Shown: positions 1 through 64,000 of the stretch, piece after piece
Position numbering within the stretch: the stretch's first letter is position 1
How the letters are laid out: the number at the start of each line of letters is the position of its first letter
The notes under the pieces: model-generated
Database searches by the model: none
What the model was told of the DNA's origin: nothing
The model's input: only the letters and a program-made list of their open reading frames with translations
Assembly: GCA_963855995.1 (NCBI GenBank)
Contig: OY979724.1
Span: 8,379,032-8,443,031 of the forward strand
DNA from: Muricea muricata
Taxonomy: Eukaryota > Cnidaria > Anthozoa > Malacalcyonacea > Plexauridae
Length of the DNA stretch: 64,000 bases
Reading direction: 5' to 3'
Made by a program: the position numbers and the translations under genes

Positions 1-31
1 AATGTGAACTTGCCTAAATGTGTGTTTGCAG

Positions 32-2684
32 ACACCACAGGATGCTGAATGCGATGCTTTTATGAACACTTTCCGTACTAACGTGGAAAAACTGATGGAA
101 AGGATGAAGTACGTGGCAACAAAAGGCAGACATATCTCTAGTGATGCTATTATACAGGTATGGTATTACATCGCATTACATTAGACAATAGATGAAAAAC
201 CACATCGGTACTGTAAGATTTGGTGACAACTTTCTACAAGCTCTGGAAAAGTTGTACGATTTTACTTGAGCAGAACTGTACAGATAAGTGATACACATTG
301 TTCTTTTCATTTAGTCCTTGTTCCAGACAGTGAGTTCAATGCAGCCGCAGTTGATGAATTTCATTGAACAACAAGAACACGAGAAAGGTAAATATTGAAA
401 TACATCTGTCTCAAAGTGTCTTTTCCCTTTCGCTGTAATCAGTTTGATGGACATACCTTGTTCCTCCCCGCTCACCATTTCCATTCACGATATTTCAAAC
501 AAAAAATAATTTGGTAAACGACAGACTGTAGACAACTCTATAGGTGCCCATTTTCTTTGTCCGATGTAAGGTACATAGCATTTACAATCCAAAGTTTCTC
601 AGAGGAGGTGCCTGACCATCCCAGCAGTCAGTGCGCTCCTCCACACGCTTTCCTCCCCAAAATCTATGTATGACCTAAAGGTGTTTCCTGCTTTTCTGTA
701 GACAAGTACGAGGCAATGGAAGAGAAGCTAGGAGTCCTACAGGAGACAAGACGTTCTCTAGACGACGTGCGAGCTCAGAGACGAGAGAAACTTCGTCAGC
801 AAGAACTGGAACAAGACATGTTACGTCGTATGCAGATGGAACAGAAAATGGAGTTGTTAAGGCAACAGAAACAGGAGTATATGCTGTACCAACAACGGCT
901 ACAAACACAACGGCAACAAGCTTTGGAGCAGATCCCTAAAGGTAAGGAAGAGTTCTGGACGCACTGTGCATATACTGCACACGTGTATAGCCAGCATGTG
1001 TGTATGGTGTTGTGGTCATCACTCTTGTCTTCCAAGCTGGGAGGCCTAGGTTCAAGCCCTGGTCGGACCACCACTCAAGGTACCATGATGATGTACCAAG
1101 TGGCTTTATGACGACATAACGACAAGACAGCTGAGCTATATGTTACAATTAGCAGTGTAAATAAATGCCGGTAATAATACGCCCTAATCAAAAAAGCTCA
1201 CTAACTTCGAGAAAATTCAATAAAAGTGAAAATACTGAGCTTAAAACGCTATTTGGTAGCTAACTTTGGTACATAACTACATCAGTCCGAAATGACGGGG
1301 GGAGCAGTATTTAATATTCAGCAGTCAAAATAACAACGCCTTACTGCACATTATCTTTTTCAACTGAGCTGCGCCATGTTTGGTTGGCACGTGACAATCT
1401 CTTTTGAGTTTAGATCAAAATGCCTCCCATCTTACAACCAAGGCGTACAGTAAAGCCTATTCTTCTCTAAAACGTTTTAACTTTATTTTAGATCAAGGCA
1501 TGAACTACGCTGCGACGTCATATGGTGTGTATCAACCTGTTGGTCAAGTACCAGTTATGCCCCCTCCTCAACCCACGTACGCTCCAGCTATGGGTCAACC
1601 GCCACCAAGTCAACCGCCACCAAACTATCAATCTGTTACGCCCACAGTTCAAAAATACCCTCAAGGTACACAAAGACAAGTTCAGCCCCCTTATCAACCT
1701 GGAAACCAGTACGAAGCCCCCACATCCCAATTTCAAAACATGTCGTTGCAAGGGGGTGGACCCTCACCACCTAATCCCGCAATACCTCCAGCTGGTCAAG
1801 CTTATCAGGCAGCAAGTCAACCTCGCCCACAGAACATTGCTACTCAGGGACAGACCACACAGCACATCCAACCTGCTGCACACCTGCAACAAAACCCGCA
1901 ATTTGGGCAGCCCACTCAGGCCAACCAACCCAACCAGTATCAACAAGTTGTGAGTGACGGACCAAGGCAAGGCTACTCCATGGAACCAGATTACCCGTCA
2001 AGCGGACCCATGTCATATCAAGGTCACCCCCCGCCGTCTCAAAACGTGTATGCTCACACCCCTCCATCATCTGGACCACCGTCAATGGAACAATACTCGT
2101 CAGGACCGAGTTCACTGCAAGATAACTTGACTGGAATGCCACCGCCTCAACAAGGCCCACCTCAATTTCAACCAACAACTGGCCCACCGCCTCAACATGG
2201 TCAACCACCTCAACAGTTCCCCCAAGGTCAATCCCCTGTGCCATCACAACAGTTTCAAACACCACAACCCCCACCTACTCAGCAGGGTCAACCATCGCAC
2301 ATCCCATCTCAACAATACCCATCACCACATGGCCCTCAGCCACACGCTGCACCACAAACTCAAGGCCCTCCCTTACAGCAAAACATACCACCTCAAGGCC
2401 CACCTCCACAAAACAATCAGCCACCTCAATATGGTCAGGGACCTCCCTCACAACCACCCCCACAACCCTCAGGGCCACCTTCCATGCAGTATCAAAATCA
2501 GCCGGCAGACCCCAGCTACCAACAGAACTCAGGACAACAGCAATGGGGGCAGGCCCCTGGTGGAAATTACCAGCAAGCCCCACCTCCATCGTATGGTGGT
2601 TATGAACAAACACAGCAGCAGTACGGGCAGCAACAATATTATGAACAGAATCCAGCTGAAGCTCAACTCATTTCCTTTGATTAA
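32..2684 (+). CDS. HGS: HGS/HRS (ESCRT-0 subunit), C-terminal half, 4 exons
   Basis: HGS is the ESCRT-0 subunit that gathers ubiquitinated cargo on early endosomes. Four exons join in phase: 32-157, 315-387, 702-941 and 1492-2684. They encode the helical GAT-like/core region (NVEKLMERMKYV, then SLFQTVSSMQPQL), a charged coiled coil (KMELLRQQKQEYMLYQQRL) and a long Pro/Gln/Tyr-rich low-complexity tail. The protein ends EAQLISFD, the clathrin-box terminus of animal HGS. The N-terminal VHS, FYVE and UIM domains must lie upstream of the window, so the gene is cut by its left edge. Introns have GT/AG ends (GTATGG, GTAAAT, GTAAGG donors). Reading the last exon from any upstream ATG is not needed; its frame is fixed by the phase-1 acceptor before DQGMNY. 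The family assignment is secure from coiled coil plus terminus; exon borders were set by eye. Confidence 0.92.
1003..1080 (+). repeat. tRNA-like (SINE) sequence in HGS intron
   Basis: The intron between the last two HGS exons contains a box-A-like stretch (TGTGGTCATCACTC) and a good box B (GGTTCAAGCCC at about 1050-1060), spaced as in a tRNA gene. The arms do not close into a complete cloverleaf, so a tRNA-derived SINE head is more likely than a functional tRNA. Confidence 0.4.
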
Positions 2685-3251
2685 ACTATTGTAACGCAAC
2701 AATTACTTATATTACTACTTCCTATAACTATTCGGAAATTGATGTCACGATAATATATATAAATTACATAATGCGTTGTTTCAATATCACAGATGTAGCT
2801 CGAGTATAGAATATAGTTTACTAATTAACAATTAGATTACGAGCTCGAGATTTCTATGCGGTGATAGTTGATGAGGGCGAAGCCCGAATCAACTATCAAC
2901 GCATAGAAATCGAGAGCGAGTAATCTAATTGTTTTAGTAGAATCAGAGGTGAAACATGGAATATTCAACAAAAAATTTGATTTTTAAGCAATTTTTTTAA
3001 AAGAAATCTCTACAGGAAGATGATTGTTTCGCTACTCGCTATCTATCGAGGAATAGATAGCGAGTAGAGTAACCAATCAAGTTACAGCATTTGCAATAGT
3101 ATACTAGAATGATTCTACTAATTGTAATTATTATGCATATTTCAAATAAATATTTTAAAAACGACGTGTCCAGAATATTTGAAACCAGTAGAACTTGTCA
3201 CGAATGTTGATCTAAGCTTATTGGTGAGGATAACGGTTGGTTGGAGGAGGA
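2685..3251. other. HGS 3' flank with two hairpins; no gene seen
   Basis: AT-rich DNA. It holds an inverted repeat at 2827-2933 (arms begin AACAATTAGATTAC and end GTAATCTAATTGTT around a GAGGGCGAAGCCC core) and a short perfect hairpin at 3032-3068 built on CTACTCGCTATCTAT. An AATAAA at 3145-3150 could serve HGS. No coding signal was recognised. Confidence 0.6.
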
Positions 3252-3510
3252 TTAATAGTTCTTTATGTTCGCCAACGTTATCGTTGTTTCTTCACACGAG
3301 TGACATTTCAACTTTCGATATCCACATTGTTCGGTTTGATGGTGAACAAGATCTCGTTTGTTTACAGTCGCACCACATGCTTCGTTCGTACAAACGACAG
3401 TAAATCCACAACTATCCTCATGGCGGTCGAGATGTTGTAGTTGTACGATTTCTTGACAACCTCTGTTTTTGTAAAAGCAATGAATTTTTAATTCATTTAT
3501 CACTTCGTGG
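3252..3510 (-). pseudogene. Truncated TRAF-type zinc-finger paralogue
   Basis: The minus strand reads EVINELKIHCFYKNRGCQEI and continues through the TRAF-type zinc fingers to LANIKNY, then stops. It is nearly colinear with the same region of the RING-kelch gene at 4209-5840 (NELKIHCVYNNRGCQEI). The RING finger and all kelch repeats are missing, and one codon of the GFTPVVCTNE stretch is lost (GFTVVCTNE). This looks like a partial duplication left beside the parent gene. It could be transcribed but should not yield a working ligase. Confidence 0.75.
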
Positions 3511-3539
3511 CGTGGAAGCTTATTACAGTGTTCAGACAC

Positions 3540-4208
3540 GTATCAGCACAGCTAACCAACTTTGCCTGTCACGTTAAGCAATGGTTTTGTCTATCTCAAT
3601 CAGTATCAGTAATACAATACGTCATAGCATACGTCAACAAACACGAAAACTACATATAACCAAAATCCTAATTTATGCGAAATTACATGTAAAATTCAAA
3701 GTATCATCCTTTGAATTTTACATGTAATTTCGCATAAATTAGGATTTTGGCTATACAGCCTTGTTTTCGTGTTTGTTGACGCATGCTTTCCGGAAAGGTG
3801 CATTGAAATGGGTCTATTAGTTATATGTAAGACGCGAAGGTACGCATAAATGGTTCGCGTCCTAATTTCTCACAGTTTAGTCTGTTTAATTGTTCGCGAT
3901 TATTCTTATTTCTTGGTCGGTAGTTTAAGCTGCCGCTGTTGCATCATATTGGACTCCATATTTGTTTTAGCTTTCACGCGCATGCGTTCTTCGGATTTTT
4001 AAGTCGCAAATAAAATAAAGACAGCTAAAATACCTGTTCTTACCCAAGAAGCGTCTTTGTACCTTTTATACGGCAAGCTTGCGTCTTACGTAAGTCTGGT
4101 CTTAGTTAGTCGCGAATTTTTCCGGCATAAATAGCTCTAATGTTGTGTTTGTCTATTTAATGTTCGTCTATTCAAACAGCAATGATGCTTTTGTACATTG
4201 TTAATTGT
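3540..4208. other. Intergenic stretch with foldback
   Basis: Contains the foldback at 3627-3786 (listed separately). The remainder is AT-rich, shows no convincing ORF, and ends at the stop codon of the minus-strand RING-kelch gene. Confidence 0.5.
3627..3786. repeat. Foldback (palindromic MITE-like) element
   Basis: Arms of about 75 bases pair around a short TATCATC loop: CCTAATTTATGCGAAATTAC on the left and its complement on the right, extending out to GTCAACAAACACGAAAAC / GTTTTCGTGTTTGTTGAC. Only a few mismatches were seen, near the outer part. No ORF; no clear target duplication found. Confidence 0.8.
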
Positions 4209-5840
4209 TCACACAACAACAGCAGTGTGAAACGATCTTTCTTGAGTCATTTCTGGAAGTTCTTCCCAATTATAACGCTCGAAGTTGAAGCATTCAATCG
4301 ATTTTAGAGCATTGAACTGGTCATCATCTCCTCCCAGTACCACAATGTTGTTTTCAACAACAACTGCAGTACACCCCGATCTCTTACACCTCATTGGTGG
4401 AAGCATATGGCTTCGTTCCGTCTTGACATTGTAAATGATAACTGTATCTAATGCATTGCCATCTTCATCAGCGCCACCAATCACAACAATATTGTCTCCC
4501 CATCTCACAGTTGCCATACCACTGACTTCGTACGGCAGTGTTGCCAGCTGTTTACATTCCTGTGTCATTGTATCAAACAGTACGACACTACTAAGATTGT
4601 CTTCGTAATCCTTAGTTGTACTTCCACCAACGATCAACAAACAGTCGTCAAAGATTTCCATACCGTGACCTAGCCTTGGTTCTGACATTCTGGATAAGGT
4701 CTTCACAGCATACGGAGAAACAAGTAGAACTTCATCAATACGATCAGATACTTTCTCATAACATTCAATGCAACCACCAGAAACATACAAGTGATCGTTA
4801 TACGCCACACTGCTGTGGTAAGCCAACTTAGCAGGTAGTTGAACAGGACAGCCACTCCAGTGTGTGGAGAGATCAGGGTTTGCGTCAATCTTCATTCTAA
4901 TCATGTTCTCGAAAAAGCCATGATCGGTATAGAAACCTCCAGCAGTCACCACGTGATTGTCGTGAACAAATCCAGTCGCTGCAAAACACGCTTCTGGCAT
5001 AGAAGGCAATGGAGCCCACCATTTTTGTGACCAGTTAAAGATCTCTACGGAATTAGTTCCTACGCCTCCAGCAACAAATATTTTGTCCGTATCGCCAGTT
5101 GATGTATTTCTTATTTTTCTTGCGTTGTCTTCGATCCTGTCCTCTATTTTGAGAAGAACATTCTTCATTTGATCAAAACATTCAACTAAAGTTGCCTTCA
5201 ATTCTTTGACCTCATTGCTGACTGTCCCGAACTTTTCTTCCACGTCTGTTTTAATGTCCGCGATTCTTCTTTCAATTTTCGCCTCCATATCCTTTTCACG
5301 TTGTTCCGTGGCAGCTATATTCGTCTCCATTTTGTTCTCTATATTTGCAATTTTCTTCTCCACGTTCGCTAAAGTTATCGTTATTTCTTCGCACGAGTGA
5401 CATTTCAACTTTCGATATTCACATTGTTCGCTTTCATGATGAATAAGATCTCGTTTGTTTACAGTCGCACCACATCCTTCGTTTGTACAAACGACAGGAG
5501 TAAATCCACAGCTATCCTCATGGCGGTCGAGATGTTGTAGTTGTGGGATTTCTTGACAACCTCTGTTGTTGTAAACGCAATGAATTTTTAATTCATTTAT
5601 CACTTCTTTTACCATTCTTTGTGGTTCGGCCAAAGTCTCTACGGTCAGGTCGTCATTACACGCAGGGCATCTTTGTGCATTTCGGAGATGTTGTGTTATA
5701 CAGGAACGGCAGAAACAATGTTGATTTCTCGAACACATGACCGGGTCCTTCAAAACGTTGAAGCAAATCAGACACAGGAAATTTCGATTCACTCTTGTCA
5801 CGAACCTTTCCTCGTCGTAGCCTTGTATGTAAGATGCCAT
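4209..5840 (-). CDS. RING finger, TRAF zinc finger, coiled coil and kelch-repeat protein (putative E3 ubiquitin ligase)
   Basis: Single-exon ORF of 543 aa starting at MASYIQGYDEERF (5840). Order of parts: C3HC4 RING at residues about 23-62 (CLIC ... HCFCRSC ... CPAC); TRAF-type Cys/His zinc fingers about 85-150 (NNRGCQEI, CGFTPVVC, CEYRKLKCHSC); a coiled coil about 160-250 rich in E and K (ANVEKKIANIENKMETN); then kelch-like blades about 260-543 with repeated GG motifs (VAGGVG, VTAGGF, VSGGC, IVGGS, VIGGADEDG, VLGGDDD). RING plus TRAF fingers imply E2 binding and ubiquitin transfer; the beta-propeller would select substrate. The frame stays open 24 codons further upstream, but the MASYIQ start is preferred because the RING follows at normal spacing. 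A truncated paralogue lies just downstream (3252-3510). Substrate unknown. Confidence 0.88.
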   Translation of the reverse strand: MASYIQGYDEERFVTRVNRNFLCLICFNVLKDPVMCSRNQHCFCRSCITQHLRNAQRCPACNDDLTVETLAEPQRMVKEVINELKIHCVYNNRGCQEIPQLQHLDRHEDSCGFTPVVCTNEGCGATVNKRDLIHHESEQCEYRKLKCHSCEEITITLANVEKKIANIENKMETNIAATEQREKDMEAKIERRIADIKTDVEEKFGTVSNEVKELKATLVECFDQMKNVLLKIEDRIEDNARKIRNTSTGDTDKIFVAGGVGTNSVEIFNWSQKWWAPLPSMPEACFAATGFVHDNHVVTAGGFYTDHGFFENMIRMKIDANPDLSTHWSGCPVQLPAKLAYHSSVAYNDHLYVSGGCIECYEKVSDRIDEVLLVSPYAVKTLSRMSEPRLGHGMEIFDDCLLIVGGSTTKDYEDNLSSVVLFDTMTQECKQLATLPYEVSGMATVRWGDNIVVIGGADEDGNALDTVIIYNVKTERSHMLPPMRCKRSGCTAVVVENNIVVLGGDDDQFNALKSIECFNFERYNWEELPEMTQERSFHTAVVV

Positions 5841-5912
5841 ATTTGGTATTTCACGTCGTTTTTGTCGAGGTTCTTGTCTCGTAATAATGAAGAAAATCTG
5901 TATTGACTTCAA

Positions 5913-6650
5913 TCTCCCTGTTGTACAACCATCTGTATATAGATATCGAAATCTTTAACAAAATTATTTGTTTAAAGCAACAGACAAATAACGCTTCCCC
6001 ATATAAAAGCTTTTGAGCGTTTTTTCCAGACAGGAAGTTAAAATCATATCATATTCCATGTGTTGTGATTAAAGGTCATACATAACCTTATCAGAAAAAT
6101 ACTGTCTTTCCATTGGTTACATCTTGTTGACAAGAATGCCTAATTTCAAAATATGGAAATGAGTTCCAAGAAAATAATTGGAATACCAGAAAATTTGAAC
6201 ACCCACTCATATATACGCCACATATTAAATATTTGTAATAAAAAGCTAACAAACACTAACACTTCTCGACATATCTATGCGTCTTATTCATACACCTAAA
6301 GTCTTGGTTTCCAGCACAAAACAGCAGTGCTTTTTGTCTAAAAATTTCGAGTTCATTCCAACTTCTCTCAACTAACCATCATGTTGCATTTGAAAAAATA
6401 CCTCCAGAGTGTCTGTTTTAACGAGAGCATAACAGTGAAAATGTTTATTGGGCACCGCATTATGTGTCCGTAATGCCGTGATAGCGCGAGTCTGTAACAG
6501 CGAGAGCTATTGCAATAGAATTGCACTCTCCTCCACAGAGGCTTTTTTGATCTCTTAAACTAGCACCTCCTCATTAGTCTTACATGACTTTTCTAAAGAT
6601 AATGAGGTTCACGGAGGATTGTGGGAAGTGTAAGTACTAGCTGCCATTAC
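5913..6650. other. No gene seen (5' flank of the RING-kelch gene)
   Basis: AT-rich DNA upstream of the minus-strand RING-kelch gene. Only short random ORFs. No repeat or motif was recognised apart from general low complexity. Confidence 0.5.
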
Positions 6651-6689
6651 CAGAAAATGCCAGCAACATAAATGACCATTGCTTGCACT

Positions 6690-8081
6690 TTCATTTGTAC
6701 ATGGAAGCGCATAGGAGAAAGCTCAGTCACATTTTGCTGACCTATAAGACAAGAAAGAAGAAACGTTTTGGTATTGAAACATTTATTTAGATTGGTTGTC
6801 AAAATCTGTCGGTCAATGTTGGCTTTACCTTTGTCCAAGTCAAGCCTTGATTGATTAACACAAGCATTTCAAAACAACTATTTTGTGTGTGATTCCACGT
6901 TATATATTGTGTAAAATATAGTCTTCATGACCCCGATTATTATAAGCTCTCGTCTCTCGATTGTTTCACCAGACTAAGATGAAAATAGCTACATGCAAAT
7001 CCAAAAGCGCTTGAACCTCCCAGGCATAAGACACCACCAGCAATGCATAAAACACAACAGACATAAGGCTACATAGGCAGAAAACAGAAACAAAAACAGA
7101 GGCAGAAAGTGTACGCTGCAAAAAGACCGAAGACAAAACAAAATGATGTACATGCAATGCATAAAAGCCAACACCTGCCCACTACAGACATAAGGCCGTA
7201 TGGTAAGGGTCATGGCTAAAGGGGATAAACGAGAGGTAGGTTTTCAAGATGGCGGCTGTTTTTCAAGATTCTTAAAACGAGAACGAATCAACAACCAGAC
7301 ATTTATAGCATTCCTAAAGCTTATCCTAGCCCTAACCCTAAACCTAACCACAATTTAGGAATGCTATAAATGTCTGGTTGTTGATCCGTTCTCGTTTTAA
7401 GAATCTTGAAAAATAGCCGCCATCTTGAAAACCTACCTCTCGTCCATCCCCTTTAGCCATGACCGTATGGTAAGTTGGGAGGGATAGGACGCCCAAACTG
7501 CATACTCGTTCCCAGGTCTTTTAGGCAACGCAGTTAGCCAGCCAATAAGGCCTGGGAACAAGGATGCCTAATCATTTTAATATTAGATAAACAATAAAAC
7601 ATTAGAAGATGCCTAAGCACTTTAAGAACAATAAAGTCGCTTCGTAAAGAATATCATAAGCTATTATTGCTCTCGCGTATTTTGAAATCCCTGGTAAAAC
7701 ACTCCCACTTGTTTATGTAGTGTCAAGTGTCATCCTAGTTAGTACTCTATCAGGTTTAAAGCCACCTCACATGACTTATTATGATTGACATAATATTTAA
7801 ACTCGAGCAGGAGTGCTTTATAAGATATATAGAACGCGAGGCACAGCCGAGTGGTTTATTTCTGATAAAGCACGAATTGCGAGTATTTTAAATGACTTCT
7901 AAAACGATCGATTTAATTTACCCACCTTGTCTGTTTTTAGCGAAAGAATTTTCAAAATCGATGTTGTGTAAGCCTAGAAAATCGAGGCAAAAGTCTTGTG
8001 AAAATCTACGTGTGTTTTATCACATATAAAAACTTCTTCACGGCTATGATTTCCTTTGTGTTTTTCTCATGAATTATTAAT
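6690..8081. repeat. Upstream duplicated block, NLR copy 1
   Basis: Colinear with 29490-30799 upstream of NLR copy 2. Shared landmarks include AAGCTCAGTCACATTTTGCT, the run beginning CCAGGCATAAGACACCACCA, and GAGGCACAGCCGAGTGGTTT. The block lies directly before the 2A exon in both copies, so the duplication carried the probable promoter as well as the gene. Copy 1 is interrupted by the MITE at 7208-7464, which copy 2 lacks. Confidence 0.85.
7208..7464. mobile_element. 257-bp palindromic MITE, 10-bp target duplication
   Basis: The ends begin GGTCATGGCTAAAGGGGAT, with inverted arms of roughly 105 bases that include TTTTCAAGATGGCGGCT. The loop contains telomere-like CCCTAACCCTAAACC. It is flanked by GTATGGTAAG at 7198-7207 and 7465-7474. 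The paralogous position near 30050 reads ATATGGTAAGTTGGGA with no insert, which is an empty site. A 9-10 bp duplication suggests a MuDR-like mobiliser; the superfamily is inferred. Confidence 0.9.
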
Positions 8082-8098
8082 ATGTTTTTGAGACTTCC
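8082..8098 (+). other. Candidate first coding exon, NLR copy 1
   Basis: ATG TTT TTG AGA CTT CC followed by GTATAAAC would end in phase 2, exactly what the 2A exon needs (MFLRLP then LICLVALV). The matching place in copy 2 (30800-30822) also offers an ATG and a phase-2 GT donor (MFLKHPYM). The donors are weak, so this is a suggestion only. Confidence 0.3.
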
Positions 8099-11000
8099 GT
8101 ATAAACATACCAATAAATACACCATAAAAGCCTTAAACTATAAAAGCCTTGAACCACAAAAACTATCCGCGCATCTGTCCGGTAAACCTGTTTGACATAT
8201 CCATATTTTCCACCAAACCACACTCCATTACTATAGTATTTTTTTATTGGCAGGTTGATTTGTCTTGTTGCTCTTGTATCAGCAGTTCTTACAAGTTCTG
8301 TATTTGTCTTGGACCTTACTCAATTTGGAGACGTTGAAAAAAATCCTGGTCCAAATTCAGGTAACCGATTTTCTACTTATGGGTAGCTACATTCAGTAAT
8401 TTATATGAAAGATAGCCGTGATCCCATAAGTGAAATTGATACCGGACATGGAATGGGCGGCCACAGGGGAATCAATGGAATTTATAGAAAGGTTAACGGA
8501 AAATGTTTTTTATATATACGAGCTGGCATAACCGACAAACTGGACGCGTTGGATAGAGGATGGAGTTTCCTTATTTTGAGGAAATACTGAACTTTATTTA
8601 AACACGGTAGACTCATCAGGATTTATAGACTACAATGCATAGATACGCACATACAATTACAATATTACGAACTAAAAATCAACAGTGCTACTAAAGCAAA
8701 CATTTATATATTACACCTGATTCTCATGAGTGCCGTGATATATCTATATACAATTAAAAAATTAAAATTATAATTGAAAAAAGTCGATAAGATATAGGAT
8801 AACGTATGGAATTTTCTGTGTCCGCGTTTGCCATGTCCGCGTTTTCCATGCCCACGTTTTCCATGTCCGCGTTTTCCATGTCTGCGTGCCCATGTCCGCG
8901 TTTTCCAGGTTACCTTTTGTAATGTAATGGCAAAGAAACCCTGCGATAGTAAGTGTCCCTTGAGACCACTAATTTTGAATGTAAAGCTGTAAACCTGATG
9001 AAAATAGAGTTAGTTTTGCCGGCACACAAGGAAACTTGTCACGAATAAAAAGTACGCGCGACAAGCGTGCTCGTGTGCGGCGACCTTAAGCAGGGCGCTT
9101 ACTTTCGAGACCCTATAGTATATGTTAAACAGTTTGTAATTATGTCTCATTGAGCGACAGTTGTAAAATATTTTCTAGATCAAAGATACAAGTTCCATCT
9201 CCTTACTCCAGATGATTTTGAAAATGTTGCTGCCATTGTACTGAAGCATGAATATGGAAGACCATTTCATGTGCACAAGGCAGGACGGGATGGGGGTGTT
9301 GATGGTCAGGCATCGAATATTGGTCTGTTGACAAATGAGAAGATAATCGTTCAGGTAAAACACACCAGCAACGAATTGGAAACATTAAAAGACGGCACAC
9401 GGAAAAATGTATTTGAAATGGAAAAACCAAAAGTGGAGAAACTGGTCAAGGAAAACGGGCTGGAAACATATGTTATTTTTACAAATTTTCAATTACCTGC
9501 TGGTCAAGCTCAGCATCTTGAGGAATGTTTTACAGAAGCTGGCGCAAAAAAGGTCGAGGTTTTTGGATATGAAACAGTGTGTAATTTGCTGACTGGGTCA
9601 CTAATTTTAGAAGCAACATTAATCGCTCGTTATCCAGTTATCGACCCTAGGCCTATCAAAACCAACATCAATATCTATGATCAGCGCACCATCCTACCTT
9701 CAAACGAAGAACGACCATCGCCACCTAAACGCTTAAAGTTAGAACCAGACATAAAAGGTACAGTTCTTAATCTTCAAAAGTTTTTGTTCTTAAATTATGC
9801 AACATTGAACAAAAACTTTCTTCAAAAGTTTTTCTTTAACGTTGCAGAATTTCTAAAAGGTAAATGTGTCTTAACTTGAGTGGAAATCATTTCAAAATTC
9901 AAGCCGGGAACAGTTGGGAGAATTTTGTCAATTATACAAGTCCCCGGGCAGGTAGCGAAGTATCGAACATAAAAGCGCACGAATAACCAAACATAAATAA
10001 GAAATAAATAATAAAAACATAACTACACATAAACGACGCTGCTCTTGTGGTCAGAGCATTGAAACGGAATTGCAAAGGTAAAGAAGGTTCAATTCCTGCC
10101 GGAGTAAAAATGGATTCGACGTCAAAGAACTCGGAGGAATTCTACTGCCAAATCAAAAACTCTTATTTGAAATTGTTAAAAGTGTATAATTTTGCAGCAA
10201 TTTTCTCTTGCTTATGCTCTTAGCGAAAATAATTCGCGTTTTTGCTGTGCGCCTGATTGTATTCTTTTTGATCATTTTGAATTCATTATTATTATAGCGA
10301 TTGTGATTTAAGTTAGCTCGATCCAATTGATCCACTGTAATATATATTTGAAAGGCTTGCCCTCCATTGTTTCTAAATGTAGGGTTTAAGGACCAGCCAT
10401 AAAGTAAAAGGGGGCTGGGCAGCGAAAATAGGAGTGGGTCACTATTTTTGGGCACGGTTCTCAAAGGGGAACAGAAAAGTTAGGTACAAAAGGTTAGGTA
10501 CAGGGTGGGTCATGTAAAATTATGCAGAAATTTATGCATATCCAGCCAAGCCATCTCTAACTTTATGATCGGTCCCTTTTTTTGGTTGAATACTTACTAA
10601 TAGATAATACCTGATTTGAACAATATATACTACATAATGATGGGCTTGGACTCTGATTTAGACTTGGATATAAGACTTGAACTTGAGAATGTCGGGCTTT
10701 CAAATTCAAGAGACTTGCACTTGTAAATACTGGAATTTTTCTCAACTGTTTCTGCCTTGAATTTCGACATGTGTATGATCTCCACTTGAATTCAGACACA
10801 TTTACCCTTTAGAAGTTTTTGTTCCAGTTTGGCTCGACCAACAATGTACGAAAGCTGAGGAGAGAATTTTATCTTTTAACTCCGGACTTCGTACTGTTTG
10901 TACTTAAATTAAAAACTGAAGTATATTCGTTGTGCATACGGCCATAAGTAAGGAATGACAGTGTTCATTGAAAATTTAAGGTTTATGATCTGTTGGGCGA

Positions 11001-14000
11001 GTAATTACGTTTTGCTTATAGGGTATGGGAAATGAAAGACGCAAATAACGCGTTTTTCACGATTCTCTAATGTTTGTTTTGATACAACGGACAAACTTGT
11101 GAAAGTTTTACTTTGTGATGACAAAACAAATAGAATAGAAAATACATAACATGAAATTATTTTGCTTCCTTTCAAGAAGGGCCCCCTCACGTTTTATTGC
11201 AGATGAAGATTTCTACGCTGCCACTGGGCCCTAGGGTTAATAACAAATCCTGGAAAGTTACTAAAACTGTGTAGACGATTGCAATGCCAAGTCGCTTTAA
11301 TCCAGCCTTACTGCTCACCCCTATGGAGAGTATGTAAGACTCTAAAAGATAAACTTCAAAAATTTAAAAACCGGGCAGCGAAAATAATCGCCAGGGTTAG
11401 CTACGACACTAGATGCCTTTTCCGTTCTTAAGTTGGAATGAATTAGAGGAGCAGTGGCGTATAAGTAAATTACTATTGATATATAAAATTCTGAATGATT
11501 ATACGGGACCTAACCTAAAAGAATCTCTAACAAAGAAAAACATCTGGCAAACTAATTATGCATGATCTTAAGAATAGGCAAACTGACTTAGCTCTCCTAA
11601 AACCAAAAATGGAGTTTCTCAAAAAAAGTTTTAATTTTGGCGGGGCAAAATTGTGGAACAGTCTTCCACCAAATGCCAAATTGGCAAGTTCTGTCCACTC
11701 ATTTATAAATATCATACTGGTCACACCAGATTAATGTATTATAGTAATAGGTAGGTATTTTGTAAATAATTATATGTTAAGACGCCCTCCACGGAAACCA
11801 GCATTTGCTGATGGGGCTAGCGTCATTAAATAAAGTTTTACATACATACATACATACATCTAACATGCTCGAAAGAAACTAGCTAGAACACTTTTCATTT
11901 ATCGTACAGCATGAGTAAATACCAACCTAAAATAACGAGGCTGTATGATTGGCCTTTTGAAACAAAAGTCACCATTGTGTGTGATTTTTTCTTGAGAAAA
12001 ACAATTTCTACAGTTTTTGTCTTTCAATGTTATAACCAACCACTCACAAGACAAGTTAGTATGGGTTGTGTAGACCCTACACTATGCTTCTCTGCCAAGA
12101 TCCTTTATAGCATTTTTGGTAAATCAAATGACGGGTTTTTATGCCGAAGGAAGCAACTTAGCACAAAGTTAAGCTTCCATGTTTCCAATAACATCATATG
12201 CATGTATAGTGCAAGTCAGAATTGCATTCCAAGCTACAAGAACTTTTAAAATAAATCCCATCTGAACAGCTTTATAACACAAATGAAACTTTCCTGAGGA
12301 GAGAGTAAAAGTGACTTGATAAACAAATGAGTAGAGAATTCAAATTCTTTGTATACACAAAGTAGATTGATTTTCTAATTGAATACAAGCTAATACATAT
12401 GCGTCACACAATGGCATAGATGTCTTTCTACAGTAAACACAAAAAGTGATGTAGATTAATTGCTTTTAGAATCAGGGACCGCGCAGAGTTCGGGACTGGG
12501 AAGGCCACTCACTTTTTATAGCAGATGAAGGTTTCTGTGCTGTTACTAGGCCGCAGGATAACAAATCCTGCAAAGTTACTAAAACTGCAGATGAATGCAA
12601 TGTCCAAATCGCAGGAAATGGCATTTCCGTTCTAATTTTCAAAATTTCTCGGAGACCACCCTCCCTGAAAAACCGTAGACTGATTACGTATTTGGAGTTA
12701 GACCTTAGTCTCCTCACATCAAATTACGCTCCGTGGGTCCTGAGAATGTACGCAAACGATTTTAGTGTGGAATTTTAATTTGTTATAACTTACAATTGGT
12801 ATGCGCTTGCGCTAAAGTTGGCTGCTAAATAACAAATTTAAGGCGATTTTAATGTCCCAACTGTGATTTCCACCATAAAGTTTATACTATCTTCGGCTTG
12901 ATCATGATAGACTTTCTTTCAACATGGCGACCAGCATGCGCGAAACAACATGTGAGACACAAAAACTTCAAAGGCTCCGTGTTTATGTGCACGCTGATCT
13001 CTGTATAGTACTGAAAGTACACGACGAATTGGGCGACCTAAGGTAGCAGGAAGCAATTAGCGATTACGTATTATACTGTATTTTCCCATCAAGCATAGCA
13101 TATCGAAGCTGCTTCCGAAATAATATGTTATTGTATATGTTATTATTATTTATATAATAATACGTGTTCATTTTGCATTTTCATTGGTCGCGAGCTGTGT
13201 GTTATTAAAGTACACACGCACGGATGACGTCAGCTGATGGCGTGATCTAATTTAGCTAATTTATTTCGCGGGTCTTCGCATGATTTTTGTCAACTTTATC
13301 ATAATATAAAACAAATAGATTTCATTTTTTTGTGCTTCTGCACTGTAATAGATCACAGATGACGCCATAGCGTGTGAAGAACAAAAAGTCACGCACTCGA
13401 CTGCGTCTCATGCGTACTTTTTTGTTCTTCACACACTATGACGTCATCTGTGATCTATTACAGTACAGACGCACGCAAAAATGAAATCTATTTGTTAAAT
13501 ACTGTATGTTAAAACTATGTAATTGCTCATTACAGTTTTTGAACACGAGTTAAACTTGTTTATAATTTTGCTTACATCAATTTCTTACAGAACTCGAAAA
13601 CGTTTTGTGTGAAGAGTACAAGCGTAGAGCAGAAAATTTTAAACCGTTGCCCTGGATTGACAAAATGCAGTTCAACCTGGAAAACCTTTACACAAAACTG
13701 TCTGTTGTAAAAAGAAAAAAATCTGGTTGGAAAAAAACAAAGCAAATTGTTGAACTTCCTGACATATTCGATACAGATAAGGAGTCAAGATCAAACCCAA
13801 AAATTATCCTAATCGAGGGGAGTCCGGGGACAGGTAAAACAACGCTAAGCTTGAAACTTGCGTATGACTGGGCCACAGGTAAAATGCCAAACAAGTTTCC
13901 AGAAGTAGAACTAATTCTGTTGATCAAGTGCCGGGATATGGAAGCTAACATTCAGGAATCAGCCAAGACGCAGCTTTTGCCTTGGGATAACGATCAATTG

Positions 14001-15884
14001 TGGAATGTCTTAGACTCTTTTGTTCACTCGGGTAAGGTAATGTTAATCATTGATGGGGTCGATGAGATTCCAAAAAGTGCGGAAAGTCATGTTGTGAACT
14101 TGTTAAACAGAAAAGTTCTGCGAAATTGTTATGTGGTCGTCACATCTAGGCAAGAGAAAGGAATGGAAGTGCGGAAATATTGCGATAAACTATTAGAAAT
14201 CGACGGCTATTCTGATGAAAGTAGAAACAGTTTCATTGATAAATACTTCACAAGTGACATTGATCTTGCTCAAAAACTGCAGGAAAAGATACGAACAAGC
14301 ACTGAGAACAATCTCCAATCGCTGGCCACAAACCCGTTGAATGCATTGCTGTTGTGTGTTGTTTTTGAAGATAATAAAGGCGATCTACCTACTACGGTAA
14401 CTGAACTATATGAAAATATTGTAGAGTGTATTTGGAAACGCTATTGTAAAAGGAAAAGACCGGAAGAAAAAGCTATCCCGTTCGAAATGGCTATGCAGAC
14501 CTTGGGTAAATTGGCACACGAATGCCTTATTAATCGCGATACGTTGTATTTCAGCGAAAACATGTTGAAAAACGAGGACGAAAAACCGTGTACTAACATC
14601 GGTTTTTTGTATAAGGACGATATTAGTACAAGAATATTAAAGCCGCAAATTACGTACTGGTTTCTTCACAAAACGTTTCAAGAATATTTTGCAGCGTATA
14701 ATTGTGCATATATTGAAAAAGAAGTCGACATGTCAAAGTTATCTTATTACACGCGTAAGGACGGTGCGAAATTCATTCAAGTTTTAAAGTTCCTGTCTTC
14801 TATGTTGCAGAAAGAAAGGGTTGAGCATCATAAAAAAGTTATAGCACAACTTGGATCATGCATTTCTCAAAATGATGAGTGTAGAGGCAGCGCAGGATTA
14901 AATATCTTGTGCCAAGTCCTTTCTGAGAATGAACTCAACAGAGATTTAGCTGGCACTTTTAAACCTTTCATTTCGGAAGACTTAGATTTGGAGATAAAGC
15001 CAGACAACCAATATTCTATTATGCCTCGCATTTTAAATCTTCTTGCCACAGGAAGTGAAGATGAAGAAACATTAAAATTAGACATGTTACAGTTCGACGA
15101 TTTTCTTGATGGCACAGAGTGGTTGAGACTGATTTGCGAGGCGCTAATGAAAAACCTTGTTGTCGATCAGATGAGATTGTGGCATTGTAAATTAGACGAA
15201 ACTTTTCTGCAACAAATGTTGACTAAGAACCCGATTCTACGGATATTAAATATTTCAGGGAATGTGACTTATAAAGGACTGAGTATATTGGCAAAGGGTT
15301 TATGTAAAAACTCTAGTCTAAAAATACTATATCTTATGAATATTTGTTTGGGATTGCACGATAAGCCCTCTTCGGAATTTACAGGCATGGTTGAAATGTT
15401 TCAAACTAATGTTACATTAAAAACACTCTGGCTGGATTACAACCCACTTGGTTCTGACGGAGTGACTTGGATTGCCGAGGCACTAGGATCGAACCAAGGG
15501 CTGGAGGAACTTAGTCTAAGGAATACCGAATGTGATGACGAGGGAGCAGCAGCACTTGCAAAAATGTTGCGCATGAATAAGACGCTCAAGCGGCTTTGTC
15601 TATGTAACAGACACAACAAACTCATCAGAAGAAACAGTATTGGTGACAAGGGAGCAACTGCTCTTGCTGATGTACTGAAGGAATACAATTCTTCATTAAG
15701 AGAACTTCATCTTTGCCATAATACAAACATCATAAATACAGGATTAAGAAAACTTACAGAAACAGTGCAGAAAAATAAGAGACTGACATTATATATCGAC
15801 CTGCCTGAGCAGATCAGCAAGACACTTGATAAAGAAACAATGGAAAGAATACAACCACCGTCAAGCTGTCCGTCTTGCCGTTAA
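8082..15884 (+). CDS. NLR copy 1: 2A leader - Mrr-like nuclease - NACHT - LRR
   Basis: Gene model: possible start exon 8082-8098 (uncertain), 2A exon 8254-8360, Mrr exon 9179-9757, NACHT-LRR exon 13591-15884. All joins after the 2A exon are phase 1 (NS+D, K+E), so they splice into one frame of 993 aa plus a short leader. The order is a hydrophobic signal-like segment ending in a 2A motif, a PD-(D/E)xK nuclease of the Mrr type, a basic NLS-like peptide, a NACHT ATPase and C-terminal LRRs. NLRs are ligand-gated oligomerising ATPases; here the effector position is held by a nuclease domain rather than CARD, PYD or DEATH. The 2A motif would let ribosomes release the leader or read through, giving two possible cellular destinations. 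A second full copy lies 22 kb downstream. No transcript evidence is available, so exon linkage is inferred from phase and from the repeated order. Confidence 0.75.
8254..8360 (+). CDS. 2A-like leader exon, NLR copy 1
   Basis: The 107-nt exon sits between a pyrimidine-rich acceptor (TTTTTTTATTGGCAG) and donor GTAACC. It encodes 35 residues: a hydrophobic run LICLVALVSAVLTSSVFVLD followed by LTQFGDVEKNPGPNS. The last part matches the 2A consensus D-(V/I)-E-x-N-P-G-P, at which ribosomes skip the final Gly-Pro bond. N-terminal 2A sequences that double as signal peptides are known from sea-urchin NLRs. A stop codon lies just upstream in frame, so translation must enter by splicing. 2A motifs also occur in animal non-LTR retrotransposons, but here the exon is followed in phase by the nuclease exon in both gene copies. 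Confidence 0.85.
8361..9178. other. Intron of NLR copy 1 with minisatellite
   Basis: Intron between the 2A and nuclease exons. It includes the minisatellite at 8818-8910. Short ORFs here are not conserved with copy 2. It ends in the acceptor GTAAAATATTTTCTAG. Confidence 0.6.
8818..8910. repeat. Minisatellite, unit about 15 bp
   Basis: About six imperfect tandem units of the type CCATGTCCGCGTTTT, varying as CCATGCCCACGTTTT and CCATGTCTGCGTG. Intronic; absent from the equivalent intron of NLR copy 2. Confidence 0.9.
9179..9757 (+). CDS. Mrr-type PD-(D/E)xK nuclease exon, NLR copy 1
   Basis: 579 nt, phase 1 to phase 1, about 193 residues. It opens DQRYKFHLLTPDDFENVAAI, like the helix before the Mrr catalytic core (acidic residue in the DDFE segment). 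The core GRDGGVDGQ, then about 18 residues to KIIVQVKH, matches the Mrr pattern G-D-x-G-x-D ... Q-x-K, in which the usual (D/E)xK motif is QxK. The metal-binding Asp and the Lys are both present. A Rossmann-like remainder follows (ETYVIFTNFQL, VEVFGYETV). The exon ends SPPKRLKLEPDIK, a basic NLS-like peptide. Splicing at AAAAG/GTACAG continues in phase into the NACHT exon. The function inferred is DNA cleavage or DNA binding in the nucleus after NLR activation; the substrate is unknown. Confidence 0.8.
10034..10107 (+). repeat. tRNA-like SINE head (1 of 4)
   Basis: Box-A-like TGTGGTCAGAGCATTG and box B GGTTCAATTCC, spaced about 40 bases apart, resemble a tRNA-derived Pol III promoter. Related copies are at 36838-36905, 38566-38630 and 47179-47249, all inside NLR-derived introns, so the spread may be by segmental duplication rather than retrotransposition. 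Confidence 0.45.
11299..11865 (+). mobile_element. LINE 3' fragment (non-LTR retrotransposon)
   Basis: Broken translations show typical LINE C-terminal segments: LIQPYCSPLWRVC, KNRAAKIIARVSYDTR, and FNFGGAKLWNSLPPNAK. Frames contain several stops. The 3' end has AATAAAG and a CATA tandem tail (TACATACATACATAC). The surrounding NLR-intron sequence CCTGGAAAGTTACTAAAACT recurs at about 12567 without the LINE, so the element interrupts an older repeat. Dead copy. Confidence 0.85.
13311..13495. repeat. Foldback element near the NACHT exon of copy 1
   Basis: Arms of about 75 bases (ACAAATAGATTTCATTTTT ... its complement at 13478-13495; core GATCACAGATGACG / CGTCATCTGTGATC). Copy 2 lacks it: after GAAATAATATGTTAT it goes almost directly to AATTGCTCATTACAG. 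The element entered copy 1 after the duplication, within 100 bases of the NACHT exon. Confidence 0.85.
13591..15884 (+). CDS. NACHT-LRR exon, NLR copy 1
   Basis: 2294 nt single exon, entered in phase 1 after TTTCTTACAG (ELENVLCEEYKRR). NACHT features: Walker A GSPGTGKTTLSLKLAYDWA; Walker B VMLIIDGVDEIP; sensor-type VVVTSRQEKGM; helical region LATNPLNALLLCVVFED and the WFLHKTFQEYFAAY segment common to NACHT proteins. The C-terminal part holds LRRs of the ribonuclease-inhibitor type, for example LKTLWLDYNPLGSDGV, LEELSLRNTECDDEGAAAL and LRELHLCHNTNIINTGL. The protein ends SSCPSCR. A polyadenylation signal AATAAA is at 16025-16030. All ATPase motifs are intact, so the domain should bind and hydrolyse ATP and assemble. 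The NACHT core is almost identical to copy 2; the start of the LRR region differs most. Confidence 0.93.
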
Positions 15885-17250
15885 GTTAAAACAACCTATG
15901 TATTTCTTAATTGGAACCTTACTTAAAAGAGTTATTTTTAGCTAATCAAATAGCTTAGAACCGACATGCCAGACAACCCAATTTCATGTGCAGGCATGTA
16001 ATGCTTAAAGTCATTTTGTTGTAAAATAAAGGCTTTCTTCCTGCGGTCTGTTAAAATTTATGATGTTTATCAAATTGTTTTGTTTCATATTGTTTCGAAG
16101 CAAAATATACTGTTCTCAATTCTGGTATGACAAGTTATGTCATCCATGCAAACTAGATGATCTGACCGTCAGCAAAAGACCTGAAAGGCTGAAACTATCT
16201 ACCAAATAGAAATCCATTTTGCTGTTGAGTGTTAATCACTTATATCTTTTGTGTTCTTTTGTGAAAATTAGTAACTGTCTTTAATAAAGACAATTATAAG
16301 TCTACCAGCAATTTACAAATAAAGTAAATTATATTTCATTATATTTAATAATTTGGATCGAAAAATGGATTTCTATTTGACAACTAGTGCCAGCATATTT
16401 CCGTGTTTTCAGATCAACTGGAATGCTGGCCAGCATTTCATGCTCCCATCCAATGTGCATTACGGCATTTACTCGGTGCTCTGTTCCATATACGGATACT
16501 TTTTTCGTTATTAACCAAAAGGAGACACAAATATCATAAAAAGAAAGTAGATGCCACTAGAACACAGACTCTTCCAAGTAAATGCCAATGTGAACATAAT
16601 TTTTATAGGTATATCTCCAGCATTTAGTTATATGTACATACTGGTACTTACTTGTAGATTTCATCCATTGGTAAAATACTGCATGGCTTCATTGTGTTTC
16701 AACTCATTGTACTACACGCAAACAATCTAACTCACAAATTTTATGAAAAATTATACTAATGTTAAGATTTAAATATTTCAATGAGACATAGGGAGGTGTT
16801 GGATTCAGTATTATGGTAAAATGATGTCATCTATAGAATATATTACTGGGTAATTACAATGTAGTACACTGAGAAAGTCTGTATATATAAGTACTATTTA
16901 CAACATGAGCGGCCGTGTTGTATCAGCATATACAAACTCGAGCCGAAGGCGAGAGTTGTATATATATCTGATACAACACGGACGCGAATGTTGTAAATAG
17001 CTTGTGAAACTCTCCAATTTTATAGATTAGTTTGCGAAGTAATTTTGAAAATACATCTTATATAAGACGAGAAAATCAAAGTTAAAAGTTATGAAAAGAA
17101 TTCTGTATCAGAGTATACAGACTCCTTCACGCTCATGATTTCTTTTGTATTTTCTTTATGAATTATTAATGAGTTTCACAATTTTTTTTGAACCTCGCAA
17201 AACAATATTCCAACATATCCCCTAACAGGGCATGAACAAAACTCATACTA
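15885..17250. other. 3' flank of NLR copy 1
   Basis: Contains the polyadenylation signal at 16025-16030, the TTAA empty site at 15923-15926 matching the insertion point of the TTAA element in copy 2, and the hairpin at 16894-17000. No gene recognised. Confidence 0.6.
16894..17000. repeat. Hairpin-forming inverted repeat
   Basis: CTATTTACAACAT...CCGTGTTGTATCAG pairs with CTGATACAACACGG...ATGTTGTAAATAG around an ACTCGAGCCGAAGGCGAGAGT centre. The style (GAAGGC/GAGGGC centre) is shared with the inverted repeat at 2827-2933, suggesting one MITE family. Confidence 0.8.
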
Positions 17251-17319
17251 AAGTCTGAAAAATCGTACAAATTGGTATTACCATGCAGTTATTCTGTATT
17301 ACAATTGTGGTTTCTTTTG

Positions 17320-17882
17320 TGTAAATGCAAGCTATCTTTGCTGTTCCCATTAGAACTGCTTGTTAAAAAACAATTCTGAGTTTGATGATCGTCTGGCAGT
17401 GTGAAGGCCACATTGGTAAAGTTACCCCGACAGAAAGCAAGATATTATTTAAAAAGCTATTCTGAGCCTCATAGCGCATACACAATGCGCGTACCATGGG
17501 ACTGAATGTAAAAGAAATAAGAATTTTATAGATGAGATAGCCAGATGGGATGACTCATCTCATTATCTATTGTTTGAATTGGGTTAAATTCCATTGAAAT
17601 GCGATGTATAAAACATGCGTTAGACTGAACTATAGGATAAAAATTTTAATTTTCCATGAAGGCACTCAACGCCAATGCACTAATTGTGTAATATTACTTC
17701 TAAATATGTGATGGGTAGTGAACTAAGTAATGCATCTCGAGTATTACGGATCGTCCAGGATAAATATGAGAAAATTCCCAAAGGTATTCTTGGATCAATG
17801 CTTCTGATGCTTCCAAAACGTCAAGAAAATCAAGTGAAATCTTAGGAGAAAAAACAATATCAATGATCTCTAGCAAAAGCAT
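17320..17882 (-). pseudogene. Remnant of a multicopy coding repeat (HYLVHYP / CMRYEA motifs)
   Basis: Minus-strand exon-like piece 17700-17882 reads ...YLWEFSHIYPGRSVILEMHY then LVHYPSHI; a second piece at about 17330-17500 follows the acceptor TTTTACATTCAG and reads PMVRALCMRYEAQNSFLNNI. The pattern (H-Y-L-x-H-Y-P, then G-P-M-V-R-x-x-C-M-R-Y-E-A-K-H-S-F-F-K) belongs to a repeated protein family I recognise only as a multicopy, probably transposon-related family. Partial copies occur at 57690-58010 and 63740-63960. Stops and frameshifts show it is dead. Confidence 0.5.
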
Positions 17883-17899
17883 GAAACATTGCTAGTACT

Positions 17900-19430
17900 T
17901 ATTATCTAATGGAAGTATGGAACAAGACAACCTATTAACGGGGAGATACTTGCCAAAGCACCACATTTGTGCAGCTGTTAAATGAGAAAATCACAAAGAA
18001 ACACGATGGTTTGCACTTCAGTTAGGGTCAGTCGTTCAGAATGTGGTTTCCTTGACCGTGGGTTAACGTAAAATTCAAAGAAAATTTCTCCACAGCTTGT
18101 TAATTTTTTTTCGAAAAGATTTAAATGAAAGGTATTTTCAGAAATCTTGTCTTGACCTAAAGGGTTTTCAGTTTTCAAAGTTTTAAAATCAAAGACCTGT
18201 AGAAATATAGAAACTAAAATTTAGAGTTGTTTAAACTTTAACCCACAGGTTAGCATTAACCCATGCAGATTTGAACAACAGCTTCCACATGTTATGAAGA
18301 CAACATTGCTTAATCAACAATTTAAATTACACATTTGTTAATATGTATTGCGACTTTTAATGACTCTGTTGTACACTGGCACATGTCTTTGAACCACTAT
18401 AATACCTAAATAAAACAATTTAGTAAGATATTGCACAAAACAATTTAATATTTACCTTTCTGTCAAATATCATTGGCATCTCCTTTCAATGCTTGATAAG
18501 TGACTGGCAAAGGCTAATTGTTCTTATCATTGTAATAAACATAGTCAAACATCATCTTGTCATCGAGTTTGTGTAAGGTGAGGTACTTTAATTCATAGAT
18601 AAATTAAGATACTCAACATCTCTTGCACTCATATTGCAAGACTTCTTCAAGCAAGTCATGCATCTAGCATCAGCAGGCAGACCATCAACAACATAAAAAA
18701 ATCTCGAATTAATTGCACAGAACTGATTTCACACCATAGGTCTTGCTCAAATCAAAATCATGTTCTATTTATTCACATTGGCGATCATGACCAGCTCTTG
18801 CTCTCAGCACAACGTCTTTCTCACAGAACTGGTAAGAGAGGAAAATTGTGGTAGAAACTTACATGACTGTACTGTACCATTAGTTTTTAAGTATTGCCGT
18901 CATTTCTAATTGAAAATCTAAAGTAAAAATCTAAAGTAGGACGAAACTTCAAATTTCCCATCAAAATTTGCTTTCATTAATATTTTGCGGTTAAACAAAA
19001 TAATATAACTATGATGTTAAGCACAAAAAACTCACACAATAAGTGATTTTAGTTGTAGTTCCCAAAGAATGTCTGCATATTACCAAAGTACTTGCACTCT
19101 CTTTGAACCCTCCAATCAGCTTATACTCAAGTTGTCAGCAGTTCCAGAAAAGGAATTGAAACAGGTCTATGATTTATAATGAAACTGATACCCACTATCC
19201 TAAAAAAAAACACTGTAGTGAAATACATGAGTGAAAGATGCATACCTCGTCAATCAATGCAAGGTCATTCACAATTGGTTCAAACAGCGTACCGATGCCA
19301 TATTTTTTATGACTAAATGTGTGCAGACTTGTATTATTTTTATTATTACCAAGGGACAGGTAGGTGATTCCTATAGCAGTTTTAAAAAATCAAGTTTTCA
19401 ATAGTAAAGTAATTGAGATAAGTCAAATGA
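17900..19430. other. No gene or clear element seen
   Basis: AT-rich DNA with only short ORFs. No domain, splice structure or repeat structure could be supported. Confidence 0.5.
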
Positions 19431-19434
19431 TTAT

Positions 19435-19698
19435 GTGACAATTATTTTATTATGTCTCCAGTTTGTCTAATTATTTTATTCTATCTCCAGTTTGTCTGAT
19501 TGTAGGCTACCTGCAGTATTATTGAGATTGTAAAATGTGATTCGTTGTTACTGTAAAGATCTAACACTGACTTAGCTTCTTAGCCGTCTTTTACATCATA
19601 GAGGATAATTATGTATATCTGAACAGCTAATTTTTATAAGCATTTAGTACAATTTCTCAATACTAGAAAAACTGGAGACGGAATAAAATAATTGTCAC
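19435..19698. repeat. Inverted-repeat MITE, 264 bp
   Basis: Ends GTGACAATTATTTTATTATG and the complement (GAATAAAATAATTGTCAC), both running into a TCTCCAGTTTGTCT motif. The left arm carries a second tandem copy of the ATTATTTTATT..TCTCCAGTTTGTCT segment. No ORF. Confidence 0.75.
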
Positions 19699-19996
19699 TT
19701 GATGAAACGAGACTTGAACATGTTGACAAGTTTTCATGCCATAATTATGCACGACCTACAAAACATAAGACTACGAAAAATGAAATCTTCAAAGTCTTCG
19801 AAGTTATGATATCAGTTAAAACAGGCATAGTCTTTATCATTATTACTGGCATTGGCTTTTAACACAAGACACTGTGAAATGTACAGAAGAAAATTTGTCA
19901 AGGCCCACAAGTTATTTCTATAATTATTGTGTAGAAATCGACAAGCAAATTACATTGACGGATACCTAACTAATGTGTCTTCCGAATTTGCTTCCA

Positions 19997-20080
19997 AGGG
20001 AATGTGCGTGTATGGATGATTATAGTATTATTATCTTCTAAGGGAATGTGCGTGTATGGATGACTATAGTATTATTATTA
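19997..20080. repeat. Two-copy tandem repeat, unit about 45 bp
   Basis: AAGGGAATGTGCGTGTATGG followed by ATGATTATAGTATTATTAT is repeated once with few changes. No coding signal. Confidence 0.85.
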
Positions 20081-20209
20081 TATGGTTATGGGTGTTTTAC
20101 TGTAAACTAAAACACTCGTATTTTCCATATTTTCACTAGTGAAGATATTGTTTTCACCGCTCGAAAATACTACTCATATCTAAGCGCCACCGTGTATAAT
20201 CAAAACACC

Positions 20210-20880
20210 ACGAAGCGTACGCGAAAAAACTGAACATATAGGTTCACACAAAATCGAAAGGATTTTGAAGAAATTTGGCAAACAGGTACAACATTCTAGT
20301 GAATACAAATTGTTTTGATCTCTTTGCACTCATAAGGATAGAGTTAATGAATTTCAAAAACCTGGTGTATACCGCATTCCTTGTGAATGTGGTTTGGTTT
20401 ACATCGGTGAGACTGGCCGAAATCTCTCATTACGTCTTATAAAGAACATAAGACTAACTGCGAGAAAGCCGAACTCAAAAAATCAGCTGTGGCTAAACAG
20501 TCATGGACTAATGACCATCGCATAAAATGAAATGAAGCGACCATTTTAGCAATGGATGATCATAAGTTCTGTCGCAAAATGAGAGAATCATTGAAATTGA
20601 GAAGCATAGTACGACAGATCAGGAGGGTAAGCCACTGGATAGTACGTGGCGCGCTCTTTTTACTGTGGCAAATTGATTCCCCTTCCTCCTTTGCCCACGC
20701 ATTAATTAATAGGAACCTTTTTTGCTAGTTAGATTTGGCGTAGTTGATTTAGCCGTTTTAACATTCAATTCACGCGAGCAAACAAATCACGACATTTTAC
20801 CTAAATTAGTCGCATTATTATATATTAGAGCTTACGGATTGAAAGCTTTGGGATAAACTTACGTGGTGTTTCCACAAAAT
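20210..20880 (+). mobile_element. Penelope-like element remnant (GIY-YIG end)
   Basis: The plus strand reads KPGVYRIPCECGLVYIGETG then RNLSLRL, a GIY-YIG nuclease signature as found at the C-terminus of Penelope-like retroelements; a +1 shift restores KEHKTNCEKAELKKSAVAK. Downstream is DHKFCRKMRES and the end motif AAAGCTTTGGGATAAACTTA CGTGGTGTTTCC, whose complement recurs as a short piece at 33964-34045. Frameshifted and truncated. Confidence 0.7.
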
Positions 20881-20894
20881 TATATTTTAATTAG

Positions 20895-21960
20895 ATATGG
20901 AAATCTCTAGATAGTCTCAACACCTGGAGCTATGTTAATAATATGTCATTTAATGCATCGAAATGTAAAGTTCTGACAGCGACAAGAAAACTAAATCCAG
21001 TTAATTTTGATTACCATCTTGAAGATAAAACATTGGCTTCTGTAAGAAAAGAGAAAGATCTCGGAGTAGTGATAACTAGCAACTTCACTTGGGACCAGCA
21101 AATTCTGACTGTTGTAAGTAAAAGGCTCGGCCTTCTACGTAGGACTTGTCCTCTGATTAAAGACACCAGAGTAAGACGCTCACTCTATCTCTCGCTGGTG
21201 AAGTGTCACTTGAATTACGCAACTGAAGTCTGGTCTCCGTTAAATATTTTTTAATATTTTTTTGTTGAAAACGTCCAAAGAAGAGCAACAAGATGGATAC
21301 TACAGCGACGTAAGGGACAGCAGGAGTACAAGGATCGACTAGTCGCATTAGATCTTCTACCACTTTGCTATGATGGGGAGTTACAAGACATAACATTCTT
21401 TTATAAGGCGTTTCATGGACACATTGGCATAGACATTTCCAACTTTGTCTCCTTTGTCAATAATGGTCGGACCAGGTCAAGTAATTTGAGAACACTGAAA
21501 CACTATATTGTCGAACCAGCACCTTCCAGTCATCTTATTTTAACCGTATAGTGAAATTTTGGAACAAGACCATTCTCGTTACTCCTCAGAGAATCTTCTC
21601 TAGTTTATTGCTCTTTAAAAGGTCAATTAAGGACTTGTTTAAATTGGAGCTGAACAGATCTTTTGACTTGTCAGTGCCTTGCACATGGACTTTCGTGCCT
21701 GACTGTTCTTGCCGCAGGCAATCAAGTAGTTGTTAAATGTGAAGTCTCAACTGAGGCGAGTGATGATATTCCGCGATGATATTGTTCCTACTCGCTTACA
21801 AGCTGAGTTACACCATTCTACTATTCATTATTCGCTTCTGTTAGATTGTTCTGCTCTTGTTGTGTTGTGTATTGTTTGTTCCATTGTGATACTGTACAAT
21901 GTGTACATACTTTCTATATTACTGTGAGGGAGATGCCTTGCATGGGACCTAGTTACTGTC
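20895..21960 (+). mobile_element. LINE 3' fragment with reverse-transcriptase C-terminal region
   Basis: The ORF from 20943 reads MSFNASKCKVLTATRKLNPV, then EKDLGVVITSNFTWDQQI, LGLLRRTCPLIKDTRVRRSL and YLSLVKCHLNYATEVWSPLN. This is the post-YADD/thumb region of a CR1/L2-like non-LTR retrotransposon. After a stop at 21254 the homology goes on in other frames (NVQRRATRWILQRRKGQQEY; DISNFVSFVNNGRTRSSNLR). 5' truncated and mutated. Confidence 0.85.
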
Positions 21961-22029
21961 CCGTTCGCATATTTTTCCTTTGGGCCATTGTTTGCATGCA
22001 CTTATCTATTTATATTGTGCTTCCAAAAA

Positions 22030-22990
22030 AGTTGTTATTCAGAATCTGGAACCATCCGAGCAGAAAGACTCTAATGACGGTAAGACGCCGTGTGCTACTG
22101 ATCTTGCTCAGGCTATAGTTGCCGATCGAGAGTTCATCGCGCAGATTTCGTTCGTAATTTGGACAAATATAGAAAAGAATTTAGCTTCAATACTGCTTTG
22201 CCTGTAGGCCACGCAGAACCTGTAAACCCCGTATTGCTAACACTGATCGCACGTCACAGCCAAGTGTAAATCCCGCAGAATCATTGGACCAGTCAGGTGA
22301 CGAAAAACGACCATGTGCTGAGCACCACATTGCGTCGGACGTGGCGAGCAAACGACCTGGCACGAGCAGCTTGATTGGTCCCGAATTGGACCTTCAAGTA
22401 GACACGAACAGTCATTTGTTCTATGAATAGTTGTTCTCACCGTTGGGAGGCTTGCCAGGAATTGAGCGAAGAAGCTTGGTTAAAACTTTCCTTCGTCCAG
22501 ATGTTGATTGCTTGGACACACCATCGCTCGACCATCATCTCCACCCCTTTGTTCTAGCCCTTTGCTGCTCCAGTTAAGCCATTAAATAAATTACGTGATA
22601 AAGTCCTGGATATTCTTGGGCCTTTGTCCACAATTTACGAACACCTTTTGTCCATGTTTCACACCATGGAAAAAGACGGTGTAATTGAGCTGGATGAAGA
22701 AAGCGTATCTATGTTTGTGACATGTATAAAGCACGCAGTACGCATGACGGGACGTTTCCACCCACATAGCTGACAAACGCAGAGAGCTAGTGCTTCAAAA
22801 GATCAACCCACTTTTGACATACTTGGCAAACGAAGAATTCACGGACACCAAGCGCCAATTATTTGGTCCAGCGTTTGAACAGCGTTTAAAAACCCGATCG
22901 GGAACAGCAGAGATCATTGGCAAAGCAAAATTAGTGGGCAAACCCTTTTTTCAAGGACCAGTCACCCGGGGGTCCTTAAAACCTCGTTGA
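22030..22990 (+). pseudogene. gag-like protein remnant of a retroelement
   Basis: 22570-22770 encodes LDILGPLSTIYEHLLSMF and ELDEESVSMFVTCIKHAVRM, then a one-base shift leads to HIADKRRELVLQKINPLLTY and KRQLFGPAFEQRLKTRSGTA, ending at GPVTRGSLKPR. This resembles the gag-like ORF of tyrosine-recombinase (DIRS/Ngaro-type) elements common in cnidarians; that assignment is from memory of the family style and is tentative. No recombinase or RT part is present. Confidence 0.45.
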
Positions 22991-22994
22991 GGCC

Positions 22995-23685
22995 GGATGT
23001 GGAACACATTTCAGTCATTCTAAACCTATCGTCCAGCCCAGTTACTGCATGTAATTGGTATTGGCATTAAAGCTATTCTCAGCATAAAATAGGATATAGG
23101 AAGCCCCCCTCTCCAACAAAACTCTTTGGAAAAACGCTAAATAGCCCTGACATTCTAAATTATGGGGCCCAGGCTCTGGTGTGCGTTTTAGAAACAAGAG
23201 CATGCGTGTATGTTAACCTTGGGAACTTCTGCGAACTATGTATACGTATATATTGAGTTACTTGTGATCTTTGGCGTTATTTATATTTAATTAGTTTATA
23301 AGTGCCCTTGAGGCAGGCTTGTCAGTATAACGACTCATAATTTTTTGCTGTATTCGAAGTGCCCCAAAGACAGGGCGTCGCTAAGATATTTAAACAGGGG
23401 AGGAGCGTGAGATTTATTTTTGCAGAAAAATGGGCGTGGTCATATAGGGGTGACGCCTAAAATAAAAAAAGAAATGTGGAAACGCTTGCGTTATATACAT
23501 CATTACATATATCAATGGTTATATAAGATTAACATACAGTGTTGTGATTTACATTCCATCGTGGCATTCCATCTTCACGAATTTAAACAAAACTTTAACA
23601 GTTTTAAATATTAAAATTTGAATGTCTTTACTATTGTTAATAAGAAATGCGAACATGACACAATGACTTAATGAGCACTGATTCG
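22995..23685. other. No gene seen
   Basis: AT-rich spacer between the gag-like and hAT remnants; only short chance ORFs. Confidence 0.5.
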
Positions 23686-23689
23686 TCGA

Positions 23690-24760
23690 CTCTTAAGCTC
23701 AACCCATCTGGCAGAATCTGTTAAATCCTTCTCGCAGGGCAACAACATCAGCGATTTTAAACGTGCATCTGTCATGGTCGTTCTCTACTTTGATTTTTTT
23801 AGGTCTGCTGATGTCCTCTCACCTTGTGCAACTGTAAAAGGAGCGGTCATCAACAGTCGAAATGCTCTGTTCGTAAGTGGGAAGGCTGACTTACAAGCTT
23901 CCGAAAATTTAGCTGCTTCAGTCAGGAACTCGAGCTTTATCTTCGTTAAGTCAACGTAGCTGACGAAGTTATGAAATTCTGCCTGAAGTACAATAGAATC
24001 AACCGACATTTTCGATGGAAATAGCTTAACTAGGTCACTAATATCTTCTAGATTTAGCTGAGGTTTAACCGCTTGAAGACACTGGGTAAGGTTGTCTCCA
24101 AATTGAACAACTTGCGTATCCAACACCTTGCATTCTCTCCGATAAAATTGAAAGATTGAGAGCTCTGCTTGGGTATTTGGGTTATTATCAATTCTTCTTG
24201 GTGGTCGTCTTACACGATGTTTGCGGCTGAATTCAGCTTCAGGATTATCTCCCAATCTCGTCATCCATTGCTTTCTCGTCGTCGTTAATTCTCTTCGGGC
24301 TCTCAGCAGTTGCCATAATGATGATTATTGCATCAACAATATTCAGATATTTTCAGCTTGTAGTGCTTCTGTTAGTTGCTTGGACGTGATCATTATGTTC
24401 TTCATGAACATAATGGAGCGAACGAAATCCACTGGTTCCATTTTATCATGAAGATCCGTGGCACTTGGGTTTGTATTATTGTCCGATACGCTGGAAGTTT
24501 TTATTGCTGCCAGGGTGTATTTTACAGCGTCATAGCTCATCCAGACTGCACGAATTGATTCTGCTCTTGCTCCAACAGATTTCTTAACTTGAGCGAATTT
24601 TCTACCTTCTTGACACCTCTATTCTTCATTTTCTTCCACGTTGACGCAGACATGTACGTGGACTCTGGTGCGTGATTGCCCGTGCCACAGAAATTAAAAT
24701 CTTTTGAAAATTTAATTGAAGTAAAGCTCGCTCTCTGTGCGCCCAAGTTTTATACATTTA
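23690..24760 (-). pseudogene. hAT-family transposase remnant (ZMYM1-like type)
   Basis: On the minus strand, fragments in different frames line up as one hAT protein: STWKKMKNRGVKKVENSLKL (about 24650), DFVRSIMFMKNIMITSKQL (about 24400), FYRRECKVLDTQVVQFGDNL (about 24140), and the dimerisation region FRLLMTAPFTVAQGERT (about 23830) followed after a shift by TTMTDARLKSLMLLPCEKDL TDSARWVELK (about 23700). The pattern P-x-T-V-A-x-x-E-R-x-x-x-x-L-K is the hAT C-terminal signature. Several frameshifts; inactive. Confidence 0.75.
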
Positions 24761-26138
24761 GTTTTTCTAAACCAACTTACCTTCTGTAAATTACCTCTAG
24801 AATTTTTTTTCTTTTAAAAACTTTTTTGGGGTGTTAAGGCAAATTGAGCTTTACTTTAATTCTTATTGTTATTGTGTAATTTTAATATAATTAATTTTAG
24901 AGTTTTGAGGGGGGTGCCTCGCATGGGCTTTTCTGTCCAGTTTTGTATTCTTCTTTTTTTGTATAATTTTATGTATATTTCGTTGCCATTATTAATATTC
25001 TCAATAAAATTATAAACAATAAACAACAAACTCCGGTTTCAGCCCAAGCAGGATCCTCGGTCCATTTTCCCAGAATAAAGATCAGATAAAGCAGTACACA
25101 GCGTCTTTGCATATGCTATATTCAAGGTGCGGGAATTCCTTATACCAGCTGGTGGTGAATTGCCGCTGTTTAGAAACTGGTATGCCGTCCTTTTGCGGAA
25201 ACATAGCAAGAGTTGGTTGATGTGGACCTTTTTTATGAGGTATCTTTTCTGATTATCACTCATGCACTTTTGAACTTCTGAGACCTGGATCCCAATCTGG
25301 CAAGAGAAAACTTTGTTATGTTTCTTGGTTTTCCTGCACATCACCAATCGCCTCTTCATATCGTCATAGAGCATTCTGAGATGACAATTGAAGGACAGCA
25401 GCGTGTTTCTTGATCGTTGCGGTCAGAAAATCTTTTGGATTGATTTCACTTAACGTCTTCACTTGCCATGACAAGGCCAACGCTTTTTCTAAATCCTTGA
25501 TCAGATGCTCAAGCGCACCAGCGAGAGTAGGCCAAGAATCACTGTTTGAAAGGTCTTCTAATGTCGCACCCTTAATGAATTTGGAATTAGCACTTCAATT
25601 GTCAAATACTTGTATAAAAGTAATTTGACCTACCTTACTTACGTCCTTATTTGGAACAGATTCTACGAACAGAGTCTATTATTATATCCTCTTGCATCTC
25701 TTCTCCCTTTCCTAAAGAACATTGAATTAAAGACCTCAAAGATAAATTTAAGAGTGCAACAAAATTGGTACTTAAACAGTTATAACTATAAAGGTTATAA
25801 AGACAGTATGCTACCTCGTGCGAGATTTGAATTCCCTTGTCAGCATTGTCATTATATTTTCCTCAGACAGCTCTGACTGATCAGTGTTGGAATTACATTC
25901 CCGTACCACTGCGAGTTCATGATTTTCATCGAAAACAGCATCGGTAGGGGCATAAACAGGCTACCAAAACAAAAAATTATTGTTTTTTGTGAGCAAAAAC
26001 ACTTCAAATAATAAAAAAGTTTAAAAAATATTGAAAAGAAATTATAAATAATTTACTACCATAAACATTACGTGTACGTTGCATTAATTTATATCAACGA
26101 TTTGTATTAACCTAACAAGGAACTACTGCATTCTTCAA
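24760..26138. other. Repeat-derived spacer; possible LINE tail
   Basis: 24905-25030 ends in AATAAAATTATAAACAATAA and carries GGTGCCTCGCATGGGC, similar to the LINE tail near 21930 (GATGCCTTGCATGGGAC), so a second LINE 3' end is likely. A 111-aa minus ORF (25039-25374) is unrecognised and may be part of the neighbouring hAT remnant. Nothing else supported. Confidence 0.4.
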
Positions 26139-26606
26139 ATGGCTTGGTGCTCCAAGTATTTCATACGGGGCAAGTTTATTCTGTTTTCGGTATTCTGGAT
26201 GATATTTATTGTTATGCTCTATCCTGTAATCGTTATCAAACACCCTACTACACACAAGACATTTAATTTTTATTCGACGACGGTCCTAAACAAAGATGCG
26301 CATCATGCTGAACATGGAAGATGCAGGAGTTTCTCTGCTCCTTGTAGTACTGGTGAGAAAGAAGGACACGAAACATCTTCTGGGGATAAATGTGAGAGAG
26401 ACGGCACTTCTGCCAAAAACAACTACAGCTGCAGTGATTCATGCCGCGTGAACGACAGACGACGAACTAACTCTGCCCCATGTGGTAGCAACAGTGCAAG
26501 AGATTCGAAAACAGCGAGTTGTCCCACGCAAGTAAATGGCAAGAGAAAAAGACCAGGTAAAACTAAGCAAGAAACAACGTACTCGACCAGGATGGGGATA
26601 TGCTAG
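26139..26606 (+). CDS. Hypothetical protein with one N-terminal membrane segment (weak)
   Basis: 155-codon ORF from ATG. Residues about 8-32 form a hydrophobic segment (FILFSVFWMIFIVMLYPVIV); the rest is polar and Ser/Cys-rich with two SAPC motifs (SFSAPCSTG, TNSAPCGSN) and a basic end (NGKRKRPGKTKQ). A possible donor (AGACCAG/GTAAAA) lies before the stop, so it could be a first exon. I recognise no family. The ORF is long for this base composition, but it lies in a repeat-rich stretch and could be chance or transposon-derived. Confidence 0.2.
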   Translation: MAWCSKYFIRGKFILFSVFWMIFIVMLYPVIVIKHPTTHKTFNFYSTTVLNKDAHHAEHGRCRSFSAPCSTGEKEGHETSSGDKCERDGTSAKNNYSCSDSCRVNDRRRTNSAPCGSNSARDSKTASCPTQVNGKRKRPGKTKQETTYSTRMGIC

Positions 26607-27265
26607 CTCAAATATTCGCAAACATTGCCGTCTATAAATCTTCCATTTTCACATATAATATTCATCGACTTGGACAACTGGTACTTAGATCCATCCCGAA
26701 AAATGTTTTTCTTTGGGGCTCAGACAGTGGTCATTATACCGACAGGAGAAAAATTTGCATTGTTTCATTTTTGAACTCTTTTACACGAGCAGCGAGGTTG
26801 GATCTGCATACCCCATTTATAATATTGTCTGGTAAAAAAGTTTTTTTCGGGAACTAAAGAATCAGTTAAAGTAAGGTAGGGGTGTTGGCTACAGTAGAGA
26901 GAGTCGATATACCAGATATATCCAGCATGCCCCTATTTGTTTAGATACCGGTTTGACGATATTGAGAATACCGATATACCGTCATGCATTTAGCATTGTG
27001 CTGTCTGATACCGCGGATTTACCCGTATTTCGAATCATCATTTACCCATAACCATACATGTTTAGAAGCCAAAGCTAGTGCGGCCAAAACAGCGAGAGCA
27101 ATAGCGATTTTTTGAGGAAATAAATTCAAAGAAAGGAAAATATTGCCATTCAGCAGGAGCGTTTAGCGGAAGTGTTGGTGAAATTGGTTGTTGGCGTTGC
27201 AACGCGTGACGTTTTTAGACGAAAAACAAACGTTTTTAGGTCGCAAAACAGGCGTTACTAGCATT

Positions 27266-27362
27266 GATCATGCAAAAAACGGACGTTCCCAGGCGAAAAG
27301 CAATTTTTGCGCGAAAACTGTAAACGCTAATGTTTTCGCCCGGGAACGCCTATTTTTGTATG
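27266..27362. repeat. Hairpin inverted repeat
   Basis: ATCATGCAAAAAACGGACGT TCCCAGGCGAAAA pairs with TTTTCGCCCGGGAACGCC TATTTTTGTATGAT. No ORF. Confidence 0.75.
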
Positions 27363-27700
27363 ATTAATGAAAATTTAAAAGCTCCAATGTTTCTTCAGTA
27401 GGTCTAGTGTGCTGTATTGAAAATTCCTTAGAATATGCCCTGCCCCAACAACAAACGCGACAACGACTTCCAAACGACTGAAACGGCGATAATATTATAT
27501 AGCTTGGAAATAGGAACATTTCACATGTGTCACATTCAAGGGCGTATCCAGCCCTAAACAATTGGGGGTGAAACGGGGGGGGGTTCGAATCCTCCAGTAC
27601 ACGTAAGTATCATCAGACCAGCATTATGCATATGGTTTGCACTTTGGAGAAAATTTTCTTCATTAGACCATCATTACGGAGGGGGGATATTATTATAAGT

Positions 27701-27862
27701 AATACCATGATATGAAGGAAATTAGTCATTAAATGTCCCCGAAAGCCGAGGGAGGTTTGTGGAATTCCGAGGGCACAGCCCGAGGGAATTCCACAAACCT
27801 CCTGAGGGTGAGGGACATTTAATCACTAATTTTTCGACATATCATGGTATTAGTTTGTAATA
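27701..27862. repeat. Foldback element, TAATACCATGATAT termini
   Basis: Arms TAATACCATGATATG...ATTAGTCATTAAATGTCCCC and GGGACATTTAATCACTAAT...CATATCATGGTATTA enclose CCGAGGGAGGTTTG/CAAACCTCCTGAGGG. A related but rearranged foldback is at 49195-49530 (shares ATTAAATGTCCC and GAGGGAGGTTT). Confidence 0.85.
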
Positions 27863-27869
27863 CCATGAT

Positions 27870-29485
27870 TAACGAGGATATACAGTATAATTTGAATTGT
27901 AAGAAATAGCTTGGGAATAAATTTATCAATAATGTGTGCTGTTGCGTGCAATAATATATTGTGTTGAAAATACATAAATATCTGATTATTTTGTTGTGTA
28001 AAGTGTTGATTTGTTTGGATTCCAGTCATGCATACAAATTAGGGAAAATCTAATTTTCGCCGTTTTGGGGGAAAATTAGAGAAAATTCGCTCTTCTGAGT
28101 AATTTAGCGATTAAATGTCACTCTCAGAACAATAGAGACCGAGTTAATCATGGTATTACACTATATAATCTTTTCAATGTTTCTCTCTCTTGTCCAATCC
28201 CACTCCCCGTATGGACATACTGTAAATTGTGATGACCTGAACACAGTCACAGATTAATTTAAAGATATATCTTTAATCCGTAATCTTTAATCGATATCAC
28301 TTTGATGCTTTACCTCCGTGATGCTTTGCGTTGCGAAAGCCCGAGCCCAAGCCACAGCCGCCCATACCAGCCCATACTTACACTACAGAATGTAAAAGCT
28401 ATGGTAAAAGCTGTATTGCGTGTTTAGCTTGAAAAATGGGCATCTCAATTGAGCAATATCGACAGAGAATAGGATGCTTTGGAATATTTGGAAGTTTCAA
28501 AAGCATAAATTGTGAGAGAAACTTGGGAAAATCAAAGCTAAAAGACTTTTGTGCTGTTGCAAGGTAAGCTATATAAAATGTTCTACGTAAGCAAATTAAT
28601 AAACTATGAACCGAACTAAACTTACTTAAACTGAATTTGTTACACTGTAAATTTTACCAAATATCGTTTATTTATACATGGCCAAGATCATATGTCCCGG
28701 GAATTTTAGCTTTTTAAGAGTTAAAACCCCTAACTACAAGTGTTGTCGAATTGTTACATTGCTAATTGTTGTCGAATTTATCTACTATGCGCATAATTGC
28801 ATAAATTATTGGCCTAATTGGCCTAAACACTGCAATGGAAGGTTAGGGCTTTTTCAGATCCGTCAGAACACCTAGCACCTCTTATGTGCATTAATTTATT
28901 TAGCACCAATATAAAATGTTTTGTTTTTGAATGAACCAGCGATTGCTCGAATAGCGCAGGAACGAAGACATGTGGGTGTTGATTCAAGCTTATGTTGCAG
29001 GTCCAAATCCCACGTTGACTTTTTCTTTATTATTTTTTTATTAACTTATTTTTTTCTCGACGTCTAGGGTTAGGGTTCGCCTTTAAGGTTAGAGTTAGGA
29101 TTTGGGTTAGGGTTAGGATTTGGGTAGGGTATCACTTAAGATAATTCACGGACAAGTCCTGGTAACTAGGTGCCCTAGTGGATCAATCAATCAAGCAATT
29201 TTTATTCAGGAAGCCCACGTCACAATATGTGTTTTTCAGTAGGGTCCTGAATAGGTCCTAAGGGATCTGGAATAGCCCTGACCGCAATGGGAGCTGCCAT
29301 TATGAACGATGTGCTGCCATTGTGAACGATGTGCTATCTTTGTCTATGGTGTGCCTAACTGTGTTCTCTTTGTTTATAAGCTAGGTGTGCTGGCTTTGTA
29401 CACAATGTGTATCATTTGTTTATGAAAATGAATTTTGACCTTATAATGCACTTTATAGCTTACAATTTCATTTCTATAAGGAAGT
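27870..29485. other. No gene seen; telomere-like tract
   Basis: AT-rich spacer. At 29065-29125 there are degenerate GGGTTAGGGTTAGGATTTGG repeats resembling interstitial telomeric sequence. Short ORFs only. Confidence 0.5.
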
Positions 29486-29489
29486 AGCT

Positions 29490-30799
29490 ACATACGAAAA
29501 AGCTCAGTCACATTTTGCTGACCTATAGGTCAATAAAGAGGAAACAATTTCTTGGCATGCTGTAGCCAAATTTAGATCAGTTGTCTCAACATGCCACATG
29601 AAATCAATATCTGTTGCTCAATGTTGGTTTTGTCCAGGTCAAGGCACGATTAATTAACACAAACATTTCAAAATAACTATATTTTCTTGTACTTATTTTG
29701 AGTAGGATATGGTCGAAGTGAGATTCCACGTTATATATTGTGTAAAATATAGTCTTTCACTTAATGACCACAAGTACTGTATGAGCTCTCGTCTCTTGAT
29801 TGTTTTACCAGACTAAGATCAAAATATTTATAGGCAAATCAAAAAGTGCTTCAACCTCCCAGGCATAAGACACCACCAGCAATGCATAAAACATAACAGA
29901 CATAAGGCTACCTACATAGGGAGAAAACAGAAACAAAAACAGTGGCAGAAGGTCTACTCTGTAAAAAGACCAAAGACAAAACAGAATGATGTATATAATT
30001 ATAATGCATAAAAGCCATCACCTGGCTACTACAGACATAAGGCCATATGGTAAGTTGGGATTGACACACAATCTGCATCCTCATTCCCAGGCCTTATTGG
30101 CAACGCAGGCATCCAAAAAGGCCTGGGAACGACGATGCTCAAGCATTTTAATATTAGAAAAACAATAAAACATGAGAAATCACTCGGCCTCTTGTTTTCA
30201 TCATTTTTCCTGCTTTAGAAATTTTAAAGAACAATAAAGTCGCTTGGTAAACATCAGCCCCCCCCTCCGGTAAAACACTCCTACTTGTTTATGTAGTATT
30301 TTAAACACGAGCTGTAGTGATATGATAAAACGCGAGTTTGAATGTATTAAATGATCGTAAATGACTTCAAATATTCTGCATTGTAACGCTTATTAGGATG
30401 CAACGTTATATAAAGAGTATACCAATTAACGTGACAGATTATATAAAGTGTCATCCTAGTTAGCACATTATCAGGTATAAAGCCACCTCACATGACCTAT
30501 TATGGTTGAAATGATTTGCTAATGATCCTATGAATTATTAAGAAATATTATGTGATTTTTAAAACTCAAGTAGGAGTTCTTTATAAGATATAAAACGCGA
30601 GGCACAGCCGAGTGGTTTGTTTCTGATAAAGCACGAATTGCAAGTATTTTAAATGAAAGAATTTTCATGATCAATATTGATGTTGTGTAAGGCGAGAAAA
30701 TTGAGGCAAAAGTTTTATGAAAATCTATGTGTGTTTTTTACCTACGAAGACTTCTTCACGGCTACGTGATTTTCTGTGTGTTTTTCTCATGAATTATTC
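29490..30799. repeat. Upstream duplicated block, NLR copy 2
   Basis: Second copy of 6690-8081, colinear and lacking the 257-bp MITE. It has a few private insertions, for instance near 30300-30450. It ends at the candidate start exon of NLR copy 2. Confidence 0.85.
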
Positions 30800-33700
30800 A
30801 TGTTTTTAAAACATCCATATATGTAAACATAGCAATAAATACGCCATAAAAGCCTTGAACCATAAAAGCTTTGAACTACAAAAACTGTTCATAGACATTT
30901 GACATATCCATATTTTCCACCAAACCATACTTCATTACTATAGTATATAATTTTTATTGGCAGGTTGATTTGTCTTGTTGCTCTCATATCAGCAGTTCTT
31001 ACAAGTTCTGTATTTGTCTTGGACCTTACTCAATTTGGAGATGTTGAAAAAAATCCTGGTCCAAATTCAGGTAACTGATTTTCGGCTACAAGCATTCATG
31101 TACATTCAGTAATTTATGTGAAAACTAGCCCAAAACGAAATGAATTTACTTTACTTTACTTTTAGCTTTAATAGGATAGTATACTTTTAACTAACATAAA
31201 CATCCTATAAAAGTGTTTATATTAATACGGTAGAATTGTAAAAAATACATAAATTATTTTCACATTCACGAACATTATTTAAAAATTTAATAACAACATT
31301 TAACATAAATATTAAAAACATTCTCAACGGCTAAAAATAAAATAAATTTCAAAGATTTTTTATTTTTGTGTAAATCAACGAGCATCTTTATCACATATTT
31401 GCAAAATTTATGAATAATTAACGAGGTTTGTACCCAGTTAAACTTTCCAGATTACATCACATGCATACCCCTGTAAGTCCCATATAAATTAATGTAAATC
31501 AGTTACAAACACTCGTGAAAAATATAACCACGAATGTGCATGGTGGTCTTAAAATTTGGGGGGAGGATTATGGGGAGGGGATTTATATTACAGGGGGACG
31601 AGCTAACATTTTGAAAAAGCTGCGCTTTATACCCAGCATTAATAAATATCAGGGACGTAGACTGAATTGAGCGTTGTTGTCATATCGGTGTCAACGACGA
31701 TCTAAAAATGGCTTGAATCTCCATCTATGGAGGTGGCCACGACAATTCCATGTCGTTCTTACGTCGTCTTTGGCGTAGCATCGTTTTTTCTGAACCTTTC
31801 TATCAAGAAAAGAGCTACGCCCCTGGTAAATATAATATGTTACACTACTCTAAATAACTGTTCCTTTTATGTATTATTTTTATTATTGTTTACAAGCAAG
31901 AAGATTTGCAAAAAACACAGATTTTAGTCATCACTGGTAACAAACATAATGTAAACGTAAAATGTTTGCACGTAAATGTATATTTTTAGCAGAACGTGGT
32001 GCTCTATTTTTGAGTCGTTGTTAAGTATTTAATGCTCATGCAGTCTAATTTTGACGTGGACATTTGCATCACGCTTGCGAGCATCAATCTATTTTAGCGA
32101 GTTATGATTTCCACAGATATTCCATAGAGCTGGAGGGACAAAAAATAATTTGGGGGACATTTCCCCCCTTGCCTCCTCGCCGCCACTGAAGCACGAGCTT
32201 TTGCAACTGATTTACATACAACTCATCTGTATAAATTCATTTCACAAGTTGTTTGCAATACTCGCAGCCCGCAGCCGTATTGTATTGAAGACACAATCTC
32301 TCGCCGTTCAACGCGGCCGCTCGTATATATAAACATTACAAAGACTCCTACCAGGTCATAATTTCCTTCGTGTTCTCCTCGTTATTAATAAGACAGAAAC
32401 TGATAAGACAGGAACTTTAAACATTATATAAATAAGAAGTTTAAGAAAATTATGAATCTGCTGAAAATCTCATTAGTCCGGCAGCTAGAGACCAATATAC
32501 TTACCACATCGAGGTGCAATTCCATTTTGATATTATCTCGTTCCTTTGAGGCTAGTAAGTAAATCCCTGCATGTTGGTCACATTGAAATTTCTTGCAGAC
32601 TCTTCCCAAAAAAATTTTAAAATGCTAAAATCATGCAAATATCCTGGGCAATAGTACAAAAGTATGCTAAATTCAAAGGCTCATAACTCACTAAGAACTG
32701 GAAAAAAGTCTCATTCTGATGATGCAAGTTTTTTTTCCAAAATTGGTTTTGAAATATTATCTTTTATTACAGTAATGCAGTTTTATTGTAATATTAACGA
32801 AAAACGTGTTCCAAAGCGGCAAACACGCAGAAATGTACTTACTAAGCTAAAACCAAAATGGAATTGCCCCTGAGTATGGTAAGGAAACATGCATGTTTGT
32901 ACCTGTAGCTGCCGGAATACATGTATAATTCTTCCTAAGGACTTGGTGGAAGACAGTATAGATTAGATATACAGCAATTTACCACATACCGTGTGAATAA
33001 CCGTGTGAGTCTCAAGAGTAAGCGGCCCTCGAAAGTAAGCGCCATTTTCGACACTTCCTGGAGAATCTTGAAAGTAAGCGCCCCCCCCCCCCACTCTCTT
33101 GTGTAATGTAATGGAAAAGAAACCATCTAAACCCTATGCATACGATATTTGCTCTAGCACGCGTTTAAACTTGGCCGATGCCGAAAACAACTCAAAAGCG
33201 CCTTTCGAAAGTAAGCGCTCCCTCGAAAGTTATAAGTGTCCCTTGAGACCACTAATTACGAAAGAAAGCAGGGCGCTTACTGTCGACCCTCAATGCTGTA
33301 TGGTAAACAGTTTGTAATTATGTCTGATTAAGCGACAGTTGTAAAATATTTTCTAGACCAAAGATACAAGTTCCATCTCCTTACTCCAGATGATTTTGAA
33401 AATCTTGCTGCCATTGTGCTGAAGCATGAATATGGAAGACCATTTCATGTGTACAAGGCAGGACGGGATGAGGGTATTGATGGTCAGGCATCGAATATTG
33501 GTGTGTCGATAAATGAAAAGATAATCGTTCAGGTAAAACACACGAGCAACGAATCAGAAACGTTAAAAGACGGCACACGGAAAAACGTATTTGAAAAGGA
33601 AAAATCAAAGGTGGAAAAACTAGTTAAGGAGAACGGGCTGGAAACATATGTTATTGTTACAAATTATCAACTACCTAGAGGTCAGGCTCAGAAACTTGAG

Positions 33701-36700
33701 AAATGCTTCAGAGAAGATGCAGGTGCAAAAAACGTTGACGTTTTTGGATATGAAACACTGTGTAATTCGCTGAATGGCTCACCAATTTTGGCAGGAGAAT
33801 TAATCGCTCGTTATCCAGTTATCAACCCTGCGTCCATCGTGAGCACTACTATCTATAGTCAGTGCACCTTTGTAGCTACAGACGAATACGGAGCGTCACC
33901 ATCTAAACGCCCAAAAGTAGACATAGAAGGTACAGTTCTTTATCTGAAAAAGTTTTTGAAACCAAATTAAAATATAATTTTCTGGAAACACCACATAAAT
34001 TTATTATCGCAAAGCTTTCGAACCGTAAGCTCGAAAATTCGAACCAAAATTATATTTTAATTTGATATTCACGATGCAAACATACAAGGAATTTATTTTT
34101 AAAATCAATTATAATTTTGTGGCACTTCACTGGAGTTGGCATAATTTCTAAAGGGTGAATGTGCCTTAATTCGAGTGGAATTAAATCATGTCGAAATTTG
34201 AGCCGCGGGAAAATTAAAGTTAAGAAAAATTTGTCAACTTTACAGGTCATGCGGAAGGTGTCGTACTTAAAAGAACAAGAAAGATCAAACGTAAAGCAGG
34301 CATAGAAGGTACATGTACATGCAGTTCTTTATCAGCTAATATTTTTTAATCAATTATGATTTAGTGGCACTTCACTGGCAACCTCGTACCCAGGCGCTTT
34401 CTTTGGGGAAGGAAAGACCCTGGTCGGGGCTGATCACGTGAATCCCCAGATTTTGGGGATAAATTATAAATTCAGCTAGGGAGGGGTGGTTGAGGAGTGG
34501 GCTTGTTGTGTTTGAAAAATTATAACTTGCGTGTTAAACTTCAGAACGATAAAATTTAATTTTGCAACAAGAGATCGTGAAATAATTCGTATTTATTAAG
34601 ATACGGCTTCCTGTATATTATCGAGTATTGGATTACATTGTCAAACGATCGGATTTCAGTGGACAACCAGCGCGAGAAAAGCATGCTCAACACAATCTTC
34701 AAGTGTTAATTCTAAGTCGACCGATCAAACGAACAATATGGATGTGACTGATGTCCGGTTTGAAATACATCCTATCCGACACGTAAGTTAATCTAACGCC
34801 GGATTTACCTTGAGTTATGCAGAGATGTGGAATTGCTATGAAATAACGAGACCCAGCGATCCCGCGCAAGTACTGTGACTGTATGTTCTAAACATGCTCT
34901 CGACTGTTACAACCTGTCAAAGTATATGCCGTTTTGGCAGTGGTGAAACTCTATGATAAAGATTTATGTCGAAGTATAGCTTCCTTTTATCAAACGTATT
35001 GTAACTCATGATACGATGTAAACAAAGCCAAAGATTCTTCCGTGCGTGCGGTATGACTTGGACATTTTAATTATAGTATTGTATAATATGCGTATAATTA
35101 TATACAAATCACTTTATTATATTTATTATATACACCAGCCACATAAATATTATTAAGAGCTTTCATTGCTATTAACTTTGTAGCTTGATTTATCTAGAGT
35201 ATTTTCAAAGCAATTGCATGCTGCTGTGAGAATCAATATATTAACTGTAGACTTCACTACATGATTACTGCATAGAACGTAATACACATGCACATTATTT
35301 TAGCGACTAACTATGGCGCACTAGACAAACAGTCGATCAACAGAAACTATAAAAAATCCCTGTACAATGTAATGCTATGTGTGCGAGAGTTTCTGCGTTT
35401 ATATAGAGTTTATGTGATGAATATATGCATACATACTATTTCTGACAAAATGTAGAGACACTTTGGTACAGAAACCTTAGAGATACAGTATAATAGAAAA
35501 ATACTTCGCTAAACTTTATCTGCTATCATTCTGTTAAAAAAAAAGCGAGAGTAAATCACCATATAGGTATATTCCAATTGGATTTGGGGGATACTGGGCA
35601 GTATTTTGCCCTCAAAAGCATGCGGTAGTTTACTTGTTTTACATGTATAATTTTGTAGCATAGATTCTCTAACAATTTTTTGCACCAAATATTGTCTTAA
35701 AATCTTCCTGTAGTACATTGTGTTTAATATAAATGATTATTTCAAAATAAAATCAATAACATGTAAACAGTCTACAGGCAGTTTTAGAATCAATTGATTG
35801 AATGGACATTCATTGTTTTATTTGGCTGTCAGTCCAAATCAACGCTTGCCGAAACCTGCTAAAACCCTAAACTGCTAAACATACATCACTCTTGGCTCCT
35901 ATATGAGAAATTAACAAGTAAATCAATGCCGTTTCCCAATAACAATATATACCGTTTCCAAATAACAACAATTTAGTACTGAGATAGTGCATACTGTAAA
36001 TATAAGCCCCGAGGCGGCCGAGAGAACATAATAACAGTTACAAAGCATACGCACAATCACACGTTTTTAGTACTCATTTCCTGACTTGCTACTTACAATA
36101 GAATCTGTTTACCATATTTTTATGATTTAAAAGCAAACAGAAATCAAACTTAGCAAGTATTTTGAAGTATACATGATTCATAAAGTTGGCTGTACACAAC
36201 ACTCACTGCCTACACCCCTTAGGCAATCAAAATTTTTCACATCACGTGACCAGCCCCGACCAGGGTCTTTCCTTCCCCGAAGAAAGAGCCTGGGTACGAG
36301 GTTGCTTCACTGGATGTTGCATAATTTTTGAAGGGTAAATGTCTCTTAATTCGCGTGGAAATCATGTCGAAATTTAAGTAAATAAAAGTACGTGAATAAT
36401 CACACACATGGATAATGGCCGTTTTTATACTAGAGACGGATAATGCGTCTGGACGCATAATGCGTCCTTCTATATTGTTCGTCTAGTATAAAGACGGGAC
36501 GGATAATCCGACGAACTATCAGGCAAACCACTACAATAATTTTTTTCCGGCTTTTTGCATCACGGTTTTAGAATAGCCAGATTATTCGTCTGTGTGCCGT
36601 CTTTACACACACAGACGCATAATACGTTTAGACGAACTATCGTCGATAGTGCGTCTGTTCAGACGAATAACCGAACATAGTTCGTCCAGACGCATAATGC

Positions 36701-39700
36701 GTCTTGTGCCCGTCTTTATACTACAGACGGATAATCAGACGAATAATAAAACCTTGCCCAAGTTCGTCCAGACGCATAATGCGTCTCTAGTATAAAAACG
36801 GCCAATAAATAATCGAACCTAAATACACATAAATTACGCTTGCTCTTGTGGTCAGAGCATTGCGCCGGCATTGCAAAAATGGAGGTTGAATCCTGCCAGA
36901 GGACCAGTGTTGTAGGATTCGAGTGCGAACTTGGTCTTGAGCAAATCGGATTCGATGTCAAAGAACTCCCACTTGACGAATTCTACGAGTATTATCTTTC
37001 AACTTCGGACTTCGCATTGTCTGTACTTATAACCTGAAGTGTATTTCTTACCCTTTCATAATTTTAGAATGACAGTGCTCATTGCAAATTTAAGTCTAGC
37101 ATTAAGTTTCAAAACCCTTTGGGAGCGGTCACATTTTGCTCGAGGACGATTCTCCCCGTGAACGGCACTTGCTACTTGTCCATTAATTTCCTGAAAGACG
37201 CAAATAACGTGTTGTTTTACTATTCGCTAATGTTTGTTTTGATGCTACAAACTCGTAAAACTTTTACTTTGTGATGAGAAAACAAATAAAATAGAAAGAA
37301 CATGCAATATTTCGTCTAAACTGTAGTCTGCCACGGGTTAAAGCTGAATACATGACTTACAACTAGCATGTGGGAGCCTAGCTCTAGACATATGATTCGA
37401 ATGTGTGTGAGTACTTCTGATGGCCAGCCTATTACTCAGGCTTTCTCCTTGGACTTTCGATACATGTGTATGGAAGGCTGCAGAGTGATGCGAGGATGTC
37501 CCATCGTCCAGTGCACGAATGGATTGTTTGAATGTGTAGTGAGTAATTCCTATGTCCAGTCAGTCCACTAGAATTGTGAAGTGGTCATTCAAATGTTCAT
37601 TCGTCGATTGGATCCGGATAAAGAGAAATGTCCAGTGAACATTTAAATGTTCATTAGACATGTTGCATAGGTGTTAGACTTGTATGTAAAGTTGTGACGT
37701 CATTTGCGAAATGGACAAAAACGGCGATCAGCGCTACACGCATTTGTGTAACCCATACAAAAGAAGTGTGTCCAATAAATTTAGTCCTCCGCAAAAACTT
37801 TGTCAGTATAAATAATGAAAAATATTCACTTGTTTACTTCTCGTAGAATAATTTATAAGAAGTTTTGAAATAATAAGAACGGTTATTTAGAAAAGTTTCT
37901 GTCATAGTAGCTTTGAAAACTTGCATTTCTTTTTACGACGCAGATTCTGACACCGATTCTGACACCGATTCTGACACCGATTCTTCCATTACGCACGCTC
38001 AAGCGAATTGCCCCGGACAAAAATCATTGTCGTCGCAAGCGAAAGGTAAATACTTTGAATACGTAAGCTCGGATCTTTGTCAGTGCTAAGAATAATGCAC
38101 CAAATTATATTTCAATTTGATATTCACCATGCAAACATACAAGGAACTTATTTTTAAAATCAATGATGATTTTGTGGTACTTCACTTGATGTTGCATAAT
38201 TTCTGAAGGGGAAAAGTGTCTTAGTTCACGTGGAAATCATGTCGAAATTTAAGCTGCGGGAACAGTTAAGAAAAATTTATCAACTATACAGGTCATCCGG
38301 AAGGTGTCGTACCTAAAAGAACAAGAATGATCAAACGTAAACCAGGCATAGAAGGTACAGTTCTTTATCTGCAAATATTTTTTTAATTATGATTTTGGGG
38401 TACTTCACTTGATGTTGCAAAAGTTCTGAAGGGTAAATGTCTCTTAATTCACGTGGAAGTCATGTGGAAATTTAACCGCGGGAAAAGTTGAGAAAATAAA
38501 AGTACATAAATAATCAAACACATGGATAATAGATAATCGAACCTAAATACACATAAATTACGCTTGCTCTTGTGGTCAGAGCATTCCAACGGCATTGCAA
38601 AAATGTAGGTTGAATCCTGACGGTGGACCAGTGTTGTAGGATTCGAGTGCGAACTTGGTCTTTAAACAAATTGAACTCGATGTCAAAGAACTTGCACTTG
38701 ACGGAATTCTATACGAGGAGAGAATTCTATCTTTTAACTTCGGACTTCGCACTGTCTGTACTGATAAGCTGAAGTGCATTTTTTATCATTCCATAAGTTT
38801 AGAATGACAGTGCTCATTGCAAATTTAAGTCTAACAATAAGTTTCAAAACTCTTTGGCAGCGGTCACATTTTGCTCAATTTGAAGAGAAAATGGCGATTC
38901 TCCCCGTGAACGGTACTTGCTACTTGGTCATTAATTTCCTGAAAGACGCAAATAACGTGTTGTTTTACTATTCGCTAATGTTTGTTTTGATGCAACAAAC
39001 TTGCGAAAGTGTACTTTGTGATGAGAAAACAAATAAAATAGAAATAACATGAAATATGTCGACTTCTTAACTGTTGTCTGCCTCGGGTTGAAGCGGAATA
39101 AAAGACGTATAAGCTAGCATGTGAGAGCCTAGCTCGCCCACATAGTAGATAGCTACGATACAGAGGTTTCACTCGGAGGTGCTAAGTGTGCCTGATTTTG
39201 GCTTGACCTATTGAATGTCTTCAGAGGAATGTTAAAGGGGCAGTGTCACCATCTGCGCATCTTGTTCTGCGCATAACAACAATTTTCGGAAATTGCCGGA
39301 ATCACTCGGAACCGTCAAAGGAGCGAAGAGTGAACGAAGCTTTTTTTTTGAGGAGATATCGAAATGGTGAGTAAAAATTTACATATATTTGCATACATGG
39401 AGTTCAGTTGGTTTGATAAACGCCCTACCTTTTGTATAGGAAAGCCACTGCGATTGTAAGAGTTCTTGTAGCGTCAAAAGGAAAGAGAATGGGACGCGAG
39501 GTTGTCCTTGCAAGGGGAGAAACGTTGAATGTTCCGATGAATGCACGTGCGGTACTCGCAATAAATCTTGCCAGAATAGGGTAAGTAATATATTGTTGCA
39601 GGATTATGAATCAAAAGTATGTATTTAACAGTTGCGTTTGTGATTTTCGACCAGGCTATGACAGAAAACTCTGGAAGGGAAAGAGACGACAGGAGTAGAA

Positions 39701-42700
39701 AAGGTACTCGTGCGAAACAGAGTAAAGAAAAAGGCTTTCGCCTCAGTAGCAAGCCAACAGAGTCAGAGGATACACAAAGGGAAAAGGAGCACAAAGATGT
39801 CAAGGTAAAGAACGTCTTTGGTTTTGTTGAATACGTTTTAAATGATGGCTTTTAATGTGTTTGAATCCGCACGTATTGTAAGCCTTGTTTACGTTTTTAT
39901 TCAGAATATAAGTACCCAAATACCTGTAGTATATTTTTATATAGCTCATTTCTGATTTTATTGCAACATCGGTATAATATTTTACAATTGTATGAAACGT
40001 GTGGGTTGAGTCATCCTGATTATCTGAGTAAAAATATAGTTCCTAGTCTATGTAGTTTGAGCCCACAACTATTAAATACAATTTTTTTACTATAATTGTA
40101 GGATTTTATTGCAACATTGGACGAGGCCATGGTAAGAAAACTTGCTATAAGAAGCCTACGGAGAGGGATTGGTAGCATGGACTACATAGAAACATTACTG
40201 ATAACGGAGGATGACCTTGATGAGGATGAAAATTTTGGTGAGTTCAGTAACACAGCAACTGATCAAGCAACTGGTTTAGCACTGGCAGGTAGTCCTTCCA
40301 ACACACAGAACCCAGATGATGTAGAGGATTCAGCATCAGGTGCTATTCCAGATTGGTGCGTTTGTGGTAAATGTCATCCAATGCCACAAGAAGTCGAGAA
40401 TAAGTGTTGCAAATTAAAAAAGTGCATAACACTTTCTTCTCGATTTGCAAAATTGTGCCTGGACCCTGATGTGGTAGAGCTATGCATAAAAAGTACAGGG
40501 GATATTAGAAATGACAGAGAAGACAACAGCAGCAGGGCTTTTCGAAAAGCAGCCTATAGACAATTTATACTTGCCCGCTATGGCCGTCTTGGTAAGGGAA
40601 ACAGACGAGTCTGCCCTTCATGTGTAGTAACGAAAATTAGGAAACAGTGGCCATCCATTACTGGAGTTTACATGGGGTATAGAGAACATTAGTGCTAACA
40701 CTCAGACCAACAGTAAACTATGTATTTGTAAACATATATTTTCATAATGTGGCCTACACCAAAATGCACTAGCTAGTGGTATATGCACTTAAAAGAATGG
40801 TTCATCAAATATTTTATTTCATGGCAAATTTAAATTTCATTCATTTTCTCATGGTGCCACCTGTTTCACGTATTAATTTTTCAGCGAATAATATCACATG
40901 CAATTAAGATTATGTCAATTAATACTTATTGAATGTGCCTGAGGGAAACAGTATGTTTTCTAGACCCGAGAAACGGCAAGCAGAAAAAAGCAGCGGTTGA
41001 GGTTGCGTAAAAAAGGCTGTTTCCTGAGGTACACACTCAATAACTATTATGTTATTTACTAAGTGTACCACAATTTATTATAAAATGTATATTTAAATGA
41101 AACATTTCTTTCCAAAACAAAATCTTGGCTCTGTTAAGTTGTTATTTACTGGTGAATATAAAGGATGGCCATCACTCAGATGCATTGCTAAGGGACAATC
41201 AAATTTCTTGACTATCACATGATAAAAAACTAGATTCATATTAGTAATCTGACACTGCAGATAACAATGAAAAATTCGTTGTTATAAGGGGGATTTGAAC
41301 TCACATCTACAAATTTTTTGTTGTTCTCGGCAGTGTCAGATTAATATGAAGCTAGTTTTTCATCTCTCCGAGGGTGGTTGTGAAATAGAATTGAATCGTG
41401 TGATATGCTTTTGACTGCCAAGAAGCAAGAAAAGTTGAACTTTGACACTTAGAATATGATATTTGATTAAAAGTTGTGATATTTAATTTGAATTTGCCCT
41501 GATACGAAACTTAATTTTTGTGTACATTCATTCATTCAATTGCTATACTAATAATCATAGAAGCCCCAAAAATTTCAATTTAACAGTCAAAATATTTACA
41601 TTAGATACAAATATGAAACTAAATTTGTGTGTACATGCAATTGTATTCAATTGTTATAACAATAAATCTTAAAAGCCCAAAAAATTTCAATTCAACAATC
41701 AAAATATTTACACTAGATATGGATATAAAACTAAAATTTTTTGTTCATTCTATTAATTGTTGTACTAATAAATTTTAGAAGCCCAAAAAAAAATTTGTAA
41801 GTAAAATATTTACATTTATAGATATACGCTAGACTTGCCAACATTTTGAGTGACCTGGGGGGATTTAAAGCTCTATAATATAGCTTTGCATTTTGAGGCA
41901 AGCTATAAAGGGTCATACGTTGCATCCTTGAGCTATGTTGATTGCTAACAAATATGCTTGGATTCAACAAAAAATGAACTTTTAGAAAATATTAACATAT
42001 GCAATTGAAATGCTAAATAGAAATTGGGAGTTTAAAATTTTCAAAAATTTTGCAGGAGATAAAATCAAGCCACAAATGTCAGACTCTCTCATGCAAATTG
42101 AGCAAGTTGGCATGCCTGGTACACTGACACTGCATTTTGAAATGGCAACAATTACAGTCACCAGTGTTCATTGTTTTGTAAATCTGCTTCTTCGTGCAAT
42201 GATTTCCTTAGTTGGTGGTGGTGGAACATGTGCAGTTGTTGGTGAGATAAGGGCAGGGTCACTTGTGTTCAGATCAACATGCTTTGTAACTGGATCTGTG
42301 TCCATAGCTCTCCTCTTCATCATGTGGGAAATAAGAACTGGGATGTATTCATATCCTTTCTCTTGTTTCACTTTTTTAATGTCCCACTGCCGGGTTCTTG
42401 GATTGTATTTGCGCGTTATAATTTCGTCACCAGACTTAGATTTCTTCTGTGGGAGGTTTACATGGAAATTCCAGTCTATAGCTGTAAGTTGCCGTCTTGC
42501 TTTGTAAGTCTGATAACTAAAATTTAATTAAAGACATCACGTTCTGGGCTTTATTGAAGTTTAAAATATCTTTTTACTTGCCCAAAACTTACTTAAAAGG
42601 CACTCTCTTAGGAGTGTACACCAAACCAAGACTGTTTGCGCACTCGATACTTCCAGTATGCCTACATCAAATCAAAAGCAAGAAAATGCCTATATCAACT

Positions 42701-45700
42701 TTATCTTTGAGACATATGTAGATTATACCATTAACTAAGACTTCTTGAAAGACACTAATCTGCCACCAACACTTTTACCTTACCTGAAACGGGTATAATA
42801 CTTGAAACTATCAAGTAGTTGAGGGTTCAGAATAACTTTTTGTAACTCTATAAAGTCTTTATCCCGACGATCAAAAAACGGAAGACTTTTATCATGGCTA
42901 TCGTCATCATCCGCATGGTCGCATTGTCCCCCTAGCCATTGGTGCTCGTCACAGATGTGGTGCAATAAACCAATCCATTTGTCCTAAGTAAATATAATAA
43001 AAAATAACCATCCTGAGGTTTCAGCAATGCCAAAATATAAGTACAGTAATAGAATTAGACATATACTTTACCTTCATAAGTCTCAGTGCTTCTTTGTCAG
43101 TGGTGGTTTCATCTTGGCGGCATGCACTGGAGCAGTACCAGAAATGTCTGATGATGTGGGGAGACCAGTCTTTTATTTTCTGCATTTCTTTTGGTTTGCT
43201 TAACTAAAATAGACATCAGCATACTAAGCAAAAATATGTTAAGTGGTCTGACGAAGAGTTTCTAATATTGCTTTAAAATACTCACATACTGTAACATACT
43301 AACCTTTGTCAAACATTTTTTAATACTTTTTGACTTGTGCCACACATCCATGCTGTATATTATTTCTTTATATTTTGATTCTAAAATTAAAAAAGGTAAC
43401 ACATGATATTCATATATTTAATACTGTTCTATAAACTACAGAAACATCTGGATCATGATGATTGCAACAGACATTTTTGTTTGCTAACATACCCATTAAT
43501 GCTTTTACAGAAGTGGAGGCATCAGTCACTAGCTCAACCACTTGAATTTCATTAGTAAGGCGATCAAGACTTCGCCGCACTGCCTCTTTCTCCATATTTG
43601 TTGAAATTAGGCCAACATGCCTCTTATCCAAGACTTCAATGTCAAGAATGTAATTTGATTCTACTTCCATCAAGAAGTAGCAAAGATTCTTGGCATTGAA
43701 GCCTGGAGAGTCACATTGGCCATCACCACCAAGAACCACATCTTTTCCTAGGAATTCTTTCACTAATTCACCCCGCATCCAAGTCCACCACATATTTATT
43801 TCGGGAATCAAATACAGGCGCTGGAATCGGTAGTACGTTGATTTAGACAGAAATTCCAAGTTTAGGAAATTTGCCATGCGTTTCACGTTGGCAAAATTGC
43901 TTCCTGATAGAATGATCGAGGCTGCTGCCTGGAGGTTGTTGCCATAAATGTCGTTTACCTCACGAGATGAGCAAAACCTATATTTATGTCCCAGTGGACA
44001 TTGGCAATTCAATATTAGTGTTATGCCTACTAAGTGATGCTGTATAGTAGGAAAAGCAGTGCACCCAGGAGTCTGGCATCTAGCTTGAAATGCTGCAAGA
44101 AGAATATCTAATGAGCAAACAAATTTTCTTTCTTTGACCATGCTGTATTCTTCTTGCATGGTATACACATCAGTCCCTCTGCTGAATTTCAGATGCGGTC
44201 CATAAGTCACTGCAGGAGTGATGGCTGAGGGTTGTAGATTGCCCGTATCTTCCTGCAACTCATCAGATTGCTCATCAGATAGTGGGTATATTTCGTGTTG
44301 ATCCAACTCAAGATCTGGTAAATCAAATTCATCGTCATCATTGCTATCAGTCATAATGGAGCTATAGATAGTAAAATTTCGAAGATTAAGTACAAAAAAT
44401 GTGCACTCATACATAGAACCTGTCACTACCTAAACAATATATTTTTAAACAAAATTTGACATTTTGAACAAATTGATCAGAACGCTAGTAAATAATAGGT
44501 GGTATATTATCAAGTACAATGAACATTGGGATTCCTTATATGCCTATGTTTTTTAGGTTTTCTAATAATTAAAATAATCAGACCAGGATGAATTGGTCCT
44601 TCAAGTAACCATGCATGTGTTAATTTATAAACTTTTTCTATGCATATACAGGAGTAGTTCATCTATAGGCTTTTTGACTGGGTTTTTTTTAAATGACACA
44701 TCCACATGCTCACATGATTTTTCAAACATATACTAACAGTTACATACTCTGAATAGCTTTGCTCCTCTGCATTCAAATCTTCAAGAGCTGACTTGGTAAG
44801 ATCTTGCAGGCTGTAACCAGACAATAATGTTGATGTACTGTAGTGTTATCTTTGAAATTCTTCTATTCTAGCTTCCCTAGTTAATTATGAAATTTTACCT
44901 TATATCACTGGCTGCATCCCCTTCACTATCATCACTGTCATTCTTCTCATCATCGGTAAACATTGATACATTGCATACATTGGATATTGTGGAACTAGAC
45001 ATAAATAATTTGAGGTGCAGTCAATATATTTTTGCTATAATCATTCACATATAAATGTGTATACTGCAATCAGTACCTCCCAAGAACAGTTACATCAGAT
45101 TGAGCAAAGCTCATATTTGCATTAATAGTTGCAACGCTACTGTTATCTACTTCATCTCCAATAATTGGGGATTCAGACGGAGATGGAAGCTGCAGTCTTT
45201 CCTCAGTCCTCAGTGGTGTGGACGTTTCTTGACCTTCAATAAGTAAAAAACGCGCATATTTGTAACCAGCCATGTTGAATTCATCTATCCATTCAATTTA
45301 ACATCAATACTGCCCCCCCCCCCCTATTGAGTTTCCCTTATCAAAATCATCTTAGGATACAAAACATTTCAACCCTCTTCCACAGTTGCCAACTTGGTGA
45401 AAAATTTTGCTGAAGATTCCAATAAAACAAGAGCCCCCCAACCAAAACAATTAAGCCTATACAGTGGATTGAAATTTGACATACTTTGACTTTGACTTAT
45501 CCTACATGCACCCATATCACTTTGACTCAGTGGCGTAGCAAACTCGATAATTGTGGGGTCCACATTCATATACTGTAATTGTGTTCACAGACCATCAAAA
45601 CAATTAATTTCAAAAGAAATTAATTGTTCAGAACACAAAAAATAATATGTACCCCTCCAAGGTACCAAATTATTTATGCTATAGCTTTGACTTATCACTG

Positions 45701-48700
45701 GTCAGCTACTTTGGTATCTGACAGGATGAGAAGTGGGAAATGATCCATTTAGTGTGTGTTGCAAGATGTATTGTATCCACTTCAGTAGTGACAACACACA
45801 ATGAATCCAGTATCAGGATGAATTCTGATGTCACGAATGTGAAAAATATAGATTATGTTCGTATTCTTATTCATTATGTATGCTGAGTTAAAAACAACCT
45901 CTCTTCCCCCACTGAATACCCAGGTCCCTCAATAGGGGTGCTGAAATTACATAAATATACGCATGCATAAATGAAAATACAGTGGTGTTGATTTTACGAG
46001 TATGCAGTAGTTAGTAGTATGAATAGCTCAAATTTAATACTTTTTGTAACAAATTCTGTGCGTAGCCAGCCCGACAATTTAGTCCCGCTAGGCAAATTTC
46101 AAGTGATTATCATTACTTACTTCTTTAGACATTGATTGTTTTCATAGTCAGTAAAACTAATCAGGTTGGCTACGCTTCTGAGCATATTTGAACACATTAA
46201 TACTTGTTTGCTGTAGTAATATAACATTTGGATCTATTCATGTTCGTAGATGCATAGATAATATATTATTACCTTGAGAAAGACGCGGAGAAATATTTTG
46301 AGACGCATGTGCTGTAGAACATCTGGCGTTTGCTTCACTTTGCATTTGCCGCCCCAACTGCCGCTGTGAATGTTTTATTTTCGACCTAAAACATTTAAAA
46401 ATACGTTACATTACGCTTATAGCCTTAAACAAATGTCTAACAAATTAAACTAAAACACACATTATATTTATTACTTACCTTCTTCTATATTCTAATGATA
46501 ACAGATGAGCCGCGAAGTCGCTATCGCTGCATTTGTCATATCCGGCCTCGATTTTTGAGCTTTTCCAAGCTTCAAATATATTGTTGCGTAAATATATTCT
46601 TTTATTCTGACTTCCCCATGATTTTCTTCGCATATTTTCGCTTTCGTATTTCTTTTTTCGCCCTGCACTTTCACGTTTACCGCCGCGCACACCTCGCCCC
46701 GGCAACGACGCCATCTTGATTACAATAAACTCCGCTTTGCATATTGAAATATGATATCGTTGGCCCAACGCTATCAAATTACACTATGCGCAGAACAAGA
46801 TGCGCAGATGGTGACACTGCCCCTTTAAGTGAATGTCAAAAGATGGCGAACGAAATCAAAGTACAAAACTGATGTAGCTGCACAAACATTTTGCCGATAG
46901 TAAGTTACTTTGAAATCACTTAAAACAGATATTGTGGTCGTAGATTGATTTAATTGCCTTTAGAATATACGCAAGCGATTTTAGCGTGGAATTTTGTGTT
47001 GAGTAGTTTACTAAGTAAATATATCTTAACTCGAGTGGAAATCATTTCAAAATTCAAGCCGGGAACAGTTGGGAGAATTTTATCAACTATACCGGTGTCC
47101 CGGCAGGTAGCGAAGTATCGAACATAAAAGCATACGAATAATCAAACTTATATAATAAAGACATGAAATACACATAAACGACGCTGCTCTTGTGGTCAGA
47201 GCATTGAAACGGAATTGCAAACGTGAAGAAGGTTCAATTCCTGCCGGAGTAAAAATGGATTCAATGTCAAAGAACTCGGAGGAATTCTACTGCCAAATCA
47301 AAAACTCTTATTTAAAATTGTCAAAAGTGTATAATTTTGCAGCAATTTTCTCTTGCTTATGCTTTTAGCGAAAATAATTCGCGTTTTTGCTGTGTGCCTG
47401 ATTGTATTCTTTTTGATCATTTTGAATTCATTATTATTAGCGATTGTGATTTAAGTTAGCTCGATCCATATGATCTACTGTAATATACATTTGAAGGTCT
47501 TGCCCTCCATTGTTTCTAAATGTAGGGTTTAGGGACCAGCCATAAAGTAAAAGGGGGCTGGGCAGCGAAAATAGGAGTCGGTCACTATTTTTGGGCACGG
47601 TTCTCAAAGGGGAACAGAAAAGTTAGGTACAATGGTTAGGTACAGGGTGGGTCATGTAAAAATATGCAGAAATTTATACAGCTACACATAATTTATGACG
47701 ATTCACACTGACCTGTGTCTCTCTTTACTTTGAACAAGAGTAATAGGTCATAGGATACTAGTGACTAAACTATATATTCTTGAGTAAAATACTGCATTAT
47801 AAATTAGACGTTAACTTAATAATTAGACGAACATGTTCATTCTCATTTTTTATCGCTGTGCCAAATATGCTACAAGTAATATACAGGCCCACACAGACCG
47901 GACGCGATTTCACAACGCGACGCGATTTTTCAATAATCAAAAGCAATTAAAAGCTAAAATGGGAAAAAAATTAGCTTGAAATGTACACCAAATTGCTTAA
48001 CTTGTTCAAGTCCTTTCGACGACTGGAAAAAATAGAACAGAATTAAAGCTAAAGGACGTTTAAAATCGAAAATTCTCGTCGCGTTTTAAATCGCGTCCGG
48101 TCTGTTTTGGCCTTAACAATTTGTACTTACAATTAACATTTACGCCCACAATACACAATGTATGGGTTTACTGACATAAAACAAAAACCCCCCTTGAAAT
48201 TACCATTTAAATCAGGTCTACCATATGTAGAAGATTCCAAAGAATTGCCTTTTTGTGTTCTATCTATATTTGCACCATCTAGCTATTGTATTACAAAACT
48301 ATCTGGCAAAAAATAGTGAAGTTGACATCTTTCGCTTTTTGGAAAGGGTGGGTCAGGATTTTTTGCAGCAATTTAAGGGAGGACTGTAGATTTTTCTGCA
48401 ACTATCAAGGGGTGGGCTGAAAATTAAGCATGCTCTGTATATTTGATTTTCCCAGCCAACCCATCTCTAACTTCATGATCGCTGTCTTTTTTGCTTTTTT
48501 GGGTGAATACTTACTAATAGTAATATCATAGTCACCTCGAAATCCTTTATTTTACTAGTGATGATTAACAACTAAATAACCCAATGAATATACACCAGGT
48601 AGGATTAGTAACTCATCGTACCTAATATTTATGCATTGCATGGGTACGATTACTAGCCAATCGTACCGAATGTTTATGCCAAACACCTGCGCTTATTAGT

Positions 48701-51700
48701 TATGCAAGACAGACATGAGCACACTCAGTTAACCTTTATTAATGTTAATGTTCTACACTGCACCACTACAGGGTGTCCCAAAAAAACCCAAAAACTATTG
48801 AAAATGATCTATTGTTAGAATTTCAATGCCTAGCACTAAATTGAACCCACGAGTGTATAAGCTATTGACATAACCGTCATAATTAATAGTAATACTCAGT
48901 GTTAACCATTGTTATGTCAGAGAAAAGAACTAAACCTACGAGTGCATATTAAAAATGCGATCAAATTTTATGCATGGGTTATTTTAGCCTATTCAATTTG
49001 GTTTTTATCAATATTCCCATGAGCAAAACAAACGTACTTTGCAAAGATATTTTAATTCTTTAACAAGTGCTAGGGCATTCAAATGTTAACAATAGGTGAT
49101 TTCAATAGTTTTTGGGTTTTTTTGGGACACCCTGTACAGAGATTAATTACAACACACAAAGTTTTATTCCATTTCAACTATAGTTAAATCCCCTAAAAGC
49201 GCTCCTATTGTCTCGGTGACAATAATATTACAAGCCTAGCGAGGTTTAGTAAAAGTCCTCAAGCCTCGAAAGGTTTAGTAAAAGTCTTTTACTAAACCTC
49301 CCTCGGCTTTCGGGTACTTTTAATCACTAAGCAACCTCAAAGCCAGGTATTAATTATTAGTAAACGCATGCTTTGAGGGATATTAGTGATTAAATGTCCC
49401 GTAAACCGAGGGAGGTTTAGTAAACCTTTACTAAACCTCTACTTTACTAAACTTTTACTAAACCTCCCGAGGTTTAAGGGACATTTAATCACTAATATAC
49501 CTCAAAGCATGCGTTTAGTTTGTAATAACATGATTGCTGAAGGAATAAACAATGCATTGACGCTTTTGTTTGGCGAAATCTCCTTATTGGATTGGTTCAG
49601 TGATTAGAATATTTACAAGCACCAGTGGCGTTGAAAGCTATGCGTTTATATTAGTATCAATAAGGTAGACAATAAAGCCATTGAAATTTGTGTGTAATTG
49701 AATTTGTTGTTGTAGTTTTGTTATTAATGAATATTGGATGAAGGATATTGAGTCTAAACGTCCCTCATGAATATATTGATGAGGGACGTTTAGAACTAAA
49801 TATCCCTCATCCCTGTGGTGGCGGGAAATACGTCAGTAAACGTCCCTGTTGAAACAAAAGAAACCAAGGCGATCATGTTATTACTAATAATTAATACCTG
49901 GCTTGAATAATATATACTAGATAATGGGGGGCTTGGACCCTGACTTAGAATATATAAGACTGTCTTGAACTGGAGAATGTCGGGCTTCCAAATTCAAGAG
50001 GCTTAGACTTGTAAATACTCAACTGTTTCTGCCTTGAATTTCGACATGTGTATGATCTCCACTCGAATTAAGACACATTTACCCTTTAGAAGTTTTTGTA
50101 TCAGTTTGGCTCAACCAACAATGTACGAAAGCTGAGGAGAGAGTTCAACTATCTTTTAACTCCGGACATCACACTGTCAGTCTGTACTTATAGTATAAAC
50201 TGAAGTGTTTCCTTTTGCATCCGGCCATAAGTAAAGAATGACAGTGTTCATTGCAAATTTAAGGTTTGCGATCTGTTGGGGGAGCGGTCAAATTTTGCTT
50301 AAGACAATTTAAAGAGAGTGTAGTCTGCAACAGGTTAAAGCGGAATACATGACTGACAAGCATGTGAGAGCCTAGCTCTAGCACAGAGTAGTTCAATACA
50401 GAGGTCTCACTCGGAGGTGCAAATGGCCCAGCTTGGCCGGCAGGTTGAAAGAAACGTCAGCGTCCACAGAAATGTCAACTGAATTTTAATACGTAGCGAA
50501 AAAAGAGATGAATGTAGATGTATGATATGCACAAGAGATCAGCGGTGTATGGCACTTGATAATTTGGGGGGGGGCACATCTTCATGTATTCATGTTCTGT
50601 ACAATCACATTCGTTTGAAATCAGTTAGTTTGGTGGTCTGTGAACACACACACACACAAAGACAAACGAGTATGTGCCCCACCCCTTATTACCAAGTGCC
50701 ACTGAAAACATCAAATAAGTTTAAAAATTTTATAATGAAAATTTCGTCCAAACAAAATACAAAACTAATCATACAAAGATATTACACTTATGCACTTGAC
50801 AATTTAGTTAAGCCAATGTGGTCATAGCAAGTCATTACTGATGATGTGATACAGCGTGAATGCAATCATTGTGTCGCGAGTTTAAAATGCAGATCGGCGT
50901 ACATATTCTATCAGATCAGTCACTTTGATATATTCACAACCTTTAATTTACGAATAAATGGAAACTAGGCTTAGCTACATTGCCGAACTTAACTGTTAGT
51001 GTGTTGTCTTAACTGTGAGTTTAGTGTGTGGATATTTTAGTTCGATTGTTCTGGCCATTGTTTCTGTTATCAGTTGCCTTGTTTAGCTGTGAAGTGAACA
51101 AAATAATACTCAACCATAGTGCATGTAGTCAGTGTACACTCTATAGTCTCTCATGTATAAATAGTTTGTTGACTTGTTGCATATACATAGATGATCCATT
51201 TTATAGTGAGCAGTGATGCTCCAAATGCGAAATGGGCGGTACAGAAACAGGTCATGATCAAGTTAAAGTGCATGATACAGAACATTCTCCGACGATGACA
51301 GAACTCCGCTCAGGAGTTACCAGGTTACTATTAGGCATGATTACACACTGCATTTTTCAACTTGCTATGCAATTTATGACTTAGGCCGATATCGATATCT
51401 AACATGCAAACAGTAGTCGGAAGAATCTAGAAGACTTCATAGTTATGGTACAGTATGGCCTCTGCCAAGATCCTTGTAAATCGGTTCCAAAAATGACGGG
51501 TTTCATGCAGAAGGAAACAACTCAGCAAAATGTTAAGTTTCCACATTTCAAATAACATCATATAGACTTGATAAACAAATGAGTTGAAAATTCACAATCT
51601 TTGTATACACAAAGTAGATTGATTTTCAAATATTAAATTTTCACTACAAAGACTTTAATACGATCAACTATCTAATCTTAATACTGTGGAGATCGGCAGA

Positions 51701-54700
51701 GGCGATATTATGTAATGACGATCAAAACATGAATTCTATATTCATGACAAAAATATTAAGTACAAATGTCAAAATGTATATTACTCTCTGTCGTCTCTGT
51801 GCACAAAGCTTGCACGCGTACGACGAAATTCGTTACCAGCCGATGCTTGATGTTCGAGTACGGAAACTTCCGAAATCAGAATCTTCGAACGCATAAAAGC
51901 AACACCCAAATTGTGCTCACACGAATGCATAGGCATCTACTTACAGTGGACATAAAAACTGATGTAGCTTCATTGCCTTTAGAATCAGGGACGGCGGATT
52001 AACTTTGGGAGATATTGTCACCTGAATAATCGAACTGTCCGCCATTTTGGATTAATTTTTAACCTCATTTTAAAACAATGTTTTGGTGACGTCACAACAG
52101 GGATAAGCTATTCAAAGCTTCTCCTAAATACCCACCACCAATAAAATATTTGTGAAACCTTTTCAGTCTGTGCTGAAATCCGATACACTTACCATGTGTG
52201 TGGTCATTGGAGAAGATCATTGTGTCGTAAGGAAAAAAAAATTGCGCGACCCCAGTTGTGACGTGTCATGCATATCTACAAGTATCCAAGATGGCGAACA
52301 ACTAAAGATTTCAAGTCAAAATATGTCACCAAATAAGGCAGATATAAAAATTCTTTAATTGACTTCTATATATTGTTTTGGAGTTTCTTTCAAATGAGAC
52401 AATAAAATTTTTGTTGCCATTTCCCTTTAAACACGTTGACCTCGTCAACCTGAGTTGATTTCCACAAGGGACGTGTACAGGTTTAAGATATTTACATGTG
52501 TGGGAAAAGTTAAAAAATATATATTCATTACTACAAAATTGAACAACTAAGGCATTTACAGGTAATTATATTTACATAAATTTGATTTCTACTAGCAATA
52601 TGTCTTTTGCAACCGAGATTTAAAGAGATGCATCATCATACATAAAACTTTTTTTCATATTGTTTGTTCGTGGTTTTGGTAAACAAAGACCAATTAAAAT
52701 ATCTCACTTTTGTTGATAAAGAGGTTGGTTAGTGAGGTTGGGCCTAGTTTATTTAAACGTTTATACATCATTCTTGCCTTGGTCTTCCTACCTTCACTGG
52801 TTCCCAACACAGTCCTCCTAAGGCAATCAAATGATCTTCATCATTACTGAAATTTGTGATAATTCTAGTGCTTCTATTCTAAAGCTTTTGCAGTCATTTA
52901 GATCGAGTTTAACAAAAGACATCTCATACCTCACAACAATATTTGAAGTATGGGTACATCAATTTATTATACACAGGGAAGAGTTTGTTTGTCAGTAAAT
53001 TCCTGTAAGCGCCGAAACGCAGAAATTCCGGCTGTTATATTTTACAGATATTATCGGTGTTACTGTCCCAAAATGAGTGCTGATCAATTGTTACTCCTAA
53101 ACCTTTGCATTTTTGAATTTTCCTGATAGGTGTATTGTCAATTTTTATCTTTAATTCTAAATCTGAAATATCTTTCATCATTGGTTTTGAGCCAATTAAT
53201 AATAAGAATTCAGTCTTTGCTACATTTAAGCTACGTTTATTGGCTATTAGCCACTTCCGAGGTTTTCTAGATCAGAATTTACTGCATTTTAAGTTCAGTT
53301 AAAACTTGCCTGAGACTCTGAGATCAATATCATCAGCGAATAGGCCAGGTTTTGTTTTGCTTAGGCATTTGGGTAGATCATTAATATATAGTAGGAAAAA
53401 CAGAGGTCCTAAAATGGAACTTTAAAGCAATTTTAATGTCCCAACTGTGATTTCCACCATAAAGTTTATACTATCTTCTGCTTGATCATGATAGACTTTC
53501 TTTCAACATGACGACCAGCATGCGCAGATCAACATGCGCGGACACAAAAACTTCAAAAGCTCCGTGTTTATTTGCGCACAGATCTCTGTATATTGCTGAA
53601 ACTACATAAAAATTGGGCGACGTAAGGTAGAAGCGCCCTGGCAGGAAATAATTAGCGATTACATGCTATATCTTTCCATCAAATATAGCACATCGAAGCT
53701 GCTTCCGAAATAATATGTTATGCTTGTTAGCAAAACTATCTAATTGCTCATTACAGTTTTTGAACACGAGTGACACTTGCTTATAATTTTGCTTACATCA
53801 ATTTCTTTCAGAACTCAAAAAAGTTTTTTGTAAAGAGTACAAGTGCAGAGCAGGAAATTTTCAACCGTTGCCTTGGATTGACAAAATGCAGTTCAAGCTG
53901 GAAAACCTCTACACAAAACTGTCTGTTGTAAAAAGAGAAAAATCTCGCTGGATAAAAACAAAAAAAAATGTTGAACTTTCTGACATTTTCGATGAAGATG
54001 AAGAGCCAGAATCAGGTCCAAGAATTATTCTAATCGAGGGGAGTCCGGGGACAGGTAAAACAACGCTAAGCTTGAAACTTGCGTATGACTGGGCCACAGG
54101 TAAAATGCCAAACAAGTTTCCAGAAGTAGAACTGGTTCTGTTGATCAAATGCCGGGATATGGAAGATAGCATTCAGGAATCAGCGAAGACGCAGCTTTTG
54201 CCTTGGGATAACGATCAATTGCGGAATGCTTTAGACTCTTTTATTCACTCGGGTAAGATAATGTTAATCATTGATGGCGTCGATGAGATCCCAAAAAGTG
54301 CGGAAAGTCATGTTGTGAACTTGTTAAACAGAAAAGTTCTGCGAAATTGTTATGTGGTCGTCACATCTAGGCAAGAGAAAGGAATGGAAGTGCGGAAATA
54401 TTGCGATAAACTATTAGAAATCGACGGCTTTTCAGATGAAAGTAGAAACAGTTTCATTGATAAATACTTCACAAGTAACATTGATCTTGCTCAAAAACTG
54501 CAGGAAAAGATACGAACAAGCACTGAGAACAATCTCCAATCGCTGGCCACAAACCCGTTGAATGCATTGCTGTTGTGTGTTGTTTTTGAAGATAATGATG
54601 GCGATCTACCTACTACGGTAACTGAGCTATATGAAAATATTATAGAGTGTATATGGACACGCTATTGTAAAAGGAAAAGACCGGACGAAAAAGCTATCTC

Positions 54701-56117
54701 GTTCGAAATAGCTATGCAGACCTTGGGTAAATTGGCATACGAATGCCTTATTGAACGCGACACGTTGTATTTTAGCGAAAGCATGTTGAAAGACGAGGAC
54801 AAAAAACCGTGCACTAACATAGGTTTTTTGTATAAGGACGATATTAGTACAAGAATATCAAAGCCGCAAATTACGTACTGGTTTCTTCACAAAACGTTTC
54901 AAGAATATTTTGCAGCGTATTATTGTGTATATAGTGAAAAAGAAATCGACATGTCAAAGTTATCTTATTACACGCATAAGGATGGTGCGAAATTCATTCA
55001 AGTTTTAAAGTTCCTGTCTTCTATGTTGCAGAAAGAAAGCGCCGAGCATCACAAAAAAATTATAGCACAACTGGCATCACGCATTTCTCAAAATGTTGAG
55101 TGTGAAAGCGATGAAGGTTTAGATATCATGTGCCAAGTCCTTTCGGAGAATAAGCTCGATAAAGATTTAGCTGGTGCTGTCAAAACCTTCATTCCGGAAC
55201 ACTTAATGGTGTTCAGGACGAAAAGCAAAATGTATTATTCTATTATGCCTCGCATTTTAAATCTTCTTGTAACAGGAGGTGAAGATAAAGAAACATTAAA
55301 ATTACACACATTACAATTCGAGAATTTTAATGATGACACAGAATGGTTGAGACTGATTTGCGAAGCACTATTGAAAAACCTCGTTGTCGATGAGATGTCA
55401 TTGTTTAATTGTAAATTAGACGAAACTTTTCTGCAACAAATGTTGTCTGAGAACTCGACTCTACAGTCCTTAATTCTAACGATCAATAATATGACTTATG
55501 GAGCAGTGAATACATTGGCGAAAGGTCTATGTAAAAACTCTACTCTACAAGAACTAAGTCTTATAGGTATTGATTTGGGAGAGCACGATGAGCCCCCCTC
55601 AGAATTTACAGGCATGGTTGAAATGTTTCAAACTAATGTTACGTTGAAAACACTCTGCCTGGATGACAACCCACTTGGTTCTGGCGGAGTGACTTGGGTT
55701 GCCGAGGCACTAGGATCGAACCAAGGGCTGGAGGAACTTCATCTAATGAATACCAAATGTGATGACGAGGGAGCAGCAGCACTTGCAAAAATGTTACGCA
55801 TAAATAAGACGCTCGAGCGGCTTTATCTATGTAACCAATCCGACGAACTCGGATGCAGGAACAGTATTGGTGACAAGGGAGCAACTGCTCTTGCTGATGT
55901 GCTGAAGGAATACAATTCTTCATTAAGAGGACTTCATCTTTGCGATAATACAAACATCACAAATACAGGATTCAGAAAACTTATAGAAGCAGTGCAGAAA
56001 AACAAGACACTGACATATATCGACCTGCCTGAACAGACCCGCATGACACTTGATAAAGAAACAATGGAAAGAATACAACCACCGTCAAGCTGTGATAGTT
56101 GCAAATATTTCCGTTAA
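30800..56117 (+). CDS. NLR copy 2: 2A leader - Mrr-like nuclease - NLS/acidic cassette exons - NACHT - LRR
   Basis: Gene model: possible start exon 30800-30822 (uncertain), 2A exon 30964-31070, Mrr exon 33357-33929, small exons 34246-34308, 37944-38045 and 38292-38354, NACHT-LRR exon 53812-56117. Every junction from the 2A exon onward is phase 1, so each small exon may be included or skipped without changing frame: 1071 aa with all three, 995 aa without, plus leader. The architecture equals copy 1. The gene spans about 25 kb because its large intron took in a MuDR-like element, a 387-bp MITE, a complete Kolobok-like transposon, a mariner-like MITE and a LINE. No stop or frameshift was found in any exon, so it still looks functional. 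Expression and exon use need transcript data. Confidence 0.75.
30964..31070 (+). CDS. 2A-like leader exon, NLR copy 2
   Basis: Same length and phase as the copy 1 exon, with a single amino-acid change (LICLVALI for LICLVALV). It ends QFGDVEKNPGPNS then GTAACT. The acceptor is ATTTTTATTGGCAG. The neighbouring intron has diverged more than the exon, which suggests selection on the 2A peptide. Confidence 0.85.
31071..33356. other. Intron of NLR copy 2
   Basis: No exon recognised. Includes the hAT-like MITE at 31650-31825 and a block at about 33060-33350 shared with 8930-9178 of copy 1 (both contain GCGACAGTTGTAAAATATTT TCTAG at the acceptor). Confidence 0.6.
31650..31825. mobile_element. Short hAT-like MITE
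   Basis: Begins CAGGGACGTAG and ends CTACGCCCCTG. Flanks ATAAATAT / GTAAATAT match at 7 of 8 bases, consistent with an 8-bp hAT target duplication. Related in termini to the element at 57265-57613. Confidence 0.55.
33357..33929 (+). CDS. Mrr-type PD-(D/E)xK nuclease exon, NLR copy 2
   Basis: 573 nt, phase 1 to phase 1. It reads DQRYKFHLLTPDDFENLAAI, then GRDEGIDGQASNIG and KIIVQVKHTSNE, so the D...QxK active-site pattern is kept although the variable residue differs (GRDEGIDG against GRDGGVDG). It ends SPSKRPKVDIE, again a short basic NLS-like peptide. Two codons shorter than copy 1 in the C-terminal part. Conservation of the catalytic positions in both copies, despite changes elsewhere, argues that nuclease activity matters. 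Confidence 0.8.
33964..34045 (-). mobile_element. Penelope-like terminal fragment
   Basis: TGGAAACACCACATAAATTT ATTATCGCAAAGCTTTCGAA is the complement of the PLE end seen near 20835-20872. Only the terminus is present. Confidence 0.5.
34246..34308 (+). CDS. NLS-like cassette exon A, NLR copy 2
   Basis: 63 nt between acceptor CAACTTTACAG and donor GTACAT, phase 1 to phase 1. It encodes GHAEGVVLKRTRKIKRKAGI plus E. The basic run KRTRKIKRK is a strong NLS-like patch. A near-duplicate is exon C (38292-38354). A degenerate relic with a broken acceptor (TATACAAG) is in copy 1 at about 9935. Confidence 0.55.
34379..36304. mobile_element. MuDR-like non-autonomous DNA transposon, 1.9 kb
   Basis: Terminal inverted repeats of about 60 bases start CAACCTCGTACCCAGGC and include GGAAGGAAAGACCCTGGTCG. 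Flanked by a perfect 9-bp duplication CTTCACTGG (34370-34378 and 36305-36313). Related NLR-intron copies at about 34125 and 38400 carry the same CTTCACT context without the insert. No long ORF inside. The 9-bp duplication suggests MuDR/MULE; that assignment is inferred. Confidence 0.85.
36417..36803. mobile_element. 387-bp MITE with repeated subterminal motifs (PIF/Harbinger-like)
   Basis: Ends GGCCGTTTTTATACTAGAGA and the complement, flanked by AAT on both sides (36414-36416, 36804-36806). The inside is built from repeated GACGCATAATGCGTC and GACGAACTATCGTC-type palindromes. The paralogous stretch at about 38517-38540 (ATGGATAATAGATAATCGAA) is the empty site. The 3-bp target duplication and GGCC ends fit PIF/Harbinger; superfamily inferred. 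Confidence 0.85.
36838..36905 (+). repeat. tRNA-like SINE head (2 of 4)
   Basis: TGTGGTCAGAGCATTGC with box B GGTTGAATCC. Part of the duplicated NLR-intron block D. Confidence 0.4.
37944..38045 (+). CDS. Acidic DSDT-repeat cassette exon B, NLR copy 2
   Basis: 102 nt between TTTTTACGACGCAG and GTAAAT, phase 1 to phase 1. It encodes DSDTDSDTDSDTDSSITHAQ followed by ANCPGQKSLSSQAK. The first half comes from three perfect 12-bp units GATTCTGACACC. Its phase symmetry and location between the two NLS-like exons make it a likely optional linker; no match in copy 1 was found. Confidence 0.5.
38292..38354 (+). CDS. NLS-like cassette exon C, NLR copy 2
   Basis: 63 nt between CAACTATACAG and GTACAG, phase 1 to phase 1. 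It encodes GHPEGVVPKRTRMIKRKPGI plus E. Paralogue of exon A; both keep the frame and splice signals although flanking DNA has drifted. Confidence 0.55.
38566..38630 (+). repeat. tRNA-like SINE head (3 of 4)
   Basis: TGTGGTCAGAGCATTCC and box B GGTTGAATCC. Lies in the second copy of block D (38690-39090 against 36990-37340). Confidence 0.4.
39364..40692 (+). CDS. Transposon cargo: Cys-rich domain plus P2X7-ballast-like domain protein
   Basis: Four exons: ATG at 39364-39366, 39440-39580, 39655-39804 and 40102-40692, all phase 0, 294 aa. Exon 2 is cysteine-rich (ESHCDCKSSCSVKRKENG; GCPCKGRNVECSDECTCG), like CXC-type zinc-binding repeats. Exon 3 is charged and disordered. Exon 4 holds, from about residue 183, WCVCGKCHPMPQEVENKCC, then YRQFILARYGRLGKGNRR and CPSCVVTKIRKQWPS ... 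YMGY. This matches the order of conserved residues in the cytosolic ballast domain of vertebrate P2X7 (C-x-C-G-x-C, CC, A-Y-R, P-S-C, R-K-x-x-P, Y-x-G-F/Y), which binds zinc. There is no P2X channel part. The role in the transposon is unknown; DNA or zinc binding is possible. The single-codon first exon is the least certain part. Confidence 0.75.
42168..46714 (-). CDS. Kolobok-like transposase, 10 exons, 763 aa
   Basis: Exons in transcript order: 46714-46479, 46385-46273, 45233-45077, 44994-44899, 44810-44748, 44361-43493, 43380-43304, 43203-43072, 42983-42784, 42516-42168. They sum to 2292 nt, exactly 764 codons, with GT/AG introns and consistent phase throughout. It starts MASLPGRGVRGG. Residues 79-250 are low-complexity and acidic. 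Cys/His motifs (CQTPGCTAF, CQCPLGHKYRFC) are at about 317-353. The DDE-like core includes GGDGQCDSPG (433-442), ELVTDAST (D502) and MDVWHKSK (D524), then W-S-P-H-x-x and a C-terminal ARRQLTAIDWNFHVN segment typical of the family. It ends RRSRFTKQ. Intact frames in every exon make an active enzyme plausible. The N-terminal exons are supported by phase and splice signals only. Confidence 0.82.
47179..47249 (+). repeat. tRNA-like SINE head (4 of 4)
   Basis: TGTGGTCAGAGCATTG and box B GGTTCAATTCC, nearly identical to 10034-10107; part of duplicated block C. Confidence 0.4.
47882..48114. mobile_element. MITE-like inverted repeat, GGCC...CCGGACGCGAT ends
   Basis: Left GGCCCACACAGACCGGACGC GATTT and right AAATCGCGTCCGGTCTGT TTTGGCC are inverted copies; internal GCGACGCGATT is also mirrored. 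No coding potential and no certain target duplication. Confidence 0.65.
48769..49134. mobile_element. mariner-like MITE, 366 bp, TA target
   Basis: Ends CAGGGTGTCCCAAAAAAACC and the complement GGTTTTTTTGGGACACCCTG, with TA on each side. Inner arms continue with CAAAAACTATTGAAA / TTTCAATAGTTTTTG. No ORF. The AGGGTGTCCCAAAA terminus and TA target are typical of Tc1/mariner-type MITEs. Confidence 0.85.
49195..49530. repeat. Nested foldback of AGGTTTAGTAAA units
   Basis: Multiple direct and inverted copies of GAGGTTTAGTAAAAGT/ACTTTTACTAAACCTC, with GTGATTAAATGTCCC / GGGACATTTAATCAC arms. An outer inverted pair AAGCCAGGTATTAATTATTA (about 49340) and its complement (about 49885-49904) brackets the region. 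Likely prone to cruciforms and rearrangement. Confidence 0.75.
52735..53420 (-). mobile_element. LINE reverse-transcriptase fragment
   Basis: The minus strand reads GPLFFLLYINDLPKCLSKTK then PGLFADDIDLRVSGKF, the RT core with FADD in place of YADD, followed by KWLIANKRSLNVAKTEFLLI GSKPMMKD and a degraded LGVTIDQHSFWDSNTDNI. Stops and a frameshift follow DLRVSG. It sits between NLR-intron sequences that are contiguous in copy 1 (at about 12835), so it inserted after the gene duplication. Confidence 0.8.
53812..56117 (+). CDS. NACHT-LRR exon, NLR copy 2
   Basis: 2306 nt, entered in phase 1 after ATTTCTTTCAG (ELKKVFCKEYKCR). Walker A GSPGTGKTTLSLKLAYDWA, Walker B IMLIIDGVDEIP, VVVTSRQEKGM and LATNPLNALLLCVVFED are all kept. 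LRRs such as LKTLCLDDNPLGSGGV, LEELHLMNTKCDDEGAAAL and LRGLHLCDNTNITNTGF follow. It ends SSCDSCKYFR, three residues longer than copy 1. Nucleotides matching 14070-14208 of copy 1 are identical by eye, including silent sites, while the segment around residues 440-600 of the exon (for example HLMVFRTKSKMYYS against DLDLEIKPDNQYS) differs strongly. That fits recent duplication or conversion of the ATPase and divergence of the sensor. Confidence 0.93.
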
Positions 56118-56165
56118 GTTAAAACAACCTAATAATGTATTTGTTGAGGTTGGAACCTTACTTAA

Positions 56166-56990
56166 AGGACATTGGCAATAGAATTTTATTGTTTTATTTA
56201 TTGTTTCATGTGAAAGAGCATGAAAAAGTAAGCTGATTGGCCGTTTACTGTAATAGACTATCTCTTTTAGTTCCGAAGTTATTTGCAAAAATGTACAAAA
56301 TATAAACTGCTGATTCAGCAAAAGTTGTGACGTCACTAGTTGGGTAAGTAGGTTTAATAAATACATAAACGAGCACAGCTCAGTTATTATTATCTCAAAT
56401 TCAATAAACTTTTGTACACAGATACTGCAATGCAAGATACATCCAAAAACATTTCTAACGTCGTTGCTATGGTAACACTGTCGTCCCCAGGCTCCGCACA
56501 GAATTTTAATAAAATAGCTGTATATTGAAACTGGTTTTAATAACATGATATCAGAAGTTTGTTTGCTATACATATGTAAGCCAAAAGTTCCATGGGAAGA
56601 TCATTGTTCGAAAAAAATGTCCACGTGGATAAATACAACAAGTTATAGAAATTTCGTAGCAGGGGCCTGGGGACGGCAGTGTTACCTTGGCAACAAAATT
56701 AGAAATGTTTTTTATGCGTCTTGTCATGTAGTATCCATGTGCAAAATTTTGTTGAGTTTGACTGAATAATAACTGAGCTATGCTCGTTTATGTATTTATT
56801 AAACCTACTTACCCAACTAGTGACGTCACAACTTTTGCTGAATCAGCAGTTTATATTTTGTACATTTTTGCATATAACTTCGGAACTAAAAGAGATAGTC
56901 TATTACAGTAAACGGCCAATCAGCTTACTTTTTCATGCTCTTTCACATAAAACAATAAATAAAACAATAAAATTTTATTGCCAATGTCCT
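56166..56990. mobile_element. Long-TIR non-autonomous TTAA element, 825 bp
   Basis: Arms of about 340 bases begin AGGACATTGGCAATA and are inverted with scattered differences; the middle differs (GTCGTTGCTATGGTAACACT against its partner near 56680). TTAA at 56162-56165 and 56991-56994. NLR copy 1 has the empty site GGAACCTTACTTAAAAGAGT at 15913-15932, and sequence resumes as GTTATTTTTAGC on both sides. ORFs inside mirror each other and are arm artefacts. The TTAAAGG start is like the 7.6-kb element, so a Kolobok-type enzyme may have moved it. Confidence 0.9.
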
Positions 56991-56999
56991 TTAATAGGT

Positions 57000-57260
57000 T
57001 ATTTTTAGCCAATCAAATAGGTTAGAACCAATTTAAACAGGTTAAAATGATCTATTAATAATAGGTCAAATGAAAAAAGTCATTACAAACCAATAATACA
57101 GGTCAAAATGACCTAAACCAATTTCTCACCAGTTAAAACATATAAGCAACCAAGAACATTAAAAATAATTTAAAATATAACCCATCTAGGTCGGCCTGAT
57201 GATTAATACAAATGGTTTAAGTAACTCTTTCAACGTAAGACAACCTTTTTAACATAGGTG
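57000..57260. other. 3' flank beyond the TTAA element, no gene seen
   Basis: Short continuation of NLR copy 2 flank (TTATTTTTAGCCAATCAAAT) followed by AT-rich DNA with GGTCAAAATGACCT-like short palindromes. Confidence 0.5.
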
Positions 57261-57264
57261 TGTG

Positions 57265-57613
57265 CAGGGGCGTAACTTGGGTCTCAAGATTGGGGGGGGT
57301 GTGTGAATTAATTTTGCCCGACCAAAGGGCGGTGTTGAAAATGCTACGCCCACACTAAGTAGATATTACTCACAAATAAAAGTTATTGTCAAATAAATAA
57401 AAGTAAAAAAAAATCATTTTGTTACGCATTATATTGCACCAACTTCGTAATTTAGTATTTTTTTACCTTTTAACTTAAACAAATTAAATTTTCTTTAAAA
57501 CACTTGGTTCCTTTTTGCCCAACTAAACACTTAGTTTTACCCGACAAAACTGTTCATTTTAATCTTTGGGGGGGGAGACCCCCCTTTCCCCCCCCCCAGG
57601 ATTTACGCCCCTG
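57265..57613. mobile_element. hAT-like MITE, 349 bp, 8-bp target duplication
   Basis: Begins CAGGGGCGTAACTTGGG and ends with TTTACGCCCCTG. Flanked by perfect GGTGTGTG copies (57257-57264 and 57614-57621). Internal poly-G and poly-C tracts flank the centre. No ORF. CAG...CTG ends and 8-bp duplication fit hAT. Confidence 0.88.
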
Positions 57614-57689
57614 GGTGTGTGTGGAAAAGTTAAAGTGAATTATGCAGATAATAGGATCGAAGGTTTTCAATGCAAAAACAAGGTAAAAT

Positions 57690-58010
57690 TATTCTTTGGC
57701 AAAGGCTGAATGGCTAGTTACTATATTAAAATAATGCAGATTATAATATCCAAACATGAATGAGAAACTTAATAGTAAATAAACGAGTAACTTACAATCG
57801 TGGTTTCTTTTGTGTAAATGCAAGCTATCTTTGCTGTTCCCATTAGAACTGTTTGTTAAAAAACAATTCTGAGTCTGATGATGGTCTGCCAGTGTGAAGG
57901 CCACATTGGTAAAGTTACTCAGGCAGGAAACAAGATATTTGAAAAAGCTATGCTTATCCTTATAGCACATACACCGTGCGTACGTGTACCATGGGACCAA
58001 ATCTAAAAGA
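57690..58010 (-). pseudogene. Second remnant of the CMRYEA-type coding repeat
   Basis: The minus strand reads ARCMCYKDKHSFFKYLVSCL then SNFTNVAFTLADHHQTQN, colinear with 17320-17510 and better preserved in this segment (DKHSFFK). The part before it is in another frame (RFGPMV). Fragment of the same multicopy family. Confidence 0.5.
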
Positions 58011-58019
58011 AATAAGAAT

Positions 58020-59155
58020 GTTATAGATGAGATCGCCAGATAAGATTACTCATCTCATTATCCATTGTTTGAATTCGATTCAATTCCACTGAAATGCAAT
58101 GTATAAAACATGCCTTAGGCTGAACTAAATTTTACTTATAATGAACCAACCACCCATAGCTTTACAGAATAAAATTAAAAAAATCATCATTTTCCATGAA
58201 GGCACTCAATGCCAATCAGGGGCGGATCTAGGATTTTTCACACATCAGTCGAACGCCGAAGGCGTGAGCCATGCTAGGGGGGTCCGGGGGCATGCTCCCC
58301 TGGGAAAATTTTGAAATCTAGACTCTCTGATTGTTAAACATGAATTTTATCTTGCAAAACACCCCTTCTCCGCTCCCGGTGAACATTTATTTTCGGATTT
58401 AAGTGAATTGTACGTCTATATGCTATATATTGAATAACCACGTGGCTGTTTCGCTCAATATCAGAGCTCATCAGCATGCCTAGGAAGCACATTCCAGCAT
58501 GGACAGCCAGCCAGTAGTAGCGTAGCCAGCCTGACGATTTAGTCCCGCTAAATTTTCGGGCTAGCTACGCCACTGTGGACAGCCCTAGATGAGCAGCCGG
58601 GTTAAAAGGTGCCAGGCATTCGCCTCCACACCTCTGCTACTGGCAGCAGGAGTCTGGCTAGAAGCGGGTGACCATTTGGGACATTTCATGGATGTGAAGT
58701 TGCTCAGGCTTCACACCATCCTGGTCAATTCTAACCCTTTACCACCCAGCTAATTAGTAAGACTCAAAAACTGATGAATAGAGTTGTTTACAATAAATTC
58801 TTAATTATTGTATGAGGAAGATGACAAGTTAAAAAATTACTTTTTAATCTGTCTTGCTGAAATGTTTGATTACAAATTCTCAGATACATAATGATACTGT
58901 TCATGTTAAAAAAGTTACATTTGTGTGATTGTGGTAATTCATTGAAATTCTAAGTACTCACTTCTCGAGAATTAGTAATATCATAATGCAATATAGTATT
59001 ATTGTCTGTGATGTTTTGGGCACCAATCTACCTAAGACGGGAAGCCAAGGTCGAAGTCATGGTCGCAGTCATGGTCGCATTCTTACCAAGATCTTAAAAT
59101 AATTAAAAAGTGTTGATTTTACATTGACATAATACTGATCTACTTGCACTTAGAC
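58020..59155. other. Repeat-rich spacer, no gene seen
   Basis: Contains a CAGGGGCGGATCTAGGATTT start (58216) typical of another hAT-type MITE whose other end is not clear, and GCGTAGCCAGCCTGACGATT TAGTCCCGCTA near 58517, also present near 46065. No ORF of note. Confidence 0.45.
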
Positions 59156-59159
59156 ACTT

Positions 59160-59712
59160 TCTTTTAAGTTTGCTGGAATAAAAAACTAGAGGAACAAAAT
59201 GGTTAGGATGAAAACTTTCACCAGGTTCAACAATTCTTCATGACAAAATAAACTCTGAAGAGCATCTGAAATACTTTGGCAGGGTTTCTTGGATGTATTA
59301 GAGAGTTAAACATTAGTTTATGGCATAGTTCCCCTGAATCTGAGTAGTATGTTTGAATATCTTAATTCCCTATAACAGAAGACTTAAAATACAAAGAAAT
59401 GAGGACCATTAATTATCATGGCAGTTTAAAAACTGGCTTCCTTTTTTACAAGGTCTTCAGTCATCAAACCTGAATCCAAACAGTCTTGTGATACAGACCA
59501 AAGCTAAAGATTCTTTAAGCTGTTGTGAAATTCACTATGCTTTTCCACAATAGTTGAAAATAATGGATGTTGAGAATAGAAATCAGCATTAATAAACAGT
59601 TCAATTGAAGTAAGTTTTCTTAAAATGGGTACCCAACTGTTATCACCTACCAGAATCAACGACACAGAACTGTACAGGCAATTACCTGAAGCTTCTGATC
59701 TAAAAAATACAC
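59160..59712 (-). pseudogene. OTU-like protein pseudogene
   Basis: The minus strand reads SEASGNCLYSSVSLILVGDN, SWVPILRKLTSIELFINADF and YSQHPLFSTIVEKHSEFHN before a TAG. In other frames further on: IQTYYSDSGELCHKLMFNSL IHPRNPAK, SDALQSLFCHEE and EPGESFHPNHFVPLVFY. This is the order of an OTU-like cysteine-protease-type domain found in multicopy animal genes (D-G-N-C-L-Y, N-A-D-F-Y, H-P, C-terminal N-H-F). Here the Asp before GNC is Ser, and stops and frameshifts are present, so it is dead. It may come from a mobile element. Confidence 0.65.
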
Positions 59713-59714
59713 CA

Positions 59715-60245
59715 CCATTTGAGAGTTAAATCAGTTAATATAAACAGAGGGTCAAATTACAAAGAGCATCATGTATTAACAGGCTTTATAAACAAATATT
59801 AATTATATTCTCAAGTTGTTTAACATTTAGACACATAAAATCCCTCATTTAAAATTAAAAAAGGAGAACATAAAATGATTCAATACAAATCGTGGCATGT
59901 GTTATACATACAATATGCTATAAATAAACACGTGCATGCTACTTAACTATATATTAATTCATCGCAAATATTTCAGAAAATGCAAATTTCACAAAATATA
60001 ATTATAACACCCAACTTGGCAAGTTTCTCCTGAGGCTTCTAGGCGCAATGGGTCATGGTGAAGTACGCTATAAGCCAGTAAAGTATTGCAAGTTGCACGT
60101 CGAACAGACGAATATGTATATTCGAAGTCAAAATGTATATTTTAGTATTTTTAGAGCGTGTTGCCGTGTCATATTTCAACTTCGCATTTGTCATACGAAT
60201 AATATTGCAGCTAATATCATGTTTATTCATTTTGTTATATTTTCA
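59715..60245. other. No gene seen
   Basis: AT-rich. It would be the first intron of the minus-strand gene at 60249-60470; no following exon was recognised. Confidence 0.45.
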
Positions 60246-60248
60246 TAC

Positions 60249-60470
60249 CTGATAGCAGTACACACTTTCTTTATTATTTGGATTACCACCACGATCTTTC
60301 AGAGGCACGTATATTTCAGCTGAGAAGCCGTACTCAAAGCTTTTATCGCTCGATATTGTCGATGCCGCACGATAATCCTCGTTTAAAGACAACTTGAGCT
60401 GCTCGAGGGCTTCTATATTGTTTTCCAATATCGCATTTCGAACAGCAGCGTGCAAATCACTACTCGACAT
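60249..60470 (-). CDS. First exon of an unidentified gene (ankyrin-like start)
   Basis: ATG at 60470 followed by 74 codons and a good donor (CTATCAG/GTATGA). It reads MSSSDLHAAVRNAILENNIE, ALEQLKLSLNEDYRAAST, then FGYGF-like GFSAEIYVPLKDRGG. The start has the look of an ankyrin-type helix pair (DLHAAVRNAILENNIEALEQL), but no complete repeat is visible. The second TTAA transposon lies about 220 bases upstream of this start, where the promoter would be. Downstream exons could not be found in the window. Confidence 0.5.
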
Positions 60471-60955
60471 CGTAAAATAACTTTTCAAGTCAACTATGAA
60501 CCTTCGTATACGCGAATATAAGATTAGCATGGAAAGGACTGCCTTGCATGAATTGAATTTCGCAATTTTCAGTGACTGATACCCCCAGCCGCCAATAAGT
60601 CAGAATCAGTCCAAAAAATTAGCCAATAGAAATAGTCAATATTTTCAAATTGACCAATCATAACAAAATATATGGACGATATAGACTCCCTTAAAGTGCT
60701 TATAAACCCAAAATGGTTTTTTGGTGATCCAAATAGAGCTAAAAAAGTTAGTTAGTAAGTTATAATTTAGTTTTTTTGTTGAGCGTTTAGTTCTGGAGAT
60801 AAATGCAGTCAAACGTGCTAGTTTGGCCACATTTGGGAAAAAAAGTGCGCATCCAAATTTTATGCTTAGAGGCCTGGGTCCCAGGAACCAATTTTCACAG
60901 TCACTAGGCGCGTTGTTTTGCGAATGCATGTGTCACCGCAGTTTTTTGTGGAAAA

Positions 60956-61335
60956 ATGCCTGAAAGATGCGTTGTTTACGGGTGTTCTAATACTACAGAC
61001 AAGGAAAATGATATATTCTTGTACCAGATACCATTTTGGGATGAAAGCTCATCCGACGCAGTAAAACGAAGGAAGAAATGGATGGACTTCGTTCGACGGA
61101 GGCGATATAAATGGACGCCAACACGTTCGTCTGTTGTTTGCTCGAAACACTTTACGCCAGAATGTTTCGAGTATTATACCCAGTACTGATGCTTTATATG
61201 TTATTTTACACGGTTCCAACTGCATCAACTACCAGCACCAAACCAAAAAGAAATGCACCAAAATGCAAGATGTGCAATAAGCCTATGAAAGGCCACAAAA
61301 ATGTAGCTTCCTTTCCAAGAAATAAAACAAACTAA
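60956..61335 (+). pseudogene. THAP-domain protein, frameshifted
   Basis: MPERCVVYGCSNTTDKENDI opens a C2CH THAP domain, followed by a mid-domain Trp (KWMDFVRRRRYKW) and SSVVCSKHFTPECFEYY. The stop at 61189 comes before the AVP-like end, which is found in another frame (FYTVPTASTTSTKPKRNAP), followed by CKMCNKPMKGHKNVASFPRN and a stop at 61335. THAP domains bind DNA and occur in P-element and Kolobok-type transposases. Either a frameshift or a missed short intron separates the two parts. Confidence 0.7.
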
Positions 61336-61339
61336 AGTT

Positions 61340-62220
61340 GCACTGCATTGCACTTGGAATGTATATATGACAGAAGCACTTGTTTGCCATTACCAAAAAT
61401 ATTTTTCTTGTTTAAAGGTTACTGTCACACCATAGTATTGCAGGCTTTTGTTATTGTTTACATTTTGTTATATTTTGTCAAAAATTAAAAATAATATCAA
61501 AAAGTCTTTGTTTGCTTCCATACCAGTAGCAATAAGGTTAAATAAGCAAAGATTTGAAAATAAATTGATTTGTTATTAGATGGATTATAAAAAGTTTTTA
61601 TCTTGGTGTCCCAGATAAAATGGCTGCCATAAGCAAATTGAGCACACAATGCCATGGTGTGGCAGTAATCTATTAATGAAATAATATATTATGCACACAT
61701 TAATCCAACACAGATGTCTCTGAATGTAAAAATCTGCCAGTCAATGGAAAATATACTCCCAATATAGCATCTTGTCAAGCTGGGTTATGAAAACAAACTT
61801 TAGGTAATAATAACTGATATTGATGCTCACCATGCAAACTTATGAAGAACTTAATAATAACACTGTTTGACCCAGTATATTTTGAGATGCTCAAGATTCT
61901 TGAGTGGCCGATAGAATCAATAATTAGTAGGGGGAGGGCAGGGGGATGATGATAAAACTCAAATTCATTCAAGTTAACGTTGAGGTAAAAATTAATTTTC
62001 ATGTGGTATAACTAGAAAATATTGTCAAACAAGTTTGTTCATTTTTATGCAAGATGCTATTTCTCAGATCACATGTAATATTTACTTGCAATTGTGTAGA
62101 GACATAATTAACAGAAATTATTGCAGCTGTTAAAAGATTTTATATACTTCAGATACTTAAGTCTTTGAACTTCTAATAGTGAGCTAGCATATTAAAAACA
62201 TGTCTGTACCAATTTAAAGA
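61340..62220. other. Interior of the second TTAA transposon, no gene seen
   Basis: AT-rich DNA between the convergent THAP and ballast-type genes; presumably holds their 3' ends. Confidence 0.5.
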
Positions 62221-62223
62221 TAA

Positions 62224-63140
62224 TTATTGACTCTCGTCATCTGTTTCAATATCATCATAGCCAGTAAATGCATGATCAAGCTTAAAAGTGGAACGAATAG
62301 CAGTATATGCACAAGAAGGCAATGGTATTCTTTTATCCCTTAACCGACCATGTACCATCCGTGTGAACTGTCTATATGCAACACCTCGAAGAAACCTATA
62401 TTAGAAAAATACATATCAATGTTACATAATAGTTACATCTTCAGCTAAAATGAATGGTAATAAGTCTACCTTTCTTTTGAAGCACTCTGTCTGTGACGCT
62501 GACCATCTCGAGTTTTATAATTATCAGCCGCAATCTCTAACGACCACTTGTTGAGGCAAACAGCTGGAAAACCAGGGTGATCTGTTATACATTTCAGTGC
62601 TCCTTTACCATCTTTACAATAAACTTCAATGAACTGTAAGCAATTTTCGATCTCCAGGCAACAACAGCATTCTTTGGCATTTTGCAACAATCCAGTGCTA
62701 CCAGTGCACCTATGGAACGAATATTGATGGTAGAATGAATTTTAAAAAACCCACTTTACTGTAATTATGAAATGTAAATGACAATGCTGTTTAATTGATA
62801 AGGCAACTCTCAGCTCAGTTTGTTGAAAATTTAATTTGCGCATATGATTTAAAACACATACCAAGTGACGCGCATGGCAAAAAATAAAAATTGTACGAAA
62901 ATTACCATGATGTTACAGGTTTACTCTCTTTCCATCGAAGTTGTAATTCCTTAACTTTTTCAGCTTCCTCTTCCCGCCTCCGGTAATACTCTTGAAGCCA
63001 ATTTTCGTCAGCAATTGGCTCGTCTGAGTAAGCATCCATGTAATAGTTTTCGCCATCATGGCTACCTTGAGTGCCTTCATCGTGTGATTTTTCAATTAAA
63101 TTTCACTTTCGTACTGTTCATTTTCGATTTCAAGAGGCAT
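62224..63140 (-). pseudogene. P2X7-ballast-like protein gene in second transposon
   Basis: Three exons: about 63140-62906, 62709-62470 and 62395-62224. The first, from MPLEIENEQYESEI, needs a one-base shift near 63100 to continue as GENYYMDAYSDEPIADENWL and the coiled segment QEYYRRREEEAEKVKELQLR. Splicing makes W-C-T-G-S-T-G, then LLQNAKECCCCLEIENC, RHRQSASKERFLRGVAYRQF, RMVHGRLRDK, LPSCAYTAIRSTF and FTGYDD. The order WC..., CC, A-Y-R, P-S-C, R, F-x-G-Y is that of the P2X7 ballast domain, as in the cargo gene at 39364-40692, although overall similarity is low. The C-x-C-G-x-C motif is partly lost. Convergent with the THAP gene. Confidence 0.65.
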
Positions 63141-63453
63141 GCTCGTAGAAGCCTTGCTATGTGTACTTGAGAATGAATTTGAGCAAGACATTCCAACTTT
63201 TTTACGCAAAAATAGCTGATCTTTGAGCTTCGAGACTAATATTACTATGTAATTGTATATAAAGTCTACATAAACATGTTCCTGGGATCCAGTCTCCCAC
63301 AGGCGCGCACTTTTTCAACGAGCTGGCTTCTTTGAGCCCGGTTATCTCCGTAACTAAACGCTTAACGAAAAAACTAAATAATAACTTACTAACTAACTTT
63401 TTTAGTTCTATCTGAATCACCAATAACCCATTTTGGGTTTATAAGCACTTTAA

Positions 63454-63735
63454 GGTACAAATAAGTCAGACCACCCCACAGATCAGTCCAACTCAGTCCA
63501 GATTGTCTATAAACCAATCAAATGAGCAGATTCGAGACTGGGTCGGTCACCCGCTTCGGCGAGATTCTGGTGTTTCACCGCTGCTCTCGATAAGCATATC
63601 GCTTTCTCAAAACGAAGCACGAACACGTAACTGGACTACGATATGAAATTCATATTATAATCACATAAATTATTCTAATTTTGAAATAATAAATTACTAT
63701 TTCTTTGCAAAAAATACGTCAGTCAGGCTAATATT
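63454..63735. other. Right flank of the second transposon, no gene seen
   Basis: Resumes host sequence after TTAA; no ORF or repeat recognised. Confidence 0.45.
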
Positions 63736-63739
63736 AACT

Positions 63740-63960
63740 GAAAATATGTGATGGGCAGTGAACCAAGTAATGCATCTTGGGTATTATGGATCGTCCAGGA
63801 TAAATATGGGAAAATTTCCAAAGGTATTCTTGGATCAATGCTTCGAAAACTCCAAGAAGTCAAGCGAAATCGTTAGGGAAAAAACAATATCAATGATCTC
63901 TAGCAAAAGCATGAAACATTGCCAATACTCATCATCTAATGGCATTTTTGAATTGAAATT
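63740..63960 (-). pseudogene. Third remnant of the HYLVHYP-type coding repeat, at window edge
   Basis: Closely matches 17700-17900: both share GGATCGTCCAGGATAAATAT and AACAATATCAATGATCTCTA. One copy-specific deletion lies near 63845. The element may continue beyond the right edge. Confidence 0.55.
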
Positions 63961-64000
63961 TTTGGAGCTTTCTTCGACGTTTTTGAGATCTGTTTGTAAA

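Follow-up and report, generated by a model that had tools for sequence, protein, structure and literature searches.

The 64,000-nucleotide stretch of DNA analysed here (the window) appears to hold one member of an array of tandem genes, coding for an animal NLR with an Mrr-type PD-(D/E)xK nuclease as its effector, a DNase that would be activated on oligomerising; we give this reading a probability of roughly three in four. Its domains were identified at the sequence level, and we infer from them that the protein assembles and cuts DNA. Animal NLRs are generally described as signalling via adaptor domains; bacterial STAND receptors often bear their own killing enzyme. If the reading is true, sensors of this kind could answer a threat by cutting DNA themselves, and a multi-copy animal NLR array headed by a conserved, bacterial-type nuclease would demonstrate that a one-protein sensor-executioner plan also works in animals.

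Gene structure of the two window copies

The earlier note had proposed three exons between 8254 and 15884, and all three were found there on the + strand with consensus splice sites. The leader exon (8254-8360; in phase 2, out phase 1; analysed by splice reading, hydropathy and 2A pattern) is bordered by the acceptor ttggcag before GTTG and the donor gtaacc after TTCAG. The nuclease exon (9179-9757; symmetric phase 1-1, 193 codons; analysed by Pfam, PADLOC, alignment, AlphaFold2 (AF2) model, fold search and splice sites) is bordered by ttttctag before ATCAA and gtacag after AAAAG. The NACHT-LRR exon, which includes the stop codon (13591-15884; analysed by Pfam, PDB relatives, Walker residues and AF2 model), begins with AACTC after the acceptor tttcttacag. 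The introns between them occupy 8361-9178 and 9758-13590, and the second of these contains retroelement-like debris near 11200-11860, as judged by eye. The spliced frame is open for 992 codons with a single stop at its end, the nuclease and NACHT exons are both entered in phase 1, and the joins that had been claimed to match in phase (NS+D and K+E) were borne out by splice reading of the raw sequence. From the sequence, we are nearly sure that the three exons form one gene.

Since the leader exon is entered in phase 2 and contains no in-frame ATG, a start exon is missing from this gene model. We found no candidate for an ATG first exon with a phase-2 donor common to the two window copies, and none for an ATG first exon common to all five array units searched over 6 kb upstream. 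The sequence MTVW at 7459-7469, upstream of copy 1, was rejected as a first exon: it runs across the boundary of an inverted-repeat element, and the other copies lack it. That element (window 7208-7464, upstream of the copy 1 leader) is MITE-like, with arms of 111 nt that are 96% complementary and 35 nt apart, and is absent at the corresponding place of copy 2.

Copy 2 has the same exon order on the + strand: a leader exon (30964-31070; 34 of 35 residues identical to copy 1), a nuclease exon (33357-33929; 75% identical, with acceptor CTAG, donor GAAG/GTACAG and intact D, Q and K) and a NACHT-LRR exon with its stop codon (53812-56117; 81% identical). By blastn the two copies are duplicates, upstream and intron stretches included. 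Inside the large intron of copy 2 lies an open frame (40102-40689) with a match to the P2X7 intracellular domain (P2RX7_C, E 3.4e-26), and a 339-codon open frame on the - strand of a copy 2 intron (43413-44429) is without a Pfam match. Adjoining the array, an open frame on the - strand (4209-5954) has RING finger, TRAF-type zinc finger and kelch matches.

Tandem array and order of exons

The leader, nuclease and NACHT exons could in principle derive from different genes, or the nuclease exon could be a dead insertion that splicing usually leaves out; introns are long, reaching 20 kb in copy 2, no first exon was found, and a leader spliced straight to NACHT would also stay in phase. Evidence on this question came from the animal's own genome assembly (453 Mb, 74 contigs, with the window on contig C9), which was searched with the NACHT, nuclease and leader exons; exon counts from these searches are lower bounds. 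The array extends over C9:8.387-9.330 Mb (0.93 Mb), with all found exons on the + strand, and comprises at least 17 leaders, at least 14 nuclease exons and at least 17 NACHT exons without reported stops (one in two pieces), together with one more in three pieces and several fragments. The NACHT exon in three pieces (C9:9084546-9086837) has in-frame stops in two of them, and its leader and nuclease exon are present; for the NACHT exon at 8799725 no leader was found. Outside the array the searches returned one further leader (contig C5) and one fragment matching the copy 1 NACHT exon (contig C2), and no nuclease exon was found in the own genome outside the C9 array.

After every leader (17/17) a NACHT exon comes before the next leader, and each of the 14 nuclease exons found has a leader before it and a NACHT exon as the next one after it, in the same orientation. 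Leader-to-NACHT spans make up 21% of the array; none of 100,000 random placements matched the 14/14 order, and p would be about 4e-10 if placements were independent, which they are not in this test, as the units are tandem duplicates. For 12 of the 14 nuclease exons (C9:8899015 and 9135464 were left out) the sequence was examined: a TAG acceptor is present in all 12 and an in-phase (phase-1) G/GTACAG donor in 11. Reading back from each exon to the preceding stop shows no in-frame Met, so these 12 exons cannot start as genes of their own in that frame. The exon at 9139509 is frame-broken.

Ten leader units carry one nuclease exon, two carry two and five carry none (12/17 with nuclease). The units with two (C9:8458452-8475722 and C9:9132602-9146271) have them in tandem between leader and NACHT. 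At C9:8458452-8475722 both keep their splice sites in phase, so that alternative or double use is possible; in the C9:9132602-9146271 unit the downstream nuclease copy is frame-broken. The nuclease-less units have their leaders at C9 positions 8487049, 8824682, 8933835, 9173139 and 9307340. In the first of these (unit 4) no nuclease remnant was found; by eye, a LINE-like pair of open frames lies between its leader and NACHT, and flanking intron stretches shared with other units remain.

The five nuclease-less units, and a Met ahead of the exon border in 28 of 54 database frames, can be counted in favour of different genes or a dead insertion. In those 28 database relatives the open frame starts at the upstream Met, so some paralogues elsewhere could start as genes of their own. 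Against this stand the order of all 14 exons, the in-phase splice sites on both sides of 11 exons among the 12 examined with no own start in any, the failure to find a nuclease exon elsewhere in the genome, and purifying selection on the nuclease core (below). Given order, phase and missing start codon in the own genome, the separate-gene reading was rejected as very unlikely as far as sequence allows; we regard the rival as a whole as highly improbable and take the three exons to be parts of one gene. Ahead of the exon border, many database relatives (P0003, P0005 and others) share a stretch, MYKQVANYDCFTYF, that is intron in the window copies and could be a conserved intron or an alternative start.

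Elsewhere in the genome the NACHT family has at least 96 matches, in several clusters that include C11:13.53-13.69 Mb and C14:10.29-10.44 Mb, and many of these matches stand in uninterrupted open frames that are 900-1500 codons long. The own genome also has 34 Death and 11 CARD matches, all of them outside the array. Its NLR, Death and CARD domains mark it as the genome of an animal.

Nuclease domain

The product of 9179-9757 had been claimed to be an Mrr-type PD-(D/E)xK nuclease, and the claim survived each check: both window copies match Mrr_cat (PF04471) at 25.1-25.8 bits against a Pfam cut-off of 21, the D-Q-K residues are kept, and AlphaFold2 predicts the fold. The domain spans approximately residues 1-155, with catalytic D42, Q59 and K61, and is followed by a variable tail with KRLK. 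Its best PADLOC match was PDC-S73 (E 6e-15 and 3e-17, residues 3-140), below which ranked short-Argonaute-associated (Aga) TIR and REase-TIR models and the Mrr end of ZorD. In the AlphaFold2 model the elements follow the PD-(D/E)xK order and include the alpha-beta-beta-beta-alpha-beta core, and the region bearing D42 is poorly modelled. In the fold search of the PDB, the N-terminal nuclease of the phage-sensing Avs4 was the top match. When the PDB was searched by sequence, neither the nuclease itself nor its alignment nor the bacterial alignment retrieved a nuclease, and the full-length protein search retrieved none either; phage records and IMG/VR gave no relative, and no NCBIfam family scored above its cut-off.

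Across 54 protein-database relatives and the two window copies, D-Q-K is intact in 51 of the 52 rows that have all three catalytic columns, the sole exception being P0053, which has an unrelated start. Three of the four gapped rows begin past D42, and the fourth (P0004) has lost D42. In a 12-row alignment that includes five bacterial relatives, F14, E15, G36, D38, G40, D42, I57, Q59 and K61 are invariant. All dN/dS figures reported here are pairwise and refer to the two window copies only: for the nuclease the value is 0.53 overall (bootstrap range 0.33-0.91), 0.36 for the core (first 150 aligned codons) and 1.17 for the tail. By these figures the nuclease core is under purifying selection.

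Some eukaryotic PD-(D/E)xK-like folds are inactive scaffolds, and the domain might likewise be a non-cutting module on the NLR, either a DNA/RNA binding and dimerising platform or a ligand sensor. The poorly modelled D42 part and the loss of D42 in P0004 agree with such a module, which we nevertheless consider unlikely: D, Q and K are kept together in nearly every row and are invariant alongside the bacterial Mrr-STAND proteins, and the core is under purifying selection. A little less probable again is that the nuclease cuts, with RNA as its target or with a target confined to foreign DNA such as modified or viral DNA, as a restriction-like enzyme and not a cell-death effector. Pfam recognised no further base-reading domain in these exons, and the nucleases of Avs1-4 are described as cutting phage and host genomes alike (PMC12931631), both of which speak against this narrower role. 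We retain a DNase-type effector as the preferred reading.

The tail carries an SPPKRLK-like basic motif (window 9640-9757) that is kept in 35 of 48 tails though the remaining tail evolves freely. The pattern KR.[KR] occurs in these 35 tails against 0.6 expected from shuffling each tail, a comparison in which descent is uncontrolled. The motif resembles what we take to be a nuclear localisation signal of the Myc kind, and a possible nuclear aim would bring the nuclease to DNA.

NACHT-LRR exon

Pfam scored the last exon at 67.1 bits for NACHT (cut-off 26.7) and 27.9 bits for LRR_6 (cut-off 23.4). Copy 1 has Walker A GSPGTGKTT and Walker B LIIDGVDE, followed by a helical linker and C-terminal LRRs; across 22 NACHT rows GSPGxGKTT and D154, G155, D157 and E158 are invariant, and in the AF2 model strands and helices alternate at 463-734. 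Solved relatives in the PDB included NOD2-like entries, NLRP3, NLRC4 and LRR proteins such as ribonuclease inhibitor; the entry 5irl, titled uncharacterized, we presume to be NOD2. nSTAND3, the ATPase of the PDC-S73 proteins, reached 24 bits on copy 1, below its cut-off of 27.2, whereas NACHT lies far above its own, and the PADLOC match to PDC-S73 is confined to the nuclease and a 28-residue P-loop stretch. On these matches, the ATPase and LRR are animal NLR-type. The protein database contained 413 NACHT matches; compared with 120 of these, at least 38 of the 54 nuclease frames lie on contigs of equal length to that of a NACHT match, an indication of linkage that the array map in the own genome has replaced.

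Between the window copies the dN/dS of this exon is 0.75 overall, with 0.55 for NACHT, 0.61 for the linker and 1.11 for the LRR, the last of which by itself cannot tell positive selection from relaxation. Taken with the nuclease values, these figures suggest that the executioner and the engine are conserved and the sensor evolves freely.

2A leader

The copy 1 leader consists of a signal-like hydrophobic stretch, LICLVALVSAVLTSSVFVL (mean hydropathy 2.65 across 19 residues), followed by the canonical 2A motif GDVEKNPGP, which lies at 8330-8352 in copy 1 and at 31040-31062 in copy 2. Within the window the 2A codon pattern is present only at the two leaders, and 100 shuffles produced no instance of it. 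Both window leaders have the D(V/I)ExNPGP sequence behind a signal-like stretch that characterises sea urchin 2A-NLRs, and it is in those sea urchin leaders that translational recoding and dual targeting were tested (PMC4981915).

Genome-wide, 18 leader copies were found, 17 of them in the array. The lone leader exon on C5 (17201335-17201441) is 89% identical with its NPGP frame intact; its nearest listed NACHT match is more than 2 Mb distant, and a 710-codon open frame lies downstream.

Bacterial relatives and origin

A tblastn search of 72,556 plasmid records with the copy 2 nuclease gave 12 matches, annotated as restriction endonuclease (six), TIR-domain protein (four) and AAA ATPase (one), with one lacking an annotated gene; the best, from Rhizobium gallicum, is 30% identical over query residues 2-139 (E 2e-6). 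A domain scan covered five of these matches, namely four restriction endonucleases and the AAA ATPase. The five proteins are 756-762 aa long; Pfam finds nSTAND3 in every one and Mrr_cat above cut-off in four, and their matches to PDC-S73 have E values from 2e-135 to 6e-148. Among bacteria, the nuclease is matched best by candidate defence proteins, likewise built as Mrr followed by a STAND ATPase.

A scan of prokaryotes (one genome per species, 84,980 species, with a mostly bacterial query) returned 54 loci, of which 51 have a P-loop-like motif past the nuclease, near residues 194-207, and 46 of these 51 are 747-808 aa long; as the query was built mostly from Mrr-STAND proteins, other nuclease partners were not probed by the scan. 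A tree of 71 rows gathers the 14 animal rows in a single group (100/100 support) that includes none of the 57 bacterial rows; the group's branch measures 2.08 from a midpoint root, a placement given with long-branch warnings. These results suggest either a single ancient acquisition from bacterial Mrr-STAND nucleases or descent shared with them. The nuclease would then have been recombined onto an animal NACHT-LRR by way of a phase-symmetric exon.

Proposed mechanism

The mRNA, as read from the exons, would join the signal-like 2A leader, nuclease, NACHT and LRR. In some or most rounds of translation the ribosome would skip at NPG/P, so that the leader comes off and a receptor beginning with Pro stays in the cytosol or nucleus; when skipping fails, the leader could route the protein to the secretory pathway (both by analogy with the sea urchin leaders, PMC4981915). 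The fast-evolving LRRs would sense a ligand, upon which the NACHT ATPase, by homology, would oligomerise in the manner of NLRP3, NLRC4 or Avs. Clustering of the N-terminal nucleases may then lead to cutting of invader and/or host DNA, with defence or cell death as the output; the fold, the catalytic residues and the precedent of Avs1-4 suggest this step. The nuclease exon has the phase of a symmetric cassette and may be used by skipping. Skipped, or absent as in five array members, it leaves an in-frame 2A-NLR without nuclease, and these natural nuclease-plus and nuclease-minus sister genes are a ready test system.

We tentatively put forward a wider proposal, which we consider plausible but short of probable: that an animal lineage took up a bacterial anti-phage-type Mrr module, inserted it in the form of a phase-symmetric exon behind a dual-targeting 2A leader and ahead of its own NACHT-LRR, and amplified the product into a linked array. 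This would have yielded NLRs that cut DNA directly by the Avs mechanism, in which the 2A leader determines the destination of the nuclease and exon skipping its presence. The proposal bears on the entry of bacterial defence modules into animal immunity and on why NLRs have 2A leaders, as a leader controlling the location of a DNase would have an obvious use.

Comparison with known systems

The earlier note had set this gene against animal NLRs with CARD, PYD, DEATH or DZIP-like ends. That the nuclease end differs from these stands; the list itself was too narrow, as PNP_UDP ends occur in coral NLRs, and with a Death domain in sponge (cited in PMC4986451), and HEPN domains are joined to NACHT in cnidarians and cephalochordates (PMC3710099). 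Transmembrane NLRs are described in anemones (PMC5094078), and Mrr-like REase effectors in bacterial NTPase conflict systems (PMC7159879). Two papers on fungal NLRs (PMC4986451, PMC12258605) mention neither a nuclease nor Mrr in their main text. No animal Mrr-NACHT or PD-(D/E)xK-NACHT protein was found in the open literature searched, which leaves aside key cnidarian surveys, among them the coral NLR survey of Hamada 2013, as well as Kibby 2023 and Gao 2022.

NOD2, NLRP3 and NLRC4 have NACHT and LRR in common with copy 1, in which the nuclease replaces CARD, PYD or Death; searches for Death and CARD found no Death-fold effector of the kind typical of animal NLRs at its N-terminal end, where the nuclease exon stands instead. 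The DZIP3 and CXorf38 families are alike in joining a predicted nuclease, HEPN, to an animal NACHT (PMC3710099), but HEPN is described there as a predicted RNase fold, whereas copy 1 has a PD-(D/E)xK fold that is expected to cut DNA. Sea urchin NLRs likewise have an N-terminal hydrophobic 2A sequence, D(V/I)ExNPGP, on NACHT-LRR (Roulston et al. 2016, PMC4981915); in the accessible part of that paper they are described with a DEATH domain and no nuclease domain. Unlike in the sea urchin proteins, the 2A sequence here is an exon of its own with the nuclease exon next to it.

The closest sequence relatives of the nuclease in the collections searched are the PDC-S73 proteins, a PADLOC candidate group of bacterial Mrr_cat-nSTAND3 proteins of approximately 760 aa (hhalign 99.2%), whose name appears in no paper of the literature searched. 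They share with the animal gene, as read from its exon order and phases, the order of nuclease and then STAND ATPase. They differ in that their ATPase is nSTAND3 and that of the animal gene NACHT, and no LRR is listed in them; the animal nucleases form a separate long-branch group relative to them.

The likeness to bacterial Avs/STAND proteins that had been proposed for this gene holds: among PDB entries, Avs4 is the one closest to the predicted fold of the nuclease, whose catalytic residues are intact. Like the animal gene product, Avs4 and the other Avs (AVAST) proteins have an N-terminal PD-(D/E)xK nuclease, a STAND ATPase and a C-terminal sensor, and Avs1-4 cleave phage and host genomes with their nucleases (PMC12931631). 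Unlike Avs, the animal gene has introns, a NACHT of the NLRP3/NOD2 kind, an LRR sensor and a 2A leader, and the identity of its nuclease to Avs4 is only about 15%. By prediction, it is an animal NLR with a DNase-type effector that would work like Avs but is not itself an Avs.
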